Assembly (NCBI GenBank): GCA_020073445.1
Contig: JAIQFE010000004.1
Coordinates: 1-64,000, forward strand
Direction: 5' to 3'
Length of the DNA stretch: 64,000 nucleotides
Source: Terriglobia bacterium
GTDB lineage: Bacteria; Acidobacteriota; Terriglobia; Bryobacterales; Bryobacteraceae
The notes beneath the pieces are model-generated. The model searched no databases, was not told where the DNA came from, and worked only from the letters and a program-made list of their open reading frames with translations. Every line of letters begins with the position of its first letter. The stretch's first letter is position 1. Positions 1 through 64,000 of the stretch are shown in pieces. A program made the position numbers and the translations under genes.

Positions 1-50
1 CCGCCGGCACAAGCCGTGATGTGGTGATAGCCGGTAAGAGGATAGTTCAT
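1..50 (-). CDS. VOC/glyoxalase-family protein, N-terminal fragment (possible ring-cleaving dioxygenase)
   Basis: Only the first 16 codons are inside the window; the gene runs off the left edge. An ATG at 48-50 is preceded on the minus strand by a strong AGGAG site five bases away. The translated start reads MNYPLTGYHHITACAG, and 'GxHHITA' is the usual first beta strand and metal-binding His of vicinal-oxygen-chelate proteins such as extradiol or hydroquinone ring-cleaving dioxygenases. It lies about 80 bases downstream of the LysR gene on the same strand, so it may be regulated by or cotranscribed with it. The family call rests on a very short stretch; the substrate cannot be inferred. Confidence 0.55.
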   Translation of the reverse strand, partial: MNYPLTGYHHITACAG

Positions 51-133
51 AAGTTCTCCTTAACGAAAATGCGATGTGAATACAGATTAGCGCCCTGGCC
101 CTCGACGTGTACAAACCATGATAGAGGACACCT

Positions 134-1030
134 TCAGGAGCACAGGAACAGATTGGCGATAACGGACCGTAGCCACCTGCTGGCGGGATCCTGCGTATAC
201 CGTTCGTGCCAATGCTGAACGATGTGATAGCTCGGTATGCCAAAGGGTAACGGTAGCACCTTAATCTGACCCGCGCTCACCAAATGACGAGCGAGTTGCT
301 CGGGAAGAACCGCCAGGTAATCCAAGGTCGTGATAATGCCCGCGATGCCTAGAAAGCTGGGGACGGTCAGCCCGACTCTGCGCCGTATGTTTTTCGCTTC
401 GAGCGTTTTCTCGACCACGCCGTGACCCGTTCCGCACGGCGTAATCGCCAGATGAGTTTCGTCCTGGAACTGGTCTATGCTCAAGGAATCCCCAACCCTC
501 GGATGATCGCGCCGAAGAGCGCAAACGAACTTTTCCTTGAACAACCTCTGCTGGCAGAAACCAGCGCCCATGGGCAGAATGAATCCCACAGCCAAGTCGG
601 CTTGACCCGATTCGAGCAGCTCCGGGGTGTCTTCCGAGAGCCTCCGCAGATCGATTCCAACTTTAGGGGCGACCTTCTTCAGGCGCTGCATGAGACGCGG
701 CATCAACGTGACCTGCGCAATGTCTGTCGAATACAAGGTGAACCGCCGGTCCGAAGTCAGCGGGTCGAACACGACATGCAGATCGAGGGCTGTCTGGAGA
801 ATATCTTCCGCGCTCTTCAGTAGACCGATAAGTTCCACCGCATGTGGAGTCGGGTTCATACCCGACGAGGTTCGGACGAACAATGGATCGTTGAAATGCT
901 TGCGGAGCTTCGCCAGGCTCATGCTGATAGCCGACTGGCTTAGGTCGAGATTTTCGGCCGTTTGAGACACGCTTCTGGTTTTGTGTAACTCGGTAACCAC
1001 GGCCAGCAGTTTCAGATCAATGTTGGTCAC
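134..1030 (-). CDS. LysR-family transcriptional regulator
   Basis: Full-length LysR regulator of 298 residues. Residues 1-65 form the winged helix-turn-helix: 'SVSQTAENLDLSQSAISMSLAKLR' region followed by 'FNDPLFVRTSSGMNPT'. The rest is a periplasmic-binding-like effector domain. The N-terminal layout resembles the NodD/PcpR/LinR-like branch, whose members often control aromatic catabolism genes. The start is a GTG at 1028-1030 with no strong ribosome site. The gene points towards the VOC-family gene at the left edge, a plausible target. Two LysR-type ATC-N9-GAT palindromes elsewhere in the window (6045-6059 and 14480-14494) could be its sites, but that link is only a guess. Effector unknown. 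Confidence 0.93.
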   Translation of the reverse strand: MTNIDLKLLAVVTELHKTRSVSQTAENLDLSQSAISMSLAKLRKHFNDPLFVRTSSGMNPTPHAVELIGLLKSAEDILQTALDLHVVFDPLTSDRRFTLYSTDIAQVTLMPRLMQRLKKVAPKVGIDLRRLSEDTPELLESGQADLAVGFILPMGAGFCQQRLFKEKFVCALRRDHPRVGDSLSIDQFQDETHLAITPCGTGHGVVEKTLEAKNIRRRVGLTVPSFLGIAGIITTLDYLAVLPEQLARHLVSAGQIKVLPLPFGIPSYHIVQHWHERYTQDPASRWLRSVIANLFLCS

Positions 1031-1343
1031 GTCAGAAGCGCCCCCCAGCGCGTCGCGAGCCCCCTAACTCCAAACACGATATCACAAAAATGCATGCAAT
1101 GCTAAGGCCCGCCCCGATCCTTCCCATTGCCGGTGCGACGCCTTGTTTCTAACGCCCTACCGGCCCGGAAGACTGCTGTCATCCTGAGCGGCGAACGCCG
1201 CTGCAGCCGGAAAACCGGCGCAATGCATGCATTGGAGGCACGACGACTCCGGTTCAATTGATGGGGAGTATCAATCGGGTCTATCGACGAACCCGCGGCG
1301 GGAGAGAACCGAAACTCCCGATCCGCGGCGAGGCTGCCCTACT
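1031..1343. other. Intergenic region with paired ATGCATGC palindromes
   Basis: No coding sequence seen. It holds the upstream region of the LysR gene, and the methyltransferase-like gene ends at its right side. Two related motifs occur: AATGCATGCAAT at 1089-1100 and the perfect palindrome CAATGCATGCATTG at 1221-1234. There is also an ATTGAT-N7-ATCAAT inverted repeat at 1257-1275 and a short GCCGG-AAAA-CCGGC hairpin at 1206-1219. These may be binding sites for LysR autoregulation. Confidence 0.4.
1221..1234. promoter_or_regulatory. 14-bp palindrome, possible operator
   Basis: CAATGCATGCATTG is a perfect dyad. A near copy, AATGCATGCAAT, lies at 1089-1100, about 60 bases upstream of the LysR start codon. 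Paired dyads next to a LysR gene fit autoregulation, but no experiment or consensus supports it here. Confidence 0.3.
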
Positions 1344-2063
1344 TCACCAGATAGCCGGCACCAGCTTGTACTTCACCCGGCGTGCATAATCGGCATAACC
1401 GTCCAGCTCATTATGCAGGGTTCGATCTTCCAGAACCGTTCGCAGCACGGTTACGGCAGCCGTAGCCACGGCGGGAGCCAAGGCCCATCGCGAGTTCAAG
1501 ATCAATGGCGTGGCGAGAGTGAACGCGGACATGCCGGTATAGCCCGGATGCCGTACGAAACGGTAGGGCCCGCTCGCGACGACTACGTGCCCGCGATCCT
1601 TCTGGATGCGAACCACCGAGGAGAAGAACCTGTTGGAACACATAGCCCATGCGATCAGGGCGGCCGCGAGCACCGCTATGGTAACGCCTGCGACGAACGC
1701 CCAGGTCGGCATGCGGTCCGACCAGTGATATCGCGTATCCAAACCAGCCGTGATCCAGGTGGCCACAGGGCCCAGCAGAACCGTCACGCCGATAATTGCC
1801 TTGTCCCAGCTCTTGCCTGCTTTGACGTTGCTACGCTCAGCGAGCAGCTCGGTATGGCGCCACAAAAGGGCCGTGGTCGCAATGCTGGCCGTAAAGTTTA
1901 GACCCAGGAGAACCCACGCATTCGGCCAATCCAAGCGGCCGGCCGATCCGAAGAGACATACCGACGTGATCGCGACGCTGAAGACTACGGGGACCAACCG
2001 TCTGGAAGTCGGAACGTGCGGCGTCTCGGGCAAGAGCCATTGTATATCGGTTCCGGCGGACAA
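1344..2063 (-). CDS. Isoprenylcysteine carboxyl methyltransferase-like membrane protein
   Basis: Polytopic membrane protein of 239 residues with about five hydrophobic segments. Near the C-terminus it carries GPYRFVRHPGYTG, the family signature of ICMT/PEMT/NnrU-type methyltransferases that bind S-adenosylmethionine in the membrane. A late 'ED..L...L.GY..Y...VKYKLVP' tail also fits. In bacteria the substrate of these proteins is mostly unknown, so only the fold and cofactor are supported. The start used is a TTG at 2063 that lies inside the U-tract of the terminator of the upstream receptor gene. No internal Met occurs until past the middle, so the true start may be another TTG/GTG a few codons in. 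Confidence 0.75.
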   Translation of the reverse strand: MSAGTDIQWLLPETPHVPTSRRLVPVVFSVAITSVCLFGSAGRLDWPNAWVLLGLNFTASIATTALLWRHTELLAERSNVKAGKSWDKAIIGVTVLLGPVATWITAGLDTRYHWSDRMPTWAFVAGVTIAVLAAALIAWAMCSNRFFSSVVRIQKDRGHVVVASGPYRFVRHPGYTGMSAFTLATPLILNSRWALAPAVATAAVTVLRTVLEDRTLHNELDGYADYARRVKYKLVPAIW

Positions 2064-2098
2064 AAGAAAAAGGGCGCGGAGGTGAACTCCGCGCCCTT
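2062..2098 (-). terminator. Rho-independent terminator of TonB receptor 1
   Basis: Read on the minus strand, an 11-bp perfect stem (AAGGGCGCGGA and its complement, seven-base loop) ends in TTTTTCTTTT. It sits 20 bases after the receptor stop codon. The U-tract overlaps the proposed start of the next gene. Confidence 0.9.
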
Positions 2099-2117
2099 GA
2101 GATTGCGATCGATCTAG

Positions 2118-5100
2118 CTAGAACGAAAAGCGAGCAACCAATGTGCCGGCGCGCTGACCGTTGGTTCCCGCTTCCGGAGTGATGGTGCCATAGCCGCCGC
2201 TGTACAAACCCTTGTTGGGGCCGGAAGTGAACGTGGTGGGAGCGGTCGCGAAGTTCCCCAGGTTAATCGCCGAGGTCGCGCCCAGCGGAAACGGGTACGT
2301 CATTCGGTTGAAGATATTCGTGAACTCCGCGCGAACTTGCAGACTGTAACGTTCTTTGATGCGGAAGGTACGGCTGAAGTTGGCGTTCTCCGCAGGGTAG
2401 CGCATGCCCCGGAAGGAGCGAATCGAGGCTTGATTTGCCCCGAACTGCCCGTTGGGGACGTTCGTAAATGCCGCCGGGTTCAGCACCTGGGTCTTGGTCA
2501 CGTCAAAGCAGTGGCAGTTGATATTGAGCGGGTCGGTGTGATGGGTGCCACTGTAGTCGGTCCAATCCACCGACCAGGGACTCATGCCGGGAATCAACTG
2601 CGCCGGGCCCGGTCCGTAGCCCAGGAAGTTGCTGATGGGCGAGCTGCCGGAACTGGTGGGAAGGCCCACCAAAGCCGCGCTCTGGTAATTTAGATACCAG
2701 CCCGTACCCCAGCCGGACACAATGTAACTAAGAATTTTGTTACTCATGATACCGGAGTGAAAACGAGGCACCTCGTACTGGGCGCTAATCCGGAGCTGGT
2801 GCGGAGTGTCATAGAGGCTCAGGTTCTTGCCGAGATTCCGGTTGAACGGATCAATGCTGCTGGTCAGAGACAGCGTCTTCGAATAGGTGTAATTCGCATT
2901 CGCTGTCAGACCGTGGCTGAAGCGCTTGGTAAACGTGGTCTGAAGCCCGTCGTACCAATTCTTCCCGAGGGGAGCGCCCGCTGGGGCGATGGCCCCGGTG
3001 TATTGAGGGAATGGCACCAGCGACTGGCGTACCGTCTGAGTCTGCGGGAAGTTACTATAGGGGAGGAACTGCGTGAGGCCTACGCCCGCCAGTGCTTGCT
3101 TCTGCGCCGCGGTAAGGGCCGATATGGTTGTATTGAACGCGGTTGAGAGCGTCGGATTGCTGAAGTTTGAGCTAGCGACTCCGAGGGCTGCCAGAGTTGT
3201 TTGACTCAACTGGTTTTGCGGAGCCAGGCCGCTGCCGGCTGTCTCCCAAACACCGCGATTGCCGACATACCCGGCCTCAACAAACAGGTTGCGGCCGATT
3301 TCGCGCTGCACATTGACGTTCCATTGCAGCAGGCGCATGGGGCGGCCCGTGTTCTGATCGAGGAGGGTAGGCGCGGCGACGACGGCTCCAGGACCCTGAC
3401 CCGCGGCCGGATTATTAAGGGTCGGCCATGCGGCTTGGACGCTGGACGGGATCCCGTTCTGGAGCAGTCCGGCTATCTGCCCGAACGCGGGCGTGCTGGC
3501 GCTGGCGGAATTTGACGCAGCACCGGTAGCGGCGGAAGAGTCGAGGGAGCCGTAAACCAGGCCAATACCGCCGCGAATGACGGTGTTGCGAGTTATCTGG
3601 TAAGCGCCGCCTAAACGCGGCCCAATGGCATACGGATAGTTGTTGGCGAATTGGCAATTGCAGTTCGCCTCATAAATCAGTGCGCCAGGCCGTCCGGAAG
3701 CCGAGGGATTCGGGGCGGTGCGTGAGAAGTCTCCATAGCGCCCGAACTGCTCTTTCTGGTAGGTTCCGTAGTCCCAACGCACGCCGTAGTCCAGAGTCAG
3801 CTTGCGGCTGACTTTCCAGCTGTCTTGCAGATACACGGCGGACTGGTAGTTCTCTGTCATGAGGTTGATGGGTGCGTTTACGGAGATTGCCTGCGCGCCG
3901 CCGAGCAGAAACGAAGCTAAACCGAATCCGGCGAAGCCCGAGGATACACTTTGGCCGTTCAGCGAGGTCTGTGTGGTGTAGTTCGAAGCATTACCAACGC
4001 TGGTGTTGGTACCGAAGGTGTATGAGCCGGCGGTGGTCGTGAAATTGAAATTCGGATACTTCATCTGCCGGATTTCAGCGCCGACCTTGTAGGTATGCGC
4101 GCCACGCACGTACGAGGCGGAAGTAACGAACGAGGGACGGCGCTCCCAGAAATGCTGGTCGAATTGTGGGCCTAAACTGTTCATGCCGCCCAACGCGGTA
4201 TTGGTTGAGACACCGCTAAAAATCTGCGGGAGACCGCGGCCAGGAGAGATTGCGCCCGATAAGCCGAGTGTATCCTGGATGTTGATGAAAGCTTCGGGCC
4301 CCAACAAGAAGTCGGAGTCGTTCCAACCCAACGTGAAGTGAAGCAGGATCGCTGGTGTCACCGTGTAGTCCAAGTTGAGCCGGTATGTCCTGGCGGCATT
4401 GCCGGAAGTTCCAGAGACGGTGATATTATCCGGCAGGTCGTCGGCCGCCGTGCCGGTCCGGGGTGTAGAGGTGCTGGTCTTCTGGAAGTAGAACGCTGCG
4501 TGCAACTTAGAGCCTAGATTTTGATCGACTTTGATGGACGGGATGTAGGATCGGCGGCTTCCGTTGTACGACGCCAGATAGTTGGATCCCACCTGCGAGG
4601 CAGTTGCACCCTGCGGCTGCGGAACCATCGCCAGGATTTTGTTGGCCACGGGGTCGTACCTGGTCACCGGAATCTTATTGTTCGGGAACGGGTTGCGGAC
4701 GATTTGGCCATTAACAGTCTGGAAATCCAGCGGATCGAAGATTGTGCCGCTGGGGATCGTGCGGTTGAGCGGGTCGGTGTAGGCGCCGGTCGCCGTTACC
4801 ACTGACCGATTTTCCGTAGTGATGAGGTTGGAAAAATCTCCGTTGCGGTAGGCGGCAGTGGGTACCGTGCCCGGCGTGGTGGTATTGATCAGATTCTGCA
4901 AGAACTCTTCGAAGCTCCAGAAGAAGAATGTCTTGTTCGTGCCGTCGTAAAGTTTGGGGATCCGGACGGGACCTCCGACTGTGAATCCGAAGTCGTTCTG
5001 GTGAATCGCGTTCTTCAGCCCTGTGTAGGGCTGAGCAGCGTTCAGCGCTCTATTGACCAGATAGTCATAGCCGGTGCCGTGCAAAGCGTTGGTGCCGCTC

Positions 5101-5861
5101 TTGGTGATCACGTTCACCACTGCTCCACCGCCGGCCCCATATTCCGGGGCGAAACTGCTGGTCAGGATGGCGACTTCCTGAACTGCCTCCGTAGATGACT
5201 GCGTCTCCATGGTGGCGCCCCCAAGGCGGGAGCTGGTGGGGTTCATGGTCGCGCCATCCAGTCGAGTCGTAAGTGAATTGTTCGGAGTTCCGTTGATGAC
5301 GGTGACTGTGATTGCGTTGCCGCTCCCCCCTGTGGGGCAAGTAGGGCCATCGCAATACTGCACTCCAGGCAGCAGCCGCGAAGCGGCAAAATAATCGCGG
5401 ACGCCGTCATTAGTCGCGCCCACCGTGAGAAGCGGCAGGTCGTCCAGCTGCTTCAGCGTGAAGTTGCCAGCCAGCTCGCTGCTTTCGGTCTGCAGCAGGG
5501 AAGACTCCGCCGAAACGGTGACCGATTCGGTGTTTTGGCCAACTTGCAGCGACACATCCTCGCGCATGGTTTGGGCCGCCGCCAAGTGGAATTTGGTGTG
5601 CGAGTAGGTTTTGAAGCCCTGTACCGTGACTGTCAGGTCGTAGTCACCGATTTGCAACTGTGAAACGGTGAAGTTTCCTGTGTCGGTGCTGACTGCCGCA
5701 TAGACTTGTCCGTTGTCGAGATTCTTGACGGTAACGGGGGCATTGGCGACGACGGCTCCCGTTGCGTCCGAAATGGTTCCGGTGATGGTGGCCAGGGCGG
5801 TTTGGCCGAATGCAAGAGTGCTCGACAGCAGCAGTCCAGCAATAAGAGCGATTCGATTCAT
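2118..5861 (-). CDS. Oar-like TonB-dependent receptor with carboxypeptidase regulatory-like domain (receptor 1)
   Basis: Outer-membrane receptor of 1247 residues. A signal peptide (MNRIALIAGLLLSSTLAFGQ) is followed by a carboxypeptidase-D-like beta-sandwich (residues ~25-105), a plug domain with 'SSFAPEYGAGGGAVVNVITK', and a long barrel ending in the aromatic 'ARFSF' expected for BAM-dependent insertion. The ATG at 5861 is chosen because GGGAG lies about eight bases upstream; the open frame continues seven codons further to a TTG. It shares with receptor 2 the unusual surface motifs CNCQF and INCHCFD. Such receptors are greatly expanded in Acidobacteria and import large or scarce substrates, here unknown. 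A strong terminator follows. Confidence 0.93.
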   Translation of the reverse strand: MNRIALIAGLLLSSTLAFGQTALATITGTISDATGAVVANAPVTVKNLDNGQVYAAVSTDTGNFTVSQLQIGDYDLTVTVQGFKTYSHTKFHLAAAQTMREDVSLQVGQNTESVTVSAESSLLQTESSELAGNFTLKQLDDLPLLTVGATNDGVRDYFAASRLLPGVQYCDGPTCPTGGSGNAITVTVINGTPNNSLTTRLDGATMNPTSSRLGGATMETQSSTEAVQEVAILTSSFAPEYGAGGGAVVNVITKSGTNALHGTGYDYLVNRALNAAQPYTGLKNAIHQNDFGFTVGGPVRIPKLYDGTNKTFFFWSFEEFLQNLINTTTPGTVPTAAYRNGDFSNLITTENRSVVTATGAYTDPLNRTIPSGTIFDPLDFQTVNGQIVRNPFPNNKIPVTRYDPVANKILAMVPQPQGATASQVGSNYLASYNGSRRSYIPSIKVDQNLGSKLHAAFYFQKTSTSTPRTGTAADDLPDNITVSGTSGNAARTYRLNLDYTVTPAILLHFTLGWNDSDFLLGPEAFINIQDTLGLSGAISPGRGLPQIFSGVSTNTALGGMNSLGPQFDQHFWERRPSFVTSASYVRGAHTYKVGAEIRQMKYPNFNFTTTAGSYTFGTNTSVGNASNYTTQTSLNGQSVSSGFAGFGLASFLLGGAQAISVNAPINLMTENYQSAVYLQDSWKVSRKLTLDYGVRWDYGTYQKEQFGRYGDFSRTAPNPSASGRPGALIYEANCNCQFANNYPYAIGPRLGGAYQITRNTVIRGGIGLVYGSLDSSAATGAASNSASASTPAFGQIAGLLQNGIPSSVQAAWPTLNNPAAGQGPGAVVAAPTLLDQNTGRPMRLLQWNVNVQREIGRNLFVEAGYVGNRGVWETAGSGLAPQNQLSQTTLAALGVASSNFSNPTLSTAFNTTISALTAAQKQALAGVGLTQFLPYSNFPQTQTVRQSLVPFPQYTGAIAPAGAPLGKNWYDGLQTTFTKRFSHGLTANANYTYSKTLSLTSSIDPFNRNLGKNLSLYDTPHQLRISAQYEVPRFHSGIMSNKILSYIVSGWGTGWYLNYQSAALVGLPTSSGSSPISNFLGYGPGPAQLIPGMSPWSVDWTDYSGTHHTDPLNINCHCFDVTKTQVLNPAAFTNVPNGQFGANQASIRSFRGMRYPAENANFSRTFRIKERYSLQVRAEFTNIFNRMTYPFPLGATSAINLGNFATAPTTFTSGPNKGLYSGGYGTITPEAGTNGQRAGTLVARFSF

Positions 5862-6213
5862 AAATATCTTCTCCCAACACAATTCCGGCTCAAGGTTTCA
5901 TAACCCCAACCGGGCAGTGGCAACCACGGTGGCTAATCCACACCGTGCAATGTGAGTACGCGACTATACCTAAAAAGACCTGAAGCTTTCGTCAGTATGA
6001 TGGACCGGAATGCGTTCGTCTAGCCATTTCAGGTGATATCAGGCATCAACACGATTGATACCTTAGCGTGAAGGAATGTTCATCGATCCGCAAGAGTCAA
6101 TGGCGCCATGTGGTTGGAGCGTGGAACACGCCATTCGGAATAGAGGCGTGCCCGGGCTGCGGCGACAAAAGGGGAAATGATTTTACAAGTCGAGCGGGAG
6201 AATCCGGTACTTC
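5862..6213. other. Upstream region of TonB receptor 1
   Basis: No gene seen in these 352 bases. It lies between the end of the MBL gene and the start of receptor 1, both on the minus strand, and must hold the receptor promoter. A possible minus-strand -10 (TATAGT, plus-strand 5963-5968) is visible but without a good -35. A LysR-type palindrome is at 6045-6059. Confidence 0.5.
6045..6059. promoter_or_regulatory. LysR-type box ATCAA-N5-TTGAT
   Basis: ATCAACACGATTGAT is a 15-bp dyad that contains the ATC-N9-GAT and T-N11-A pattern of LysR-type binding sites. It is about 190 bases upstream of the receptor 1 start codon. The same ATCAA-N5-TTGAT arrangement is found at 14480-14494. Confidence 0.4.
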
Positions 6214-7068
6214 TTACTTGTCCTGCTTGCCTTTGCCTTGGCCGCGGCCCTTGCCCTGTGCAGGCGCTGCCAGCGCCGCTTCGAAGCTCTTCTCGTATTC
6301 GTCGACGTGAGCTTTGTAGCCTTCCGGGTCTACGAACGGATTCGGGTCGTTGGGACCCCGCTTCTCCAACTTGGCGTACTTCTCAGCCATGCCATAGAAC
6401 GACGCGTGCGAGCTGACCCAGAGCTCTACCGGAAACGTGCGGGCCTTCTTATATGTCGCGCGGAAATCGTCGAGGATTCCCGGGTATTGATCGAGCGTCT
6501 GGACGAACCGGCCGTTCAGGCTGCACTCGATAAACGTGTAGTAGGATTTGCCGTTTTCCTTAAGTGTCGTGCTCCAGGCGAGGCAGCCGCGTGTGTGGCC
6601 GGGCATAATGTGGGCCGTCAAGGTCGTTCCGCCGAACGTGACCGTTTCGCCATCGTCTACGAGACGGTCGATCGGATGTTCTTTCCCACCGGGACGAAAC
6701 TCCCGGGTCTTCGCTTCGTCGACGCGTCCAACCACCACCTGCGCGCCGGTTAATTCCTTGACCATCGCATCGCCTTCCACATGGTCCGGATGCGCGTGAC
6801 CCGCGATCAGGATCTTGATGTCGCTGAACTTGAACCCCAATTTCTCTACGTTCGCCTTGATCACCGGCACCGACGTCTCGTAGTTGCTGTTCATCAGGAT
6901 GTTGCCCTGGGGCGTGACGATAAGGAAGGAAGCCAGCTCCTTGGTTCCCACGTAATAGAAGTTATCCATTATCTTGTGGGGCGGGAACGGATCGTTCCAA
7001 CCATTGGGCTGGCCAAACGCCGCTAAGGAAGACAGAGCAACGGCTGCCGAGAATAAGAGTATGCGCAT
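6214..7068 (-). CDS. Secreted metallo-beta-lactamase-fold hydrolase, subclass B3-like
   Basis: A 284-residue exported protein (signal peptide ending near AFGQ, residue 20). It has all zinc ligands in the B3 arrangement: H91-A-H93-P-D95-H96, H158 in MPGHT and H221 in SSHASFYG. Length and spacing match B3 metallo-beta-lactamases such as L1 and FEZ-1, so it may hydrolyse beta-lactams, but many environmental proteins with this signature act on lactones or unknown substrates. The Lys/Gly-rich tail (GQGKGRGQGKGK) is unusual. It is the last gene of a minus-strand series with the DUF6152 and PDLQGIW-family genes (36-base gap to the former). No clear ribosome site precedes the start. Confidence 0.88.
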   Translation of the reverse strand: MRILLFSAAVALSSLAAFGQPNGWNDPFPPHKIMDNFYYVGTKELASFLIVTPQGNILMNSNYETSVPVIKANVEKLGFKFSDIKILIAGHAHPDHVEGDAMVKELTGAQVVVGRVDEAKTREFRPGGKEHPIDRLVDDGETVTFGGTTLTAHIMPGHTRGCLAWSTTLKENGKSYYTFIECSLNGRFVQTLDQYPGILDDFRATYKKARTFPVELWVSSHASFYGMAEKYAKLEKRGPNDPNPFVDPEGYKAHVDEYEKSFEAALAAPAQGKGRGQGKGKQDK

Positions 7069-7104
7069 GATCGTCAGGATTCCCGCAGCGTGCTTCGCCG
7101 CTGA

Positions 7105-7512
7105 CTATTTCTTCTTCTCTTCTTTGCCGCCGGTGTAGCTGCTGCCGGTATCGAGCTTGCGGCCGTCCGGAAACTCGATACTGCTGGAGTTCGCGCGGTA
7201 GGCGCCGTCCTTTGACATGTGCCCGCGGACGACAACCTTGGTTCCCTCGGGGAGCGAGTTCCTGGTCCAACCGTTGCGCAGCAGGACGCCGGGCGCGCCG
7301 CCCTCAACCGACCAGTGCTGGATCTGGCCGTCCGGCCCCTTAACGTCCAGATACAGCCAGGAGTGCGGATTCACAAAATCCATCTTCACGACCGTACCTT
7401 CAAGCGTGACAGGCTTGTTCACGTCGAACTCGGCGGAAAAGGAATGATGGGCCGACGCCACGGACATGGCGAGAGCGGCCGTTCCCAGAATCGTGATCAA
7501 TTTGCTGTTCAT
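7105..7512 (-). CDS. DUF6152 family secreted protein
   Basis: A 135-residue exported protein with signal peptide MNSKLITILGTAALAMSVASA and then HHSFSAEFD, the typical mature start of DUF6152. The motif 'VNPHSWLYLDV' and a late 'KDGAYRANS' segment match the family, a small beta-barrel-like periplasmic domain of unknown function. Its ATG overlaps the TGA of the upstream PDLQGIW-family gene (ATGA), so the two are translationally coupled. The same pair occurs again at 45084-46515. Role unknown; the abundant His near the N-terminus might bind metal or haem. Confidence 0.85.
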   Translation of the reverse strand: MNSKLITILGTAALAMSVASAHHSFSAEFDVNKPVTLEGTVVKMDFVNPHSWLYLDVKGPDGQIQHWSVEGGAPGVLLRNGWTRNSLPEGTKVVVRGHMSKDGAYRANSSSIEFPDGRKLDTGSSYTGGKEEKKK

Positions 7513-8405
7513 TGAGTTCTCTCCCTGAAATTTTTAGGATCCGGAGCGTTTTTCTGTTGCGGCTCCAGGTGCATCAGATCGCTATACAGAAGCTTATCCG
7601 CGAACGGCACGCACTTGTGTTCGAGGATTTGCGCGTTGTCATCGATCAGGCGGTACAGGGGCATCTCGATGGTCCACGGCCTCGAAAAGGTCTTCGGATC
7701 CTCCAGCGTCGCTTCGTACCGGATGTGGCTCGAGTCCAAGAGCGTGAAGCGTTCGGTCACCTTCAGCTGATTGCTGTGAAAGTTCCCCGCCCGATCCAGC
7801 TGCGATTTTTCGTTCTGGCCGGTGGTGACCACCACGAGCACGTTGCCTTCCCAGGTTCCGTCGGACTTGCCCATCCAGGTATCCACTGGCGGTTCCCCAT
7901 GGCCGGTCATATGAATCACGCGATTGGTGGCGTCGAACGGGTAAACCATCACCAGGTCATTCTGCGCGCCGCCCTGCAGGATCTGGAACGGCATGTTGTG
8001 ATAGGTGACCCGCGGAACTCCCAGCATGAAGCACCGAGCTTCGGGATCCGACGCGGGCCATTGCGAGCGATTCTTATCGCGCTGCTCGAGCGCTTTCGGT
8101 AGATAGGGGATCTTCCCGTCACCTTTAATGACGCTTTTGCCGGCTGGGATCGCGGCGATCGCGCCCAAGCCCCAGAAATCGTCTAAGCCTTGCGCCGAAT
8201 GCGCTTCCAGGTTCCAGTAAGCCGTGTTCAACGCCTGCCAGATTCCGTTCAGGTTGGGATGGCCGCCAATCGTCGCCGGCCGTTGCCCTGGCTGGGCTTG
8301 TCCGGCCTTGGCTTGTTTCGCCTGCCCGCCTGGTTGAGTCTGCTGCGCCTGCGCGACGGACATCAGCGCCGCCATAGCGAACACGCCGATGAATCGATTT
8401 CGCAT
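7509..8405 (-). CDS. Secreted 'PDLQGIW'-family protein, short type (cassette 1, member a)
   Basis: A 298-residue exported protein of unknown function. After the signal peptide and a Gln/Gly-rich linker it has 'HPNLNGIW', then 'GTWEGNVLVVVTTG' and 'IRYEATLEDPKTFSRPWTIEMPLYR' split over a beta-rich C-terminal half. These three blocks define a family present four times in this window. Its closest relative here is the 311-residue protein at 45084-46019, with the same length and end. It is divergent from member b (8571) across a 165-base gap, and its stop overlaps the start of a DUF6152 gene. A GGGAG site precedes the ATG. I do not recognise a function. Confidence 0.75.
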   Translation of the reverse strand: MRNRFIGVFAMAALMSVAQAQQTQPGGQAKQAKAGQAQPGQRPATIGGHPNLNGIWQALNTAYWNLEAHSAQGLDDFWGLGAIAAIPAGKSVIKGDGKIPYLPKALEQRDKNRSQWPASDPEARCFMLGVPRVTYHNMPFQILQGGAQNDLVMVYPFDATNRVIHMTGHGEPPVDTWMGKSDGTWEGNVLVVVTTGQNEKSQLDRAGNFHSNQLKVTERFTLLDSSHIRYEATLEDPKTFSRPWTIEMPLYRLIDDNAQILEHKCVPFADKLLYSDLMHLEPQQKNAPDPKNFRERTQ

Positions 8406-8570
8406 CTATCTACTCCCTATTGTACGCCGTTATTTTCGCTTCACAGAATAACACGCCCACTCAGGGAATGATCGGGTCAACAGGGCGGTTTTTCGCCTCG
8501 ATAGATGTTCCCACTAGAGTAATGTAAGATTGATTTCGGACCCGAATGTAAATCGGGGAGGAGTTTTTCA

Positions 8571-9641
8571 ATGATCAAACGGATGCTGGTTCTGGGTGGA
8601 ATGAGCCTCGCGGTGGTCTTCGGTCAGAATGCTGGCCGAGGCGGACGCGGCGCAGCCCCGCCGGAACCAGCCGAGCCCGGAACTGCAAAGGAACGGCAGC
8701 TCTGGGCGTACGACGTGAAGCCAGTCCCCAACTACGTGCCGCCGAAGACGCCCTGGGGCGAGCCCGACCTGCAAGGCATCTGGCCCATCAACCATCTGAT
8801 CGCCGTACCTCTTACGCGGTCGACGCGGCCGTTGCTCTACGGTGACCGGCTCTACAGGACCGACAAGGAATTCGCCGCCTTAACGGCCCGGGCCCGGGGT
8901 ACTGGAGCAGTCCCGGACAGAGACTACCCGGACAGGCTCATGCGCCAACTGTCGCTGATCGTCGATCCAAAGGATGGCCAGTTCCCCGAGCTCACCGAAA
9001 ACGGCAAGAAGCTCCAGGCTGAGATGAAGAGCAGCTACAAACCGGGTCAGACCGTTTTTGACAACGTCGACGACTTCAGCGCCTGGGACCGGTGCATCAC
9101 GCGCGGCATGCCCGTTTCGATGGAGCCGCGCAACTACAACAACGGCATCCGCATCATGCAGTCCCCGGGCTACGTGACGATCCTGCTGGAGATGGCGCAC
9201 GAGGTTCGCATCATTCCGACCAACAGCGGCCCGACCAAGGGAATGCCACCGCTGACTTCCGACGTCAAAGAGTATCTGGGCGAATCGCGCGGCCATTGGG
9301 AAGGCAACACGCTGGTGGTGGAGACGACCAACTTCAATGGCCTGGTGGGTCACACCAGCGCCGGCGTTCCCGGCTCCCCCGGCCCGCTGCAGCCGGAGAC
9401 CCCGAACATGAAGATCACGGAGCGGTTTACGCGCGTGGCCCCGGATACCATCGAGTTCACGATGAAGGTCGAGGACCCGACGGTTCTGGCCACCGGCTCG
9501 TACACCGTGGCCTATCCGATGTACCTCGACAACAAGTACGAGATGTACGAATACGCCTGCCACGAAGGCAACACGGCAGTGCGGAACTACATCGAGACGT
9601 CGCGTTACGAACGCACGCATCCTAAAGACGCCAAGAAGTAA
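8571..9641 (+). CDS. Secreted 'PDLQGIW'-family protein, long type (cassette 1, member b)
   Basis: A 356-residue exported protein. A short signal peptide and Gly/Arg linker lead into 'KTPWGEPDLQGIW', then 'GHWEGNTLVVETTNFNG', 'ITERFTRV' and a C-terminal 'EYACHEGNTAVRNYI'. The last block corresponds to 'DSACHEGNYGMTG' in the long-type paralogue at 43932-44996; the conserved Cys-His-Glu is the only candidate active or metal site visible. It has a strong GGGGAGGAG ribosome site and diverges from member a. The HbpS-like gene follows after 20 bases and is probably cotranscribed. Function unknown. Confidence 0.75.
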   Translation: MIKRMLVLGGMSLAVVFGQNAGRGGRGAAPPEPAEPGTAKERQLWAYDVKPVPNYVPPKTPWGEPDLQGIWPINHLIAVPLTRSTRPLLYGDRLYRTDKEFAALTARARGTGAVPDRDYPDRLMRQLSLIVDPKDGQFPELTENGKKLQAEMKSSYKPGQTVFDNVDDFSAWDRCITRGMPVSMEPRNYNNGIRIMQSPGYVTILLEMAHEVRIIPTNSGPTKGMPPLTSDVKEYLGESRGHWEGNTLVVETTNFNGLVGHTSAGVPGSPGPLQPETPNMKITERFTRVAPDTIEFTMKVEDPTVLATGSYTVAYPMYLDNKYEMYEYACHEGNTAVRNYIETSRYERTHPKDAKK

Positions 9642-9661
9642 TCCAGCTCAGAACGTAACCA

Positions 9662-10150
9662 ATGCCACTAAAACGAATTCTTCCCGCTCTGGCGCTCACC
9701 GTTGCGGCCTTTGGCCAAACGCCGCTGGTTCCGCCCGCCAATGTTCCGTACGGCACACCGATCTCGACCGATGCCGCGAAGAAGATTGCGGCGGCCGCCA
9801 TCGCCGAGGCTCGCAAGAATAACTGGGCGATGGCTGTGGCCGTCGTGGACACGGGCGGTTACCTGGTGTATTTCGAAAGGATGCCGGACACCCAGCTCGG
9901 CAGCATCGAAATCTCCATGGAAAAGGCGAAATCAGCGGCGCTCTTCCGCCGGCCGACCAAGTCGTTTCAGGACACCGTGGCCGGAGGGAAAGAAGGACTC
10001 CGAATTCTCGGCCTAACGGGAGCCGTCCCGGTCGAAGGCGGCATTCCGATTATCGTGGACGGGAAATTAATCGGCGCCATTGGCGCTTCCGGCGGCAGCA
10101 GCGATCAGGACGGCCGCACCGCTCAAGCCGGCGCCGCCGCGATGAAATAA
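9662..10150 (+). CDS. HbpS/GlcG-like (DUF336) exported protein
   Basis: A 162-residue protein of the HbpS/GlcG family (PF03928) with a signal peptide ending near AFGQ. Conserved parts are 'AMAVAVVDTGGYLVYFERM', 'SIEISMEKAKSAALFRRPT' and 'IGAIGASGGSSDQD'. Members bind haem or its breakdown products, or are encoded beside oxidoreductases for glycolate and diols; the true ligand here is unknown. It lies 20 bases after PDLQGIW member b on the same strand, so an operon is likely. A second homologue is at 28103-28591. Confidence 0.85.
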   Translation: MPLKRILPALALTVAAFGQTPLVPPANVPYGTPISTDAAKKIAAAAIAEARKNNWAMAVAVVDTGGYLVYFERMPDTQLGSIEISMEKAKSAALFRRPTKSFQDTVAGGKEGLRILGLTGAVPVEGGIPIIVDGKLIGAIGASGGSSDQDGRTAQAGAAAMK

Positions 10151-10169
10151 GGAACTGCTCACAGCCAGG

Positions 10170-10724
10170 CTAGGGCCGGCACCTGTTTGCAGCGTTTCCG
10201 GGGCGGTACTTGCCATGGCAGTTCGAGCAGGATGTTGCCAGCACATCGGATGCCTGGAGCATCTTGTCCCGGTCCTTAGTTAGAGCGGCTTTGTAAGCGA
10301 ACATACTGGCGTCCCGCAGCCCATTCACCATCTGCACCCAGTCCGCGTTCGCGAGGGGCATATCCCGGCCGTTGCTGCACTTGCGGCCAGGCGTCATCAG
10401 GAGATCCGCCGAGTCTGCCAGCGTGAGCGCACTATTCTCCACGGCCTCCCAGCCTCCGAACACACCCGTCAGCGGGTCGGTGGATGCGGAGGGTTCCGAC
10501 GCCGGCTTGACCTCGGCAGGATCATATCTTTGGGTGAAGAAGACCACGTTCGAATGCGGAAAGAAAAGCGACCGCATCAGTTGATTGAGGTTCGCGGCGG
10601 GTGCGGCAGCCTTCGGGGCCGGCTGCGGCGCTGACTGCGCCATCAGGTATCCGGCACAGATAACCGCCGCAATAGCCCCACTCACTCCGGCGCGCCGCAT
10701 CCGGCGATTGTGTCCGTCTTGCAT
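10170..10724 (-). CDS. Cytochrome c'-like haem protein
   Basis: An exported 184-residue protein with a signal peptide (residues ~8-30), a Pro/Ala linker, a helical body and a single CSNCH haem c site 19 residues from the C-terminus. The C-terminal haem site after four predicted helices is the layout of cytochromes c'. The block 'FFPHSNVVFFTQ' is seen in uncharacterised soil-bacterial homologues I recall. The second of two adjacent ATGs is preferred because GGAGG is five bases from it. It is convergent with the HbpS-like gene. An electron-transfer or NO-binding role is possible but not shown. Confidence 0.72.
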   Translation of the reverse strand: MQDGHNRRMRRAGVSGAIAAVICAGYLMAQSAPQPAPKAAAPAANLNQLMRSLFFPHSNVVFFTQRYDPAEVKPASEPSASTDPLTGVFGGWEAVENSALTLADSADLLMTPGRKCSNGRDMPLANADWVQMVNGLRDASMFAYKAALTKDRDKMLQASDVLATSCSNCHGKYRPGNAANRCRP

Positions 10725-10799
10725 CATTCCCTCCCTCGCAGAATACAGCGATCAGAATACACGGTACCAAATGCCCGTGCGCTCACATAGACTGTGGGT

Positions 10800-12446
10800 A
10801 TGGACCACGCTACCCTCCTCCCAAAAATCGTTCGCAGCCTCTCCACGATTGCAGGCGCGGCGTTCGCGGCCGCGGGCCTGATGGCCGTCGCAACCACTCC
10901 CGTCCATGGCCAGGCCTTTGCCGATTTGAAGTCGGCACTGGTCGACTACTCGAAAGCCGACATCCAGCCGCACAAGACCTGCGACGATCTGGGCAAGTTC
11001 AAGAATAAGGAAATCGTGCAGATCGCCGCAGCGGCGATGCCCGCGGCCAACGGCGTTCCGGCGCACTGCCGCGTCACGGGTCTGATCTCACCCGAGGTCG
11101 CGTTCGAAGTGAGCCTCCCGGAGAAATGGAATGGGCGCTTTTATATGATCGGCAACGGCGGCCACGCGGGCGAGGCGTTGGACGACGCCGGCCGGGTCGC
11201 GCAGCGCAATCAAGCCGTGCAGCTCGGCTTCGCTTTCGCGCAGACCAACACGGGTCACGATGCTCGCAAGGAGCCGGGCGGAACCTTCGTGATGAATAAT
11301 CCGCAGAAGGCCATCGACTACGCCTGGCGCGCCGTGCATCTCACTGCCACCACCGCCAAGGACATCACCAAGGATTACTATGGCAAGGCTGTCTCGCGCG
11401 CCTATTGGAACTCATGTTCGAACGGCGGACGCCAGGGTCTCATCGAAGCACAGCGCTTCCCGGACGATTTCGACGGTATCGTGGCCAACGCGCCCTGGTC
11501 GGATCAGACCGGCTTCACGATCGGCGCGATGTGGAATCAGAAGGCCCTGAGCCAGGCACCCGTGACGGCGGCGAAACTCGCCCTGGTAGCCGACAAGGTG
11601 ATGGCGAAGTGCGACGCAATCGACGGCCTCAAAGATGGGCTGATCGACGATCCGCGCAAGTGCAACTTCCATCCAGCGCAAGACGTTCCGGCCTGCGCCG
11701 CGGGAACGGACCGCGCGGACTGCCTCACTCCCGCGCAGGCGGAAACCGTCGCCAAAATTTATAGCGGGCCCACCAGCAACGGCAAACCTTTCTTCACCGG
11801 TTTCATGCCCGGGAGCGAAGCCCTCACGGCGGGCGGGTTCGGCGCGGCGCCCGGCAGCGGCCCGGTAAGCGGATGGATGAACGTGATCGTCAGCGCGCAA
11901 CCCGACGGCAAGCCCGCCGACTTCAACCTGGCGGAAAACACCATGCGCTATCTGGTATTCACTCCGCCGCAGCCGAACTACGACTACAAGACTTTCGATT
12001 TTGACCGCGATATTCACAAGCTGGACGATTGGAGCAAGAAGGCGGACGCCAAGAACCCCGATCTTTCGAAGTTCCACAAACGCGGTGGCAAGTTGCTGAT
12101 GACGCATGGCTGGGCGGACACGATCCTTCAGCCCATGGCGAGCATCACCTACTACGAGCAGGCGGTTGCGAAGAACGGCCCCGCGACCTCGGATTCCTTT
12201 CGTCTATTTATGGTGCCCGGCATGGCGCACTGCGGCGGCGGGATCGGTCCAGATCGCCATGACCCGATGACCGCGATGATCAACTGGGTCGAGAAGGACA
12301 AAGCCCCCGCTTCGATGGTGGCGAGCCGCGTCGTGGATAACAAGGTGGTTCGTACCCGGCCACTGTGCGCCTACCCGCAGGTCGCCCGCTACTCTGGCCA
12401 GGGCAGCATCGACGACGCCGCCAACTTTCGCTGCGTCGCTCCGTAA
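10800..12446 (+). CDS. Tannase/feruloyl esterase family hydrolase
   Basis: A secreted 548-residue alpha/beta hydrolase of the tannase family (PF07519). It has the family's Cys-Ser nucleophile in NSCSNGGRQG (Ser207, next to Cys206), the Asp in HGWAD (about 440) and the His in GMAHCGGG (about 477). The Cys-rich lid with 'CDAIDGLKDGLIDDPRKC' is the calcium-binding loop of fungal feruloyl esterases and MHETase. The signal peptide ends near PVHGQ. An ATG at 10800 is used; a GTG six bases earlier is possible. Substrates are likely aromatic esters such as galloyl, feruloyl or similar. It sits tail to tail with the PQQ dehydrogenase and close to the O-demethylase, which fits an aromatic-ester pathway. 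Confidence 0.93.
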   Translation: MDHATLLPKIVRSLSTIAGAAFAAAGLMAVATTPVHGQAFADLKSALVDYSKADIQPHKTCDDLGKFKNKEIVQIAAAAMPAANGVPAHCRVTGLISPEVAFEVSLPEKWNGRFYMIGNGGHAGEALDDAGRVAQRNQAVQLGFAFAQTNTGHDARKEPGGTFVMNNPQKAIDYAWRAVHLTATTAKDITKDYYGKAVSRAYWNSCSNGGRQGLIEAQRFPDDFDGIVANAPWSDQTGFTIGAMWNQKALSQAPVTAAKLALVADKVMAKCDAIDGLKDGLIDDPRKCNFHPAQDVPACAAGTDRADCLTPAQAETVAKIYSGPTSNGKPFFTGFMPGSEALTAGGFGAAPGSGPVSGWMNVIVSAQPDGKPADFNLAENTMRYLVFTPPQPNYDYKTFDFDRDIHKLDDWSKKADAKNPDLSKFHKRGGKLLMTHGWADTILQPMASITYYEQAVAKNGPATSDSFRLFMVPGMAHCGGGIGPDRHDPMTAMINWVEKDKAPASMVASRVVDNKVVRTRPLCAYPQVARYSGQGSIDDAANFRCVAP

Positions 12447-12449
12447 GGG

Positions 12450-14414
12450 TTAGTTTGCCGGGGCGCCCGGGATCGGCGCCTTGCCGTCCACGGTAAGCAC
12501 CAACAAATGTGCAGGCCGCGGAGGAGCCGCGGGACCTTTCGCATCGCCGCCCTTGGCCGCGCCGGGTCCGCCGCCCGCGACGGGTTCCGGACCACCAGTC
12601 ACGCTGATGTACTGCTTCCCGTCGATCACAAACGAAATCGGCGGGCCCATCTGCGAGGTATGGAGATCCAGCTCAAGAAGCTTTTCGCCGGTATCGGCGC
12701 GGAACGCCAGCAGCTTGTTGTTCACGCTGGAGAACACCAGATTCCCGGCTGTGGAAAGGCTTCCGCCCGCAAATGGCCCGGCACCCGCGCCTGCCGCGCG
12801 CCACCGCTCTTTCCTGGCGATCGGATCCCACGCATACAAGACGTTGCCCGTAGGCCCATCCGGCCCGATCTGCGCGAGAGGCTCGGGTTTGGGAGCTGCC
12901 GCCGCCGCTTGCTGAGCCGCCTGGACGGCCGCTGCTTCGGCATTATCGGGAGCCGCGCCCTTCGCTTGATTCGTCGCCTGACTGGGGGCGCGCCCTCGCC
13001 CGAGCTGGCCGCCTCCCACTGCGGTCCCCATGTTGAACTGGCCGCGACCCGTTGGGCCGATCTCGGTGGGCGCCGGAGTAAAGCTTTCGGCGGCAGTATA
13101 GTTGGACCCCTGGCCGGCCGTGCCGGGGATGTAAACGAGTCCGGTCTGCGGATTATAGGACCACGGCGGCCAAACGTGACCGCCGGAAGGTCCCGGATTT
13201 ACGTTGACCGGCGTCGTCTTATAGCGCGCGGCCGGATTGACGATCGGATGCCCCTTGGCATCCATGCCCGTCGCCCAGGACACTCTTGTAATCGGATCTG
13301 CCGAAATGACTTCTCCAGTGAGGCGGTCGATTACGTAAAAGAACGCATCCTTGGGCGCATGCATGATCACCTTGCGCTGCTTGCCGTTGATGGTCAGATC
13401 GGCCAGCATCAAGTCGGCGATCGAGTCGTAGTCCCAGTCGTCGCCGGGGACTTCCTGGTAATACCAAACCATCTTCCCAGTGGAGCCGCGCACGGCGATG
13501 ATGCTGCACGAATAGAGATTGTCGCCAGGGCCGCGATGCACGTCGGTCCACGGACCCGGCTGCCCTGTGCCGACGTACACGATGTCATTGTCGGCATCGT
13601 AGGCCATACCGTTCCAGACCGCGGCGCCGCCGCCGATCTTCCACCATTCGTTGGTCCAGGTTTTGGCGGCTGCCTCCAGTTCCGGATGCTCGAACGGCTT
13701 CGACGGATCGCCCGGCACGGTATAGAAGCGCCAGAGCATTTTCCCGGAGTTCACATCGTAGGCCGAAAAGAAGCCGCGGATCCCGTATTCGCCGCCGCTG
13801 ACTCCGATGATGATCTTGCCGCCTTTGATGACGCGCGGCGCCATCGTGATGGTGTAAGGCATGGTCTCGGGCGAAACTCGCGTTTCCCATAGGATCCGGC
13901 CGGTGGCCGCATCCAGCGCCCTGAGCCGTCCATCCACGGCCGGGGCGATGATCTTACCCTCGTACATCGCGATGCCGCGATTCACCACTCCGCAGCAGAT
14001 TCTCGATTGCCAGACTTGCTGGTTCACCTCGGGGTCGGCGCGCCAGATTTCTTTGCCGGTCCGCAAATCGACCGCGTACACGATGCTCCACGGTGTGATG
14101 CTGTACAGCACGCCATTGAACACCAGCGGCGTTCCTTCCTGGTGGGTTTGCGGATTGCCCGGCGCCAGCGGAATCTCGTACGACCAGGCCAATCCGAGAC
14201 GGCCGACGTTCGAATCATTGATCTGCTCCAGCGGGCTGAAGCGCTGCTCGGACCAATTGACGCCGTAGGCGACCCATTCTTCGCCCGTCTTGCTGCCGGT
14301 TTTCAGCAAGTTATCGTCCACCCGGCGCGGCTGCTGTGCCGTAACGATCCACGCCGTCAGCGTGGCGGTCGCTATCAAAACAGCTCCTGATCTCAATGAG
14401 CGAGCGCGGAACAT
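12450..14414 (-). CDS. PQQ-dependent alcohol dehydrogenase (lanthanide-type signature)
   Basis: A periplasmic eight-bladed propeller quinoprotein of 654 residues with signal peptide. The adjacent cysteines C140-C141 form the vicinal disulfide near PQQ. The catalytic Asp is D328 in WDYD; the extra Asp two residues on (D330) is the residue that marks lanthanide-dependent enzymes such as XoxF and PedH. E209 (GEYG) is kept as a metal ligand, but the usual Asn of 'GTGNP.PW' is Gln (GTGQPGPW, Q285). A long Ala/Gln-rich insertion (~470-510) interrupts one blade. No haem site is present, so a separate cytochrome must take the electrons. The ATG at 14414 follows AGGGAGGA; a longer frame has no ribosome site. 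Divergent from the O-demethylase gene. Confidence 0.92.
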   Translation of the reverse strand: MFRARSLRSGAVLIATATLTAWIVTAQQPRRVDDNLLKTGSKTGEEWVAYGVNWSEQRFSPLEQINDSNVGRLGLAWSYEIPLAPGNPQTHQEGTPLVFNGVLYSITPWSIVYAVDLRTGKEIWRADPEVNQQVWQSRICCGVVNRGIAMYEGKIIAPAVDGRLRALDAATGRILWETRVSPETMPYTITMAPRVIKGGKIIIGVSGGEYGIRGFFSAYDVNSGKMLWRFYTVPGDPSKPFEHPELEAAAKTWTNEWWKIGGGAAVWNGMAYDADNDIVYVGTGQPGPWTDVHRGPGDNLYSCSIIAVRGSTGKMVWYYQEVPGDDWDYDSIADLMLADLTINGKQRKVIMHAPKDAFFYVIDRLTGEVISADPITRVSWATGMDAKGHPIVNPAARYKTTPVNVNPGPSGGHVWPPWSYNPQTGLVYIPGTAGQGSNYTAAESFTPAPTEIGPTGRGQFNMGTAVGGGQLGRGRAPSQATNQAKGAAPDNAEAAAVQAAQQAAAAAPKPEPLAQIGPDGPTGNVLYAWDPIARKERWRAAGAGAGPFAGGSLSTAGNLVFSSVNNKLLAFRADTGEKLLELDLHTSQMGPPISFVIDGKQYISVTGGPEPVAGGGPGAAKGGDAKGPAAPPRPAHLLVLTVDGKAPIPGAPAN

Positions 14415-14479
14415 ACGTTGGTCCTCCCTGCGGCGCGCCTCAAAGGATATCATGACCTTTCGCGGCGGCTTCGGAACCT

Positions 14480-14494
14480 ATCAATGCCATTGAT
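14480..14494. promoter_or_regulatory. LysR-type palindrome between divergent PQQ dehydrogenase and O-demethylase genes
   Basis: ATCAATGCCATTGAT has perfect 7-bp arms and contains ATC-N9-GAT and T-N11-A, as in LysR-type sites. It is centred about 73 bases upstream of the dehydrogenase ATG and 114 bases upstream of the demethylase ATG. A possible -10 (TACACT, 14539-14544) places the dyad near -60 for the plus-strand gene, where LysR activators bind. Confidence 0.5.
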
Positions 14495-14600
14495 GAGTAT
14501 CATCATAAGGACGGACCAGGATCAAGCGTTCCAGGTGCTACACTAACCCCGTTTGGGTCCGTTGAAATTAAATCGGATTCCAAAAAACAATCGACCTCTT

Positions 14601-15974
14601 ATGAGCCAGCAGAATCTAGAGACCCTCTTACAGAAGACCAGCCCGGTAAAGCTGTTGAGAAACTCGCCGATCGGCCCCTACGTGTATCCTGTCGTTGCGC
14701 CGGAATACACAAATTGGCGGGATGAGCAGCGCGCCTGGCAGAAGACCTGCGTTCTGTTCAACCAGTCGTATCACATGACCGACATGTACGTGGAGGGTCC
14801 GGACGCACTGAAGCTGCTCTCCGACCTCGGCATCAACACGTTTAAAAACTTCGGTCCCAACAAGGCGAAACAGTTCATCGCCTGCAGTCCTGAGGGGTAC
14901 GTCATCGGGGATGTGATTCTGTTCGGCCTGGAGCCGAATGTTTTCAACCTGGTTGGCCGTCCTTCGATTCACAATTGGGTCCAGTACAATGCCGAGACCG
15001 GCGGCTACAACGCCAAGTGCACGCGGGATGAAAGAGCGGCCGCGCAGAAGGGTCCCGTGGTGCGCAAGACCTACCGCTATCAGGTCCAGGGTCCGAACGC
15101 GCTGAAGGTGATGGAGAAGGTCCTCGGCGGTTCGGTACCGGAAGTCAAATTCTTCCAGATGGCGGTCTTCACGATCGCCGGGAAATCGGTTCGCGCGCTG
15201 CGTCACGGCATGGTCGGCCAACCTGGATTCGAGCTGTTCGGCCCCGCCGCCGATGGGGAGGCCGTGAAGGACGCGATCGTCGAAGCGGGCCAGGAGTTCG
15301 GATTGCGGCTGTCCGGTGCCCGGGCGTATTCCTCGAACACCTTGGAATCGGGTTGGATCCCGTCGCCTCTACCCGCCATTTACACCAGTCCGAAAATGAA
15401 GGCTTACCGCGAATGGCTGCCCGAAAACTGCTACGAAGCGATCGGATCGCTGGGCGGTAGCTTCTACTCGGAAAACATCGAAGACTACTACCTGACGCCC
15501 TACGACCTTGGCTACGGACCGACCGTAAAGTTCGACCACGACTTTGTCGGGCGGGAAGCGCTCGAGACCATTTCGAAGAACCCCAAGCGCACCAAAGTCA
15601 CTCTGGCGCTCGATTCGGCGGATGTGATGAAGGCGATGGGGACCATGTTCGACAAAGGCAATCGAGCCAAGTTCTTCGAGTTTCCGTCGGCGGTGTATTC
15701 CACCTGGCCCTACGACAAGGTCATGAAGAACGGCAAGACCATCGGCATCTCCACGTGGGTTGGCTATAGCTCCAATGAAGGCAGGATGCTGACGCTCGCC
15801 ATACTCGACAATGAACAGGCGCAGCCCGGCAATAAAGTGACGTTTGTCTGGGGCCAGCAGCCTGGTACCGGCGAAAGACCCACCGTCGAGAGCCACGTTC
15901 AGGTGGAAATCGGCGCCACGGTTGCTCCGGTGCCGTATGTGGAAGTGGCGCGCGAAGCCTATCGCACGACGTAG
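14601..15974 (+). CDS. LigM/DesA-like tetrahydrofolate-dependent aromatic O-demethylase
   Basis: A cytoplasmic 457-residue protein of the aminomethyltransferase (GcvT) fold, closest to LigM and DesA, which move the methyl of vanillate, 3-O-methylgallate or syringate to tetrahydrofolate. The N-terminal 'GPYVYPVVAPEYTNWRDEQ' and the block 'SSNTLESGWIPSPLPAIY' near residue 250 are the signature of the LigM branch rather than of glycine cleavage T protein. No signal peptide. The ATG at 14601 matches the family N-terminus; an open frame reaches back to a TTG at 14553. It is divergent from the PQQ dehydrogenase. One-carbon salvage genes normally near ligM are not in this window. Which aromatic is used cannot be told. 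Confidence 0.9.
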   Translation: MSQQNLETLLQKTSPVKLLRNSPIGPYVYPVVAPEYTNWRDEQRAWQKTCVLFNQSYHMTDMYVEGPDALKLLSDLGINTFKNFGPNKAKQFIACSPEGYVIGDVILFGLEPNVFNLVGRPSIHNWVQYNAETGGYNAKCTRDERAAAQKGPVVRKTYRYQVQGPNALKVMEKVLGGSVPEVKFFQMAVFTIAGKSVRALRHGMVGQPGFELFGPAADGEAVKDAIVEAGQEFGLRLSGARAYSSNTLESGWIPSPLPAIYTSPKMKAYREWLPENCYEAIGSLGGSFYSENIEDYYLTPYDLGYGPTVKFDHDFVGREALETISKNPKRTKVTLALDSADVMKAMGTMFDKGNRAKFFEFPSAVYSTWPYDKVMKNGKTIGISTWVGYSSNEGRMLTLAILDNEQAQPGNKVTFVWGQQPGTGERPTVESHVQVEIGATVAPVPYVEVAREAYRTT

Positions 15975-16001
15975 GCCGCCTCATCCGATCCCAAACTTTA
16001 A

Positions 16002-16028
16002 CCCTGATGGGCTACCTGTCCATCAGGG
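16002..16028 (+). terminator. Stem-loop after the O-demethylase gene
   Basis: A perfect 9-bp stem CCCTGATGG / CCATCAGGG with a nine-base loop begins 27 bases after the stop codon. No T-run follows, so it may be a weak or factor-dependent terminator or an mRNA 3'-end stabiliser. Confidence 0.6.
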
Positions 16029-16061
16029 AATCTCCTAATGACCCAGCACGACGGGCACGCT

Positions 16062-16095
16062 AACCTGTCGCACGGTCGAACCTGTCGCGCGGTCG
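16062..16095 (+). promoter_or_regulatory. Tandem 17-bp direct repeats just upstream of a -35 box
   Basis: AACCTGTCGCACGGTCG and AACCTGTCGCGCGGTCG follow each other without a gap and differ at one base. The second copy ends two bases before the TTGACA at 16098. Such head-to-tail sites beside the -35 are typical of dimeric activators. Confidence 0.55.
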
Positions 16096-16097
16096 TA

Positions 16098-16126
16098 TTG
16101 ACAAAACTGGCCGACCGGCATATTCT
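16098..16126 (+). promoter_or_regulatory. Sigma70-type promoter of TonB receptor 2
   Basis: TTGACA (16098-16103), a 17-base spacer and TATTCT (16121-16126). Transcription would start near 16133, about 84 bases before the receptor ATG. An inverted repeat CTCAATG-N9-CATTGAG (16125-16147) covers the start point and could be a repressor site. Confidence 0.65.
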
Positions 16127-16147
16127 CAATGCTACCGGGTCATTGAG
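16125..16147. promoter_or_regulatory. Inverted repeat over the receptor 2 start point
   Basis: CTCAATG and CATTGAG form perfect 7-bp arms nine bases apart. The position, from the end of the -10 to about +15, is typical for a repressor operator. The half-site resembles the arms of the palindrome at 14480-14494. Confidence 0.45.
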
Positions 16148-16216
16148 TTAGTTTAATGCGTTCTCTACAGTTAGAAACCCGAACCTAGGTGTGCGTGTGC
16201 CTGTGGGAGGCTTAGC

Positions 16217-19200
16217 ATGAAATCTCGTTTCCTTTTGTTACTGACTCTGTTGTGGATTGCAGCGGCTGGATCCGCCTTCGGGCAAACCGCCGCTGGAACA
16301 CTGACCGGCATTGTCACGGATCCTTCTGGATCCGTAATTGCGGGGGTTCCCGTCACCGCGACCCACGTCGACACCGGCACCAAGATCATCGGGACGACTT
16401 CGCAGACGGGAAACTACACCATTCCGCAAATGCCCGTCGGCAGGTACGTAATCACGGTGTCGCAGACCGGATTCAAAACGTTTCGCCAGGAAAATGTGAC
16501 TATCGCCGCGGCCCAAACCCTGCGTGTTGACATATCGATGGAAGTCGGTGCGACCACGGAGTCCGTTACCGTCACGGCCGAATCCACGCTCCTGCAGGCC
16601 GATACCGGAGCGCTGGTCAAGAACCTCAACCCCCAGCAGATTCAGAACCTCCCTGTGCTGCCGGCCACCACGTTCACCCGCGATCCGCTCCAACTGGCAC
16701 TGACGCTTCCCGGCGCGGTGAGCGGCGGCGTCGGATTCGGGCCCCGCATGAACGGCCTGTCCAACGCCAACAACCAATATAAGATCGACGGCGAGCCCGT
16801 TACGAACTCGGGAGAGAAGGGCACCATTACCACCCGTAACAACGTGAGCCCCGACGCCATCCAGGAGGTTGCAATTCAGAGCAGCAACTTCAACGCGGAA
16901 TACGGCTCGGTCTCCGGCGCGGTTTTCAACATGATCGTCAAGTCGGGCACCAACCAGTATCACGGCACGATGTTTGACTACATTGCCAACGATATCTTCA
17001 ATGCCGACGATCCCGGCCCGCACACCAGGAACCGAGTGCGGCGTAACGATTATGGTTTTAACGTGGGCGGTCCGGTCAGGATCCCCAAACTCTATAACGG
17101 CAAGGACAAGACCTTCTTCTTCTTCAACTGGGAACAGTATCGCGACTATAACTTCTTCCTGGCGGCGATCAATCCTATTCCCACGGTACCGACGCAGGCT
17201 TACCGCGATGGCGATTTCAGCGGCCTGCTCAACGTCCCGGGCGTCACTGGCAACCTGAAGATCAACGGGCACGACTACAAAGATCCTCTGGGAAATGTGA
17301 TCCCTCTTGGCACGATTTTCGATCCAAGAACCACTCAAAACATACCGTGCAATACGGCCCTCACGCAGGACTGCACCGCCGGATCGGTCTTACAGGTTCG
17401 CTCCCCATTTCCGGGCAACAAAATTCCCTCGACCTTGATCGACAAAGTTGCCGCGGCGACTCTCAAGTACGTCCCTCTTCCTCAGGGTCCGAACGCCGCC
17501 GCGGGACTCTTGGCGAACAACTATCTGAATGGCATCAGCGCAACCCGCATTACGCGATCACCGGCACTGAAGCTCGATCAGAACGTCGGATCCAGGGCGC
17601 GGGTTAGCTTTACATGGAACGACAATCACACCGACTCGCCTACCCAGACAGTGGCGCCCGGTGCATTTGCCGAAGGATTTCCGGAGCCAATCAGTATGAA
17701 CTCCGGAACTTTCGAGGCGTCCCCGACCTTCCGGGCCAACCTCGACTACAACATCCGGCCGACCATGCTGTTCCACTTGGGCGTAGGCTGGCAGGAATTT
17801 AACTTCTGCGCCTGCCCCAAGACGAATGATTTCGACGCATCCACGCTCGGACTGACTTTCTCCAACGGCACGAAGCTTCCGCTGAATTCGTTCCCCCGGT
17901 TCCAGGCGACTGCAGGGCCTCCCGCCGCTAATCTCGTCGTCTCGAGTCCCGTACTGGGCGGCTTGAACGCCACTGGAAACGCCGGAGCCACTCGCCAGCT
18001 GGAACGTTACCCGTCGACCTCGGCCAACCTTACGTGGATTCACGGAAACCATACCTTTAAGCTTGGCGCCGATGCCCGGCAAAACCAGCAGGTGAACATC
18101 CTGGTCGCCAACAGCCAGGGAACCTACTCTTTCGGGACTAGCACCGCTACGGCTGCGTCCGGCAATGGAGTCACGTGGCAGCCGTCGCTGAACGGCCTGA
18201 CCGGATTTACGGGCTTTTCGGGTGCGGTCGGCTTCCCCTTCGCGAATTTTCTGCTCGGCAGCGTGACCAGTCTCACTATCGCCGTCCCGACCGAGTACCG
18301 CAAAACGAAACAGCAGTACGGTATGTACATTCAGGACACCTGGAAAGTCCGGCGCAATCTCACTATCGATTACGGTATTCGCTGGGACTACGGCACCTAT
18401 GCCAAAGAAGACTATGGCCGTGTCGCCGGCTTCAGCACGACTATTCCTAACCCGGCCGCGAACGGACGTCGCGGTGGCTATATTTACGAAGCGTCGTGCA
18501 ACTGTCAGTTCGCCCAGAACTATCCGTATGCAATCGCTCCGCGGTTGGGAATTGCGTATACGCTCGATTCCAAAACGGTCATTCGCGGCGGAGCCGGCAT
18601 CGCGTACGGTGCGACACCGTTCACCGGGGGCGGCGTCATCAACAGCATCTCGACGCCTACTCTGCCGAACGGCTTCGACGATTTCAGACTGCAGGATGGC
18701 ATCCCGGTCAATAAGTACAATCCCGTGGTGGCCACCTCCGATCCAAGCGCCGGTTTCGCGCCAGGAACTGTAAATACGAATCTCTCTACCTTTGTAGATC
18801 CGAACGGCGGACGCCCTGACCGCACCTATCAGTGGAACATCAGCCTCCAGCGGGAGATCACCCGCAACTTTGTGTTTGAAGCTGCGTATGTCGGAAACCG
18901 GAACGTCTGGGCATCGGTCAACGGCTTCCAGGACTTCAACGCAGTCTCGGTCCAGGATCTGAAACGCTACGGTTTCACGGTGGACAATTCGCCCCAAGGA
19001 TTGGCCGATGCAACTCTCTTGAATGCCCGCCTCAACTCGCTCACTCCGGCGCAGCAATCGACACTCGCGAGCCGCGGTATCTCCGTGCCGTATGCGTCGT
19101 TCCCGACATCTGGACCGTTCGTTCAGACCGTCTTCCAGTCACTCAAGAACTTTCCGCAATATAGCAGCGCGCTTCAGCCCTTCGCGCCGCAGGGCAAGTC

Positions 19201-20095
19201 ATGGTACGACTCGCTCCAGCTAAACCTCACCAAGCGCTTCTCGCATGGATTCTCAGCGAACGGCGCTTATACGTTCTCGAAGAACCTGCAATGGATCAGC
19301 ACCCCCGACGTGTTCAACCAGAGCATCGGGAAAGACCTCAACACCTTGAACCCGCCGCAGATCTTGCGCATTTCCTTCGAATACCGCGTGCCGCGATACA
19401 ATGGCGCCCTTCCGGTGCTCCGCAATAAGGTCGTTTCTTATGCTCTCTCGGACTGGGCGGTTTCCGGCGCGCTGTACTATACGTCGGGAGCATTCCTGAG
19501 TCGTCCCGCGGCCGGTTCGACCAACGGCATCAACCGCTGGCTCGGACGGGGTCCCGGCGGCGCGCAGTTGAAGAAGAATGCGGATGGGAGCTACATGAGT
19601 CCCTGGTCGGTGGATTGGTACGATAACAGTGGTACTCATCACACCGATCCGCTCGATATCAACTGCCACTGCTTCGATCCCAACAAGACCGTCGTGCTCA
19701 ATCCGGACGCATGGCAGACGATTCCGGATGCCCAGTGGACATCGGATACGTCTCAGTACGCTTTCTTCCGCGGACAGCGGAAACCGGCAGAATCGATGAA
19801 CTTCGCAAGGAACTTCAGGATCAAAGAACGGTACACGTTCCAGGTTCGAATCGAGTTCCAGAACGTGTTTAATCGCGTTCAGCTGCCGAATCCCACGGGA
19901 CTTGCCGTAAACGGTGGTGCGGGAGCCGTCAGTCCCCTCTCTCCGACCTATCAGTGCAGCTCCCCGGGGACCTGTAACCTTAACACCGTTAGCGGGAGAT
20001 ATATCTCCGGCTTCGGCACCTTCGGCAATCTTGGAAACGGCGGACAGCTCGGTACGCCGCGCAGCGGCCAGCTCATCGGGCGCTTCACGTTCTAA
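16217..20095 (+). CDS. Oar-like TonB-dependent receptor with carboxypeptidase regulatory-like domain (receptor 2)
   Basis: An outer-membrane receptor of 1292 residues: signal peptide (to about residue 22), carboxypeptidase-like domain (~25-105), plug with 'SSNFNAEYGSVSGAVFNMIVKSG', and barrel ending in 'IGRFTF'. The ribosome site GGGAGG precedes the ATG. It is clearly similar to receptor 1 over the barrel, including the paired-cysteine motifs CNCQFAQNYPYAIAPRLG and DINCHCFD. The upstream tandem repeats, promoter and operator-like dyad point to tight control. It follows the O-demethylase gene on the same strand but is separated by a stem-loop, so it is its own unit. Its substrate may relate to the neighbouring aromatic genes; that is inference. 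Confidence 0.94.
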   Translation: MKSRFLLLLTLLWIAAAGSAFGQTAAGTLTGIVTDPSGSVIAGVPVTATHVDTGTKIIGTTSQTGNYTIPQMPVGRYVITVSQTGFKTFRQENVTIAAAQTLRVDISMEVGATTESVTVTAESTLLQADTGALVKNLNPQQIQNLPVLPATTFTRDPLQLALTLPGAVSGGVGFGPRMNGLSNANNQYKIDGEPVTNSGEKGTITTRNNVSPDAIQEVAIQSSNFNAEYGSVSGAVFNMIVKSGTNQYHGTMFDYIANDIFNADDPGPHTRNRVRRNDYGFNVGGPVRIPKLYNGKDKTFFFFNWEQYRDYNFFLAAINPIPTVPTQAYRDGDFSGLLNVPGVTGNLKINGHDYKDPLGNVIPLGTIFDPRTTQNIPCNTALTQDCTAGSVLQVRSPFPGNKIPSTLIDKVAAATLKYVPLPQGPNAAAGLLANNYLNGISATRITRSPALKLDQNVGSRARVSFTWNDNHTDSPTQTVAPGAFAEGFPEPISMNSGTFEASPTFRANLDYNIRPTMLFHLGVGWQEFNFCACPKTNDFDASTLGLTFSNGTKLPLNSFPRFQATAGPPAANLVVSSPVLGGLNATGNAGATRQLERYPSTSANLTWIHGNHTFKLGADARQNQQVNILVANSQGTYSFGTSTATAASGNGVTWQPSLNGLTGFTGFSGAVGFPFANFLLGSVTSLTIAVPTEYRKTKQQYGMYIQDTWKVRRNLTIDYGIRWDYGTYAKEDYGRVAGFSTTIPNPAANGRRGGYIYEASCNCQFAQNYPYAIAPRLGIAYTLDSKTVIRGGAGIAYGATPFTGGGVINSISTPTLPNGFDDFRLQDGIPVNKYNPVVATSDPSAGFAPGTVNTNLSTFVDPNGGRPDRTYQWNISLQREITRNFVFEAAYVGNRNVWASVNGFQDFNAVSVQDLKRYGFTVDNSPQGLADATLLNARLNSLTPAQQSTLASRGISVPYASFPTSGPFVQTVFQSLKNFPQYSSALQPFAPQGKSWYDSLQLNLTKRFSHGFSANGAYTFSKNLQWISTPDVFNQSIGKDLNTLNPPQILRISFEYRVPRYNGALPVLRNKVVSYALSDWAVSGALYYTSGAFLSRPAAGSTNGINRWLGRGPGGAQLKKNADGSYMSPWSVDWYDNSGTHHTDPLDINCHCFDPNKTVVLNPDAWQTIPDAQWTSDTSQYAFFRGQRKPAESMNFARNFRIKERYTFQVRIEFQNVFNRVQLPNPTGLAVNGGAGAVSPLSPTYQCSSPGTCNLNTVSGRYISGFGTFGNLGNGGQLGTPRSGQLIGRFTF

Positions 20096-20113
20096 GAATC
20101 AAAAGCAGGCAAT

Positions 20114-20155
20114 AAGGGCCGCTTGGACATCGGGTCCGGGCGGCCCTTTTCTTTT
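20114..20155 (+). terminator. Rho-independent terminator of TonB receptor 2
   Basis: AAGGGCCGC pairs with GCGGCCCTT and runs into TTCTTTT; the 17-base loop contains a further GGAC/GTCC pairing. It starts 18 bases after the receptor stop. Confidence 0.92.
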
Positions 20156-20157
20156 GA

Positions 20158-21501
20158 TTACAGCTCGGACAGTTCCTTGAATTGTCCGGTGCTATCGCCG
20201 AGTTTTTCGGCCGGCACGCCCAGCTTGTTCAGCAACGTCAGCTGAAGATTCGTGAGCGGCGTGTGTTCCGGATAGATGAGGTGGCGCCCGCCCTTCAGCG
20301 TCCCAGCGCCTCCGCCCACGACGAATGTCGGCAGCGGACCATGCGTGTGCCGGTCGCTGTTACTGATACCGGAGCCAAACAGCAGGATCACGTGATCCAG
20401 CAGCGAGCCATCGCCGTCCGGCGTATTACGCAGCTTTTCGAGATACTCGGCGAACAGCTCGATGTGGTGCCGCTGGATGCGCGTGCACTTTTCCATCTTC
20501 ACCGGATCGTTCTGGTGGTGCGTGAGCGGATGGTGCGGCTCGGGCACACCGATCTGCGGATAGGGCCTGCCGGTCTGCTCGCGGCCATACAGGAACGTGA
20601 TCACGCGCGTCAGGTCGGACTGGTAGGCCAGGAGTTGCAAGTCATACAACAACCGGACCTGATCCACGAAATTATCCGGGATCCCCGCAGGCTGATGCAC
20701 GTCCGGCAATTCTTTCGAACTCTGCTCCTCGGCCTTCTGAATTCGCCTCTCTACGTCCCGCAACGCCGCCAGATAGTCGTTCATCTTGCGATTGTCGGCG
20801 GTCCCCAGCTTGCGCTGAAGCTGGCTCACGCGATCGTTCACGGAATCCAGAAGACTGCGATCCTGCTTCAGGCGCGCGGCGCGTACGCGCGCGTCCGTGC
20901 TATCGCTCGAGCCGAACATCCGCTCGAACAGCACCCGCGGGTTATTTTCCGCCATCAGTGGCAACGTCGGGGTCAGCCAGGAAACCGTGCTGCTATAGGC
21001 GCAGCTGTAGCCCAGATCGCAGGACCCCAGGAGGCTGTTTTCGTCGGCCGTCATCTGTAGCGAGGAAAGCTGGGTTTCGCGCTCGAACGCCTTGGCGGCG
21101 ATCTGGTCCATGGAGACGGCGTTCTCCAGGATGCTATCCGACTTCTTTACGTGCACGCCCGTAAGGTAGCTGCCGCACGCGCGGGAGTGGTCGCCGCCGC
21201 CGTCGCCCAGCGGCTCCGCCTGATCGCTGAACAGGCCCGTGATGACGATCAACTTGTCCTTGAAGGGCTCGAGTGCCTTGAGCGTGGGGGAAAGCTCGTA
21301 ATTGGTGCCGGAACCCGACGGCAGCCATTTGTCGTAGATCACGCCGTTGGGATGATAGACGACACCGAAGCGCTTCACAGGAGCAGTGGTCGCGGCCGGC
21401 GCGAAGGCCGGAATCATGGCGTCGAGCAACGGCAATGCCACAGCCGTGCCCGCCCCCCGAAGTATGGTGCGGCGTGAAATGGCCTTCTTCGTTAGGAACA
21501 T
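20158..21501 (-). CDS. DUF1552 domain protein, Tat-exported
   Basis: A 447-residue protein with a twin-arginine signal (SRRTILRGAGTAVALPLLDAM) followed by a DUF1552 (PF07586) domain of the alkaline-phosphatase-like/sulfatase-like DUF1501 relatives. Landmarks are 'FGVVYHPNGVIYDKWLPSG', 'GSYLTGVHVKKSD' and 'HHPLTHHQNDP'. It lies 12 bases after the DUF1592 gene on the same strand. DUF1592/DUF1552 pairs are common in Acidobacteria, Planctomycetes and Verrucomicrobia and are thought to act together in the periplasm or at the surface, but no activity is established. Confidence 0.93.
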   Translation of the reverse strand: MFLTKKAISRRTILRGAGTAVALPLLDAMIPAFAPAATTAPVKRFGVVYHPNGVIYDKWLPSGSGTNYELSPTLKALEPFKDKLIVITGLFSDQAEPLGDGGGDHSRACGSYLTGVHVKKSDSILENAVSMDQIAAKAFERETQLSSLQMTADENSLLGSCDLGYSCAYSSTVSWLTPTLPLMAENNPRVLFERMFGSSDSTDARVRAARLKQDRSLLDSVNDRVSQLQRKLGTADNRKMNDYLAALRDVERRIQKAEEQSSKELPDVHQPAGIPDNFVDQVRLLYDLQLLAYQSDLTRVITFLYGREQTGRPYPQIGVPEPHHPLTHHQNDPVKMEKCTRIQRHHIELFAEYLEKLRNTPDGDGSLLDHVILLFGSGISNSDRHTHGPLPTFVVGGGAGTLKGGRHLIYPEHTPLTNLQLTLLNKLGVPAEKLGDSTGQFKELSEL

Positions 21502-21513
21502 GTCCGGTTCTCC

Positions 21514-23913
21514 TTACTGAGATCCTGTTGGCGCGGCGGTTCTCATCTGAAATGGCGCGCTCTTCACGGTGGCCAGAATGAGTGACGACCAGCGGTACCC
21601 GTCCGCCGCCGCTGCCCGGTCAATCGCGCGCACCGCGGGAGCATCGTAGTACTCCAGCCCCCGCCCCAGGGCGTATGTCAGCAGTTTCTCGGTGACGGCC
21701 GTGGCGAATTGCGTTTTCTTCGCCACCAGGGCCTGCCGCAACTCGCGCGATCCGTTGATTTTCGTGCCGTCCAGCAGCACGCCCGAAGCGTCGATGGCGC
21801 GGCCCGCGTCAGTGGTACGCCACTGCCCGATGGCGTCGAAGTTTTCAAGACTGAGCCCCAGCGGGTCCATGCTCTTGTGGCAACTCGCGCACGTCGGATT
21901 GGCGCGATGCATCTCGAGCATTTCCCGGACGGTCAATGGCTTGCCATCCCTGTTGCTCGCCTCAAGTTGAGGCACATTGGGGGGCGGCGCCGGCATCGGC
22001 GCGGCCAGAATATTCTCCAGCAGCCACTTTCCGCGAATGGTCGGCGACGTACGCGTGGTGTAAGACGTGACGCCGAGCACGCTGGCCTTGCCCAGCAGCC
22101 CGAAACGATTCTCGTCGGTGAGTTTTACGCGCCGGAAGTGGCTCCCGTAGATCCCGGAGATTCCGTAGTGGCGCGACAACTGTTCGTTGAGAAAAGTCTC
22201 GTCCGACGTCAACAGGTCGATGATGCTGTGGTCGTCTTTCAACTGAGCATCGAGGAACAACTCCGTCTCGGTCACGAACGCGGTGCGGAGGTTATCGTCA
22301 AACCAGGGGAACTTGGTGCTATCCGGATTGAGCAGCCACACGTTACGAGTCTGCAGCCAATCGTCGAAGAAATTCTGGATCAGCGCGGCGCGCGTGCGGG
22401 GATCGGCGATCATGCGACGGACTTGCTGTTCCAGCACCACCGGCTCATGCAACTTGCCGCGAATGGCCAGGTCCAGCAGAGCGTCGTCCGGAATGCTGCT
22501 CCACAAGAAGAACGACAATCGCGAAGCCAGTTCGACATCGGAGATCCGGTATGCCGAACCCGGCGCAACATTTGTGGGGTCGGCCTCGATGCGGAACAGA
22601 AAATCCGGGCTCACCAGGACTCGTTCCAATTCGGATCGAATCCCGTCGTCGAAGGTCCCGGCCGCACGCGTTCGTTTGAAGAAGCTGACCAAAGTCTGCA
22701 CATCGTCATCCGTGGCGCCACGGCGATAAGCCCGGCGAGCCAGGTTGGTTGCGATCTTCGTCGCGCAGGGAACTTCATCGGCGGAATTCGCGGGCCGGCA
22801 TACAAAGAGAAGCCGCCGGCTCGGCGAATCGGCCGGCACTTTGCCGTTATAGGGACCGCCGATCAGCAACGATGCGATGGCGATGGGTGAGTTGGCGTTG
22901 TCGGAATTGCGGCTGTAAGGCGAAAGCCGATCCGGGCCGCCACCCTCCGGCGCCACGTCGTCGGCTTTCAGCATAGTCGCCATCACCTGGCGCAGGCCGG
23001 CTTTCACGGGAACGCGAACATGCAGCGCTTCATCCCCGTCGTACTCAAACGTCGGCGTGGGCGCTTTCCCGCCGCCCAGGGTGAATTGGGCCACGCGCAC
23101 TCCATCCACGCGGATTTCGAAATGATTCTCCACGTTCAGGCCGCGGATGGGACTGCTCCAAGCCCGCTGCAGACGAATTTTGAACTCATACTCGCCGTCG
23201 ACAGGGAAATAATGGCGGGCGGCGACTCCGCCTTTGGTTCCCAGAGGAAAGTCTTCGCCCAGACGCTCCGTCTGGCTAAGATACGTCTGGTCGTTGGCGT
23301 TATTTTTCATCGCGCCATAGCGCACGAACGCCGGTGGCATGTTCGGATCGCCCACGGCCCGGCGCGAGATGGCTGCCGCGGCGGATACGTAGCGGTCTAA
23401 CAATGCCGGCGGCATCGATAGCGCTTCCGCGTTATTCTCGAATCCGAACGCCTGCTCATCCGGAGGCAGCATCGCCTGGGGATCCACTTCCACCCCGATC
23501 AGGTCGCGCACGGCATTGGCGTACTCAGCACGATTCAGACGATGCAAGCTGGCGGTCCGGCCCGGATTCACGTGAGCAGCCGCCGCGCGGTCGATTCCGG
23601 ATTCGAGCCAATCCGCAACCGCATCATAAGTCGCATTATCCGGGCGAGGCATGCCCGGAGGCGGCATCGCTCGGCTTCGCAGCTTTACGATGACCTTTTC
23701 CCATGCTTGGGCCGAATTTGCCACCTGCACCGAGTCCGCCCGATCCAACATGAGGTTCGCGGTCTTCAGCTTCTGGTTGTGACAGGAGACGCAGTACTTG
23801 TTCACCAGGTTGCCCGCGGGAGTCGCCGGTTTGTTGTCCTGAAAACCGAAGGCCGCGGCAGCGAATACCGCCAGACAGGCCGTCGCGATCCCGTATATAC
23901 CGTGGCGTGTCAT
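21514..23913 (-). CDS. DUF1587/1592/1588/1585 multidomain c-type cytochrome
   Basis: An exported 799-residue protein. After the signal peptide a haem c site CVSCH (C41, C44, H45) lies in a cytochrome-like head. The following domains fit the order DUF1587, DUF1595, DUF1592, DUF1588 and DUF1585, with a second CxxCH (CASCHKSMDPLG) in the DUF1588 part. A carbohydrate-binding-like insert is seen around 'EYEFKIRLQRAW'. The ATG at 23913 is chosen because it starts the signal peptide; the open frame extends over 200 codons further into the ankyrin gene in another frame and is not real there. It sits between the ankyrin gene (8-base gap) and DUF1552 (12-base gap), a clear operon. Function unknown. Confidence 0.92.
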   Translation of the reverse strand: MTRHGIYGIATACLAVFAAAAFGFQDNKPATPAGNLVNKYCVSCHNQKLKTANLMLDRADSVQVANSAQAWEKVIVKLRSRAMPPPGMPRPDNATYDAVADWLESGIDRAAAAHVNPGRTASLHRLNRAEYANAVRDLIGVEVDPQAMLPPDEQAFGFENNAEALSMPPALLDRYVSAAAAISRRAVGDPNMPPAFVRYGAMKNNANDQTYLSQTERLGEDFPLGTKGGVAARHYFPVDGEYEFKIRLQRAWSSPIRGLNVENHFEIRVDGVRVAQFTLGGGKAPTPTFEYDGDEALHVRVPVKAGLRQVMATMLKADDVAPEGGGPDRLSPYSRNSDNANSPIAIASLLIGGPYNGKVPADSPSRRLLFVCRPANSADEVPCATKIATNLARRAYRRGATDDDVQTLVSFFKRTRAAGTFDDGIRSELERVLVSPDFLFRIEADPTNVAPGSAYRISDVELASRLSFFLWSSIPDDALLDLAIRGKLHEPVVLEQQVRRMIADPRTRAALIQNFFDDWLQTRNVWLLNPDSTKFPWFDDNLRTAFVTETELFLDAQLKDDHSIIDLLTSDETFLNEQLSRHYGISGIYGSHFRRVKLTDENRFGLLGKASVLGVTSYTTRTSPTIRGKWLLENILAAPMPAPPPNVPQLEASNRDGKPLTVREMLEMHRANPTCASCHKSMDPLGLSLENFDAIGQWRTTDAGRAIDASGVLLDGTKINGSRELRQALVAKKTQFATAVTEKLLTYALGRGLEYYDAPAVRAIDRAAAADGYRWSSLILATVKSAPFQMRTAAPTGSQ

Positions 23914-23921
23914 GTGACTTT

Positions 23922-25454
23922 TCACTTTACTTCGCGGCATCGATTCTGGGACTCGCAGACGACTCCTAGCGTCGGATCCGCGCCGTGTTTCAACAGCAGA
24001 TCCACGCCTTCCTTGTTCACAAGGACGCCGCCGAGCCGGTCGCCTTGACCGTTGGCCGCGCGGTAGGGCGTCGTGCCCGCCTTGCTGACGGAATTCACGT
24101 TCACGCCCAGGTCGATCAGTTGCGCCAGGAGTGTGTTCCATCCGCGATAGGCTGGTCCAAACAAGGCATTCTCGCCGACGGTCGTCTCGCCCTTCGGGTC
24201 GACTCCGAGATCCAACAGAAGTTTGACCGCAGCTATCGCCTGTTCCTCTGTGACCAGCGACTCTCCGATGCCATGGTTCAGGCCCGTCGCCGCCATGATA
24301 GTGCTCGCATTCGTCGCCGTCTGGATCTTGGGATCGGCGCCCGCGTCCAGCAGAATGTGCATCATCTCCACGTCGTCGACCGAGGCGGCCAGCAGCAAGG
24401 GAGTCGCTCCCACGGCGTCCGTGTATCCGGTGGCAAACGACGGTTGGCGCTTGGTCATTCGAGCGTTCACCTTTGCGCCGTGCGCCAGCAGGGCCTTCAC
24501 CAGCCGCAGCTTGGCCTGACGATCCGGAATGCCGGACATCGGGTCTTCGAAGCCATACACCGGGTTCGAGGCGTAGCCTTCCCATGTGGTCGACGCCCAA
24601 TGCAGGGGCGTAAAACCCGCAGCCTGGTTGTTGGGATCGGCTCCATGATCCAGCAGGTAAAGGGCAACGTCCACTTGAGCCCGCAGGGTGGCGACGAGCA
24701 AGGGAGTGAAGCCGCCGGCCCCGCCAGCCGTCCTGGCACCCCGGCCGCCTCCAGCAGCGGGTGCGGGCGAATCTCCATCACCAGGCTGCGTCAGAATGTT
24801 CACGTCCACTCCAGCGGCCAGAAATAGCTTGACGCTCTCCAGGTCCCCGACCCGCGCGGCGAAGTGGATCGGCATGAACCCATCCTTGGTATGCGCCTTG
24901 AGATCCGCATGCGCTGCGATCAGCGCACTCACCACGTCCGGATGACGTTCGGCGGCGGCCCACATCAACGCGGTTTGGTTCTGCACCGGCTCCTTCGCGT
25001 TGACCGCGGCGCCGTATTCAACCAGCAGGCGGACCGCTTCGACGTTGCCGGTCTTCGCGCAGGTCATCAGCGGAGTTTCACCGGTGGCGATCGACGTGTT
25101 TGGATTCGCGCCCGCTTTCAGCAGCAGACGGACAAATTCGAAGCTCGCGTTGGTGCACGCCTGCGACAGCGGCGTCATACCGAAATCGTTTGCCGTGTTC
25201 GCGTCCGCGCCCGCCTTGAGCAGCAGATCCGCTGTTTCTGCGTCGTTCCAGTGGGCCAGCCAGAGCAGCGCCGTCGAGCCGTCGCTGGACCGTGCATTGA
25301 CGTCGGCCTTCTGACTCAGGAGCGACCGAACCGCCTTGGCGTCCTGGTTCCTGGCCGCATCCGGCAGTCGCAGATCGCTGGTGCCGGCGGCCATCGCCAC
25401 CCCGGTGAGGCCGGTTACCGCGAGCAAGCAGTGCCTCAGGTGTCGGTCAAACAT
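23922..25454 (-). CDS. Exported ankyrin-repeat protein
   Basis: A 510-residue protein with a signal peptide (to about residue 23) and roughly ten ankyrin repeats of the form 'G.TPL..A...G....V..LL..GADPN'. A Gly/Ala-rich loop (residues ~215-230) interrupts the array. It is the first gene of an operon with the DUF1592 cytochrome and DUF1552 protein; an AAAGGGGAC site precedes the ATG. Ankyrin proteins with DUF1592 partners recur in soil Acidobacteria, so it may scaffold the other two in the periplasm. It ends in 'VCESQNRCREVK', a short Cys-containing tail. Confidence 0.92.
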   Translation of the reverse strand: MFDRHLRHCLLAVTGLTGVAMAAGTSDLRLPDAARNQDAKAVRSLLSQKADVNARSSDGSTALLWLAHWNDAETADLLLKAGADANTANDFGMTPLSQACTNASFEFVRLLLKAGANPNTSIATGETPLMTCAKTGNVEAVRLLVEYGAAVNAKEPVQNQTALMWAAAERHPDVVSALIAAHADLKAHTKDGFMPIHFAARVGDLESVKLFLAAGVDVNILTQPGDGDSPAPAAGGGRGARTAGGAGGFTPLLVATLRAQVDVALYLLDHGADPNNQAAGFTPLHWASTTWEGYASNPVYGFEDPMSGIPDRQAKLRLVKALLAHGAKVNARMTKRQPSFATGYTDAVGATPLLLAASVDDVEMMHILLDAGADPKIQTATNASTIMAATGLNHGIGESLVTEEQAIAAVKLLLDLGVDPKGETTVGENALFGPAYRGWNTLLAQLIDLGVNVNSVSKAGTTPYRAANGQGDRLGGVLVNKEGVDLLLKHGADPTLGVVCESQNRCREVK

Positions 25455-25581
25455 GCCGTCCCCTTTCGTCGTAAAGCGTTCTGCCCGAAGCTATTATACG
25501 GGATTTGGACTATCAGCGAAGGGTGCCTGAGGCGGGTCCACATACGAGGTATACTGCTACTCGTCCGGAGGCTCAAAACCG

Positions 25582-26979
25582 TTGAACTCGCTGGCAAAAT
25601 ACATCACCGTCGCGTCCCTGGGATTAGTAGCGTCAGCAACCCTCCATGCCCAGCCGAATGCCGTAGTTTACGAAGGCGCCCGACTGATTCTCGGCGACGA
25701 AAGCCCGGCCATCGAGAGCGGAGCGTTCGTCGTCCAGAACGGTCGCGTTACCGCCGTTGGCCGGAAGGGATCGGTCAAACCGCCTTCCGGAGCTACCCAC
25801 ATCGATCTGACCGGCAAGACCGTTATGCCCGCCATGAACAACGTGCACATCCACATCGGGTATGAGGGGTACACCAGCTGGAGTGTCAATAATCACACCC
25901 CGGAAAATGTCCTGGACCACCTGGAACGCGAAGCGTTCTACGGCGTCGGCACTGCCATGAGCATGGGCGATCAGCCGGCCGATTTCGCGATCAAATTCCA
26001 ACAGGATCAGCTAGCGGGACACTTTCCGCCCGCCACACGATTCTTCTTCGCTGCAGGCTTGGCACCGCCTGGAGGCGGTCCCGATTCGCTCCTGATCACG
26101 GGAACAACGCCCTTGCAGGCCATCTACGAAGTTTCGTCGGGAGACGAGGCCCGCGCCGCCATCCGGAAGATCGCGGCCCTCAAGATCCAGCAGGTCAAGT
26201 TCTGGGTCGACAATCGGGACAACAGCCGCGGAGGCATGAAGAAGATGCCACCCGACGTCTACACTCCGCTCATTGAGGAGGCGCACAAGCACGGCATGCT
26301 GGTCCACGCGCACGCGACGAATCTACAAGACCAGAAGGGCGTGGTCCGAGCCGGAGTCGATGTGCTGGTACACACCGTCGCAAACGAGAAGATCGACGAC
26401 GAGCTGGTCGCACTTCTAAAGGAGAAAAAACCGTACTGGGCTCCCGTAATGGGTCTCGGCGATGTCGCTGAGATCTGCGAGGACGACGATCAGTTCGTGG
26501 AACAGGTGCTGCCGGATTCCGTGATCGCGGACGTTAAGGCGGGCAAGACATGGTTGCCGTCGACGCCCTGCTCAGCGCCGGTCAATGCCCAGCGCGAGGA
26601 AAACTTGAAGTCGAACTTCGGCCGGATGATGGCGGCCGGCGCTCGCATCGTGCTGAGCACGGACGCGGGAGTTTCCGCCAAATACTCATTTGGTTTCGCG
26701 GAACATCACGAGATCGCGAGATACGTGCAATTCGGAATGAGCCCTGCGCAGGCGATGGTGGTCGCGACGTCGCGACCCACGGAAGTGCTGCGGATCAAGG
26801 ATACGGGAACGCTCGCCAAGGGCAAACGCGCCGATTTCATGGTGCTCAACGCGAATCCCCTGGAGGACGTCCACAACACCCGCAAGATCGACAGCGTTTA
26901 CCTGAACGGCGTGAAGCTCGACCGGGCGGCACTGCAAGCGAAGTTCAAGAGAGCATCCGTTCCGCACGCGACACGATAA
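25582..26979 (+). CDS. Exported metal-dependent amidohydrolase
   Basis: A 465-residue member of the amidohydrolase superfamily with a signal peptide (MNSLAKYITVASLGLVASATLHAQ). Binuclear metal ligands are visible: H89 and H91 (VHIHI), K206 as the likely carboxylated Lys (QVKFWVD), H242/H244 (VHAHATN), H264 (VHTVAN) and D361 (STDAG). This fits the imidazolonepropionase/prolidase-like branch; substrates could be a cyclic amide, lactone or dipeptide. The start is a TTG at 25582, supported by GGAGG ten bases upstream and by the signal peptide beginning exactly there. A -10-like TATACT is at 25550-25555. Divergent from the ankyrin operon and convergent with the zinc-ribbon gene. Confidence 0.9.
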   Translation: MNSLAKYITVASLGLVASATLHAQPNAVVYEGARLILGDESPAIESGAFVVQNGRVTAVGRKGSVKPPSGATHIDLTGKTVMPAMNNVHIHIGYEGYTSWSVNNHTPENVLDHLEREAFYGVGTAMSMGDQPADFAIKFQQDQLAGHFPPATRFFFAAGLAPPGGGPDSLLITGTTPLQAIYEVSSGDEARAAIRKIAALKIQQVKFWVDNRDNSRGGMKKMPPDVYTPLIEEAHKHGMLVHAHATNLQDQKGVVRAGVDVLVHTVANEKIDDELVALLKEKKPYWAPVMGLGDVAEICEDDDQFVEQVLPDSVIADVKAGKTWLPSTPCSAPVNAQREENLKSNFGRMMAAGARIVLSTDAGVSAKYSFGFAEHHEIARYVQFGMSPAQAMVVATSRPTEVLRIKDTGTLAKGKRADFMVLNANPLEDVHNTRKIDSVYLNGVKLDRAALQAKFKRASVPHATR

Positions 26980-26993
26980 CAACGAGAAAGGTG

Positions 26994-27887
26994 CTACAAG
27001 CGCCCCGCGACGGCCCGCGCCAGCGCCGTGGTCTTCTCCCTGCCGGGAACGAACTGCTGAAAACCCAGCAAGAAGAATGTGTCGCCCTTGAGAACCATGA
27101 TGGAGTGCCCGGCGGGCAACACCATCGCCCGATCGCCGACGCCTTCCACCTGCTGGGTCCCGGTCAAGTCGCTGAAGTCGACCCCCGTAATACCCTTTAC
27201 ATTGGATTTAGCCGATTCGAGCTTCTCCCACTGCGACTTTCCGCCTTTGCGCCAGAGCTCGATGCTGAACGCGAAATCCGTGTCTTTGTTATCGCCGTTG
27301 GCATCGATCAGAGCACCCAGTGCACCGCCAATCAGTTTCTCGGCGCCCGCGGTCGCGTTCTTGTCGTCGCCCTTGCCGACCGCGTCGATTCCGGCTGCGA
27401 TTTCCGCTCGCTCTAAGCGTTTCCGCTCCTCGCCGTTAATCCAATAGCGGCACCATTCACTGCCATCTGGCCCGTCCTCGGTGAATTCCACGCGATCCAC
27501 GGCAACCCCGAGAATCCCGGCCGCTTCCCGCCCCTCCAGGAACTGGCAGCCGTTCCCTTTCGACGGCGAAAAAACCCGCGCGCTGGTTGTCGAGCCCGAT
27601 GAAAAACTATCCGAGGCTTCACCCGTGGCATACTCCCGCTTCAGTTCCGCGAGCTTCTGCTTGGCGCGATAACCGACATAGACCAACCCGCCCACGCCGA
27701 TAGCGCCCAGCAAGACCACCACGCCAACGACGATCAAAATGACTTTGGTGGCCGAGCTGCTCCCCGCCGAAGGCGACGGCGCACCTGCCGGCATCGGTGG
27801 CGGAGCTTGCCCACCCGTTGGCGCTCCGCAGGACGGACAGAAGCGGCCAGCTGCCGCGGTTCCACATTTCGAGCAAAAGCTTGCCAT
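26994..27887 (-). CDS. Zinc-ribbon membrane protein of unknown function
   Basis: A 297-residue protein. The N-terminus is a zinc ribbon (CSKCG-N7-CPSCG), followed by a Pro/Gly-rich linker, one transmembrane helix (about residues 48-72) and a large C-terminal domain likely outside the membrane. That domain contains 'FSPSKGNGCQFLEGREAAGILGVAVDRVEF' as separate blocks, 'GVGDRAMVLPAGHSIMVLKGD' and a final 'GREKTTALARAVAGRL'. The layout resembles regulators or sensors such as PrkC-associated proteins, but I do not recognise the family. It ends the HbpS operon, 15 bases after the small membrane protein. Confidence 0.8.
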   Translation of the reverse strand: MASFCSKCGTAAAGRFCPSCGAPTGGQAPPPMPAGAPSPSAGSSSATKVILIVVGVVVLLGAIGVGGLVYVGYRAKQKLAELKREYATGEASDSFSSGSTTSARVFSPSKGNGCQFLEGREAAGILGVAVDRVEFTEDGPDGSEWCRYWINGEERKRLERAEIAAGIDAVGKGDDKNATAGAEKLIGGALGALIDANGDNKDTDFAFSIELWRKGGKSQWEKLESAKSNVKGITGVDFSDLTGTQQVEGVGDRAMVLPAGHSIMVLKGDTFFLLGFQQFVPGREKTTALARAVAGRL

Positions 27888-27902
27888 GTTCCCTCCTTAG
27901 AG

Positions 27903-28106
27903 CTAACGCTCGATTTTGCGCGAGCGCCTGCGAAGCAGAGCGCCGTCATTCGCCGGCGAGGGATGCATGGGAGTCGGAGGACCACCGCCCCGAAAGCTGT
28001 CGGCGATCTCGTTGATGCCGTCGATCAGCGCATCCAGCATCCAACGCCGGAAGAATAACGTCGCCACGGCAACACAAATCACGAACCACACGCCAGTCGA
28101 AGTCAT
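27903..28106 (-). CDS. Small single-helix membrane protein
   Basis: A 67-residue protein with one hydrophobic helix (residues ~5-20) and a basic C-terminus, 'GGGPPTPMHPSPANDGALLRRRSRK'-like split by Pro. Its ATG overlaps the TGA of the HbpS-like gene (ATGA), which argues strongly for translation. The Pro/Gly/His segment is similar to tails I recall in other acidobacterial small proteins. It may anchor or partner the HbpS-like protein or the zinc-ribbon protein on either side. Confidence 0.6.
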   Translation of the reverse strand: MTSTGVWFVICVAVATLFFRRWMLDALIDGINEIADSFRGGGPPTPMHPSPANDGALLRRRSRKIER

Positions 28107-28591
28107 TTTAAAAGCTCCGCCACTTTCGCGACACCGGCTTTCGCGCAGGCATCGTCGTTTTCCTGATTCGCGCCGGAGCTGCCGACACCGCCGATGACGT
28201 CATTGCCCACCTGAATAGGAGCGCCGCCGCCCAGAGCCAGGATGTCAGGGAGTTCGCGCTGGGGCGCGTAGGCCGGATCGCTGGTGCGTTTCTGAAACTC
28301 GAGCGTGGTGGTGCGGAACATGCGAGCCGTGTAAGCCTTGCGCCGGGCCATCTCCACTTGCTGGGCTGTAGCCTCCTCATCGCGCAGGATCACCATCACC
28401 TGCCCTGCCCGGTCGACCACGGCTACCGCGGTGTTGAAGCCTTTCTGCTTGCACGCGGCGAGCGCTGCTTCGGCAATCGTCTTGGCCATGGGCAGCGAGA
28501 GATTGCGCTGGGTCACCAGACCTTGAGGGATCGCGAGACTCGGGGCGAACGTACCGAGCACAACAGAAAGAGCGATGAAGGATGCCCGCAT
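28103..28591 (-). CDS. HbpS/GlcG-like (DUF336) exported protein, second copy
   Basis: A 162-residue DUF336 protein with signal peptide (MRASFIALSVVLGTFAPSLA). Key blocks are 'TAVAVVDRAGQVMVILRD', 'EMARRKAYTARMFRTTT' and 'VIGGVGSSGANQENDDACA', where the usual 'GGVGVSGA' glycine loop is present. Haem or degraded-haem binding is the known property of relatives. The ATG at 28591 is preceded by AGGAG; a longer open frame lacks one. It leads an operon with the small membrane protein and the zinc-ribbon protein and is divergent from an MBL-fold gene, as the other HbpS copy is also near an MBL gene. Confidence 0.88.
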   Translation of the reverse strand: MRASFIALSVVLGTFAPSLAIPQGLVTQRNLSLPMAKTIAEAALAACKQKGFNTAVAVVDRAGQVMVILRDEEATAQQVEMARRKAYTARMFRTTTLEFQKRTSDPAYAPQRELPDILALGGGAPIQVGNDVIGGVGSSGANQENDDACAKAGVAKVAELLK

Positions 28592-28721
28592 CTTTATCTC
28601 CTGAGAGTACCCCCTGGCAGTCCTTTGTAGCATAACGGTCACCGCCTCGCGTTGGTCTCGCCCAGGTGAGACAATCTGGGGAGATTACTTCGGCCACGAA
28701 TAGGTGTATAGGAGCAAGACC

Positions 28722-29684
28722 ATGAAACCAGCAACGCAGTGTTCCCTTCTGGCAGTGGCTACAGTCGCGGTTTCCCTGAGCGCCTGGGCGCAAGGAATCG
28801 ACTACGCCAAGATCGAAATCCTGACGGAGAAGGTCGCGCCGAACTTGTACATGCTCTCCGGCTCGGCGGGTGCCGATCCGGGGCACGAGGATGCAGCCGG
28901 CGGCAGGATCGGCGTGCTGGCAGGCGCGGACGGCATCTTCATGGTGGATTCCCAGTACGCGCAGATCACCGACAAGGTGGTAGCGGCGATCCGGAAGATC
29001 AGCCCCGAGCCGATTCGTTTCCTGGTCAACACACACGTCCATCCCGACCACACCGCCGGCAATGCCAACATCGTCAAATTGGGCGCGCTGTTATTCGCAC
29101 GGGAAGAGCTGCGCGAGGAATTGTCGCGTCCACCGGCGCGAGCTGGCAACGCTGCTCCCGCGGGAGATCCGGCGCGGCTTCCGGTGGTGACCTACGGGTT
29201 GGGCGACCCGGTGAAACTTCGCCTGAACGGCGAAATCGTCGATCTGATTCCGGTTCGCGCAGCGCACACCGGCGGCGACACCATGATCCGGTTCGAAAAT
29301 GCGGACGTGATCATGATCGGCGACTTCTATCGGAATTACGGGTATCCCTTCATCGACACCAATAACGGCGGCACGTTGAAGGGTGCGCTCGAAGCGCTCG
29401 ATCTCACGATGAAGATGGCCGGTCCGAACACGAAGCTCATTCCCGGCCATGGCACCAACATCAACCGCGCGGATATCATTCCTTACCGCGACATGATCCT
29501 GGGCGTACAGGCGAAGGTGCAGCAGATGATCAACGAGGGTAAGAGCGAGAAGGAAGTTCTGGCCGCGAAGGTGACGGCTCCCTATGACGCCAAGGTTCCC
29601 GGGGGACTGCTGCCGGCGGGCGCGGGGACGAGCGCCGACCGGTTCGTCAGCATGGTGTATTCGCAGTTGAAGGGCGGCAAGTAA
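28722..29684 (+). CDS. Secreted MBL-fold metallohydrolase
   Basis: A 320-residue exported protein (signal peptide ends near SAWAQ). The metal-binding signature is NTHVHPDHTAG, with further ligands in RAAHTGGD (His), IGDFY (Asp) and IPGHG (His), giving a full binuclear site. Unlike the 6214-7068 enzyme it has a bridging Asp after the third ligand, as in glyoxalase II or quinoprotein relay/SoxH-like proteins. This group is often encoded with quinoprotein and cytochrome genes. The ATG at 28722 follows GGAGC. The c-type cytochrome gene begins nine bases downstream, so they form an operon with the RnfD-like gene. Confidence 0.9.
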   Translation: MKPATQCSLLAVATVAVSLSAWAQGIDYAKIEILTEKVAPNLYMLSGSAGADPGHEDAAGGRIGVLAGADGIFMVDSQYAQITDKVVAAIRKISPEPIRFLVNTHVHPDHTAGNANIVKLGALLFAREELREELSRPPARAGNAAPAGDPARLPVVTYGLGDPVKLRLNGEIVDLIPVRAAHTGGDTMIRFENADVIMIGDFYRNYGYPFIDTNNGGTLKGALEALDLTMKMAGPNTKLIPGHGTNINRADIIPYRDMILGVQAKVQQMINEGKSEKEVLAAKVTAPYDAKVPGGLLPAGAGTSADRFVSMVYSQLKGGK

Positions 29685-29693
29685 GTTCGTCGA

Positions 29694-30815
29694 GTGGCAG
29701 CAAGCGTCCTAGCAATTCTGATTCTCCTGTCTTGCACGGCCTTTGCCGGCGATCCGATCACGCGCCTGAGCCAGCGTCTGAGCTCCGGCGATATCAAGCT
29801 CGAATTCCAACTGGGCGGGCTCGGTTATCTGCCGAGTCTGCTGCAGCAACTCGACGTTCCCGTGGATTCTCAGGTACTCGTCTTCGCCAAGAACAGCTTT
29901 CAAGCTGCGAAGATCTCGCCACGAACGCCGCGCGCGCTGTACTTCAACGACGACGTTTCGGTCGGCTTCGTCCCAGGCGGTGAGTATCTGGAGATCGCCG
30001 CGCTCGATCCCATCAAGGGCGTAGTGATGTACACGCTGTCCACTGCCCAATCCACCAAGCCGCGCTTTGTGCCCCGCGATGTTGAGTGCGCAGGTTGCCA
30101 TGGCTATTCGGGCGACGTTACGCTCACCGTCACTTCCGTCTTCCCCAAGCCCGATGGCGATCCTTTCCTCCCCGTCACCGGATCGCAGCCGCTCACCATC
30201 GATCACCGCACTCCTCTCTCGCAACGCTGGGGAGGCTGGTACGTCAACGGAACTCCTGGCCCCCAGCATCACATGGGCAACGCTGTCGCGCTGGATCCGA
30301 AGCATCCGCTGGAACTGACGCGCGTGGCCGGAAAAGCTGACGTCACGCGCTACCTCGCCCCTACCAGCGATATCGTGGCCTTAATGACGCTGGAGCATCA
30401 AACGCACATGATCAACCTGATCACGCGCGTCAGCCGCATCTATCGCGCCAATCGCAAGGATTCTGCCGCGATCGACGAGCTGGCCACTTACATGTTGTTC
30501 GCGGACGAGGCCCCGCTCACGGAGCCCATCCACGGTATCTCGACGTTCACCGAGAGTTTTGCCCGTCGCGGTCCGCGCGATTCCCGTGGGCGCTCGCTGC
30601 GCGACTTCGATCTCAAAACCCGAATGTTCCGCTATCCGCTTTCCTACATGATCTATAGTGAGAGCTTCGACGCCATGCCCGTTGCCGCTCGCGATCTCAC
30701 CTACCGGCGCCTCTACGATGCCCTTTCCAGCAAGCGCAACGGGGAAGACCGCCGGGCTGTTCTCGAAATCCTTCGCGAGACCAAGACCAATCTCCCGGCG
30801 TACTGGCGGCACTAG
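29694..30815 (+). CDS. Exported mono-haem cytochrome-like protein
   Basis: A 373-residue protein with a signal peptide at the very start (ASVLAILILLSCTAFAGD) and one CAGCH haem c site near residue 133. The flanking text 'RFVPRDVECAGCHGYSGDVTLTV' resembles secreted cytochromes of uncharacterised soil bacteria. The C-terminal two thirds are helical and His-rich ('DIVALMTLEHQTHMINLITRV' region), possibly giving a distal ligand. A GTG start at 29694 without a strong ribosome site is likely coupled to the upstream MBL gene. Its stop TAG overlaps the GTG of the RnfD-like gene by one base. Role in electron transfer inferred only. Confidence 0.72.
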   Translation: MAASVLAILILLSCTAFAGDPITRLSQRLSSGDIKLEFQLGGLGYLPSLLQQLDVPVDSQVLVFAKNSFQAAKISPRTPRALYFNDDVSVGFVPGGEYLEIAALDPIKGVVMYTLSTAQSTKPRFVPRDVECAGCHGYSGDVTLTVTSVFPKPDGDPFLPVTGSQPLTIDHRTPLSQRWGGWYVNGTPGPQHHMGNAVALDPKHPLELTRVAGKADVTRYLAPTSDIVALMTLEHQTHMINLITRVSRIYRANRKDSAAIDELATYMLFADEAPLTEPIHGISTFTESFARRGPRDSRGRSLRDFDLKTRMFRYPLSYMIYSESFDAMPVAARDLTYRRLYDALSSKRNGEDRRAVLEILRETKTNLPAYWRH

Positions 30816-32380
30816 TGGGACAAGCAAACAACAAAACGGTGCTGCTGCCGCTGGCGTTCGCGCTCGGCCTCGCGGGTCTGGCATTCCTGCCTGCAGTTCA
30901 CGGGAATCCGAAGACGTTTGCGGCGTTTCTGGGCGTTTCGGCCGCTCTGTCTGCGTGGGACGCGCTGCTGTTTGTATCTACCAGGCGCGGCGGGCGAACG
31001 CTCTCCGTGGATGTGGCCCTCAAGAAGCAGCACTACTTGCAAGCTTGCGTCCAAGGCTCGCTGATGGCGTACTGGGGCTATTACTGGCCTCCGGTTTACG
31101 CCTTTGCACCCTTCATCCTGGCCCAGCTGGTTTTCGCGTACGCGTTCGACATGCTGCTGGTCTGGTCGCGGCGCGACGTTTACACGCTCGGGTTCGCCCC
31201 ATTTCCGGTAGTCGTCAGCATCAATCTATTCCTGTGGTTCAAGCCGGACTGGTTCTATCTGCAGTTCCTGATCGTGGCGCTCGGATTGGCCGCGAAAGAG
31301 TTGATTCGTTGGAACAGGGACGGACGGCGCACGCACATCTTTAATCCGTCGTCCTTTCCACTGGCGGTGGTCTCCGTGTTCCTGCTCGCCGCGGGCAAGA
31401 GCGATATCACCTGGGGCCAGAGCATAGCGACGACGCAGTTCTATCCGCCAAACATGTACCTGGTGCTGTTTCTGCTCGGCATGCCGGGACAGTTTCTCTT
31501 CGGCGTAACCACGATGACCATGTCGGCCGTGGTGTCGACCTACGTGTTCGGCCGCCTTTACTTCGCGGCGACGGGCATCTACTTTTTCTACGATTCTTAC
31601 ATTCCGATTTCGGTTTTCCTGGGAATGCACTTGCTGTTTAACGATCCTGCTACATCGCCACGCACGGAGTTGGGGCGGATTATTTACGGATCGCTCTACG
31701 GACTGAGCGCTGTCTGGTTGTACCAGTTGCTGGGTAGCGCGGGGATGCCGACGTTCTACGACAAGCTGTTGCAAGTGCCGCTTCTGAATCTGTCGGCCAA
31801 GTGGATCGATCGCGTTGCGGGCCAGTGGTTCACGCTCGGACGCTCGCTAACCGCGCGGCAGCGCAACCTGGCGTACATGTCGATCTGGGCGGTCATATTC
31901 GCGGGCATGAGCGCGACGCAAGGCGTCGGCGACAGTCATCCCGGCCAATGGCTGCCGTTCTGGCGGCAAGCCTGCGAGGATGGCCGCGCGTATGCCTGTC
32001 CCTACCTGGCCGATTTGGAGACGAGCTTCTGCGATCGAGGATCGGGCTGGGCGTGCAACGAAGCCGGGCTGCTGCACATCGCACTCTCGCGGTCGGGCGA
32101 GGATCTTCGCCGGGCCGATCCCGCGGGCGCGGCGGTGCCCTTGCGGCGCGGGTGTGAACTCGGGTTCGCCACGGCTTGTCAGAATTTGAATACGCTGACC
32201 AGCGGCACGGGAAGTTTTGCGAGGGCGCAGCCGACCATCGAGGACTTGCCCATCATCTTGCGAGGAAGCAAGGGCGAGATCCGCGAACGGGATCCGTCGG
32301 CGCTGTACGCGCTCGCTTGTCATGAAGGGTGGCCCGACACCTGTGGCCGCTCACCGTTGACGGCGAATAGCCTCCCGTAG
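30815..32380 (+). CDS. RnfD/NqrB-like membrane protein with Cys-rich Sel1-like tail
   Basis: A 521-residue protein. The first ~350 residues hold about ten membrane helices with 'HIFNPSSFPLAVVS', the motif of RnfD/NqrB-type subunits where FMN is attached to a nearby Thr in true family members. The C-terminal ~140 residues leave the membrane and contain repeated paired cysteines (ACEDGRAYACPYL, CDRGSGWACNEAG, CELGFATACQNL), as in Cys-rich Sel1-like proteins held by disulfides. No other Rnf genes are near. The start GTG overlaps the stop of the cytochrome gene. It may pass electrons between membrane and periplasm. The last 30 bases overlap the convergent spermidine synthase gene. Confidence 0.75.
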   Translation: MGQANNKTVLLPLAFALGLAGLAFLPAVHGNPKTFAAFLGVSAALSAWDALLFVSTRRGGRTLSVDVALKKQHYLQACVQGSLMAYWGYYWPPVYAFAPFILAQLVFAYAFDMLLVWSRRDVYTLGFAPFPVVVSINLFLWFKPDWFYLQFLIVALGLAAKELIRWNRDGRRTHIFNPSSFPLAVVSVFLLAAGKSDITWGQSIATTQFYPPNMYLVLFLLGMPGQFLFGVTTMTMSAVVSTYVFGRLYFAATGIYFFYDSYIPISVFLGMHLLFNDPATSPRTELGRIIYGSLYGLSAVWLYQLLGSAGMPTFYDKLLQVPLLNLSAKWIDRVAGQWFTLGRSLTARQRNLAYMSIWAVIFAGMSATQGVGDSHPGQWLPFWRQACEDGRAYACPYLADLETSFCDRGSGWACNEAGLLHIALSRSGEDLRRADPAGAAVPLRRGCELGFATACQNLNTLTSGTGSFARAQPTIEDLPIILRGSKGEIRERDPSALYALACHEGWPDTCGRSPLTANSLP

Positions 32381-34621
32381 CGAGTCGACACGGCCTTCGG
32401 CGCTGAAGAAGAGGTCTTCAGGAAAGCGCCTGTAGGCCAGCATGCCGGCGTAGATGGCCGCGCTGTCATCGGTGTTCAGCCCGATGCCGGCCAGGTACTG
32501 CATCCGCAGGTTCCGGTCGCGATTGATGGCGGCTCCTTGCAACCATGATTTGAGATCGCTTGCCCGGCCTGCGTAGGTCGCGAACAGATCCACCGGCGAA
32601 TTCATGCCGACCTCGGCGAGAGATTGCGGCAACTTACTGGAGTCATCGCGATAGCCGACGCGCTGTTCCATCGCGTCGAGATCGATTCGCAGCGGTTCGA
32701 CCTGGCCGAGCAACACCATGTCGTGACCCTGGCCCTGATACGGGTTGCCCCAGATGGTGCCGTTCGGAAACACTTCGAAGAAGGTGGCGACGGAGCTCTT
32801 GACCGCATCCTGGTTGGTCTCGAAGAGCTGAATGTACATGGTGACGACGCCGCCGGGATTGAGGTGCTGCTTCATCGCTTCCAGGAATTCCTTGGTGTAC
32901 AGGTTGGCCGCGCCCTTCACCCACGGGTCCAGTGGATCGACCGTAATCCCATCGAAATGTTCCTTGGTGGTCAGAACGTAGTGGCGTCCGTCGTCGATGC
33001 GCAGCTCGACTTTAGGGTTATGGAGGACATCGAAATTCGGCTCGCTGAAGTATTGCGAGGCGGCTTGCGGGACTAAGGGTTCGATTTCCGCGATGGTCTC
33101 GTGCTGCACTCTCGGGTCGATGGAGACCGCGCCCGCCGTGATCCCCGCGCCGCAGCCGATGACCAGGACGGAGCGAGGATCGGCCGCTGTCAGAGTGGTG
33201 AGATGCCCCAGCATCCGCTGGAGACGCATGTCGCGGGCAACGTTCGAAGCCTGGATCTTGCCGGCGACGTGAAAGGTCAAGGTCCCGTTTGGAAACTTCG
33301 CGACGGCGACCGATGAGTTGATGCCTTCGCCTGCGTAGACGATTTCACCCTTGCCGACCCAGGTAGCAGCGTAGCGGCCGTAAGCAATCAGCAGTTTCGA
33401 AATAGGTGGAACGGTATAAATCAAGAGCGCAACGGGCGCAATGACGAACCATCTCCGAGGCAGAAGCAACAAGCTGGAGATAACCGACATGGCAATGAGC
33501 ACCTGCTCCGTGCGCGACGATCCTACCCATGCGACCAGGAGGAGGCTCGCGCCAAGTGCGCCGATGATGGCTCCGATCGTGTTGGCTGCGTAGATTCGAG
33601 CGAATAGCCTGGAAGGATCCTGCCCTGCCGTATCTTGTTTGGACGCCGCGGCCGCCGCGAGCGCCAAAGGGAAGCTCGCGCCCCACAGAAGGGTCGGCGG
33701 TAAAAGGGCCCAGATGGCGCGGGCAAGGTCGAGCTCGAAGTTGAACCAGACGTTCGAGGATATCGATGGGTCGATCGGCCAGTAGGGGAGCGATGCGGAA
33801 ATGCTGTACGCGGTCCACGCGATCGCGACGGCGGCGAGCAACTGGCACCAGCCCAATGCGAGTCGTGGCTGCGCGAGACTTCGGCACAACAGTGACCCGA
33901 TGCCACTGCCGATTCCAAGACCAGTGAGAAAGACCGCCAGGATGATCGCAAAGGTATAAACCGAAGCACCGAAAAGCAAGCTGAGCGTGCGCGTCCAGAT
34001 GGCTTCCGCACCCAAGGCGCAGAGTCCTGAGAGCGCGATGGCGATGTAGATGGTCGAAGAAGAGCCCCCGCCCTCACGGGCGCGGCTGAAACGGCCGGGG
34101 CTGGGATCGGCGCTCGGCGTCCAGTAGGCAAGTGCGAATGCTAACGCTGCAACCGCCACGTTGATCGCAACGGCAACGTAGGTCGCGGTGGCCACATCGT
34201 ACACGCGCAACAAATAGAATCCGGAAAGGAGACAGCCGAACACTCCTCCGGCGATGTTCGCAGCATAAAGCAGTCCCATTCCTGAAGCTTCTTCGTGGCG
34301 AGACAGGACGGGCAGCGTCGCGCCCATCAGAAGCGTCGGCGGCAGAAGACACGCAGCGGCCGAGTAGGGGCCGCCCACGAAGGGCATCAGGAACAACACC
34401 AGGATTCCGCAAGTGGCGATACCGAGTTCGATTGCGTACAGGGGAAAGCGTCGCAGGATCAGACTGCCGAGACACATTCCTCCCATAAAGGTGGCGAGGA
34501 GGATGCCGAGCGAAACGGCGGTGGAGCCGATGACCAACTCCAGCAGTTGGAACCAGACGATTTCATAAATGAGCGCCGCCGCGCCGCTGCCGAACGCAAG
34601 CAGAACACCCATCCTACGCAA
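32351..34621 (-). CDS. Fused membrane/spermidine-synthase-like protein
   Basis: A 756-residue protein. The N-terminal ~430 residues hold about a dozen membrane helices of the MFS-like type found fused to polyamine synthases ('FLSGFYLLRVYD' region and 'GALGASLLLVAW'). The C-terminal domain is spermidine-synthase-like with the nucleotide-binding loop 'VLVIGCGAGITAGAVS', 'DGRHYVLTT' and 'FDGITVDPLDPW'. Fused proteins of this kind are widespread, but polyamine synthesis is seldom proven. The start is taken at a TTG at 34621 (8 bases after the upstream stop); an ATG three codons on is equally possible. It is downstream of the LVIVD protein on the same strand. Confidence 0.88.
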   Translation of the reverse strand: MRRMGVLLAFGSGAAALIYEIVWFQLLELVIGSTAVSLGILLATFMGGMCLGSLILRRFPLYAIELGIATCGILVLFLMPFVGGPYSAAACLLPPTLLMGATLPVLSRHEEASGMGLLYAANIAGGVFGCLLSGFYLLRVYDVATATYVAVAINVAVAALAFALAYWTPSADPSPGRFSRAREGGGSSSTIYIAIALSGLCALGAEAIWTRTLSLLFGASVYTFAIILAVFLTGLGIGSGIGSLLCRSLAQPRLALGWCQLLAAVAIAWTAYSISASLPYWPIDPSISSNVWFNFELDLARAIWALLPPTLLWGASFPLALAAAAASKQDTAGQDPSRLFARIYAANTIGAIIGALGASLLLVAWVGSSRTEQVLIAMSVISSLLLLPRRWFVIAPVALLIYTVPPISKLLIAYGRYAATWVGKGEIVYAGEGINSSVAVAKFPNGTLTFHVAGKIQASNVARDMRLQRMLGHLTTLTAADPRSVLVIGCGAGITAGAVSIDPRVQHETIAEIEPLVPQAASQYFSEPNFDVLHNPKVELRIDDGRHYVLTTKEHFDGITVDPLDPWVKGAANLYTKEFLEAMKQHLNPGGVVTMYIQLFETNQDAVKSSVATFFEVFPNGTIWGNPYQGQGHDMVLLGQVEPLRIDLDAMEQRVGYRDDSSKLPQSLAEVGMNSPVDLFATYAGRASDLKSWLQGAAINRDRNLRMQYLAGIGLNTDDSAAIYAGMLAYRRFPEDLFFSAEGRVDSLREAIRRQR

Positions 34622-34628
34622 ATGTAGC

Positions 34629-35948
34629 TCAGCCTTCGTACTGGAGCACGTTTAGGCCGGCATTCCAGTCAGTGACGTACACGAGTCCATCGGCGGTAAC
34701 CAGGATATCGGCGGATTTCGCGGCAAGAGCAACGTTGGGGCGCGGATCGATCAGCTTTTTGGGAGCCGGAGGGAGCCAATAGGCGATTTCCTTGGGCGCG
34801 AATGCGTCCTTGATATCGAAGACGCGGACGCCAGCGACGTTGTAAGTGGCGAAAATAGTCTCCTCGCTGCGAAATGTGCCGGGGCGGTTTTCATGCAGGT
34901 TGTGCGGGCCGAACGTTCCGAATCCGCAGAAGTTCCGCTCCTTGGGCGCGGGCAAAGTGGCAATCGGCACCGGGTTCTCCTCGGCCCGCAGATCCACGAT
35001 GAAGGTGGCAAACATGCCCTTGGCGCATTTCTCGGCATTCGCTTCGTCGGCCACGACGGCCAGCTTGCGGCCAGGCAAAGGAAGCGGAGTATGGGTGCCT
35101 CCCGGAAAAGGCGGACACCAGTTGATGTGCGAGATCAGCTTCGGATTCGCCGGATCGCTGAGATCGTGGACGGTGAAGCCGCCGTCGCGCCAGGCTCCGT
35201 AACCGCGATTGCCGGCCGTGATCATGTGATGCAGGGCAACCCGGCGGCCGGGCGCCAACGTGGACGGCTCGCCAGCCGCGCGATTCATCCCGGGCATCCA
35301 CCAGCGCCCGACGATTTCAGGCTTGGTAATGTTCTGGAGGTCGACCATGCAAAGAAAGTGATCGGTGAAGCCATCGAAATGCGCCGCAATCGCTGCATAG
35401 CGTCCGCCGGCCCACCACAGGCGATTGATGCCGAGACCGGGCGTTTCGAGAAACGCGATCTCCCGCATCTCGGAGGGACGGGAAATATCGTGAATACTCA
35501 GGCCCGAGCGGAATTTCTTGCGGTTGGTAATGCTATCGGCCAGCGCATTCTCGAAATAACCGCGAATGTTGTCGTAAGACTGCATGGCGACGATGTTCGC
35601 GCCATTGGCGAGCAACAGCAGGTCATCGGAAACCTGGAGGTGATGGGTCCGGGTAAAGTCTCCTCCGGTGAAGAAGCCGACAGGTTTCAGTTTGCGCGGA
35701 TCGGCCGCATCCAGGATCGTGACTCCGTTGCTGAACATGTGGCCGACATAAAGATGCCGGCGGTTGAGCATCACCTGAACGCTGTCGGGCCGGCCGCCAA
35801 TATCGCTGTAAGAGAGATGACGGAAGCGTTGTCCGATGCCTTGCGGCGGAACGGCGTTATCCTGCGCGTCCGATTGCAGGGGGCCGGACGCCAATGCCGC
35901 GAGACCCAGCAGACCTTTTCCGCAATCGCGCCGAGTGATGGTCGCCAT
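34629..35948 (-). CDS. Exported LVIVD-repeat beta-propeller protein
   Basis: A 439-residue protein with a Tat-like signal (TRRDCGKGLLGLAALASG). The body has repeated blades of LVIVD type ('HLYVGHMFSNGVTILDAADPRKLKPVG', 'LSIHDISRPSEMREIAFLE', 'FTVHDLSDPANPKLIS', 'VRVFDIKDAFAPKEIAYW'), each a four-strand blade of about 45 residues. Such propellers occur in bacterial surface or periplasmic proteins with unknown ligands. It is 8 bases upstream of the spermidine-synthase-like gene, so the two are probably cotranscribed. Confidence 0.8.
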   Translation of the reverse strand: MATITRRDCGKGLLGLAALASGPLQSDAQDNAVPPQGIGQRFRHLSYSDIGGRPDSVQVMLNRRHLYVGHMFSNGVTILDAADPRKLKPVGFFTGGDFTRTHHLQVSDDLLLLANGANIVAMQSYDNIRGYFENALADSITNRKKFRSGLSIHDISRPSEMREIAFLETPGLGINRLWWAGGRYAAIAAHFDGFTDHFLCMVDLQNITKPEIVGRWWMPGMNRAAGEPSTLAPGRRVALHHMITAGNRGYGAWRDGGFTVHDLSDPANPKLISHINWCPPFPGGTHTPLPLPGRKLAVVADEANAEKCAKGMFATFIVDLRAEENPVPIATLPAPKERNFCGFGTFGPHNLHENRPGTFRSEETIFATYNVAGVRVFDIKDAFAPKEIAYWLPPAPKKLIDPRPNVALAAKSADILVTADGLVYVTDWNAGLNVLQYEG

Positions 35949-36023
35949 GTTTTGACCTCACAACCAGCTTACGTTGAACCGGCTCGGCACGGTGAAGGCG
36001 ATCAGGGCAGTACTCGGGGGCGC

Positions 36024-36293
36024 TTACTTACCGACCGATTTCAGGGCCGCTCCGCCCTTCTCGACGCCGGTACCGGTCCCTAAAGCGAGCTTCTGGGCGC
36101 CCCATTTGAGGCCCCGGCCCGATGCTTTGAGGCCCCTGACGGTGACTTTACCGGTAGCGGCGCCGGTCTTAGTTACGGCGGTCTTAGCAGAGTCGCCGGC
36201 TGCCTTGATGTCTTGTCCGGCTCCATCCTGGTTCGCGGCGGCGAGCGGCAGGATAAAACAGATTGACAGGAAAATGTTTCGTATAGCGCGCAT
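36024..36293 (-). CDS. Small exported Ala/Gly/Lys-rich protein
   Basis: An 89-residue protein with a signal peptide (MRAIRNIFLSICFILPLAAA) and a mature part rich in Ala, Gly, Lys and Thr with repeated 'KxxGxGxxKxGxxxL' periodicity, suggesting an amphipathic helix. An open frame extends upstream but the ATG at 36293 begins the signal peptide. It is divergent from the dead-hydrolase gene and has no homologue I recognise. Confidence 0.5.
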   Translation of the reverse strand: MRAIRNIFLSICFILPLAAANQDGAGQDIKAAGDSAKTAVTKTGAATGKVTVRGLKASGRGLKWGAQKLALGTGTGVEKGGAALKSVGK

Positions 36294-36332
36294 GGTTCTA
36301 CTGTACTCGAAAACTTGCCGGATTGCCGGGAC

Positions 36333-36361
36333 TTGACTTCGCAAGCCGGGGTTCTTATCGT
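36333..36361 (+). promoter_or_regulatory. Sigma70-type promoter for the hydrolase-like/phosphotransferase pair
   Basis: TTGACT (36333-36338), 17-base spacer, TATCGT (36356-36361). The start point near 36368 leaves a leader of about 125 bases before the GTG at 36494. Confidence 0.5.
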
Positions 36362-36493
36362 GGAATCTAGCGCACAGGGCGCTTCCAGTCCGCGGAAAGG
36401 GCAGTGCCCGCCTGAAAGAGAGAGTTTGCGGTAACGAAACTTCTTTCCAGCCTGATACATGCGGACTCCAGGCTATAGCGAGAGGAGCTTCGT

Positions 36494-37432
36494 GTGCCTG
36501 AGAGAGAACTACCGACTCGTCCGAGTCTCGAACAATACAAGAAACAAGCCAAGGACCTGGTGAAGGATTGCGCCAACGCCGCGCCTGCGGCTTTTGCGCG
36601 TATCCGGCAGCATCATCCGCGCTTACTGGACGTCCCCGACTCCGAGATCCAGCGTGACTCATTCAAGCTATCCGATGCGCAGCTGATCATTGCGCGCGAG
36701 CACGCTTTTGAAAGCTGGCCCAAGTTCGCAAGGCATATCCGGACGCTGCGTCCGGAGTCGCCCAGTCCGAGCCAGCTTGCAGGATGTATTCGAGTTGACG
36801 GAATTGAGCTTCCGGCACAAGTCGCCGTGCCGGAGGATGCCAGGGGACTTGTGCTGTTCGCACACGCGAGCGGGAGCAGCCGCTACAACCCAAGAAATCA
36901 TCACATCGCGGACACGCTCCATCGCGGAGCCCTCGGCACGGTCCTGACGGATCTCCTGACTGAAGACGAAGAGCTTGCCGACATGGAAACCGAGGAGTTG
37001 CGGTTCGATATTCGCCTGCTCGGGCGCCGCCTTGCGGCAATCTCGAAGTGGATCGGGGAGCAGCCGACGATCAAGGATCTAAGACTGGGCTATTTCGGAT
37101 CCGATACCGGCGCAGCCGCCGCTCTCTTCGTGGCAGCTGAGCATCCGAGCCTGGTCCAGGCGGTCGTCTCCGGCGGAGGAAGGCCAGACCTGGCAGGGCC
37201 GTGGCTCTGGAAAGTCCAAGCACCGACCCTTCTGATCGCGGGGAGCAAGGATACCGCCGCTCTCGCCTTCCATCACTCGGCGGTGGAATGGTTTTCGCGG
37301 CAAACGGTGTGCGAGCTCGAGATCATCGAAGGTGCCAGCCAGCGCTTCGAGGAAGAAGGCGCGTCGGACCAGAGCGCCGTCCTCGCGCGCGATTGGTTTC
37401 GCCGATACCTGAACATCGGGGCCACTGTATGA
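36494..37432 (+). CDS. Dienelactone-hydrolase-like protein lacking catalytic Ser and His (probable pseudoenzyme)
   Basis: A 312-residue protein. Residues 1-85 form a helical domain ('RPSLEQYKKQAKDLVKDC', 'DAQLIIAREHAFESWPKFARH') that usually precedes ankyrin or related domains in Acidobacteria. Residues ~100-312 are an alpha/beta hydrolase of the dienelactone-hydrolase type ('LVLFAHASGSSRYNPRN'). The nucleophile elbow, normally G-A-S-T-G, reads G202-S-D204-T-G, and the usual catalytic His (GATHLFEE) is Gln283 (GASQRFEE), while Asp253 is kept. Hydrolysis therefore looks impossible. GTG start with AGGAG seven bases before. Its stop overlaps the ATG of the phosphotransferase gene, so both act together. 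Confidence 0.82.
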   Translation: MPERELPTRPSLEQYKKQAKDLVKDCANAAPAAFARIRQHHPRLLDVPDSEIQRDSFKLSDAQLIIAREHAFESWPKFARHIRTLRPESPSPSQLAGCIRVDGIELPAQVAVPEDARGLVLFAHASGSSRYNPRNHHIADTLHRGALGTVLTDLLTEDEELADMETEELRFDIRLLGRRLAAISKWIGEQPTIKDLRLGYFGSDTGAAAALFVAAEHPSLVQAVVSGGGRPDLAGPWLWKVQAPTLLIAGSKDTAALAFHHSAVEWFSRQTVCELEIIEGASQRFEEEGASDQSAVLARDWFRRYLNIGATV

Positions 37433-38436
37433 GCGATCAATGGCTTGAAGTGATCCCGGAACATCTGCGCGATGCGGCACGAACGGCGGTGTCGTCCGCA
37501 TTCGGGTCCACCTTAATCACATCCCTCCAGCCGGTGGCCGGAGGCGCCTCAGGCGCATTGACATACCGGGTCGAAGTGGATAGCCGACCCTACTTACTCC
37601 GGATCGAAACCCGGCGCAGTCCTTTACGCAACCCGCATCAGTATGCGTGCATGCGAATCGCAGCTGAGGCTGGAATCGCACCGCCGATGCGTTATGCGGA
37701 TGACGCGACAGGCGTGGCCATCATCGACTACATCGTTCAGCGGCCATTGCAGCAGTATCCGGGCGGGCCGGGCGGCCTGGCAACGGCAATCGGCAAGCTC
37801 GCCGCCAATTTGCAGGCAGCGGCTCCGTTCCCGGTGCTCGGCGATTACCGCGTTTTTCTCGATCGAATGCTGGGCTACGTTCGGCGCTCGTGCGCTCCGG
37901 GTTTGCTCGATCGGCATGTCGAGGGGTTCGAGCGCATCCGCCAAGCCTATCCGTGGGACGCCGCAGGGCACGTATCCAGCCACAACGACCCGAATCCCGG
38001 CAACATTCTCTTCGATGGCGAGAGGTTGTGGATGATCGATTGGGAGACGGCGTATCGCAACGATCCGCTGACGGACATGGCGATCCTCACGCAGAATCAC
38101 GCGGCGACTCCGGAGTTGGAGGACGTGCTGCTGCAGGCCTGGCTTGGCCGCCCGGCGGATCGCGCGCTTCGAGCACGTTTGGTATTGATGCGGCAAATGA
38201 CGCGCCTGTACTACGCGGGCCTTGTGCTGGCCTCATCCGTTGGAGCTGCGGCGCCGGTGACGGATCTTGACGCGCCCACGCCGCCCGAGTTCCGAGCCAT
38301 GATCGCCGGTGGACAACTGAAGATGGGGACTCCGGAAGCAATGCTTGTTCTTGGGAAGATGTTTCTGGCGGGGTATCTAGAGGGTCTAGACGCACCGGGA
38401 TTCCAGGAGGCGCTGGCCATCGCCCCACTCAGCTAG
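37429..38436 (+). CDS. APH/choline-kinase-like phosphotransferase
   Basis: A 335-residue cytoplasmic protein-kinase-fold enzyme. It has an ATP-binding N-lobe ('VAGGASGALTYRVEV', 'YLLRIET'), the Brenner motif HNDPNPGN (catalytic Asp) and the metal-binding IDWETA. This is the layout of aminoglycoside, choline and homoserine kinases; the small-molecule substrate is unknown. The ATG overlaps the upstream TGA (ATGA). Its own TAG shares the bases CTAG with the stop of the convergent TIGR03435 gene. Confidence 0.9.
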   Translation: MSDQWLEVIPEHLRDAARTAVSSAFGSTLITSLQPVAGGASGALTYRVEVDSRPYLLRIETRRSPLRNPHQYACMRIAAEAGIAPPMRYADDATGVAIIDYIVQRPLQQYPGGPGGLATAIGKLAANLQAAAPFPVLGDYRVFLDRMLGYVRRSCAPGLLDRHVEGFERIRQAYPWDAAGHVSSHNDPNPGNILFDGERLWMIDWETAYRNDPLTDMAILTQNHAATPELEDVLLQAWLGRPADRALRARLVLMRQMTRLYYAGLVLASSVGAAAPVTDLDAPTPPEFRAMIAGGQLKMGTPEAMLVLGKMFLAGYLEGLDAPGFQEALAIAPLS

Positions 38437-39212
38437 TTTTCTGTTGGAGGCTGGGCGCTATCGATGACCACGACTTCGAGCGAACCCTTGGCCGGTTCCA
38501 GCTTGAGCCCCCACTGCTCTCGCACGGCCGTGAAGAGCGATGGCCCGGCAGGATCGAGTGGGGCGAGCTGGAATTCGAGCTCCATTTTGTATCGGCCCGT
38601 CAGGCCGGTCCGATCCTCCACGACGCGGCCCAAGGCTTGCCGTTGGACCGACAACATCTCCGCAGCCGCGAACATCGTCGCGCCCTCCAGGAAAATCCCG
38701 TCCGAGCGAAATGGGGATGGGCAGCGGGGCATTTTAGGATCGTCCTCCCGGGGAGTCGCGCCGCCTGGGCAGGTCCCATCCCAGACGACGACTTTCGGAC
38801 CGAGCTTGCCATCGGCGCGGGCGGGCGTCATAGCGAAGACGTCGATGGTCTGCGTTTCCGTGTGGGTCTTCAACGCAAAGCGCTCCGCCAGGAGAGTCCG
38901 CAGCATCGCCCGGAACTGACGCGGGGTCGCGCTGCCTGGCGCGAGACCCTGGACGTCATAGACGGTTTTGGCGATCCAGTCGGGGCCGCCGGAAACCCGG
39001 AGCGCAGTGCTGAGTCCGTTCCCGTAGGCGTAATAAACCAGGTTGCGCAGGGTCATCTGGAAGGAAATGCGGCTGGGGTCGACCTGCACGACGCGGTTGA
39101 GAGCGGCGTCGGGCGGCGCGGGTTTGATGGTCGCCACCTCGAACTTGAGTGCAGGCTGAGCGAATGCTGACGTCGCTAATAAAAGGGACGGAATGAACCG
39201 GGAGACCGTCAT
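38433..39212 (-). CDS. TIGR03435 family exported protein
   Basis: A 259-residue protein matching TIGR03435, a family strongly expanded in Solibacter-like Acidobacteria. Visible marks are 'KFEVATIKPAPPDA' after the signal peptide, 'TLRNLVYYAYG', 'DVQGLAPGSATPRQFRAMLRTLLAERF' split across the middle, 'VVEDRTGLTGRYKMELEF' and 'LEVVVIDSAQPPTEN' at the end. The function is unknown; paralogues are often beside M56-type sensor proteases, which are absent here. The ATG at 39212 starts a clear signal peptide; no ribosome site is evident. Confidence 0.9.
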   Translation of the reverse strand: MTVSRFIPSLLLATSAFAQPALKFEVATIKPAPPDAALNRVVQVDPSRISFQMTLRNLVYYAYGNGLSTALRVSGGPDWIAKTVYDVQGLAPGSATPRQFRAMLRTLLAERFALKTHTETQTIDVFAMTPARADGKLGPKVVVWDGTCPGGATPREDDPKMPRCPSPFRSDGIFLEGATMFAAAEMLSVQRQALGRVVEDRTGLTGRYKMELEFQLAPLDPAGPSLFTAVREQWGLKLEPAKGSLEVVVIDSAQPPTEN

Positions 39213-39330
39213 TGGAAAGCCCAGTGTGTCGCGAAAAGAGGTTTGGATCAAGGCCCGGCGGTGAGAACGCCCCTGGCTCAGGTTCGATCTGATATCTTGC
39301 CTAAGGAACTTCATCCCGACGGACGTGGCT

Positions 39331-39774
39331 ATGGCGGAGATAGCAGGCAAGGTCCAGAGACTTCTCAGCGAACTAAACCAGAGGAGCGCGAAAGAGCTGA
39401 AGCTGGCTCGTTGGAGCCATTGGCTCAACATTTGCGCGATGTTGCTTACGCTCATCACTACGGGTGCGGCGGTAGCGTATGGCATATTTCCGAACCATTC
39501 GTCTCAAGTGACGGCAGGGCTCGCCTTGGTACCGGGCGGAATCTCGTTACTCGCAACCTCGTTGAAACTCGAGACGCGGTGCAATTGGCATTACAGGCGA
39601 TATTATGCGCTGTCCGCTCTGATTCGTACCATTGAGATCGAGCTGCCAGAAACTCCGACCCAAGACCAGATTGTGGCCGTTTCAACTTCTTTAGGTAAAT
39701 TAGATGTCGACCTGGAGTCCGTCTGGGAGAAGGACCTCTCGTTGGATTGGAAGAAATTTCAGAAGAACGACTAG
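39331..39774 (+). CDS. Two-helix membrane protein, SLATT/DUF4231-like
   Basis: A 147-residue protein. A helical N-terminus (residues 1-30) leads to two adjacent membrane helices (about 30-50 and 58-77) and a cytosolic C-terminal helical part ('WHYRRYYALSALIRTIEIEL'). This 'helix - two TM - helical tail' plan is like SLATT/DUF4231 domains, which are pore-forming effectors of some anti-phage systems or stand alone. No nucleotide-cyclase or SLOG partner is near, so a defence role is only a possibility. ATG at 39331 or GTG six bases earlier. Confidence 0.5.
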   Translation: MAEIAGKVQRLLSELNQRSAKELKLARWSHWLNICAMLLTLITTGAAVAYGIFPNHSSQVTAGLALVPGGISLLATSLKLETRCNWHYRRYYALSALIRTIEIELPETPTQDQIVAVSTSLGKLDVDLESVWEKDLSLDWKKFQKND

Positions 39775-39804
39775 CGCAAAGGGCCGAGTCGGTTTGATTG
39801 AGTG

Positions 39805-39840
39805 CGGGTGCAGAAGCACCCGTTGCAGGCTAAAGCCCGC
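39805..39840. repeat. REP-like double hairpin
   Basis: CGGGTGC-agaa-GCACCCG is followed by the imperfect hairpin GCAGGCT-aa-AGCCCGC. Such GC-rich paired hairpins resemble the interspersed extragenic repeats of Solibacter-like genomes. It sits between two convergent genes and may also end transcription. No second copy noticed in the window. Confidence 0.45.
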
Positions 39841-39844
39841 TCCA

Positions 39845-40420
39845 CTAGCGGCTTTGGCAGGCGGCATTAAAGTCCGAGTAGCCTGCCCGGTCCAGAGTCA
39901 CCGAAGCGTGTTCGATCTTCGCGCCGGAGCGAAACGTACTTGCCCAGGCGTCGCGATCGTCCATTACGAGTTGCTGCCCACGCCAGCGGCCAGAGAGGTC
40001 GAAGTAACCTCGGTGCTGGCCTACATCGAAATACTTTTGTTCGAGAAGGCGAATACCGATCAGGGCGTCCTCAGTGGTCGACCAGCCGTTGTAAATCGTA
40101 CCCGACAGCTTCAGGTATTGGGACACGCCGCGGGAAGTGCACAGCGAGGCCGAGCCCTGCACGCCACCGGTAGGACGCAGGCCATCCAGTCGAAGGTGGC
40201 TAAAACTAGACGACGGGTAGAGCAGCAAGTAGAAGGGATAATCTGCGCCCTTGGTGTGGAGCGTGCCGGTGCCCGACCAGTAGAGAAGGGGCGTCGGTAC
40301 GCCACCGATGTGAAAGGACCAGGGTGAGGTGACGGCGGCGACGGCATAAACTATGCCTAGGCAGAGGATGATGAGTGCGAATAGCTGCGCGATGCATCCG
40401 CGGCGGCGTGGGGTCCGCAT
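39845..40420 (-). CDS. Membrane-anchored hypothetical protein
   Basis: A 191-residue protein with a basic start (MRTPRRRGC), one membrane helix (residues ~10-33) and a beta-rich exterior domain beginning 'SPWSFHIGGVPTPLLYWSGTGTL'. The 'GGxxTPxxxWxGxG' pattern occurs in uncharacterised acidobacterial proteins I recall. An open frame continues 40 codons upstream, but the ATG at 40420 precedes the membrane helix. Unknown function. Confidence 0.62.
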   Translation of the reverse strand: MRTPRRRGCIAQLFALIILCLGIVYAVAAVTSPWSFHIGGVPTPLLYWSGTGTLHTKGADYPFYLLLYPSSSFSHLRLDGLRPTGGVQGSASLCTSRGVSQYLKLSGTIYNGWSTTEDALIGIRLLEQKYFDVGQHRGYFDLSGRWRGQQLVMDDRDAWASTFRSGAKIEHASVTLDRAGYSDFNAACQSR

Positions 40421-40811
40421 GGGTCGAGTATATCCCGGCGCCACCGTCTCGAAACTATTTTCAGAAGGCCTTCCGATTCCGTTTTCACCCGCACGGAGTG
40501 GGACCGGATTATGTCCCGGCTGGACACCCATCATACGCAAACGTCGCGCGGCGGTGACTAGTATGCCGCGCTGTGTTGGATCAGCCCTCTGATGAGTGAG
40601 CGCTCGATCTCCTCGATTTCCAGGGTAAGGGGAAGGCGGGCGCAGTGGTGCGGGTGGATGTTGTAAGTGGAAGAGTCGTTGGGAAGAAATAGTCTCGCCG
40701 CGAGGGTGTTCAAGAAATCGAGGGGAGCTTGGCCAACTCGATAGGGTCTACCGACTTATCGCAGAGTTGGATTTCGCAATTGTACAATGATGTCATAGAT
40801 TTGCACGATCA
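40421..40811. other. Intergenic stretch with a gene remnant
   Basis: 391 bases without an intact gene. A possible remnant is annotated at 40558-40755. The rightmost 70 bases are more AT-rich and contain TACAAT (40783-40788), a fair -10 for the following plus-strand gene, with no convincing -35. Confidence 0.4.
40558..40755 (-). pseudogene. Truncated gene remnant
   Basis: The minus strand is open for 65 codons and reads like a real protein end: 'VGRPYRVGQAPLDFLNTLAARL' in parts, then 'EIEEIERSLIRGLIQHSAAY' and a TAG. An in-frame TAA at 40756-40758 lies directly upstream, and no ATG or GTG is available for a short version. I do not recognise the parent family. Confidence 0.3.
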
Positions 40812-41628
40812 ATGCCCACCAGAAACAGACCCGAGAACGCCCTAATCTCACTATTTCTCTCTGCATACGAAAATGATGCGTGGCAAGATTGCAGCAAGAC
40901 GTGGCTAGATGAGGAGCACGACCGGGCGGTTGAGATCCTCGCGACCCGCCAATCAGACGGAGCGATGCTCGCGATCGAACATACTTTGATCCAGCCGTAC
41001 GCCTTACACAAGCAAGAGTCTGTGCGCTTCACCAAGATATTCGGTGCGATTCAAAACGACCCAAATTTAATCGTTCGCAATCGAGGAGTTGATGTTCTTA
41101 TACGGAGCGGGACCCTGGCCGAAGGTTATGACTGGAAATCGATAAGTTCAGCCGTTCATGACTTTCTTCGAGCAAATATACGCAAGCTTCCTGTCTAATC
41201 ACATCGTGAGGGTCACTGGAACATCATCGTCTCGACTCCTAATACGAGTAATGGAAGAGCGAGATTTCGAGGGCGATGTTCGGATTGGGATTAATGCCAG
41301 GCAGCTTCGCGACGACACAGTGGGCGCCGTCGTCGAAAAGGCTCTCAAGACGAAGGTCGAGAAACTCGCGGACACCAAGGCCGATAAGCGAATCCTCCTG
41401 CTTGAGCGTGATGAATCAACGCTGAGTGAGGATTTGATTGCGACGGAGATAGAGGACAAGAGGCACATGATCGAAAAGTTCGATAAGATTCACGAGGTCT
41501 GGTTCGCTGAAACGATCCCCCACTTCGGCGCCTCAAATTACAAACGGTTCTCCATGCGCAGAAAGGGACGAACTGTGAAATTCCTGGCTTTCTATAAGGG
41601 GCGCATCCACAGCCGTTACGGGACCTAA
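40812..41628 (+). pseudogene. Frameshifted uncharacterised gene (two overlapping frames)
   Basis: Two plus-strand frames, 40812-41198 (128 residues) and 41158-41628 (156 residues), read as one protein of about 270 residues. The first carries 'GAMLAIEHTLIQPYALHKQESVRFTKIFGAI' in parts and ends '...DFLRANIRKLPV'; the second continues 'SNHIVRVTGTSSSRLLIRV' and ends 'FYKGRIHSRYGT'. The second is in the +1 frame relative to the first, so one extra base (or loss of two) near 41185-41200 explains it. Alternatives are programmed frameshifting, a sequencing error or two real genes. Base composition is visibly more AT-rich than around. The family is not recognised. Confidence 0.5.
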
Positions 41629-41649
41629 CCGCTAGCGGTTTCTCAGGCT

Positions 41650-42753
41650 TCACTTTGCCGTCGCGGGCTTCCACTCTCGCGCCCGGCGCTGTGCCTCCCC
41701 AATCTGTTGGGGAGTCATCTTCTTGGCAACAGAATCTCGCACTTCAGAGTATTTCTTCTGATCCCCACCGCTTGCACGGGAACCGGCAAGATTGAGCCAC
41801 ATGTGCGCTTCCACATAGTCCTGCGTGACCCCGTGGCCGTCTATGTACATGCCCCCGAGATTGTATTGGGCAGCCGCGTCCCCTTGCTCAGCCGCTTCGC
41901 GGTACCAGCGGGCGGCTTCAGCATAGTCCTGTGTCACCCCTTTGCCATTCTGGTACATGATGCCGAGATTGGACTGGGCGCCAGAGTATCCCTGGTCCGC
42001 GGCTTTGCGGTACCAGCGGACGGCTTCGGCGTAATCCTGCGTCACCCCTTGGCCCGCCTCGTACATGAAGCCGAGGTTGTGCTGGGCGTCAGCATGTCCT
42101 TGGTCGGCCGCCTTGCGAAACCAGCGGACGGCTTCAGCGTAATCCTGCGTCACTCCTTTGCCGTTGGCGAACTCGACTCCGAGGTTCAATTGGGCGTCAG
42201 GGTGTCCCTGGTCTGCGGCTTTGCGGTACCAGCGGACGGCTTCGGCGTAATCCTGTGTTACTCCTTCGCCCCTGTCGTAGGCGAGGCCGACCTCGTACTG
42301 GGCGTCTGAGTCTCCCTGGTCGGCCGCTTTGCGAAACCAGCGGACAGCTTCGGCGTAATCCTGTGTCACGACTCGACCGATGACGTTCACGAGACCGAGG
42401 TTAAACTCTGCGTAGGCGTCCCCTTGCTCAGCGGCTTTGCGGTACCAGCGGACGGCTTCCGCAGAATCTTGTGTCACTCCTTCGCCCTTGTCGTACGCCA
42501 CGCCAAGGTGGACTTGGGCGTACGCGTCCCCCTGCTCAGCGGCTTTACGGTACCAGCCCGCAGCTTCCGTTGGGTCCTTGGGGACGCCACGTCCGAAATA
42601 GTACGCATCCCCAAGAGAAGTTTGGGCTGCCGCATTCCCTGATTCTGCGGCTTTCCGCACGTCGGCCGAAGGTGGCGCGCCAACCTGAGCCCGGCCTATC
42701 GCCGTGATCGCACAGAGAACCATCGCCAAGGGAACTCTACGTGTCATCGCCAT
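41650..42753 (-). CDS. Exported Sel1-repeat protein
   Basis: A 367-residue protein with a signal peptide (to about residue 22) and eight Sel1-like repeats of exactly 36 residues ('A..NLG..Y..G.GVTQDYAEAVRWYRKAADQG'). Each repeat is two antiparallel helices, and the array forms a superhelix for protein binding. At the DNA level the 108-bp units are close to identical, so the copy number may vary. AGGAG precedes the ATG by about six bases. Partners unknown. Confidence 0.93.
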   Translation of the reverse strand: MAMTRRVPLAMVLCAITAIGRAQVGAPPSADVRKAAESGNAAAQTSLGDAYYFGRGVPKDPTEAAGWYRKAAEQGDAYAQVHLGVAYDKGEGVTQDSAEAVRWYRKAAEQGDAYAEFNLGLVNVIGRVVTQDYAEAVRWFRKAADQGDSDAQYEVGLAYDRGEGVTQDYAEAVRWYRKAADQGHPDAQLNLGVEFANGKGVTQDYAEAVRWFRKAADQGHADAQHNLGFMYEAGQGVTQDYAEAVRWYRKAADQGYSGAQSNLGIMYQNGKGVTQDYAEAARWYREAAEQGDAAAQYNLGGMYIDGHGVTQDYVEAHMWLNLAGSRASGGDQKKYSEVRDSVAKKMTPQQIGEAQRRAREWKPATAK

Positions 42754-42937
42754 TTAGCTCCTTTCCGAAGACTATCACTTTGCCCTTAAGATCGACACCG
42801 ATCAATGGATTCCCGACGCTACTGGATTGAATCAGACAGTGATGCTCTGTTTAAAGGGAGGCGTTGGGAGTGCGCCGATAGGCGATGTCAACCCTCGGCC
42901 ATGTTCCGAGCTAGACGATCACTTTTATAATGGCCCC

Positions 42938-43384
42938 ATGAGCACCCTAGCGGATTCAGCCGCTAAAGCCGCGGTCCGCCAACGCATCGAGCGATTGACG
43001 CCAGGTACGCCGCGACAATGGGGCCGGATGACTCCGCACCAGATGGTCTGCCACCTGACCGATGCGTACCGAATATCATCAGGCGAACGGCGAGCGAAGG
43101 CGCTCGACAATTTCATCAGCCGGTCCGTTGTGAGGCTGGTGGCGCTGCACACTCCGCTCACTTGGCCGAAGGGCGCGAAGACGGTTCCTGAAGCCGATCA
43201 GGAACAGGACGGCACCAGGCCGGCGGAGTGGGATCGGGATCTGGCGGACTTGCTCCGCCGGATTGATGCTTTCAGACCCCTCGAAGGCCACCCGCATCCT
43301 TTGTTCGGCCCCCTGACGCAGAGCGAGTGGAACGTGTGGGGCTTCCGTCACGCAGACCACCACTTGCGGCAGTTCGGACTGTAG
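42938..43384 (+). CDS. DUF1569 (DinB-like) protein
   Basis: A 148-residue cytoplasmic protein of the DUF1569 family (PF07606), a four-helix-bundle DinB-like fold. Marks are 'WGRMTPHQMVCHLTDAYR' near residue 30 and 'FGPLTQSEWNVWGFRHADHHLRQFG' region at the end; the three histidines (HQMVCH, HADHH) are the probable metal ligands. The ATG at 42938 is used since the upstream part of the open frame looks non-coding. Function unknown; relatives include thiol transferases for bacillithiol or mycothiol. Confidence 0.85.
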   Translation: MSTLADSAAKAAVRQRIERLTPGTPRQWGRMTPHQMVCHLTDAYRISSGERRAKALDNFISRSVVRLVALHTPLTWPKGAKTVPEADQEQDGTRPAEWDRDLADLLRRIDAFRPLEGHPHPLFGPLTQSEWNVWGFRHADHHLRQFGL

Positions 43385-43463
43385 AGGCAGTTGAAAACAT
43401 TTGCGATGACCGCTCCATAACTGTCGCGGCTCGGAAGTTGTTGCGGGTAGGTAAGAGGAAAAA

Positions 43464-43843
43464 CTACTTCTTCGCGGCTTTTTCTTCCGCGCGAGCGCCG
43501 GCAAGGATGCCGGTCATGCCGTAGTTGCCTTCGTGGCAGGCCGAGTCGAAGATCATGTGGCGGGAGTCGTCGGCCTTGCCCATCTCAATGAGGACGGTCC
43601 ACGGCTTGGTCCACGTTTTCGGATCCTCGAAGGTGATCTCGCGGCGCAGGTTGTTGGCGTCCACGCGGCGGATGCGTTCCGTCATCTTGTACGTATCGAT
43701 GTTCGATCCGCGGAAGCCCTGCGAGAAATTGGTGGTTTCGATGACCAGCGTGTTGCCTTCCCAGTGGCCGCGCGAGTCGCCCAGATAGAACTTGAGGCTG
43801 GCGGGAGCGTGCGGACGCCGGCGTGATCGTCTTCCATGTAAAG
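43464..43843 (-). pseudogene. Duplicated 3' end of the long-type PDLQGIW gene
   Basis: This stretch repeats the last ~400 bases of the gene at 43932-44996 with few differences. It encodes the same 'RRVDANNLRREITFEDPKT' and 'SACHEGNYGMTGILAG' ending and finishes in TAG instead of TAA. About 31 bases, matching 44288-44318, are missing and break the frame. No start or 5' part is present. Homology stops exactly at the REP-like element. Confidence 0.85.
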
Positions 43844-43935
43844 GTAAAAAGGGGACGGACCGCTCTGTCCACTGCCGCGCTGGCGGAAGTCAGGAGCTTA
43901 CTGGAGGGGACAGAGTAGTCCGTCCCCCTTTTTAC
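43844..43935. repeat. REPIN-like inverted-repeat element
   Basis: A 92-base element. GTAAAAAGGGGACGGAC (43844-43860) pairs with its near complement at 43918-43935 (one extra base), and the inner CTCTGTCC (43863-43870) pairs with GGACAGAG (43908-43915). The GGGGAC..ACTCTGTCCCC-type core is like the REP sequences mobilised by RAYT (TnpA_REP) proteins in other bacteria. It separates the two copies of the PDLQGIW 3' end and supplies the TAA stop of the intact gene. Confidence 0.75.
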
Positions 43936-44996
43936 TTCTTGGCGGCTTTTTCTTCCGCGCGAGCGCCGGCGAGGATGCCGGTCATGCCGTAGTTGCCCTC
44001 GTGGCAGGCCGAGTCGAAGATCATGTGGCGGGAATCGTCGCTCTTCCCCATCTCAATGAGGACGGTCCATGGTTTGGTCCACGTCTTCGGATCCTCGAAG
44101 GTAATCTCGCGGCGGAGGTTGTTCGCGTCCACGCGGCGGATATGCTCCGTCATCTTATAGGTATCGATGTTGGATCCGCGGAAGGGCTGCGAGAAATTCG
44201 TGGTCTCGATGACCAGCGTGTTGCCTTCCCAATGGCCGCGCGAATCGCCGAGATAAAACTTGAGGCTGGCGGGAGCGTGCGGACGCCCATCCATGAAGAT
44301 GGTACGGTTGCCGCCGCCGGCGTGATCGTCTTCCATGTAAATCGCCAGGGATTTGGGTGACTGCACGATCTGCATCACGGTTCCCTGGGCGAACGCGGTG
44401 TTTAGCGGGAGGAACGGCATCGGCACGCCGAGACAACGCGGCGATTGCGCGATGAATTCGGGATTATCGTTCCCGCCTCCGCCTGGGCCACGGCCGCCGG
44501 CACCTGGAAGACCACCGGGACCACCCGGGCCTCGACCGGCTCCGCGGCCTCCCTGCCCTTGCGCCGCCCCGACAAGTGGAGGAATTCTCCCGTCGGGCGG
44601 ATCGATGACCATGGAGGTGCGCTTACCGGTTTTCAAGATCGAGTTGAAGACGGCGTTGTATGCGCCGGTTACGTCGTTGGCCCCGGATGAACGGGCATTG
44701 CGCCCGGGATCCAAACCTTTCTTTGCATCGGCCGCGGCGACTTCGGCGTCGGTCAGGAATTCCTTGCCGGCATTCGCGGCGGAGCGTTCGAGGGGAACGT
44801 CGTACATCACGAACCAGGTGCCCTGCAGGTCGGGATCGCCCCACGGTGTTCGAAGCGAGGCAGGCGCCTTCGCGACGGCCTTGGCCTTGGACTTGGCGGC
44901 ACTCGATTTAGATGCGGTCGCCGGAGTCTGGCCGGTGAGTGAGATCGCGGCCACAGACACGATGACAAGAACGCCGCCAATCCAAAATTTCTTCAC
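43932..44996 (-). CDS. Secreted 'PDLQGIW'-family protein, long type (cassette 2, member b)
   Basis: A 354-residue exported protein (signal peptide to about residue 23, then a Lys/Ala-rich spacer). Conserved blocks are 'RTPWGDPDLQGTW', a Gly-rich loop (~140-175), 'GHWEGNTLVIETTNFSQ', 'ITFEDPKTWTKPWT' and 'SACHEGNYGMTG'. It parallels the protein at 8571-9641. The GTG at 44996 is chosen because it begins the signal peptide; the open frame runs on against the next gene and is not meaningful there. It is divergent from member a (45084). Its stop codon lies in the REP-like element, and a broken copy of its 3' end follows. Function unknown. Confidence 0.75.
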   Translation of the reverse strand: MKKFWIGGVLVIVSVAAISLTGQTPATASKSSAAKSKAKAVAKAPASLRTPWGDPDLQGTWFVMYDVPLERSAANAGKEFLTDAEVAAADAKKGLDPGRNARSSGANDVTGAYNAVFNSILKTGKRTSMVIDPPDGRIPPLVGAAQGQGGRGAGRGPGGPGGLPGAGGRGPGGGGNDNPEFIAQSPRCLGVPMPFLPLNTAFAQGTVMQIVQSPKSLAIYMEDDHAGGGNRTIFMDGRPHAPASLKFYLGDSRGHWEGNTLVIETTNFSQPFRGSNIDTYKMTEHIRRVDANNLRREITFEDPKTWTKPWTVLIEMGKSDDSRHMIFDSACHEGNYGMTGILAGARAEEKAAKK

Positions 44997-45083
44997 TTGG
45001 CAAAGGATAGCACCGCTGAAAGGGAGGATCAATCTGCCTCTAGATCTGTGCCTATGATACATTGAGGCGCTGGAGGCTTTTAC

Positions 45084-46019
45084 ATGCAAGCTTGGGGCAA
45101 ATGCTTGACCATCACTGTGTTCACGGCCGTCGTGGCGTCGGCCGCGGATGGACTCCCTGGCCGGATCGCCGGTAAGCCCGACTTTAACGGGATTTGGGAA
45201 GCCAACAATACAGCCAATTGGGACCTGCAGACGCATGCGGCGCGCCCGATGGTGGGGCAGCCCGGACTGGTCCCTGGCTCGCAAGTTCTCGCTGCGCCGG
45301 TGCTCGGGCTGGGCTCGCTCGGCTGGGTCCCGGGAGGACTCGGCGTGGTGGAAGGCGAGGAGATCCCGTACCAGCCGTGGGCTGCGGCGAGGAAGAAAGA
45401 AAACCAGGAGCACTGGATGGATCGCGATCCCGAGATCAAGTGCTTCCAGCCGGGAGTGCCGCGCGCGATGTACATGCCGCACCCGTTTCAGATTATCCAG
45501 AGCGCGACCAAGATCAACATGGTGTTCGAGTATGCGAACGCGCAGCGCACGATTCACCTGAACAAGATGGAAGATTATCCGAACGTGCTGTGGATGGGGT
45601 ACTCGGTGGGCCACTGGGAGGGCGATACGCTGGTGGTCAACGTCACGGACTTCACGGATGCGACGTGGTTCGACCGGTCGGGCAATTTCCATAGCGACGC
45701 GCTGCACGTGGTGGAGCGGTATACTCCAATGGGCAAGGACGTCATTCGCTACGAAGCCACCATCGAGGATCCGCAGGTGTTCACGCGGCCTTGGAAGATC
45801 AGCATGCCGCTCTACAGGAGGCTGGAGCCGAACGCCCAACTCACCGATTTCCGGTGTGTGGAGATGGTGGAAGAGACCATGTATGGGCATCTTCGCAAGG
45901 ATCAACTGGTCAAGCACTGGGAAGGCACGACCATGAACGTGGACATTACGCGCAAGATCCCGCCGGGGGAGGCGGTCCACGAGCGTTATATATCGGGGAA
46001 CCCGCCGGCGGCAAAATAA
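45084..46019 (+). CDS. Secreted 'PDLQGIW'-family protein, short type (cassette 2, member a)
   Basis: A 311-residue exported protein with signal peptide (to AADG). It has 'KPDFNGIWEANNTANWDLQTHAA' in two blocks (compare 'HPNLNGIWQALNTAYWNLEAHSA' in the 7509-8405 protein), 'GHWEGDTLVVNVTDFTD', 'IRYEATIEDPQVFTRPW' and a similar end. A TGGAGG site lies eight bases before the ATG. It is followed by a DUF6152 gene 46 bases on, exactly as in cassette 1, and is divergent from the long-type member b. No known function. Confidence 0.77.
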   Translation: MQAWGKCLTITVFTAVVASAADGLPGRIAGKPDFNGIWEANNTANWDLQTHAARPMVGQPGLVPGSQVLAAPVLGLGSLGWVPGGLGVVEGEEIPYQPWAAARKKENQEHWMDRDPEIKCFQPGVPRAMYMPHPFQIIQSATKINMVFEYANAQRTIHLNKMEDYPNVLWMGYSVGHWEGDTLVVNVTDFTDATWFDRSGNFHSDALHVVERYTPMGKDVIRYEATIEDPQVFTRPWKISMPLYRRLEPNAQLTDFRCVEMVEETMYGHLRKDQLVKHWEGTTMNVDITRKIPPGEAVHERYISGNPPAAK

Positions 46020-46065
46020 AATTGCCGCAGGTTGTAGAATAGTGAGGGTCGGGAGGTTAGTTCAG

Positions 46066-46515
46066 ATGCGAGCCAGATTCACTGTCGGAGCCGTGGTCGT
46101 AGCCGGCATTACGATGCTTTTGTCGCCGTCGCCCGCGCGGGCGCACCATGCGTTCGCGGCGGAGTTTGACGAGAAGAAGCCGGTTAAGTTCGCGGACGCC
46201 ACGGTCACGAAGGTTGAGTTGATCAACCCCCACAGCTGGATCCACGTCGACGTGAAGCAGCCCGATGGAACAGTGGTCAACTGGGCGATCGAGGCGGGCA
46301 GCCCGAACATTCTGCTGAGGCGAGGCATCACGAAAACCACGCTCAAGCAGGGGGACAAGATTGTCATCGACGGGTATCAATCGAAGGACGGATCGCACCG
46401 AGCCAACGGCCGCGACCTCACGCTGCCGAATGGGCAGCATCTTTTCCTGGGATCTTCCGGTCCCGGCGAAGGGGCTCCGTACGAAGTGCCACGGCCCGGC
46501 GTCGACACGAAGTAA
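46066..46515 (+). CDS. DUF6152 family secreted protein (cassette 2)
   Basis: A 149-residue exported protein; the signal peptide ends at ARA and the mature part starts HHAFAAEFDEKKPV. 'INPHSWIHVDV' and 'KDGSHRANGRDL' match the DUF6152 protein of cassette 1. The ATG at 46066 follows GGGAGG by nine bases; an upstream extension is unlikely. It is convergent with another DUF6152 gene, only nine bases away. Confidence 0.85.
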   Translation: MRARFTVGAVVVAGITMLLSPSPARAHHAFAAEFDEKKPVKFADATVTKVELINPHSWIHVDVKQPDGTVVNWAIEAGSPNILLRRGITKTTLKQGDKIVIDGYQSKDGSHRANGRDLTLPNGQHLFLGSSGPGEGAPYEVPRPGVDTK

Positions 46516-46524
46516 TCCGGCGGA

Positions 46525-46890
46525 CTAGTTTCCGGCCTCGACCTTGAGTTCCTTGCCATCGGGCAAGGTGATCTTGGTGACCCAGATCGAAGGCACGTTG
46601 TTCTTCCCGACATAACCGGTGATGGTGACTTTGTCGCCAGATTCCAACGTTGCCGCGGTCCATCCACGAGGAGCCAGGTGGGCCGGACTAGTCATCTCGC
46701 CGTGCCAGGTGCGAACTTCACCCTTGTCGTCTTTGACGTCGAAGTCGACGATGCAGTGGGGATTGGTCCAATGGAAATCGGATACCGTTCCAGTGAACGT
46801 TACTTCTGACTTCGTGTCGAAGGCTGCGTATCCGTGGTGTGCGCCGGCTATACCTGCGGTGATCACCAACGCTAAGAGAATATTCTTCAT
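46525..46890 (-). CDS. DUF6152 family secreted protein, coupled to the alpha-subunit paralogue
   Basis: A 121-residue exported protein: signal peptide MKNILLALVITAGIAGA, then HHGYAAFD, 'WTNPHCIVDFDV' and a final 'WVTKITLPDGKEL'. It is more divergent than the two cassette DUF6152 proteins. Its ATG overlaps the TGA of the QhpA-like gene (ATGA), so the two products are made together; this suggests that DUF6152 proteins work with periplasmic haem or quinone enzymes. Confidence 0.83.
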   Translation of the reverse strand: MKNILLALVITAGIAGAHHGYAAFDTKSEVTFTGTVSDFHWTNPHCIVDFDVKDDKGEVRTWHGEMTSPAHLAPRGWTAATLESGDKVTITGYVGKNNVPSIWVTKITLPDGKELKVEAGN

Positions 46891-48557
46891 TTGGTTGCTC
46901 CTTGTGCTGCCGCGACCGGTCCGTTATCGACCCATTTATTGAGATCCCGAACGTACTCGCGTCCAGCGAATGTGTACGAAGGGACAGTAACCACCAGGTA
47001 GCACTTGCCGACCAGCGGCCTGCCGTTCCGATCCTTGTCATTCTTGGCCGTCGCGACCACCCAGACGTCGAAGTTGTTGCCGGGGCTTTGAGAAGCGGGC
47101 GTGAGAAGACCCGTGGGGCTGACTTTACCGACGAAATCCGTGCTGACGCCTTCCGCGACGTAAAATACTTCGAGCGACCAGTTCACCTCCACGGGACCAA
47201 GATCGACATCGTCGGCGGTGTGCAGCTTCCCGTCGGCGCCGCGCTGGTATCCAATGGCTTCGAACTGCTGATAGCCGCGGGGTTGCGTCGCATCGCCGAA
47301 CGTGGCCAGAGCCGATTCGGGCGTTACCTTGACGTAGTCAACACGATCGTAAATCGCGAGGGCGCCGGGGATCGCGGAACCTTTGAGGGCAAGGTCGTGT
47401 TTGCCGAGCGAGGCGTCGGAAGCGACGTCGACGTCCGCGATCACTTCACTCGCGGTATGAGATACGATCGTGCGCACCGTCAGGCCGGGCCCGAAGTTCA
47501 GGTCTGCTGGCCCGATCTGCGTGGGAAGGTTGTATCCGACCACGCGAATGCGATTGGCTTGGGAGTCGGCCTTCAGAGATGCGCGATCGACGGCGACGAG
47601 CGTGGGATTCGAAGAGGCTCGCGTGAGCTTCACATCGAAGCCGAACTCCTGATACTGTCCCCAGAACCAGCGGCCCTCAGCGGACGACTGATCCGGCGCG
47701 ATCCACAAAACCTCGCGGGTCTCGCTGGCGAGATCGTCGGCAGCGCCACTCGCCGGGCTTGTGCCATTCGCGAGATTCTCGCCCTTGGAACGTCCGCGCC
47801 AGGCGTAGCCCCCGTAGACCGCGATGTGCCCGGAGCGGACAAGCTTCGAGCCGTCACGCACGGAGATCAGGGTCACACGCGTGTTGAACTCGTCGTCGCC
47901 GGTGGGAACCACCTGCATCTCGCCGAAGTATTTCCCATGGCCCAAGATCGAAGCGGTCACCATCCAGCGGCCTGCTAGGTTTACGGCGGACTTGCGGGCG
48001 CTCCAGGCGTCCCATTCGGGAGTGTGCAGCGGAGCGGCCTTCGCCAGAAACGTCGCCGTGGCCTCATTCGGAACTTTGTACTGCGCGGCATGCGAGGCTG
48101 CGAACTGTTTCCAATCGTCGGTCGAACGCCTCCAGGAAAGCGCGCGAGCGAACGTGTGGCACTTGGTGCAAGCGGTCCCGAGTCCGCCGCGCGGAAGGGT
48201 AGTTTCCTCCTGGACGCGGCGCTCGGTGTCATACATTACCGGCTTGGCTTCCTCAGGTGCGAGCCCATGGTTGGTGCTGAGATATTTGACGATCGACCGG
48301 GCCTCGGGAGCGTTGACGGAGACGCCGTAGCCGAGGATCATCCGCTTCAACGCATCCTGCCAGGCTTCGGGCGTGGTCCGCGCAAACGAGATGCGCTGCA
48401 TGTTGCCACGATCGTCGCGCGCGTGGCAGCTGGCGCACTTCGCGATCACCAGCGGATCGTTGACCGGGATGCCTTCTTCGGACTGGGCGCGGGCGACACC
48501 GGAAAAAACAATACAGAAGATGAGAGCGCAAGCGAAGCTTCGAACAGCCGAGGTCAT
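46887..48557 (-). CDS. Quinohemoprotein amine dehydrogenase alpha-subunit paralogue (orphan)
   Basis: A 556-residue exported protein that aligns over its whole length with QhpA at 56298-58064. It has two haem c sites, C41-ASCH and C130-TKCH, followed by the beta-rich domains ('WRGRSKG', 'SAEGRWFWGQYQEFGFDV', 'GPVEVNWSLEVFYV', 'WVVATAKNDKDRNGRPLVGKCY' in parts). No beta or gamma subunit gene lies beside it; instead a DUF6152 gene is translationally coupled. It may replace QhpA under other conditions, bind another partner, or act alone as a dihaem electron carrier. GGGAGG precedes the ATG. It is divergent from qhpF. Confidence 0.88.
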   Translation of the reverse strand: MTSAVRSFACALIFCIVFSGVARAQSEEGIPVNDPLVIAKCASCHARDDRGNMQRISFARTTPEAWQDALKRMILGYGVSVNAPEARSIVKYLSTNHGLAPEEAKPVMYDTERRVQEETTLPRGGLGTACTKCHTFARALSWRRSTDDWKQFAASHAAQYKVPNEATATFLAKAAPLHTPEWDAWSARKSAVNLAGRWMVTASILGHGKYFGEMQVVPTGDDEFNTRVTLISVRDGSKLVRSGHIAVYGGYAWRGRSKGENLANGTSPASGAADDLASETREVLWIAPDQSSAEGRWFWGQYQEFGFDVKLTRASSNPTLVAVDRASLKADSQANRIRVVGYNLPTQIGPADLNFGPGLTVRTIVSHTASEVIADVDVASDASLGKHDLALKGSAIPGALAIYDRVDYVKVTPESALATFGDATQPRGYQQFEAIGYQRGADGKLHTADDVDLGPVEVNWSLEVFYVAEGVSTDFVGKVSPTGLLTPASQSPGNNFDVWVVATAKNDKDRNGRPLVGKCYLVVTVPSYTFAGREYVRDLNKWVDNGPVAAAQGATK

Positions 48558-48667
48558 TGTTTCCTCCCTGGATCAAAAACCAGACGAAACAACGGAGTAG
48601 GTGGGACCGGCGGGGTCGAACGGGCTGGACAGAACGTGGAAGCCCGATCAGTTTTAAGTCTAGCGCA

Positions 48668-48693
48668 TTGTAGGCCAGTAAATCACTTATAAT
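48668..48693 (+). promoter_or_regulatory. Possible qhpF promoter
   Basis: A perfect -10 TATAAT at 48688-48693 is preceded by TTGTAG at 48668-48673, but the spacer is only 14 bases, so an activator may be needed. It faces the qhpF-qhpE genes with a leader of about 117 bases. Confidence 0.4.
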
Positions 48694-48816
48694 AGAGGAA
48701 CGCAGATCCTAAGTCGATACGCGTATCTCGTCCTTCGTTCTGGACACTTCCCAAGTAGATAAGACTGATTCCGGCCGAGTGTATCTGTACGCCCGGTCGC
48801 CTAAAGGAGCTTTCAC

Positions 48817-50517
48817 TTGGCCTTCTGGAGGGGACAACCAGCCGACGAAACCCGAAGCGAAACGGCAGTTCTGTTCGCGGGATACCGGCGCGTCGCGCGC
48901 TTCCTGATTCCGTACCGCTGGCGGATGGTTTTCATCCTGCTTACCGGAGTCGCCGCGTCGGCGTTCGGGCTCGCTCAGCCGTACATCTCCAAGCTCCTGA
49001 TCGACGAAGCTCTCCTTCAGCGGAATTTTCATGCGCTCTTGATGATCAGCCTGCTGATGGTCGGCGCTACCGCCTTGAGCTTCGCGCTGAACATTTTGTC
49101 CAGCTATCAATACGTGCGGGTCTCGGCCGCGGTTCTATTCGACATGCGCGTGGCGTTATACCGGCATCTGCAATCGCTATCGCCGCGATTCTGGGCGCGG
49201 AGCAAGCTGGGCGACGTCGTTTCGCGGATCAACAGCGACATCTCGGAAGTGCAGAGAGTGGCGGCGGACAGCCTGTTGAGCGTGCTATCGAACGTGGTCT
49301 TTCTCATCGGGAGCGCGGTCATCATGGCGTCCTTGAACCTGCGCCTGTTTTTGCTGAGCATCGCGGTTGTGCCGTTCAGCCTATGGGCGCTGCGGCATTA
49401 TCAAAACAAGCTTGCGGGACGCGTAAAAGCGGTCCGCCAGAGCAGCGCGGATATCGGCAGTTTCCTCCTGGAAACCTTGCTGGGGATTCGCGCAGTGGTG
49501 ACCGCCGGCGCGGAGAAGCGCGAGGTAGCCCGCTTCCGCGAGCGCAACGATACCTTTCTGGAGGCGCTGCTGAAAATGCAGCTGACGTCTTTCCTGTCGG
49601 GAGCTGTTCCGGGAACCATGCTGACGCTGTGCACCGCAGCCCTCTTCCTTTACGGCGGCAAGCTGGTGATCGACGGCGTCCTGACTACCGGCTCGCTGGT
49701 GGCGCTGATGGCCTACCACGCCCGGCTGCTTTCTCCCGTACAGAACCTGATGAGCCTGTACACCAATCTGGTTTCGGGAGGCGCGTCTCTGGCACGGGTT
49801 TGGGAATTGTTCGACACACCGCCCGAAGTTGCCGAACGTTCGCTGACCACGGAGTGTTCCAAGGGCGGCGGCGATGTGGAATGCGTCAACATTACGTTCC
49901 GTTACAACTCGGCCGATGCTGTGTTCGAGCGGCTATCCTTCCGTGTGCCGGCGGGAAGCATTTGCGCGATCGTCGGACCCAGCGGCGCGGGCAAGTCGAC
50001 GCTGGCCGATCTTCTCGTCCGCTTTTACGACCCCGAGCAGGGCGCGATTCATCTCGACGGCACGGACTTGCGCGAGCTGCGGCTGGTAGATCTGCGCCGC
50101 CAGGTGATGCTGCTCGATCAGGCGCCGTATCTGTTCCAGTCGAGCGTGCGCGAGAACATCGCATACGCCCGGCCCGACGCCACGGAACAAGAGATCATCG
50201 CTTCCGCGCGCGCTGCGGCCATTCACGAAAGAATCATGGCGCTTCCGAACGGGTATGACACGGCGCTGGCCGAGCGCGGTCAGACCCTTTCGGCGGGGGA
50301 GCGCCAACGCGTGGCGCTGGCTCGAGCTTTACTGGCGAACCCCAAGGTATTGGTGCTCGACGAACCAACTTCGGCATTGGACGAAGAGAATGAGCGCACC
50401 ATCGCCGAGACGTTATCGACAGCGCTCTCGGGACGCACGGCCATTATCATTACGCATCGCCCTTCCCTGGCACGCATCGCGGACCAGGTGATCACTTTAG
50501 GCACTCGGGGATCGTAA
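48817..50517 (+). CDS. qhpF: ABC exporter of the QHNDH locus
   Basis: A 566-residue half-transporter: six membrane helices in residues ~25-310 and an ATPase domain with Walker A GPSGAGKST (~387), signature LSAGERQR (~491; Gly-Gly-Gln replaced by Ala-Gly-Glu) and Walker B VLVLDEPTSALD. In known qhp clusters QhpF carries the cross-linked small subunit QhpC across the membrane. The start is a TTG at 48817, backed by AAAGGAG seven bases upstream. qhpE follows after five bases, so they are cotranscribed. The assignment rests on context plus family; ABC exporters alone are not specific. Confidence 0.87.
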   Translation: MAFWRGQPADETRSETAVLFAGYRRVARFLIPYRWRMVFILLTGVAASAFGLAQPYISKLLIDEALLQRNFHALLMISLLMVGATALSFALNILSSYQYVRVSAAVLFDMRVALYRHLQSLSPRFWARSKLGDVVSRINSDISEVQRVAADSLLSVLSNVVFLIGSAVIMASLNLRLFLLSIAVVPFSLWALRHYQNKLAGRVKAVRQSSADIGSFLLETLLGIRAVVTAGAEKREVARFRERNDTFLEALLKMQLTSFLSGAVPGTMLTLCTAALFLYGGKLVIDGVLTTGSLVALMAYHARLLSPVQNLMSLYTNLVSGGASLARVWELFDTPPEVAERSLTTECSKGGGDVECVNITFRYNSADAVFERLSFRVPAGSICAIVGPSGAGKSTLADLLVRFYDPEQGAIHLDGTDLRELRLVDLRRQVMLLDQAPYLFQSSVRENIAYARPDATEQEIIASARAAAIHERIMALPNGYDTALAERGQTLSAGERQRVALARALLANPKVLVLDEPTSALDEENERTIAETLSTALSGRTAIIITHRPSLARIADQVITLGTRGS

Positions 50518-50522
50518 TCTAT

Positions 50523-51197
50523 ATGCGGATCGCAATCATCGACAGCGGCATTCATGAAGGCCATCCGCACGTCGGACGCGTAGCGGGATCGGTTCATGCG
50601 ACCGCGACCGGCTGGGGTGACGATCCCATGGATCATCTGGGACACGGAACCGCCGTGGCAGCCGCGATTCGCGAGAAGATGCCACGGGCGGACTTGTTCG
50701 CGGTGAAGATTTTCGATCGCCGGCTATCGGCGAATATCGAAGCCGTCTTGCGTGGGTTGAGGTGGTGCCGGGACGAAGGGATGGATTTCGTCAACTTGAG
50801 TCTGGGCACGGCGAATCCGGATCATCGCGACCGGTTCATGGAAGCGCTGGCCGGGGAAATGGTCGTGATCAGCGCCGCTCCCATGCTGCCCGGCAGCCTA
50901 GCCGGCGTTATCGGGGTCGATTCCGACGAAAGTTGCCCGCGCGATGCTTTTCGCTATGAGGACGGAGTGTTCTATGCGTCGCCCTATCCGCGGCCCATAC
51001 CGGGAGTGCCCAAGTCGCAGAACCTGCAAGGCATCAGTTTCGCCGTGGCGAACATGACGGGGCTGGCTGCTCAAGTTCGTGAGGCTGCGCCTCGCAAAGA
51101 CATCTGGAGTGCGTTACTGGAGCGCGCGACTTACTTACCGGAAGCGTCGTCGGAATCGGTCCGCTCCGAATATTCGGCGACGTCAGGGGAAGCATGA
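50523..51197 (+). CDS. qhpE: Subtilisin-like leader peptidase for QhpC
   Basis: A compact 224-residue subtilase without signal peptide or prodomain. The triad is D7 (IDSGI), H41 (GHGTAVA) and S172 (QGISFAVANMTG, where the usual GTS.A.P is GIS.A.A). In characterised systems QhpE cleaves the leader from the cross-linked gamma subunit in the cytoplasm, and the lack of export signal fits. The gene is five bases after qhpF. The last 67 bases overlap an antisense metalloprotease gene. Confidence 0.88.
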   Translation: MRIAIIDSGIHEGHPHVGRVAGSVHATATGWGDDPMDHLGHGTAVAAAIREKMPRADLFAVKIFDRRLSANIEAVLRGLRWCRDEGMDFVNLSLGTANPDHRDRFMEALAGEMVVISAAPMLPGSLAGVIGVDSDESCPRDAFRYEDGVFYASPYPRPIPGVPKSQNLQGISFAVANMTGLAAQVREAAPRKDIWSALLERATYLPEASSESVRSEYSATSGEA

Positions 51198-51841
51198 AGC
51201 TCGCTGAGCGTGGTTTCGGTGAATTCGAAATGATCCGACAGCAGTTCAGCTACGGTGAAGGAAGGCTCCGCAACCCCGTTGCGCGCGTGACCGTGCGTCT
51301 GCCCGATGACATGATAAAGCTCGTGCGCCATGAGTCGCGCCACGGCACGGGCATAGACGAATTCCTGTACCGTTTCCGGTTCCTTCCACAACGAAGGACC
51401 CAGGAAGGAGTTCAGCGCCGCGCAGTCGATATCGCCAAAAGGAAGGACCACCCCGTCGGCCACAGCGCTCGAGGCCAGGGTGAAAGGTCCGCTGACGGCG
51501 TGTTCGAAACGAGCGCTCGGTTCCGTAGGGCGGCACGAGCCTCGCAAGCGGACCAGCGCGGAGTAGTCGTTTTCGGCGGCGTCGCGGTCAACCGCGGGAT
51601 CCTGCCATTCCACATGGATCGCGGCTGGCTGCAGGAGGTGGCTCAGCTCCTGCTTCATTTCCGAAGAAGCCGCGGGCGCGATGGCCGAGTCCGAGGTCAG
51701 GAAGATGACCAGCTTCTTTTCGTGGGATGGGAGAGACGTCGCGTCAGCCGAAGGGATAGACTCCGGGCGGCAGATGCACATGCTCACGCTGAGCACGCCG
51801 GCGAGGGCGAAGATGTGTGCAACACGAGGCACAGCAACCAC
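51131..51841 (-). CDS. Exported zinc metalloprotease-like protein with HExxHxxGxxH motif
   Basis: A 236-residue protein with a hydrophobic N-terminus (residues ~5-24, ending VSMCIC, possibly a lipoprotein). The zinc motif HELYHVIGQTH (H173, E174, H177, H183) has the metzincin spacing, followed by 'GHARNGVAEPSFTVAELL', a pattern I recall in acidobacterial proteins of unknown target. The DNA is also open on the other strand, but the motif and signal peptide support this one. It lies between qhpE and qhpG and overlaps the end of qhpE by 67 bases. A link to QHNDH maturation is not established. Confidence 0.75.
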   Translation of the reverse strand: MVAVPRVAHIFALAGVLSVSMCICRPESIPSADATSLPSHEKKLVIFLTSDSAIAPAASSEMKQELSHLLQPAAIHVEWQDPAVDRDAAENDYSALVRLRGSCRPTEPSARFEHAVSGPFTLASSAVADGVVLPFGDIDCAALNSFLGPSLWKEPETVQEFVYARAVARLMAHELYHVIGQTHGHARNGVAEPSFTVAELLSDHFEFTETTLSELHASPDVAEYSERTDSDDASGK

Positions 51842-51858
51842 AGTTTAGTACAAAAAAT

Positions 51859-52854
51859 ATGAAAAACATTTTCATATCCGGGGATGGAGTTGCGGCGTGC
51901 TGCTGCGCCTATCTTCTCCAGAAGGCCGGATTTCGAGTGGCCGTGAAGCGAAACGAGCGTCCTCGACTGCCCGCGATTCTATTGAGCGATGCAGCTCTAG
52001 CCCTGATCCAAGGCGTTTTCGGCGATTTATCTTTCGACCAGTCGCATCTCATTCGGCGTCGCGTGGTCGCATGGGGGCCGGATTCCCAGGCGGTCACGGT
52101 CGACCACTTCGCGCGCGTCGTCTCGGAGCAGAACCTTTTGGCGAAGCTGTGGTCGCGAGTGGATCTTGATCCGGAAGGCGACACTGACTGGACGATATTC
52201 TCTTCGAGGCCACTGCCTCCTGGCGCGATCGAACAAAGATTCGGGACGCGGACGGCATCGGTTGTGCAGGTGTCACTAACGGACCAGTCCGATTCCGCAT
52301 CCTGCTGGATCGAATCGATCCAGAACGGATGGTTGTTCCTGATCCCTGATGGGCCGGGCACGGCTTTGGTCCTTGCCGTGGGAGGTCCCGCGGAGTCGCT
52401 TCTCGATCAAAGCCGGATCATCGGGGAGCAAATCGCAAAACGCGGCGAAGCGGCCGGAAACTTTCCGGCGCATCCGCGGATCTTATCCTCCTTATGTGGG
52501 GACGCGTGGCTGGCATGCGGCACCGCTGCCATGGCTTTCGATCCGATCTGCGGCGATGGAACTTCGCACGCGGTCCGCGAGGCGATCCTGGCGGCGGCGA
52601 TCATCCAAGCTGCAGCCGACGGTCAGAATCCGGTAGAGTTACGTTCGCACTACGAGACTCGCTTGCTGGCGGGATTCGGACGCCACCTGGCGCTATGCTC
52701 GCAGTTCTATAAGACCGGACATCACGGACCATGGTGGGAGCAGGAGCTGAAATCGCTCGAAGAGGGCATGGCGTGGTGCGGGCAGCAGCTCGGCGATCGC
52801 CGGGATTTCCGTTATCAGCTGAACGGCTTCGAGCTGCAGCCTACTGCAGGCTGA
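51859..52854 (+). CDS. qhpG: Flavin monooxygenase for CTQ formation
   Basis: A 331-residue FAD-dependent protein. The Rossmann start is 'FISGDGVAACCCAYLLQKAGF' in two blocks (GDGVAA as the dinucleotide loop), and 'GDAWLACGTAAMAFDPICGDG' is the second flavin motif typical of tryptophan halogenase-like monooxygenases. In known systems QhpG hydroxylates the Trp of QhpC that becomes cysteine tryptophylquinone. The ATG at 51859 begins the Rossmann strand; the ribosome site is weak. It is on the same strand as qhpFE but separated by the antisense protease gene, and its 3' end overlaps the convergent small secreted gene by 14 bases. Confidence 0.85.
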   Translation: MKNIFISGDGVAACCCAYLLQKAGFRVAVKRNERPRLPAILLSDAALALIQGVFGDLSFDQSHLIRRRVVAWGPDSQAVTVDHFARVVSEQNLLAKLWSRVDLDPEGDTDWTIFSSRPLPPGAIEQRFGTRTASVVQVSLTDQSDSASCWIESIQNGWLFLIPDGPGTALVLAVGGPAESLLDQSRIIGEQIAKRGEAAGNFPAHPRILSSLCGDAWLACGTAAMAFDPICGDGTSHAVREAILAAAIIQAAADGQNPVELRSHYETRLLAGFGRHLALCSQFYKTGHHGPWWEQELKSLEEGMAWCGQQLGDRRDFRYQLNGFELQPTAG

Positions 52855-53296
52855 AAATCTGTTCGGTGTGGACGTTGACGCCGCTGGGAGTGGTGACGTC
52901 GGATTCGGAGGTCAAAGTATTTCCATCGGGCGAGACCGTCATATGCGTAGTTACCGCAGGACGACCCGAGCCTTCCATCAGGACCTTATATGACCCGCCA
53001 TCGCGAGATACCCTGGCGGTACCCATCTTCTTGCCGTCTCCGCCCGTGACCTCGGCCTCGGTTCCATCCAACGGCGTGGTGAACTTGAGAGAGACGACCG
53101 GCTTCTCGTTCACGGTGACGATAAACGCGAAGTCGAACGACTTGCCGGCCCGAGTGATGGCAAGGGTAAGCGGGTTCGAAGCGGTTTCTTTCCCCGCGAC
53201 CTCCTGATGCTTAAGCAGCCACTTTCCCGCGATGGGCTCATCCGCCCGCGCCAGCGAGGTCGCAAGAATGAGAAGAGTTGCGGCTCGCAGCAACAC
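52841..53296 (-). CDS. Small exported protein at the end of the qhp operon
   Basis: A 151-residue protein with signal peptide (MLLRAATLLILATSLARA) and an all-beta mature part: 'IAGKWLLKHQEVAGKE', 'FAFIVTVNEKPVVSLKF', 'MTVSPDGNTLTSESDVT'. This looks lipocalin-like (alternating strands, about 130 residues). It starts three bases after the qhpD stop, so it is in the operon. I know of no such gene in characterised qhp clusters. Its role could be in assembly or substrate binding. Confidence 0.75.
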   Translation of the reverse strand: MLLRAATLLILATSLARADEPIAGKWLLKHQEVAGKETASNPLTLAITRAGKSFDFAFIVTVNEKPVVSLKFTTPLDGTEAEVTGGDGKKMGTARVSRDGGSYKVLMEGSGRPAVTTHMTVSPDGNTLTSESDVTTPSGVNVHTEQIFSLQ

Positions 53297-53299
53297 GCC

Positions 53300-54748
53300 C
53301 TAATCCAGCCCTTTTCTGTGCGCGAACTGCTCCAGGAATCCAGGATTCTGGGCGCTGATCGTGCCGAAAATGCGGAGGCAGGTGTCGGTCCACTCGCGAA
53401 TCCAATCGCAGAAGTGCAGGTTCGCATGGCCAGTATCGCCATACCGGACGAATGCTTCGTGGTGGCATCCGCCGGCGCACAGCGGCCGGGCGAAGCAACT
53501 GTGGCAATCGTACTTCGCACCTATATGGCCGCGGTCCAGAAAGTCCTTCTGCTTTTCGCGATCGACGCCCGTGGAGATATTGCCGAGGGAATGCGTATCG
53601 GAATCGACAAAGCGATGGCAGGGCGCAATATCGCCGGAGGGCCCGACGCCGAGTAAACCGAGTGCCGCGCCGCAGGGGTGCGATTTGTTCACACCCTGGT
53701 AGAGCTCGCCGAGCGTTTCGCTGACGTTCGAGAAGCCGTGCAGTTCGCCGCGCAAAGCGTGTTCCAGATATTCGTCCGCCAGGAGCTTGAATTGTTCGAG
53801 CACGCCGCCCATGCCCTTTTCGTTAATCGCGTAAAGCCGGTCCGGCGAGGTCGTCACGGGCGCGAATCCAACCTCGGCGAATCCGAGCTCGTTTTTCAAG
53901 TGCCGGTAGATGCGGATCACGTCCGTGACGCCGTTGGTCAGGGTCACGCGCGCGGTGATCGGCCGGGTGCGATGCCCTTGAATCAGCGCCTTCACTCTGG
54001 GCTCGATGATGTCGTAACTGCCGCGCCCGTTGGCGAACACGCGCAACTTGTCATGCAATTCCGGAGGACCATCCATGCTGACCGTGACGCCGATGCTGTT
54101 ATCCGACAAGAACTGGATGATCGTGGGCGTCAGCAGAGTCGCGTTCGTGGTGAGGCTGAAATCGATGAAGCGATCCTGGGAGGCGGCTTTATCGCTGGCG
54201 TAAGCCACCACTTCCTTGAGGAGCGGAAAGTTCATCAGCGTCTCGCCGCCAAAGAAGGTAATGTGAATGGATTTCCGGCCTTCCGATTCCTTCAGCAGGA
54301 AATCCACCGAGGCCTTGGCGGTCTCGATGTCCATGAACTTCGGCTTGCCCTCGGGCGTCGCGACCTTGTCTTCGCCGAATTCGTAGCAGTACGTGCATGC
54401 GAGATTGCACTGGTTGGTGAGGTTCATCACCAGGCTTTGCAAAGGAAACTTCGCGGGCGCGCTCTCCACCGGTTCGGGCGCGGGTTCGCCGGTCACGATC
54501 GCGCGTGAGAACAGCATCTCGCGCAGAAGCTCGGAGGCGTCGTCGAACGCATAGCCGCGATCGGAGAGGGTGGCCAACAGATCATCAAACTGCGCTTCCC
54601 CCGCTGAAAGTGCACCTATGACCGCGGCCACGCCCTCGTCCACTTCGAAGATGGCACCGGCCGGAACCAGATAGAGAAACTGGCGGCCACCTCCTTCGAA
54701 TTTGTGAAATTCTCCGAGTCTATACGTGCGAGTCTCTGTTGCGAGCAT
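53300..54748 (-). CDS. qhpD: Radical SAM thioether-forming enzyme for QhpC
   Basis: A 482-residue radical SAM/SPASM protein. The N-terminal ~100 residues look like a peptide-recognition wing ('LVPAGAIFEVDEGVAAVIGAL'). The 4Fe-4S/SAM site is C114-NLA-C118-TY-C121, and auxiliary cluster cysteines follow in NKSHPCG, GDIAPCHRF and CHSCFARPLCAGGC. This is the layout of QhpD (TIGR03906), which makes three Cys-to-Asp/Glu thioethers in the gamma subunit. GGAGGT precedes the ATG. It lies 41 bases after qhpB on the same strand. Confidence 0.95.
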   Translation of the reverse strand: MLATETRTYRLGEFHKFEGGGRQFLYLVPAGAIFEVDEGVAAVIGALSAGEAQFDDLLATLSDRGYAFDDASELLREMLFSRAIVTGEPAPEPVESAPAKFPLQSLVMNLTNQCNLACTYCYEFGEDKVATPEGKPKFMDIETAKASVDFLLKESEGRKSIHITFFGGETLMNFPLLKEVVAYASDKAASQDRFIDFSLTTNATLLTPTIIQFLSDNSIGVTVSMDGPPELHDKLRVFANGRGSYDIIEPRVKALIQGHRTRPITARVTLTNGVTDVIRIYRHLKNELGFAEVGFAPVTTSPDRLYAINEKGMGGVLEQFKLLADEYLEHALRGELHGFSNVSETLGELYQGVNKSHPCGAALGLLGVGPSGDIAPCHRFVDSDTHSLGNISTGVDREKQKDFLDRGHIGAKYDCHSCFARPLCAGGCHHEAFVRYGDTGHANLHFCDWIREWTDTCLRIFGTISAQNPGFLEQFAHRKGLD

Positions 54749-54789
54749 CCATCACCTCCAGGAGGATCACTCCCGCCGTCGAATTTGGA

Positions 54790-55875
54790 CTATGGAACGC
54801 CAATCATTCCGCCGCGCATGTCATTGCCTAAATCCCAGGTTGCTTCGTGCTGGAATGTGACCGCGTCATACACGTCGATTTCAAATCCTGCTCCGTACAT
54901 GTAGAGCTTTTTGCCATCCGGCGACATTCCGAAGCTGAAACGCGACCGGCACGGGATTTCGGAAGTCTTAGCGATGCGGCTGGTTCCCATATCGATCCCC
55001 CAGACCTCGCAGCGCTTATTCCCGAGCGTCCCTTCGGTGACCACCGTGTAGCCCATCTTCTTATCAGGCGTGATCCGCAGATTCGTCATCGATACGGGCG
55101 CGGGCCCGATCGGCGTGAACTCGAACTTGCGGGTGTTCAGGTCGAAGTGAGCCAGTCCGAACGCTTTGTTGTGCACGATCGGGTCGGAAAAGTTGAAGAG
55201 AGTGACGCGCTGGCCGGGTTCGCTAAGGGCCTCCTGGAGCCCGCCAAGGCTTAAGCTGTCTTCGCTCGGATCTTCGGGCCGCCCGAGGTCGATTCGCTCG
55301 ACAATGCTGAAGTCGGACGACTTCATAACGATTACCTGATTGCGGAACTGATACAGGTACTGGCCGTCCGGAGAAACCTCGAATGCCCCGCCCCCATTGC
55401 CGCCCCCGGCATCCGGCGTGTCGCCTTGCGCCGCCGAGGAGTCGACTGTCTTCACGATCTTCTGTTGCGCCAGATCGATCACCGTGTACTTTGGCTTGCC
55501 GATCTCGAATCGGTCAGCGTGCTTGATGATTTCCGTGGTCGTCGCATACAGAACTTTGCCGTCCGGATCGGGAGCGGCTCCGTTGAGACGATAGCGGTGC
55601 GTCTCGGAATTCAATACGAAGTGATTGGTGACCTTGCGGGTGGCGATATCGATGACCTCCACGCCACTGCGGTCGTTAGTCGTGACGAAGATGGTCTTCT
55701 TGTCGTTCGAGAGACGGAGCCCCGTGGGCAAGCCCGTCACCAACGGAATCCGCTCCAGAACCTTGCCGTCGGCGGTATCCACGATCATCACGATATTCGG
55801 ATACGCGCCTAGGTATAGGGTGCCTCCGCTCGCGAAGACACAAGACAGGATGAGCAAAAACACTAGCAGCTTCAT
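54790..55875 (-). CDS. qhpB: Quinohemoprotein amine dehydrogenase beta subunit
   Basis: A 361-residue exported seven-bladed propeller (signal peptide MKLLVFLLILSCVFASGG). Blades read 'TLYLGAYPNIVMIVDTADGKVL', 'TIFVTTNDRSGVEVIDIATRKV' in parts, 'VLYATTTEIIKHAD' and 'KKLYMYGAGFEIDVYDA'. Length and blade text match the QHNDH beta subunit (TIGR03907), which holds the gamma subunit in the periplasm and carries no cofactor. GAGGG precedes the ATG; 43 bases separate it from qhpC. Confidence 0.92.
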   Translation of the reverse strand: MKLLVFLLILSCVFASGGTLYLGAYPNIVMIVDTADGKVLERIPLVTGLPTGLRLSNDKKTIFVTTNDRSGVEVIDIATRKVTNHFVLNSETHRYRLNGAAPDPDGKVLYATTTEIIKHADRFEIGKPKYTVIDLAQQKIVKTVDSSAAQGDTPDAGGGNGGGAFEVSPDGQYLYQFRNQVIVMKSSDFSIVERIDLGRPEDPSEDSLSLGGLQEALSEPGQRVTLFNFSDPIVHNKAFGLAHFDLNTRKFEFTPIGPAPVSMTNLRITPDKKMGYTVVTEGTLGNKRCEVWGIDMGTSRIAKTSEIPCRSRFSFGMSPDGKKLYMYGAGFEIDVYDAVTFQHEATWDLGNDMRGGMIGVP

Positions 55876-55918
55876 AGTTCCCTCGTAATCGCCTCTCGTC
55901 GTCAGCTCTCTTAATCAA

Positions 55919-56266
55919 CTACGGAAAAACCAGATCGAGATTGCGCCAGTCCTTGGTGGCAGCGGCACACTTGCTGGCCCAGTCCGGATAGTTGTTCAGA
56001 TGGTCGGGCACTTGCGACGGCCAGAAGCAAGTCACGTAGCAATCGTAGATGTCGCGCTCGACCGGCTGACATAACCCAGCCGTGCCACCCGCCGAATCGA
56101 CCTCCCATCCGGGCGAAAACGCCAGTGCGCATCCCATGGGCACATGGGGCCGCTGCTGCGGCGTCGGATTCTGATTATTCTGCAGACCGACGACGTCTTC
56201 CGCCAGGGATGCGACGTAATTGTCCACTCGTCGCGCCTTCTTATTGATTGCTCGCAAGTGTTTCAT
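55919..56266 (-). CDS. qhpC: Quinohemoprotein amine dehydrogenase gamma subunit (CTQ precursor)
   Basis: A 115-residue ribosomal precursor. With an offset of 39, its residues equal the mature numbering of known gamma subunits: C46 (7) to E55 (16), C66 (27) to D72 (33) and C80 (41) to D88 (49) are the three thioether pairs, and C76 (37) with W82 (43) form cysteine tryptophylquinone. All seven spacings are exact. Residue 81 (position 42) is Phe, where other members can have Trp. One extra Cys (C100) is unpaired. The leader is basic and helical (MKHLRAINKKARRVDNY) with no export signal, as expected for QhpF export. AAAGGAACG precedes the ATG. It lies between qhpA and qhpB. Confidence 0.96.
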   Translation of the reverse strand: MKHLRAINKKARRVDNYVASLAEDVVGLQNNQNPTPQQRPHVPMGCALAFSPGWEVDSAGGTAGLCQPVERDIYDCYVTCFWPSQVPDHLNNYPDWASKCAAATKDWRNLDLVFP

Positions 56267-56297
56267 CGAACGTTCCTTTCAGCGAACTCTTCTGCGG

Positions 56298-58064
56298 TCA
56301 CTTGGTCACCTCCGGCTGATCCCACTTGATATAGGTGGGAACGGTTACTACCAGGTACGACTTGCCGACCAGCGGCTTTCCGTCCTTGTCCTTCTCATCC
56401 TTCGCGGTCGCCACCACCCAAACGTCGCCGTAGTTGTTGCGGCTGAATTTGCGCTGGGGATTCGGGCCGTCAATGTTCGGACTGAACAGTCCGGTGGAGC
56501 TCAGGCTGCCGACGAACTCCCTGTCGTCATCGCCGAACACCGACAGGAATTCCTCCACCGACCAGTTCACGTCCACTGGACCCAGGTCAATATCGTCGCC
56601 GGTGTGGATCTTACCGTCTTCGCCCTTCGCAAACGCGATGGCCTCCAGTTGCTGGTATCCCTTCGGATGCACGCTCTTCGCGTCGCCGCCCAAGCGGGCG
56701 AGCGCCGTCTCCGGCAGAACTTTGATGTAATCGATCTTGTTGTAGACGGCGATGGCATCCTGCAACGAGGAGCGTCCCACCGCCACATCACGTTTGCCAG
56801 TCGCGGCATCGGCCGCCACATCGACTTCCGCGACAATCTGCGTCGCAGTATGCGAAACGATGGAGGTGACCTTCACGCCGGCGCCGAAATCCAGATCGGC
56901 AGCCGTCACCTGCAGCGGGAAACTGTTCCCGATCAGACGCACGCGCTGGGCTTTGGATCCGGTCTTGAGCGAATATTTGTCGGTCGTGACCAGGAGAGGT
57001 TCGGAAGTCGCGCGCTGAATTTTCACGTCGAGACCGAACTCCTGATACTCGCCCCAGAACCAGCGGCCTTGGCCCCAGGATTGATCGGGCGAGATCCACA
57101 TCGCCTCGCGCATTTCGCTTGAAAGATCATCCGGCGCCGCGCTGGCAGGGGCCGCGGAACCTTTCGACCGGCCGCGCCAGGAGTAACCCGCATAGACCAC
57201 GCTGGTTCCGGTCCTGGTGATCGCCGGCCCGCCGCCCACCGGCTGAAGCTTCATGGTGGTCGTGAACTCATCGTCCGCCGCTCCCGGAGCGATGGTCATT
57301 TCGCCGTAGTATTTACCCTTGCCTAGAATGTGCGCCGAGACCATCCACTTTCCAGTCATCTTCGGCGCGCGCATCCGGGTTCGCCAGGCAGCCCACTCGG
57401 GCGTGTGCAATCCGTAGTTCTTGGTAAGGAAGTCGATGGTCTGATCGATAACAGGTACTGCTGGCGCCGCCGGAGCGGAACCGACTGCAGGAGCTCCGCC
57501 ACCGCCGCCGTTCCTGTTACCGCCTCGGAATGCCGATTCCGCCTGCTGGTAGAGAGCGGAGTGCAAGGTCGTCAGCAGGGTCCATTCTTCTTTGGTGCGA
57601 TGCCACGAAAACGGCCGGCCAAGGGCGTGGCAGTTCATGCAGGTGCTGCGAATCGCTTCGTTCGGCACATCTTCGTCCTGAATTCGATGCTCCGGAATGT
57701 ACATCACGGGCTTGGCCTCTTCCGGAGCCAGGCCGTGATTGGTCGCCAGGTATTTCAGGATCGGCTTGGCCTCTTCGGACGTGATGACCAGTCCGTTGAG
57801 ACGCACCATCCGTTTAATCGCTTCTTCCCAACCTTCCGGAGTGGTCCGGGTCCAGGATATCCGCGAAAGATTGCCCTTTTCGTCCTTGGTATGGCAGGTT
57901 CCGCATTTCTTGATTACCAACGGGTCGGTAACGGGGAATCCTTCTTCGGCCGCTGCCGCCGGTTCCGCCGCGGGACGCTGGCCGCCGCCCCGCCCGTTTC
58001 GGCCCTGGGCCATGACCAATCCGCTACAGAGGACTACGGCCAACGAAATCCCGACTCTCTTCAT
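56298..58064 (-). CDS. qhpA: Quinohemoprotein amine dehydrogenase alpha subunit (dihaem)
   Basis: A 588-residue exported protein. Two haem c sites lie in the N-terminal cytochrome domain, C54-GTCH and C142-MNCH, followed by three beta-barrel domains ('WRGRSKG', 'WGQGRWFWGEYQEFGLDVK', 'LGPVDVNWSVEEFL'). A Gly/Ala/Pro-rich insert (about 180-210) is longer than in its paralogue. In the enzyme, electrons from CTQ on gamma pass through the two haems to an external carrier after oxidising a primary amine to an aldehyde. The ATG at 58064 follows GGAGG by five bases; an earlier ATG in the same frame lacks one. It is 26 bases after the TonB receptor 3 stop and 31 before qhpC. Confidence 0.94.
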   Translation of the reverse strand: MKRVGISLAVVLCSGLVMAQGRNGRGGGQRPAAEPAAAAEEGFPVTDPLVIKKCGTCHTKDEKGNLSRISWTRTTPEGWEEAIKRMVRLNGLVITSEEAKPILKYLATNHGLAPEEAKPVMYIPEHRIQDEDVPNEAIRSTCMNCHALGRPFSWHRTKEEWTLLTTLHSALYQQAESAFRGGNRNGGGGGAPAVGSAPAAPAVPVIDQTIDFLTKNYGLHTPEWAAWRTRMRAPKMTGKWMVSAHILGKGKYYGEMTIAPGAADDEFTTTMKLQPVGGGPAITRTGTSVVYAGYSWRGRSKGSAAPASAAPDDLSSEMREAMWISPDQSWGQGRWFWGEYQEFGLDVKIQRATSEPLLVTTDKYSLKTGSKAQRVRLIGNSFPLQVTAADLDFGAGVKVTSIVSHTATQIVAEVDVAADAATGKRDVAVGRSSLQDAIAVYNKIDYIKVLPETALARLGGDAKSVHPKGYQQLEAIAFAKGEDGKIHTGDDIDLGPVDVNWSVEEFLSVFGDDDREFVGSLSSTGLFSPNIDGPNPQRKFSRNNYGDVWVVATAKDEKDKDGKPLVGKSYLVVTVPTYIKWDQPEVTK

Positions 58065-58090
58065 GAAATCCTCCATGGACACTCAGATCC

Positions 58091-61000
58091 TCAGAATGTG
58101 ACTCTTCCCGTGAGCTGCAGGGCGCGCGGGCCACCGGCTTCAGCGTTTTGCATAGCGTTGATCGTGCCGAAAGCGGCATTTCCCAGAACCAGGCTGGATG
58201 GAACCGCGTAATTCGGATGATTGAGCGCGTTTGCCGCGGACGCTCCCACGCGCATCTTCACGCGTTCCGTAATCGGGATCGTACGGAACACGGAGAGAGA
58301 CACGGCTTGCGTCCCAGGGCCCAGGACGGAGCCGACGGGCGAGTTTCCGTAACGGCCAATGTTGTTCGCGGGGACGGCGTAAGCCGCAGGGTTGACCCAG
58401 AGAGCCGGGCCCTGGTTCACGGGAATCGGCGATACCCCGGGAACAATATCGGCTCGGACCGTTCCACCGGCGGTACTCGAGGAACCCGTGCCGGCGGGAT
58501 CGGCGCCGCTGGTCGTGACCGTCAGGAACGGGCCGGTTTCGAAGGTCAGGACTCCAGCCACTTCCCAGTTGCTAACGGCTTGCCGAAGGATGGCATTATG
58601 CCCCGTGAGCGACGTTATGTAGAGGAAGTTTGACTGAAAACGTTGACGGCGAGTGTAAGCCACGTTGCCGTAATCGAGGCCGGGATTAAACCTGTCCGTG
58701 ATGGTGCCGCCAGCTTCCGTGGAGAACGCGGTAGGATTCGCTCCTCCCGCATCAGAGAGGTTTTTGGCGAAGGCGTAACTTGCCTGAAACTGAAGGCCTT
58801 TCGAAAATCGGCGGTTCGCAGCGATTGTAACTGCGTGGTAGTTACTGCGCCCACCGTTGGTTTCATAGGCGATGTTGCTAAATCCCGGATATGGAGTGGC
58901 TGCCTTGGAAGCCACGAAGCCCAGCGTGTTGGCGGGAATCTGGTTGGCGTTATATTGATACCCCAGTTCGCTCCCATGACTGCCGTCGTAGGTCACCCGC
59001 AAACCTGTGCTGAAACCGATGTCGCGTTCCACCGTGAAATTCCATTGCTGGACGTAAGGATCGTGGTAATGCAAGGCGGAGGCGAGCTGGAACGATTCGG
59101 CTCCGGGTACCGCGAGGACAGCCGGGAATGCATTCGGAAAGGTCAATACCGGTTTTCCACCGACGAAAGAGTTGGCGTATTTCGCCACGTAGCTTGCTTC
59201 GGTTGCCCACGATGCACTTACTCCGCTGCCCGCTTCAGCCTCGATGAATTTTCCATAGCCGCCGCGGATGACCGTTTTGCCATCCTTGGTCGCCCGGTAC
59301 GCAAAGCCGATGCGGGGAGAAAAGTCGCGCGTGTCGGCATAGCGAAGACTCGGGTTTACGCCGATCTGACTGGCCGTGATGATGGGCGTCGGCGCAATCG
59401 ACGCTCGGAACGAATCATTAACCAGTGATTCCGCGCCGTCGGGAATGACGATCGCGCCGCGCACCGTTTGCCCGTTGATGGTGCTGACGTAGTCAGGCAG
59501 AAAGTTGGAGATGTTGTTGTAATGGTCGGCGTAGTTGGGGTGATATTCCCATCGCAAACCGTAATTCAACGTGAGCCGCGAGGTGACCTTCCAGTCGTCC
59601 TGAATGTAGGTTGCATAGCTGTTTCCGTAGCCGTCGGTATCCGGCGCCGTCACCGTTGTCAGCCCGGTTTGGTCCGGAATCCCCAGCAGGAAGGCCGCGA
59701 ACGGAGAACCAATGGGCCCGCTGGTCACGGACGAATTATTGAAGGTGTACGTCCCCATCCGGCCGCTAGCGAAAACGTTGGTATACAGCCCTTTCTGGTG
59801 GCGGAAGTCGCCGCCGAACTTGATGGTGTGGCGACCCTTGGTCCAGGTCAGGCTATCCAGGAGCTGAGCTGTGCTGGCACGCGAGCGCGAGGTTGTCCCG
59901 CCGCTGGTGGCAGTGAATCCGGTGATCGTGAAATTCGTAGCGGCCGCGCCCGGTGGCGGTGGGAAGGGAAGAGTCAGTCCCAACGCGGAAAGAACCTGTC
60001 CCGACGTATATCCGTAGCCCGTGGCCGTGTTCTGCCCACTCAGGCCCACGCGAACCTCATTCACCATATTCGGAGTGAGGATGTAATTGTGGGCGCCGGA
60101 AACGCTGTAGTCGTTTTCGAGCTGGTTCCCGCCGCCAAGCACGGTAGCGCCGGTCGGAGCCGTCAGGTTCTGCCTGCGCTTGTAGGTAAAGCGCGCGAAG
60201 GCCGTCTGCTTGGCCGTAATATTGTGGTCCACCTTAAGGTCGCCTTGATTGTTCACAATCGTGGTCGGAAAGTTTTGCACGTAGTTGTTGGCGATCGCAC
60301 CGGGCGCGCCCGTGTTCGGGGACATCGGCCAGTAGTAATTCATGGCTCGCTGGGAAAGATCGGATATACGAGTTAGCGGTATTTGATTCCCAGGGAAGGT
60401 GCCGCCTAGCGGATCCTTCACGATGGTCTTCGGCAAGTACACCGACAGATCGCCGGACTTCATCGCCGCCGTCGGTATGCTCACGGTGGTCGCGGTCGAC
60501 CTCGGGAGCTGTAGCCCCTCAAAGTCCGCAAAGAAGAACGTTTTGTCTCTTCCGTGATAGAGCTTGGGAACGGAAATCGGCCCGCCCATGGAAGCTCCGT
60601 AGTCGTTCATCACCAGCTTCGGGAGGGTTTTCGCAAACGGGTCGCGCGCGTTCATGAACTGGTTCTGCCAGTTCTCAAACACACTTCCGTGATAGGCATT
60701 GGTGCCGCTCTTCGAGATCGTGGTGATATCGCTGACGCCGCTAAACTCCGCCGTGTTGTTGATCTCGCTCACGCGAATTTCGGCGATGCCCTCAAACGAC
60801 GGGAATAGTTCCGCGATGGGCGCGCCGGTCTTGGCGCTCGACGTGCTGATTCCGTCGAGAGTCATGGAAAGCATGGCGGGTTTGTTACCCGCGACCGAGA
60901 TGTTCCCACTCGCGTCGGTTTGAACGCCGGGCTGCGTCGTCAGGGTCGTGATCGGGCTGGTGGAACCGCTGGCGCGCGAGGCTATCGCCACCGGAAGATC

Positions 61001-61468
61001 GATCAGCTCGCGGCCGACTTTGGTCTCGGCCACGTTCGATACTTCCGTCTGGACGGTGGACACGGCAGCCGTCACGGTAACGGATTCGGTCTGCGTCGCG
61101 ATCGTCAGGTTGGTGTCCACGCGAGCTGCTTGCCGGGCCAGGAGCTCAAAGCCGGTCACCGAGGATCGCTGAAACCCGGGCGCTTGGAACACAAGATCAT
61201 AGACCCCCGGGTCGATATTCACGAACAGATACGCCCCGTCGGCGCCTGTTACGACGTCGCGCTTGACGGAAGTACCCTTGTTCACTAGGCTCACGACACA
61301 AGTAGGAATCGCGGCCCCGGCCGGATCGCGCACGATTCCGGTGAATGAACCAGACGTCGATTGGCCCGACGCGCTGCTTAAAAGAAGCTGAATCGCCATC
61401 ATCGCGATGGCGCATGAAAGACTCTTGATTGAGAAGCCACGCATTAGCGCGGTGTAGTTGGATGACAT
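58091..61468 (-). CDS. Oar-like TonB-dependent receptor heading the qhp operon (receptor 3)
   Basis: An outer-membrane receptor of 1125 residues: signal peptide (up to SASGQ, ~residue 36 with an extended n-region), carboxypeptidase-like domain ('GSFTGIVRDPAGAAIPTC'), plug ('AEFSGVSDITTISKSGTNAYHG' in parts) and barrel ending 'QLTGRVTF'. It lacks the CNC and CHC cysteine motifs of receptors 1 and 2, so belongs to another subgroup. GGGGGGAGTG lies upstream of the ATG at 61468; an ATG eight codons later is possible. Only 26 bases separate it from qhpA, so it is the first gene of the operon, which suggests that the imported substrate is an amine or amine-containing compound. That is inference. 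Confidence 0.92.
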   Translation of the reverse strand: MSSNYTALMRGFSIKSLSCAIAMMAIQLLLSSASGQSTSGSFTGIVRDPAGAAIPTCVVSLVNKGTSVKRDVVTGADGAYLFVNIDPGVYDLVFQAPGFQRSSVTGFELLARQAARVDTNLTIATQTESVTVTAAVSTVQTEVSNVAETKVGRELIDLPVAIASRASGSTSPITTLTTQPGVQTDASGNISVAGNKPAMLSMTLDGISTSSAKTGAPIAELFPSFEGIAEIRVSEINNTAEFSGVSDITTISKSGTNAYHGSVFENWQNQFMNARDPFAKTLPKLVMNDYGASMGGPISVPKLYHGRDKTFFFADFEGLQLPRSTATTVSIPTAAMKSGDLSVYLPKTIVKDPLGGTFPGNQIPLTRISDLSQRAMNYYWPMSPNTGAPGAIANNYVQNFPTTIVNNQGDLKVDHNITAKQTAFARFTYKRRQNLTAPTGATVLGGGNQLENDYSVSGAHNYILTPNMVNEVRVGLSGQNTATGYGYTSGQVLSALGLTLPFPPPPGAAATNFTITGFTATSGGTTSRSRASTAQLLDSLTWTKGRHTIKFGGDFRHQKGLYTNVFASGRMGTYTFNNSSVTSGPIGSPFAAFLLGIPDQTGLTTVTAPDTDGYGNSYATYIQDDWKVTSRLTLNYGLRWEYHPNYADHYNNISNFLPDYVSTINGQTVRGAIVIPDGAESLVNDSFRASIAPTPIITASQIGVNPSLRYADTRDFSPRIGFAYRATKDGKTVIRGGYGKFIEAEAGSGVSASWATEASYVAKYANSFVGGKPVLTFPNAFPAVLAVPGAESFQLASALHYHDPYVQQWNFTVERDIGFSTGLRVTYDGSHGSELGYQYNANQIPANTLGFVASKAATPYPGFSNIAYETNGGRSNYHAVTIAANRRFSKGLQFQASYAFAKNLSDAGGANPTAFSTEAGGTITDRFNPGLDYGNVAYTRRQRFQSNFLYITSLTGHNAILRQAVSNWEVAGVLTFETGPFLTVTTSGADPAGTGSSSTAGGTVRADIVPGVSPIPVNQGPALWVNPAAYAVPANNIGRYGNSPVGSVLGPGTQAVSLSVFRTIPITERVKMRVGASAANALNHPNYAVPSSLVLGNAAFGTINAMQNAEAGGPRALQLTGRVTF

Positions 61469-61791
61469 TTTCGAAACACTCCCCCCTAGTGACTAGAACG
61501 TCCGGCCTCCGCTTGGCTTGAGCGAGCGGATTTCGAGACTTTCGGATTTTAAGGATTAGCGTCCGAACTTGGACGTGGTGCTCTCGCCTTACTTCGTGCG
61601 AGTTCCAGTGTGTTCCTGAAGACCAGGAGCCACGTTAAGGATTGCAGAACGCTGCGGCTGCATGTCTCGTCACCTAGGAGACATCCCGACTCGGCAGCGG
61701 CGATTGGGAACCATCAGAACATGTGGTGGATCCCAGTTGATTGACAATCATGCCACAGCTCACATGAAAAACGCATAAAAATCGACAGGCT
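61469..61791. other. Upstream region of the receptor 3/qhp operon
   Basis: 323 bases without a gene. It should contain the promoter of the minus-strand operon and the end of the response regulator transcript. The only clear structure is the 13-bp dyad TGATTGACAATCA at 61738-61750. Confidence 0.5.
61738..61750. promoter_or_regulatory. 13-bp dyad upstream of the qhp operon
   Basis: TGATTG-A-CAATCA is a perfect inverted repeat about 270 bases upstream of the receptor 3 ATG and 45 bases after the response regulator stop. It could be an operator for the qhp operon. Confidence 0.3.
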
Positions 61792-62547
61792 TTACAAATC
61801 TAATGGACCCTGAAAACAGTACCCTACGCCCGGTACGGTACGAATGTAACTCGGCTTCACACGATCGACATCAATCTTCTTGCGGAGTAAACGAATGTAC
61901 GCGCGCAGATATTCCAGTTCGCTGCCGTAGTCGGGGCCCCACACCGATCGCAACAGTTGGACGTGGGTGAAAGGTGTTCCCGGTTTTTGCATCATCATGG
62001 CAAGGAGATCGAACTCCGTGCGCGTGAGGTGAATGGGACTGCCGTTCTGACGGACGTGCCGCCGCTCGATATCCATCTCCAGATCGCCCGACCTTACGAT
62101 CTGCCTGGGCGATCCGGCCAAGTGAACGCGCCGCAGCACGGCTCGGATGCGCGCCAGAAATTCACGCGATTCGACGGCGGCCGTGATGTAGTCGTCCGCT
62201 CCCGCCTCCAACCCGTCCGCTCTGCGATCTCCGCCCCCATGGTCCAGGTCTCCGATCGAGATCAGCACGATTCCGCTCCCTGGCGACAGTTTTCTCACCC
62301 GGCGGCACGCTTCGATCGCCGCTGTGGCGCTGCGCTTCTTTATTCCCAGCAAGACGAGGTCGAAAGGATAACGCTGGACTAGCTCCTGCAGCGTTTCCAT
62401 CGAGCGGGCTTGCTCCACCTCGTAATCGGCGGCCTGAAGAATCGCTGTCAGCCGAACAAGGCAGGAAGGATCCTCGTGCGCGATGGACACGCGAGCCCGC
62501 CGTGAGGGTGCGATTGCAAGATTCGCAGCCGACGCGAGGTTTTTCAC
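61792..62547 (-). CDS. OmpR-type response regulator without phospho-acceptor Asp
   Basis: A 251-residue protein with a receiver domain (~18-135) and an OmpR-like winged helix (~150-248: 'HLTRTEFDLLAMMMQKPG', 'YLRAYIRLLRKKI', 'YIRTVPGVGYCF'). In the receiver the acidic pair (E25, D26) is kept, but the phosphorylated Asp of 'DLVLLD' is Gly68 and the conserved Lys of 'YITKP' is Ala123. It therefore cannot be switched by normal phosphorylation. GTG start with GGAGGT. No histidine kinase is adjacent. It lies just upstream of the receptor 3/qhp operon on the same strand and is a candidate regulator. Confidence 0.9.
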   Translation of the reverse strand: MKNLASAANLAIAPSRRARVSIAHEDPSCLVRLTAILQAADYEVEQARSMETLQELVQRYPFDLVLLGIKKRSATAAIEACRRVRKLSPGSGIVLISIGDLDHGGGDRRADGLEAGADDYITAAVESREFLARIRAVLRRVHLAGSPRQIVRSGDLEMDIERRHVRQNGSPIHLTRTEFDLLAMMMQKPGTPFTHVQLLRSVWGPDYGSELEYLRAYIRLLRKKIDVDRVKPSYIRTVPGVGYCFQGPLDL

Positions 62548-62746
62548 GATTTACCTCCAAGTTAGTGATCGAGAACCCGGACCCGAAGGTGCGAAATCGA
62601 CGAAGGAGGTTGTGCTTACGAGGCGAGGAAACCTGTGTCCAACATGGAGGCCGAAAGCGGATTGCGTCAGACCGAAGCCGACGGGTCTTCAGGTAAAAGA
62701 CGAGGTGCCCTCATCATAACAGATGCCTTGCGGTTGGGGTGAGTTC

Positions 62747-63781
62747 TCACGCCTCGGGAACCGGCAACGGATTGCGCTGCGCGAACTGCGCCTGGTGCCA
62801 GTACGGGTACACGCGAGCAACTTTGCTGGCCGCGTCGAGCTTGGCGATTTGCGCTACGGTGAGATTCCAGCCCACGGCGTCGAGGTTCTGTTTGAGCTGC
62901 TCTTCGTTTCTGGCGCCAAAGATCACAGTAGAAACCGTCGGCCGCTGCAGGAGCCAGTTCAAGGCGATTTGTGGAACGGTCTTGCCGGTTTCCTTGGCGA
63001 CTTCGTCGATGGCCTCGACCACTTTGAACAGGTGCTCGTCTGAAACCTGCGGGCCCATGCCGGCGGTCTTGGGAAGCCGGCTCACTTCGGGCGGCGGCTG
63101 GCCGCGACGAATCTTGCCCGTGAGCCGTCCCCAGCCCAGCGGGCTCCAGATCAACGCGCCGACTTTTTGATCGAGACCCAGCGGCATCAGCTCCCATTCG
63201 TACTCGCGCCCGATCAAGGAATAGTAGACCTGGTGGCCGACGTAGCGAGTCCATCCATATCGATCTGAGGCGGTGAGCGACTTCATGAGGTGCCAGCCGG
63301 AGAAATTCGAACACGCGATGTAACGCACCTTTCCGGAGGTTACAAGGTTGTCCAGTGTGGAAAGAGTCTCCTCGACGGGCGTAGTCGCGTCGAAACCATG
63401 CATATGGTAGATGTCGATATAATCCGTGCCCAGGCGGCGAAGGCTCTCTTCGCAGGATCGGATCAGGTGATGGCGCGACGAGCCCAGGTCATTCGGGCCA
63501 TCGCCCATGGGGAACGTAGCCTTGCTGGATATCAGCAACTGTTGGCGCTTGCCGGAAACAGCTTTGCCGAGGATTTCTTCGGAGAGTCCCTTGGAGTAAA
63601 CATTGGCCGTATCGAAAAGATTGACTCCGGCGTCCAGGCAGACGTCGATCAACCTTTTGGCTTCCTCGACGCCGGTGTCTCCCCAGGCGCGGAAGAATTC
63701 GTTACCGCCGCCGAAGGTTCCCGCGCCAAAACTGAGAACGGAGACCTTCAAACCCGAACCGCCAAGCTGTCTGTATTCCAT
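62747..63781 (-). CDS. Aldo/keto reductase
   Basis: A 344-residue NAD(P)H-dependent reductase of the AKR superfamily (TIM barrel). The catalytic tetrad is complete: D57 and Y62 (FDTANVY), K87 (ISSKATF) and H128 (YHMHGFD). The C-terminal 'TVIFGARNEEQLKQNL' is the cofactor-phosphate loop seen in the AKR11/YajO-like branch. It could reduce aldehydes such as those made by QHNDH, but no specific link is shown. Only 35 bases separate it from the divergent M16 peptidase gene. Confidence 0.94.
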   Translation of the reverse strand: MEYRQLGGSGLKVSVLSFGAGTFGGGNEFFRAWGDTGVEEAKRLIDVCLDAGVNLFDTANVYSKGLSEEILGKAVSGKRQQLLISSKATFPMGDGPNDLGSSRHHLIRSCEESLRRLGTDYIDIYHMHGFDATTPVEETLSTLDNLVTSGKVRYIACSNFSGWHLMKSLTASDRYGWTRYVGHQVYYSLIGREYEWELMPLGLDQKVGALIWSPLGWGRLTGKIRRGQPPPEVSRLPKTAGMGPQVSDEHLFKVVEAIDEVAKETGKTVPQIALNWLLQRPTVSTVIFGARNEEQLKQNLDAVGWNLTVAQIAKLDAASKVARVYPYWHQAQFAQRNPLPVPEA

Positions 63782-63816
63782 ATTCTGATCTTAAACTCGG
63801 ATGATATTCTCAAGGT

Positions 63817-64000
63817 ATGATCTGGAAGTTCCTAGTTCTGGTTCTGGCAACAGGGGCGTTTGTAGCGGCCAACGCCCAAATCAAGACCTTCCCGTTCGCT
63901 TACACGCAGCAGGATCTCCCGAACGGACTCCGGCTGGTGACGATCCCGACCGATTCTCCGAACCTGGTGTCGATCTACATCGTGGTGCAGACCGGATCGA
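63817..64000 (+). CDS. M16 (pitrilysin/insulinase-like) peptidase, N-terminal fragment
   Basis: The first 61 codons are present and the gene leaves the right edge. A signal peptide (MIWKFLVLVLATGAFVAANA) is followed by 'QQDLPNGLRLVTIPTDSPNLVSIY', read in two blocks, and 'VVQTGS'. 'LxNGLRxxxxP...V.......GS' is the first strand of M16 zinc peptidases; the HxxEH motif would lie beyond the window. The ribosome site is weak (AAGGT directly before the ATG). Confidence 0.8.
   Translation, partial: MIWKFLVLVLATGAFVAANAQIKTFPFAYTQQDLPNGLRLVTIPTDSPNLVSIYIVVQTGS

Follow-up and report, generated by a model that had tools for sequence, protein, structure and literature searches.

Does the DNA analysed here, a 64,000-nucleotide stretch of a contig from an acidobacterial soil bacterium (the window), encode a complete quinohemoprotein amine dehydrogenase (QHNDH) system, and in what does it differ from the systems solved in Paracoccus and Pseudomonas? 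All seven genes, qhpA to qhpG, were located where the earlier note had placed them. Scores are in bits, with the curated cut-off in brackets.

46525–46890, minus strand: small secreted DUF6152 protein, paired with alpha2; PF19649 87.2 (27)
46887–48557, minus: alpha2, an orphan second QhpA; TIGR03908 423.6 (274.35)
48817–50517, plus: qhpF, predicted ABC exporter; PF00664 and PF00005 above cut-off, homologues in relatives' qhp loci
50523–51197, plus: qhpE, predicted subtilisin-like leader protease; NF049966 140.8 (165), PF00082 39.7
51131–51841, minus: metalloprotease-like ORF with an HELYHxxGxxHG motif
51817–52854, plus: qhpG, predicted FAD monooxygenase of 345 aa; NF049967 69.3 (240)
52841–53296, minus: ORF for a small secreted protein, separated from the end of qhpD by 3 bp
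53300–54748, minus: qhpD, predicted radical SAM/SPASM cross-linking enzyme; TIGR03906 624.2 (453)
54790–55875, minus: qhpB, beta-propeller subunit; TIGR03907 66.9 (223.2)
55919–56266, minus: qhpC, gamma subunit precursor with leader; NF037958 135.8 (50)
56298–58082, minus: qhpA (alpha1), dihaem subunit; TIGR03908 541.5 (274.35)
58091–61468, minus: Oar-like receptor of the outer membrane, separated from the downstream qhpA by 8 bp; PF25183 677
61792–62547: OmpR-like regulator, the only regulator looked at near the locus, QhpR being of AraC type

Position 61468, given previously as the end of the locus, marks the start of the Oar-like receptor and not of a qhp gene.

Identity and integrity of the locus

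The locus very probably encodes a QHNDH system comprising all of qhpA to qhpG, of a five-cysteine type that is common to Acidobacteriota and some Alphaproteobacteria (Sphingomonadaceae and Acetobacteraceae). QhpA, QhpC and QhpD exceeded the curated cut-offs of their families, TIGR03906 had a single match in the genome, and the QhpA and QhpD cut-offs were reached by no control genome. QhpB, QhpE and QhpG matched their own families best, albeit below cut-off; the searches with TIGR03906, TIGR03907 and a gamma-subunit profile, which the earlier note had proposed as a check, were thus positive for QhpD and QhpC and fell short for QhpB. In the translation of qhpE, the Asp/His/Ser motifs DSG, GHGT and GIS are readable. 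No QhpF-specific model was found among the best 25 of 192 families, and the QhpF protein classifies as an ABC exporter by its domains. QhpA contains two CxxCH motifs, and the four haem cysteines are present in 36/36 aligned rows.

The AlphaFold2 model of QhpG (pLDDT 90.6) had the solved QhpG of Paracoccus denitrificans, 7ctq_A, as its first Foldseek match (E 2.7e-15, TM 0.71 by query, 18% identity), while phmmer did not list 7CTQ among its matches at E≤0.001. With 345 aa, the protein lacks the winged-helix domain that forms the C-terminal part of the 429-aa enzyme (residues 349–429 of 7CTQ; PMC7876137). QhpG matches of 55–94 bits were obtained in other acidobacterial families, where they may represent other FAD enzymes; in locus L190, which was searched, there was none. 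Together with the scores of QhpA, QhpC and QhpD and the conserved residues of QhpC described below, the QhpG fold supports the identification as QHNDH and the presence of qhpABCDEFG. The earlier interpretation holds in this respect, i.e., for the identity, the genes and the cross-link residues, but had missed the fifth cysteine, the second alpha and the short QhpG.

The locus had also been described as rearranged, and its gene order A-C-B-D, with qhpD downstream of qhpB, is more unusual than was claimed: qhpD directly precedes qhpC in 149/149 places elsewhere, although many of these are redundant. An A-D-C-B neighbourhood occurs in 34 of the 35 relatives' loci, and the remaining one contains A-D only. 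The split over two strands, on the other hand, is ordinary; arrangement, order and strands of the qhp genes are variable, and the operon is found in more than 1300 species (PMC7876137). A same-strand Oar gene lies less than 700 bp upstream of qhpA in 11/35 relatives' loci, and 10/35 have none of the tested upstream genes.

Decay of the locus, with the divergent QhpB, QhpE and QhpG and the displaced qhpD reflecting loss of function, would fit the three scores below cut-off and the unique gene order. However, every qhp reading frame is open, QhpC retains all residues of its cross-links and of CTQ, and counterparts of these divergent QhpB, QhpE and QhpG proteins can be recognized in the qhp loci of relatives (those of QhpB within the A-D-C-B neighbourhood), which makes an inactive locus highly improbable.

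Profile searches with the two inserted ORFs yielded no family at E≤0.001. The metalloprotease-like protein has homologues in 89/150 genomes from the window's order; matches located close to qhp genes are restricted to the window, G289 (some 1.6 kb beyond qhpE) and G434 (a short partial match of 49 residues); since the family is widespread and seldom found beside qhp genes, its assignment to the QHNDH system is unsupported. The two best homologues of the small secreted protein are located 5–9.5 kb from qhpA in G380 and G384, and a third (G406) is off the qhp contigs.

The gamma subunit and its fifth cysteine

The alignment of QhpC with the two solved gamma chains is ungapped. The residues C7, E16, C27, D33, C37, C41, W43 and D49 (homology numbering) are all present and are kept in 122/122 compared sequences, a set from which the short row L011, cut by the end of its locus, was left out. 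This bears out the claimed conservation of the cross-link residues, and the alignment likewise agrees with the Phe reported at position 42, which is Trp in both solved chains. The numbers previously presented as mature numbering are, however, homology numbers, and the local mature peptide may start earlier. In Paracoccus the leader is cut between EEVVA and M; the homologous point here lies between EDVVG and LQ. Cleavage by QhpE at this point would give the mature peptide its first core Cys at residue 19, as compared to residue 7 in Paracoccus. The AlphaFold2 model of QhpC (pLDDT 45.6) was set aside as unusable. Three codons of qhpC are of particular relevance:

56021–56023, minus: W43 (QhpC residue 82), the CTQ tryptophan, invariant in 122/122
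55967–55969, minus: C61 (QhpC residue 100, homology position 61), Cys in 91/122
55934–55936, minus: D72 (QhpC residue 111, homology position 72), candidate acceptor

The 91 sequences with C61, from Acidobacteriota and some Alphaproteobacteria, have five core cysteines, whereas the other 31 have four, with A, V, K or L at position 61. As the C61 set is defined by this residue, its presence in 91/91 is no test. A less selected count gave C61 in 81/81 rows, which are themselves those nearest to the window; the homologue set consisted of the best 80 of 581, so that other phyla are poorly sampled, and the rows without C61 came from separate searches. Named strains of Sphingobium, Novosphingobium and Acetobacter, among the best 80 of 581, are of the C61 type. 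Position 72 is D or E in all 90 readable C61 sequences, as compared to 6/31 of the others; the row of G387, whose qhpC contains an in-frame TAG, ends before this position. The QhpD proteins of the C61 type share an extra cysteine, C457, which is found in 57/57 of their rows and in 0/18 classical rows, which have Gly at this position (15 as first listed; L210, L211 and L213 (plasmid) repeat classical rows).

Based on these sequence comparisons we propose, with less certainty than the identity of the locus, that in the C61 type QhpD joins C61 to an acid in a fourth Cys-to-acid thioether, with D72 as the most likely acceptor and D36 and D67 as alternative candidates. Since the tree contains a single change of C61, its association with the acid at position 72 provides no independent evidence, and covariation cannot prove a link. 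C61 appeared along with several other changes (F11, G25, R32, D36 and D67 are also fixed in the C61 set, but not in the remaining sequences), so that it could be a lineage-specific residue among many. This single origin, as well as a 61–72 spacing of 11, which exceeds the 9, 6 and 8 of the known links, would fit a C61 that stays uncrosslinked as a free thiol, a metal ligand or in a disulfide with another protein, D72 being kept for packing. We consider the chances of such an uncrosslinked C61 to be even. Against it, the other four cysteines are all consumed by thioethers in the solved enzymes, the QhpD of the same type has its additional cysteine, and no disulfide partner stands out, because alpha and beta lack a well-conserved extra Cys. 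Beyond the four haem cysteines, no Cys column of alpha reaches 30% (36 rows), and none of beta is invariant, the best comprising 16 and 14 of 35 rows; on this search of conserved columns in the two proteins, an intersubunit disulfide of C61 was rejected for want of a good candidate.

The second dihaem subunit and DUF6152

The alpha2 protein has two CxxCH haem motifs, belongs to the TIGR03908 family by its score, and forms one clade (SH-aLRT 100) that arose from alpha1 in the alpha tree. It lacks the near-invariant domain IV GPNPxRK..NNxG loop in 8/8 cases and has lost D518, D520, G539, N541, R544 and G552, which are near-invariant in 69 other alphas, while both CxxCH motifs and most invariants of the haem domains are retained. 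The Met at alpha1 position 92, otherwise invariant, is missing from two of the 8 proteins. In 8/8 genomes alpha2 is immediately followed by a DUF6152 gene of the same orientation. All 8 contain a gamma gene, as compared to 43 gamma-positive genomes among the 150 sampled (hypergeometric 2.8e-5, relatedness ignored), i.e., alpha2 is restricted to gamma-positive genomes within this sample. There are at least 8 alpha2 genomes, this being a minimum because alpha matches without retrieved loci stayed unclassified. In these 8 genomes no linked qhpB/qhpC/qhpD set belonging to alpha2 was seen; in 4/8 it lies away from the qhp cluster, in two of them at contig ends.

Two roles of alpha2 have to be weighed. 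It might be an alternative alpha subunit able to replace QhpA in the QHNDH complex, in line with its descent from alpha1 and the gamma gene in all alpha2 genomes. In genome G345, moreover, qhpB to qhpF are open, the qhpA next to them is a C-terminal remnant, and alpha2 is the only full-length QhpA match of the assembly; this remnant may, however, be an assembly fault of a draft genome. Considering also the loss of six near-invariant residues, the lack of a gamma or beta gene of its own and the location off the qhp cluster in half of the genomes, a replacement subunit seems unlikely. Alternatively, alpha2 and DUF6152 might form a separate dihaem protein of the periplasm, an electron carrier or oxidase that serves QHNDH (for example in the final oxidation to CTQ or by accepting electrons) or acts on a substrate of its own. 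Such a role would agree with the intact haem motifs in the absence of the domain IV loop, the constant DUF6152 pairing and the confinement to gamma-positive genomes. It would also find room in the known pathway, where the final oxidation is no more than suggested and QhpG has no assigned electron donor (PMC7876137). Against it stand the incomplete conservation of the Met at position 92 and the literature searched, in which no paper naming DUF6152 was found; furthermore, as it was seen in at least 8 of 43 gamma-positive genomes, alpha2 is not generally required. On balance, a separate carrier is about as probable as its opposite.

Taken together, a fourth thioether from C61 to D72 (less likely to D67 or D36), formed by the QhpD with the extra cysteine and giving a gamma subunit with five thioethers including CTQ, and alpha2/DUF6152 as a new redox accessory in some genomes, constitute a tentative proposal that is somewhat improbable as a whole.

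Proposed working and relation to known systems

When the genes, family scores, conserved residues and QhpG fold found here are mapped onto the Paracoccus system, from which all chemical steps are inferred, QhpC would be made with its leader, and QhpD would join C7-E16, C27-D33 and C41-D49 in the cytoplasm. QhpG would dihydroxylate W43, QhpE remove the leader and QhpF export the product, with CTQ (W43-C37) presumably completed in the periplasm together with the dihaem alpha subunit. The resulting alpha-beta-gamma enzyme is predicted to oxidize primary amines and to pass the electrons on through its haems.

The QHNDH enzymes of Paracoccus denitrificans (1JJU/1PBY) and Pseudomonas putida (1JMX/1JMZ) resemble that of the window in the alpha and gamma sequences, the two haem motifs, the QhpC cross-link residues and the QhpD/E/F/G maturation set. 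In contrast to both, the gamma of the window has a fifth Cys, an acid at position 72, Phe at position 42 and a longer N-terminal linker, and the locus has a divergent beta, the A-C-B-D order and an extra alpha gene. Loci of Sphingomonadaceae and Acetobacteraceae (part of L129–L181, and L212) share C61, the acid at 72 and, where found, the short QhpG, and their alphas nest within those of the window's order on the tree, in which row L212 (Novosphingobium) is of the C61 type; their qhpD, however, is upstream of qhpC. PapB, a related radical SAM enzyme, likewise forms several Cys-Asp links, six thioethers in the ranthipeptide freyrasin (PMC8172795), but freyrasin is a peptide natural product and no enzyme subunit. 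With the PapB model (cut-off 340), the QhpD of the window reached 283.5 bits.

The QHNDH system itself is already known; the window carries a variant of it with one more conserved cysteine and a second, unpaired haem subunit. The short QhpG raises the question of which function the winged-helix domain has in 7CTQ, and alpha2 may bear on what completes CTQ and takes its electrons. Should C61 prove to be linked, natural clades would differ in how many cross-links are made by their QhpD, then an iterative radical SAM enzyme, which would offer a ready comparison for how such enzymes pick their acceptors and stop.

Locus layout and gene order

All open reading frames assigned in the earlier note to a quinohemoprotein amine dehydrogenase (QHNDH) locus are present, with open frames and on the strands named there. 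The minus strand carries, in this order, an Oar-like receptor gene, qhpA (dihaem alpha subunit), qhpC (gamma subunit), qhpB (beta subunit), qhpD (radical SAM cross-linking enzyme) and the gene of a small secreted protein; because the gaps are only 8, 31, 43, 41 and 3 bases, this run looks like one operon. The genes of the exporter QhpF, the leader protease QhpE and the FAD monooxygenase QhpG are located on the plus strand. QhpA (541.5 bits), QhpC (135.8) and QhpD (624.2) score over the curated NCBIfam cut-offs. QhpB (66.9 bits, cut-off 223), QhpE (140.8, cut-off 165) and QhpG (69.3, cut-off 240) have the expected family as best match, but remain under its cut-off. The earlier note would have given up its reading had QhpC or QhpD fallen below the cut-offs or the cross-link residues been misaligned; both proteins exceed them, and the residues align. 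The genome contains a single QhpD match, and the QhpD cut-off was reached in none of 14 control genomes, 12 of which gave weaker radical SAM matches. The QHNDH locus of the window is genuine, represents a variant type and is accompanied by an orphan alpha subunit.

According to a passage in PMC7876137, qhp genes differ in order and strand between organisms, and more than 1300 species have the operon; part of PMC8172795 cites a distribution across Gram-negative and Gram-positive bacteria. The order A-D-C-B was found in 34 of 35 relatives' loci, and A-D (cut) in the remaining one. Of 151 places in a wider, partly redundant set, 149 have qhpD immediately upstream of qhpC; the other two are the window's own locus, so that its A-C-B-D order is unique among the places compared. 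In 11 of the 35 loci, an Oar-like receptor gene lies on the same strand within 700 bases upstream of qhpA, which hints that substrate may be taken up across the outer membrane; in 10 of the 35, no tested gene precedes qhpA. The two best homologues of the small secreted protein are encoded 5-9.5 kb from qhpA, in genomes G380 and G384; the third-best, in G406, is not on a qhp contig. The open reading frame at 51131-51841 codes for a HELYHxxGxxHG protein for which neither Pfam nor NCBIfam gave a match at E<=0.001. Members of this metalloprotease family are widespread in the order, occurring in 89 of 150 genomes and often in multiple copies.

QhpC core and a fifth cysteine

QhpC can be aligned with both solved gamma chains over 72 residues without a gap; residue numbers here are assigned by homology to these chains. 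Comparison of 201 places, with one short row dropped, yielded 120 distinct sequences, or 122 with the two solved chains. The cross-link residues described as conserved in the earlier note (C7, E16, C27, D33, C37, C41, W43 and D49) are invariant in 122/122. A leader of 28 residues, the length stated in a passage of PMC7876137, would place the cut in Paracoccus QhpC after EEVVA, 6 residues ahead of the first core Cys, while 18 residues separate this Cys from the homologous, putative site of the window's QhpC (EDVVG/LQ). Over the rows with the motif in two of the compared sets, redundant ones included, this distance is 11-21 residues; four rows lack the motif as searched. The qhpC gene of G387 (locus L087, near 8173) has an in-frame TAG close to the C-terminus, which is absent from the near-identical gene of G335 (L089).

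A fifth core cysteine, C61, is present in 91 of the 122 sequences, including that of the window. The remaining 31, from Paracoccus, Pseudomonas, Leisingera, Cupriavidus and genomes retrieved in further searches, have A, V, K or L at this position and four core cysteines. Position 72 is acidic in all 90 readable C61 sequences (Asp in 89 and Glu in one, a further row being truncated) and in 6 of the 31 others, which otherwise have G, Q or N. An earlier, partly redundant set showed C61 plus an acid at 72 in 81/81 rows, one of them read past a stop, and a second such set showed C61 in 95 of 106 rows, all 94 readable ones being acidic at 72. The C61 type spans several families of Acidobacteriota as well as Alphaproteobacteria (Sphingomonadaceae, Acetobacteraceae, Phenylobacterium), the latter drawn from the best 80 of 581 matches. 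QhpD residue 457 is Cys in 57/57 rows of the C61 type and Gly in 18/18 classical rows, repeats included. Apart from the four haem cysteines, no alpha column reaches 30% Cys among 36 rows; beta has two columns with 16 and 14 Cys among 35 rows. Position 36, which adjoins the CTQ cysteine C37, is Asp in 91/91 C61 sequences and Gly in 31/31 others.

In the solved enzymes, the other four QhpC cysteines are all consumed in thioethers, and the known acceptors of QhpD are Asp or Glu. For these reasons we propose, as a testable prediction from the alignments, that C61 would form a fourth Cys-acid thioether in QhpC of this type. In a tree from which residues 61 and 72 were left out, C61 shows a single change and the acid at 72 shows six; with one independent pair, the association of the two residues amounts to a single event. 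F11, G25, R32, D36 and D67 are likewise fixed in the C61 set and not in the other; of these, D67 and D36 could also act as acceptors for C61. Titles and abstracts listed by searches of open-access literature on QHNDH, CTQ and QhpC/QhpD yielded neither a fifth QhpC cysteine nor an orphan alpha subunit, although prior mention is possible.

QhpG

By sequence alone the assignment of QhpG is weak: a phmmer search of the PDB with it did not return the solved Paracoccus denitrificans QhpG (7CTQ) at E<=0.001. The AlphaFold2 model, based on 15 window and locus sequences (mean pLDDT 90.6), has this very structure as its best PDB match (E 2.7e-15, 18% identity, query-normalised TM 0.71). Flavin halogenases come next, at comparable E-values. 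As given in part of PMC7876137, the solved protein comprises a catalytic (1-344) and a winged-helix domain (349-429). Since QhpG of the window stops at residue 345 and near-full-length matches in other loci measure 288-354 amino acids from match start to stop (three further partial matches are shorter), the winged-helix domain is missing from this group. For 14 loci of other families of Acidobacteriota (L191-L204) and for L097, the long QhpG of Cupriavidus is the best match instead, with 25-30% identity; these weak matches may include other flavoenzymes.

The second alpha subunit and the distribution of the locus

Two alpha genes are present in the window:
46887-48557, minus strand: alpha2, full QhpA paralogue over the cut-off, beside qhpF
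56298-58082, minus strand: alpha1, the qhpA of the cluster

An alpha over the cut-off is present in 21 of the 297 genomes sampled from the phylum; three of these, all of the window's genus, have two of full length. The alpha2 type occurs in at least 8 of 150 genomes of the order, the window's included, a minimum in which alpha matches in loci not retrieved are left unclassified. A gamma gene is found in 8/8 of these genomes versus 43/150 of the order at cut-off (chance 2.8e-5, relatedness ignored). The eight sequences group together as a single clade (SH-aLRT 100 in a quick tree), and because it is nested within the order's own alpha1 sequences, alpha2 is by its phylogeny a duplicate of alpha1. 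Four of the eight genes lie in or beside a qhp cluster and four away from it, two of these at contig ends. In 8/8 cases the next gene downstream, on the same strand, codes for a DUF6152 protein; no paper was found under that name in the open-access literature searched. The window has two DUF6152 genes, tail to tail (46042-46515 and 46525-46890), both products showing, after an apparent signal peptide, a His-His pair (HHAF, HHGY) that could be a metal-binding mature N-terminus.

All eight alpha2 proteins keep both haem motifs and most invariants of the haem domain (R91 varies in four, M92 in two), and all lack the domain IV loop GPNPxRK..NNxG with its neighbouring residues, a region that is almost invariant across 69 other alphas, which range from Acidobacteriota to Paracoccus. 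In genome G345, the regular qhpA (locus L079, 14939-15298) is a C-terminal remnant overlapping the start of qhpF; qhpB, C, D, E and F have open frames, and the assembly has no full-length alpha match other than the nearby alpha2. The remnant may reflect the genome itself or an error of assembly. A role of alpha2 as an alternative alpha subunit fits the data, as does that of a separate dihaem redox partner. We favour the separate redox partner as the likelier role, given that the missing loop belongs to the most conserved parts of true subunits.

Six alphas of the order (L062, L065, L068, L071, L076 and L077) form a clade of a second QHNDH type (SH-aLRT 100), and five of the six hosts yielded a type I locus as well. 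The record of L103 is titled Bordetella parapertussis HRS-HS12-bin-180; its qhp genes look acidobacterial, the genome it belongs to is assigned to the window's genus, and the title looks wrong. In the alpha tree, a quick tree without bootstrap, sequences of Sphingomonadaceae and Acetobacteraceae nest within those of the window's order, with starred forks of 98 and 99 around them, suggesting a transfer from Acidobacteriota to Alphaproteobacteria.
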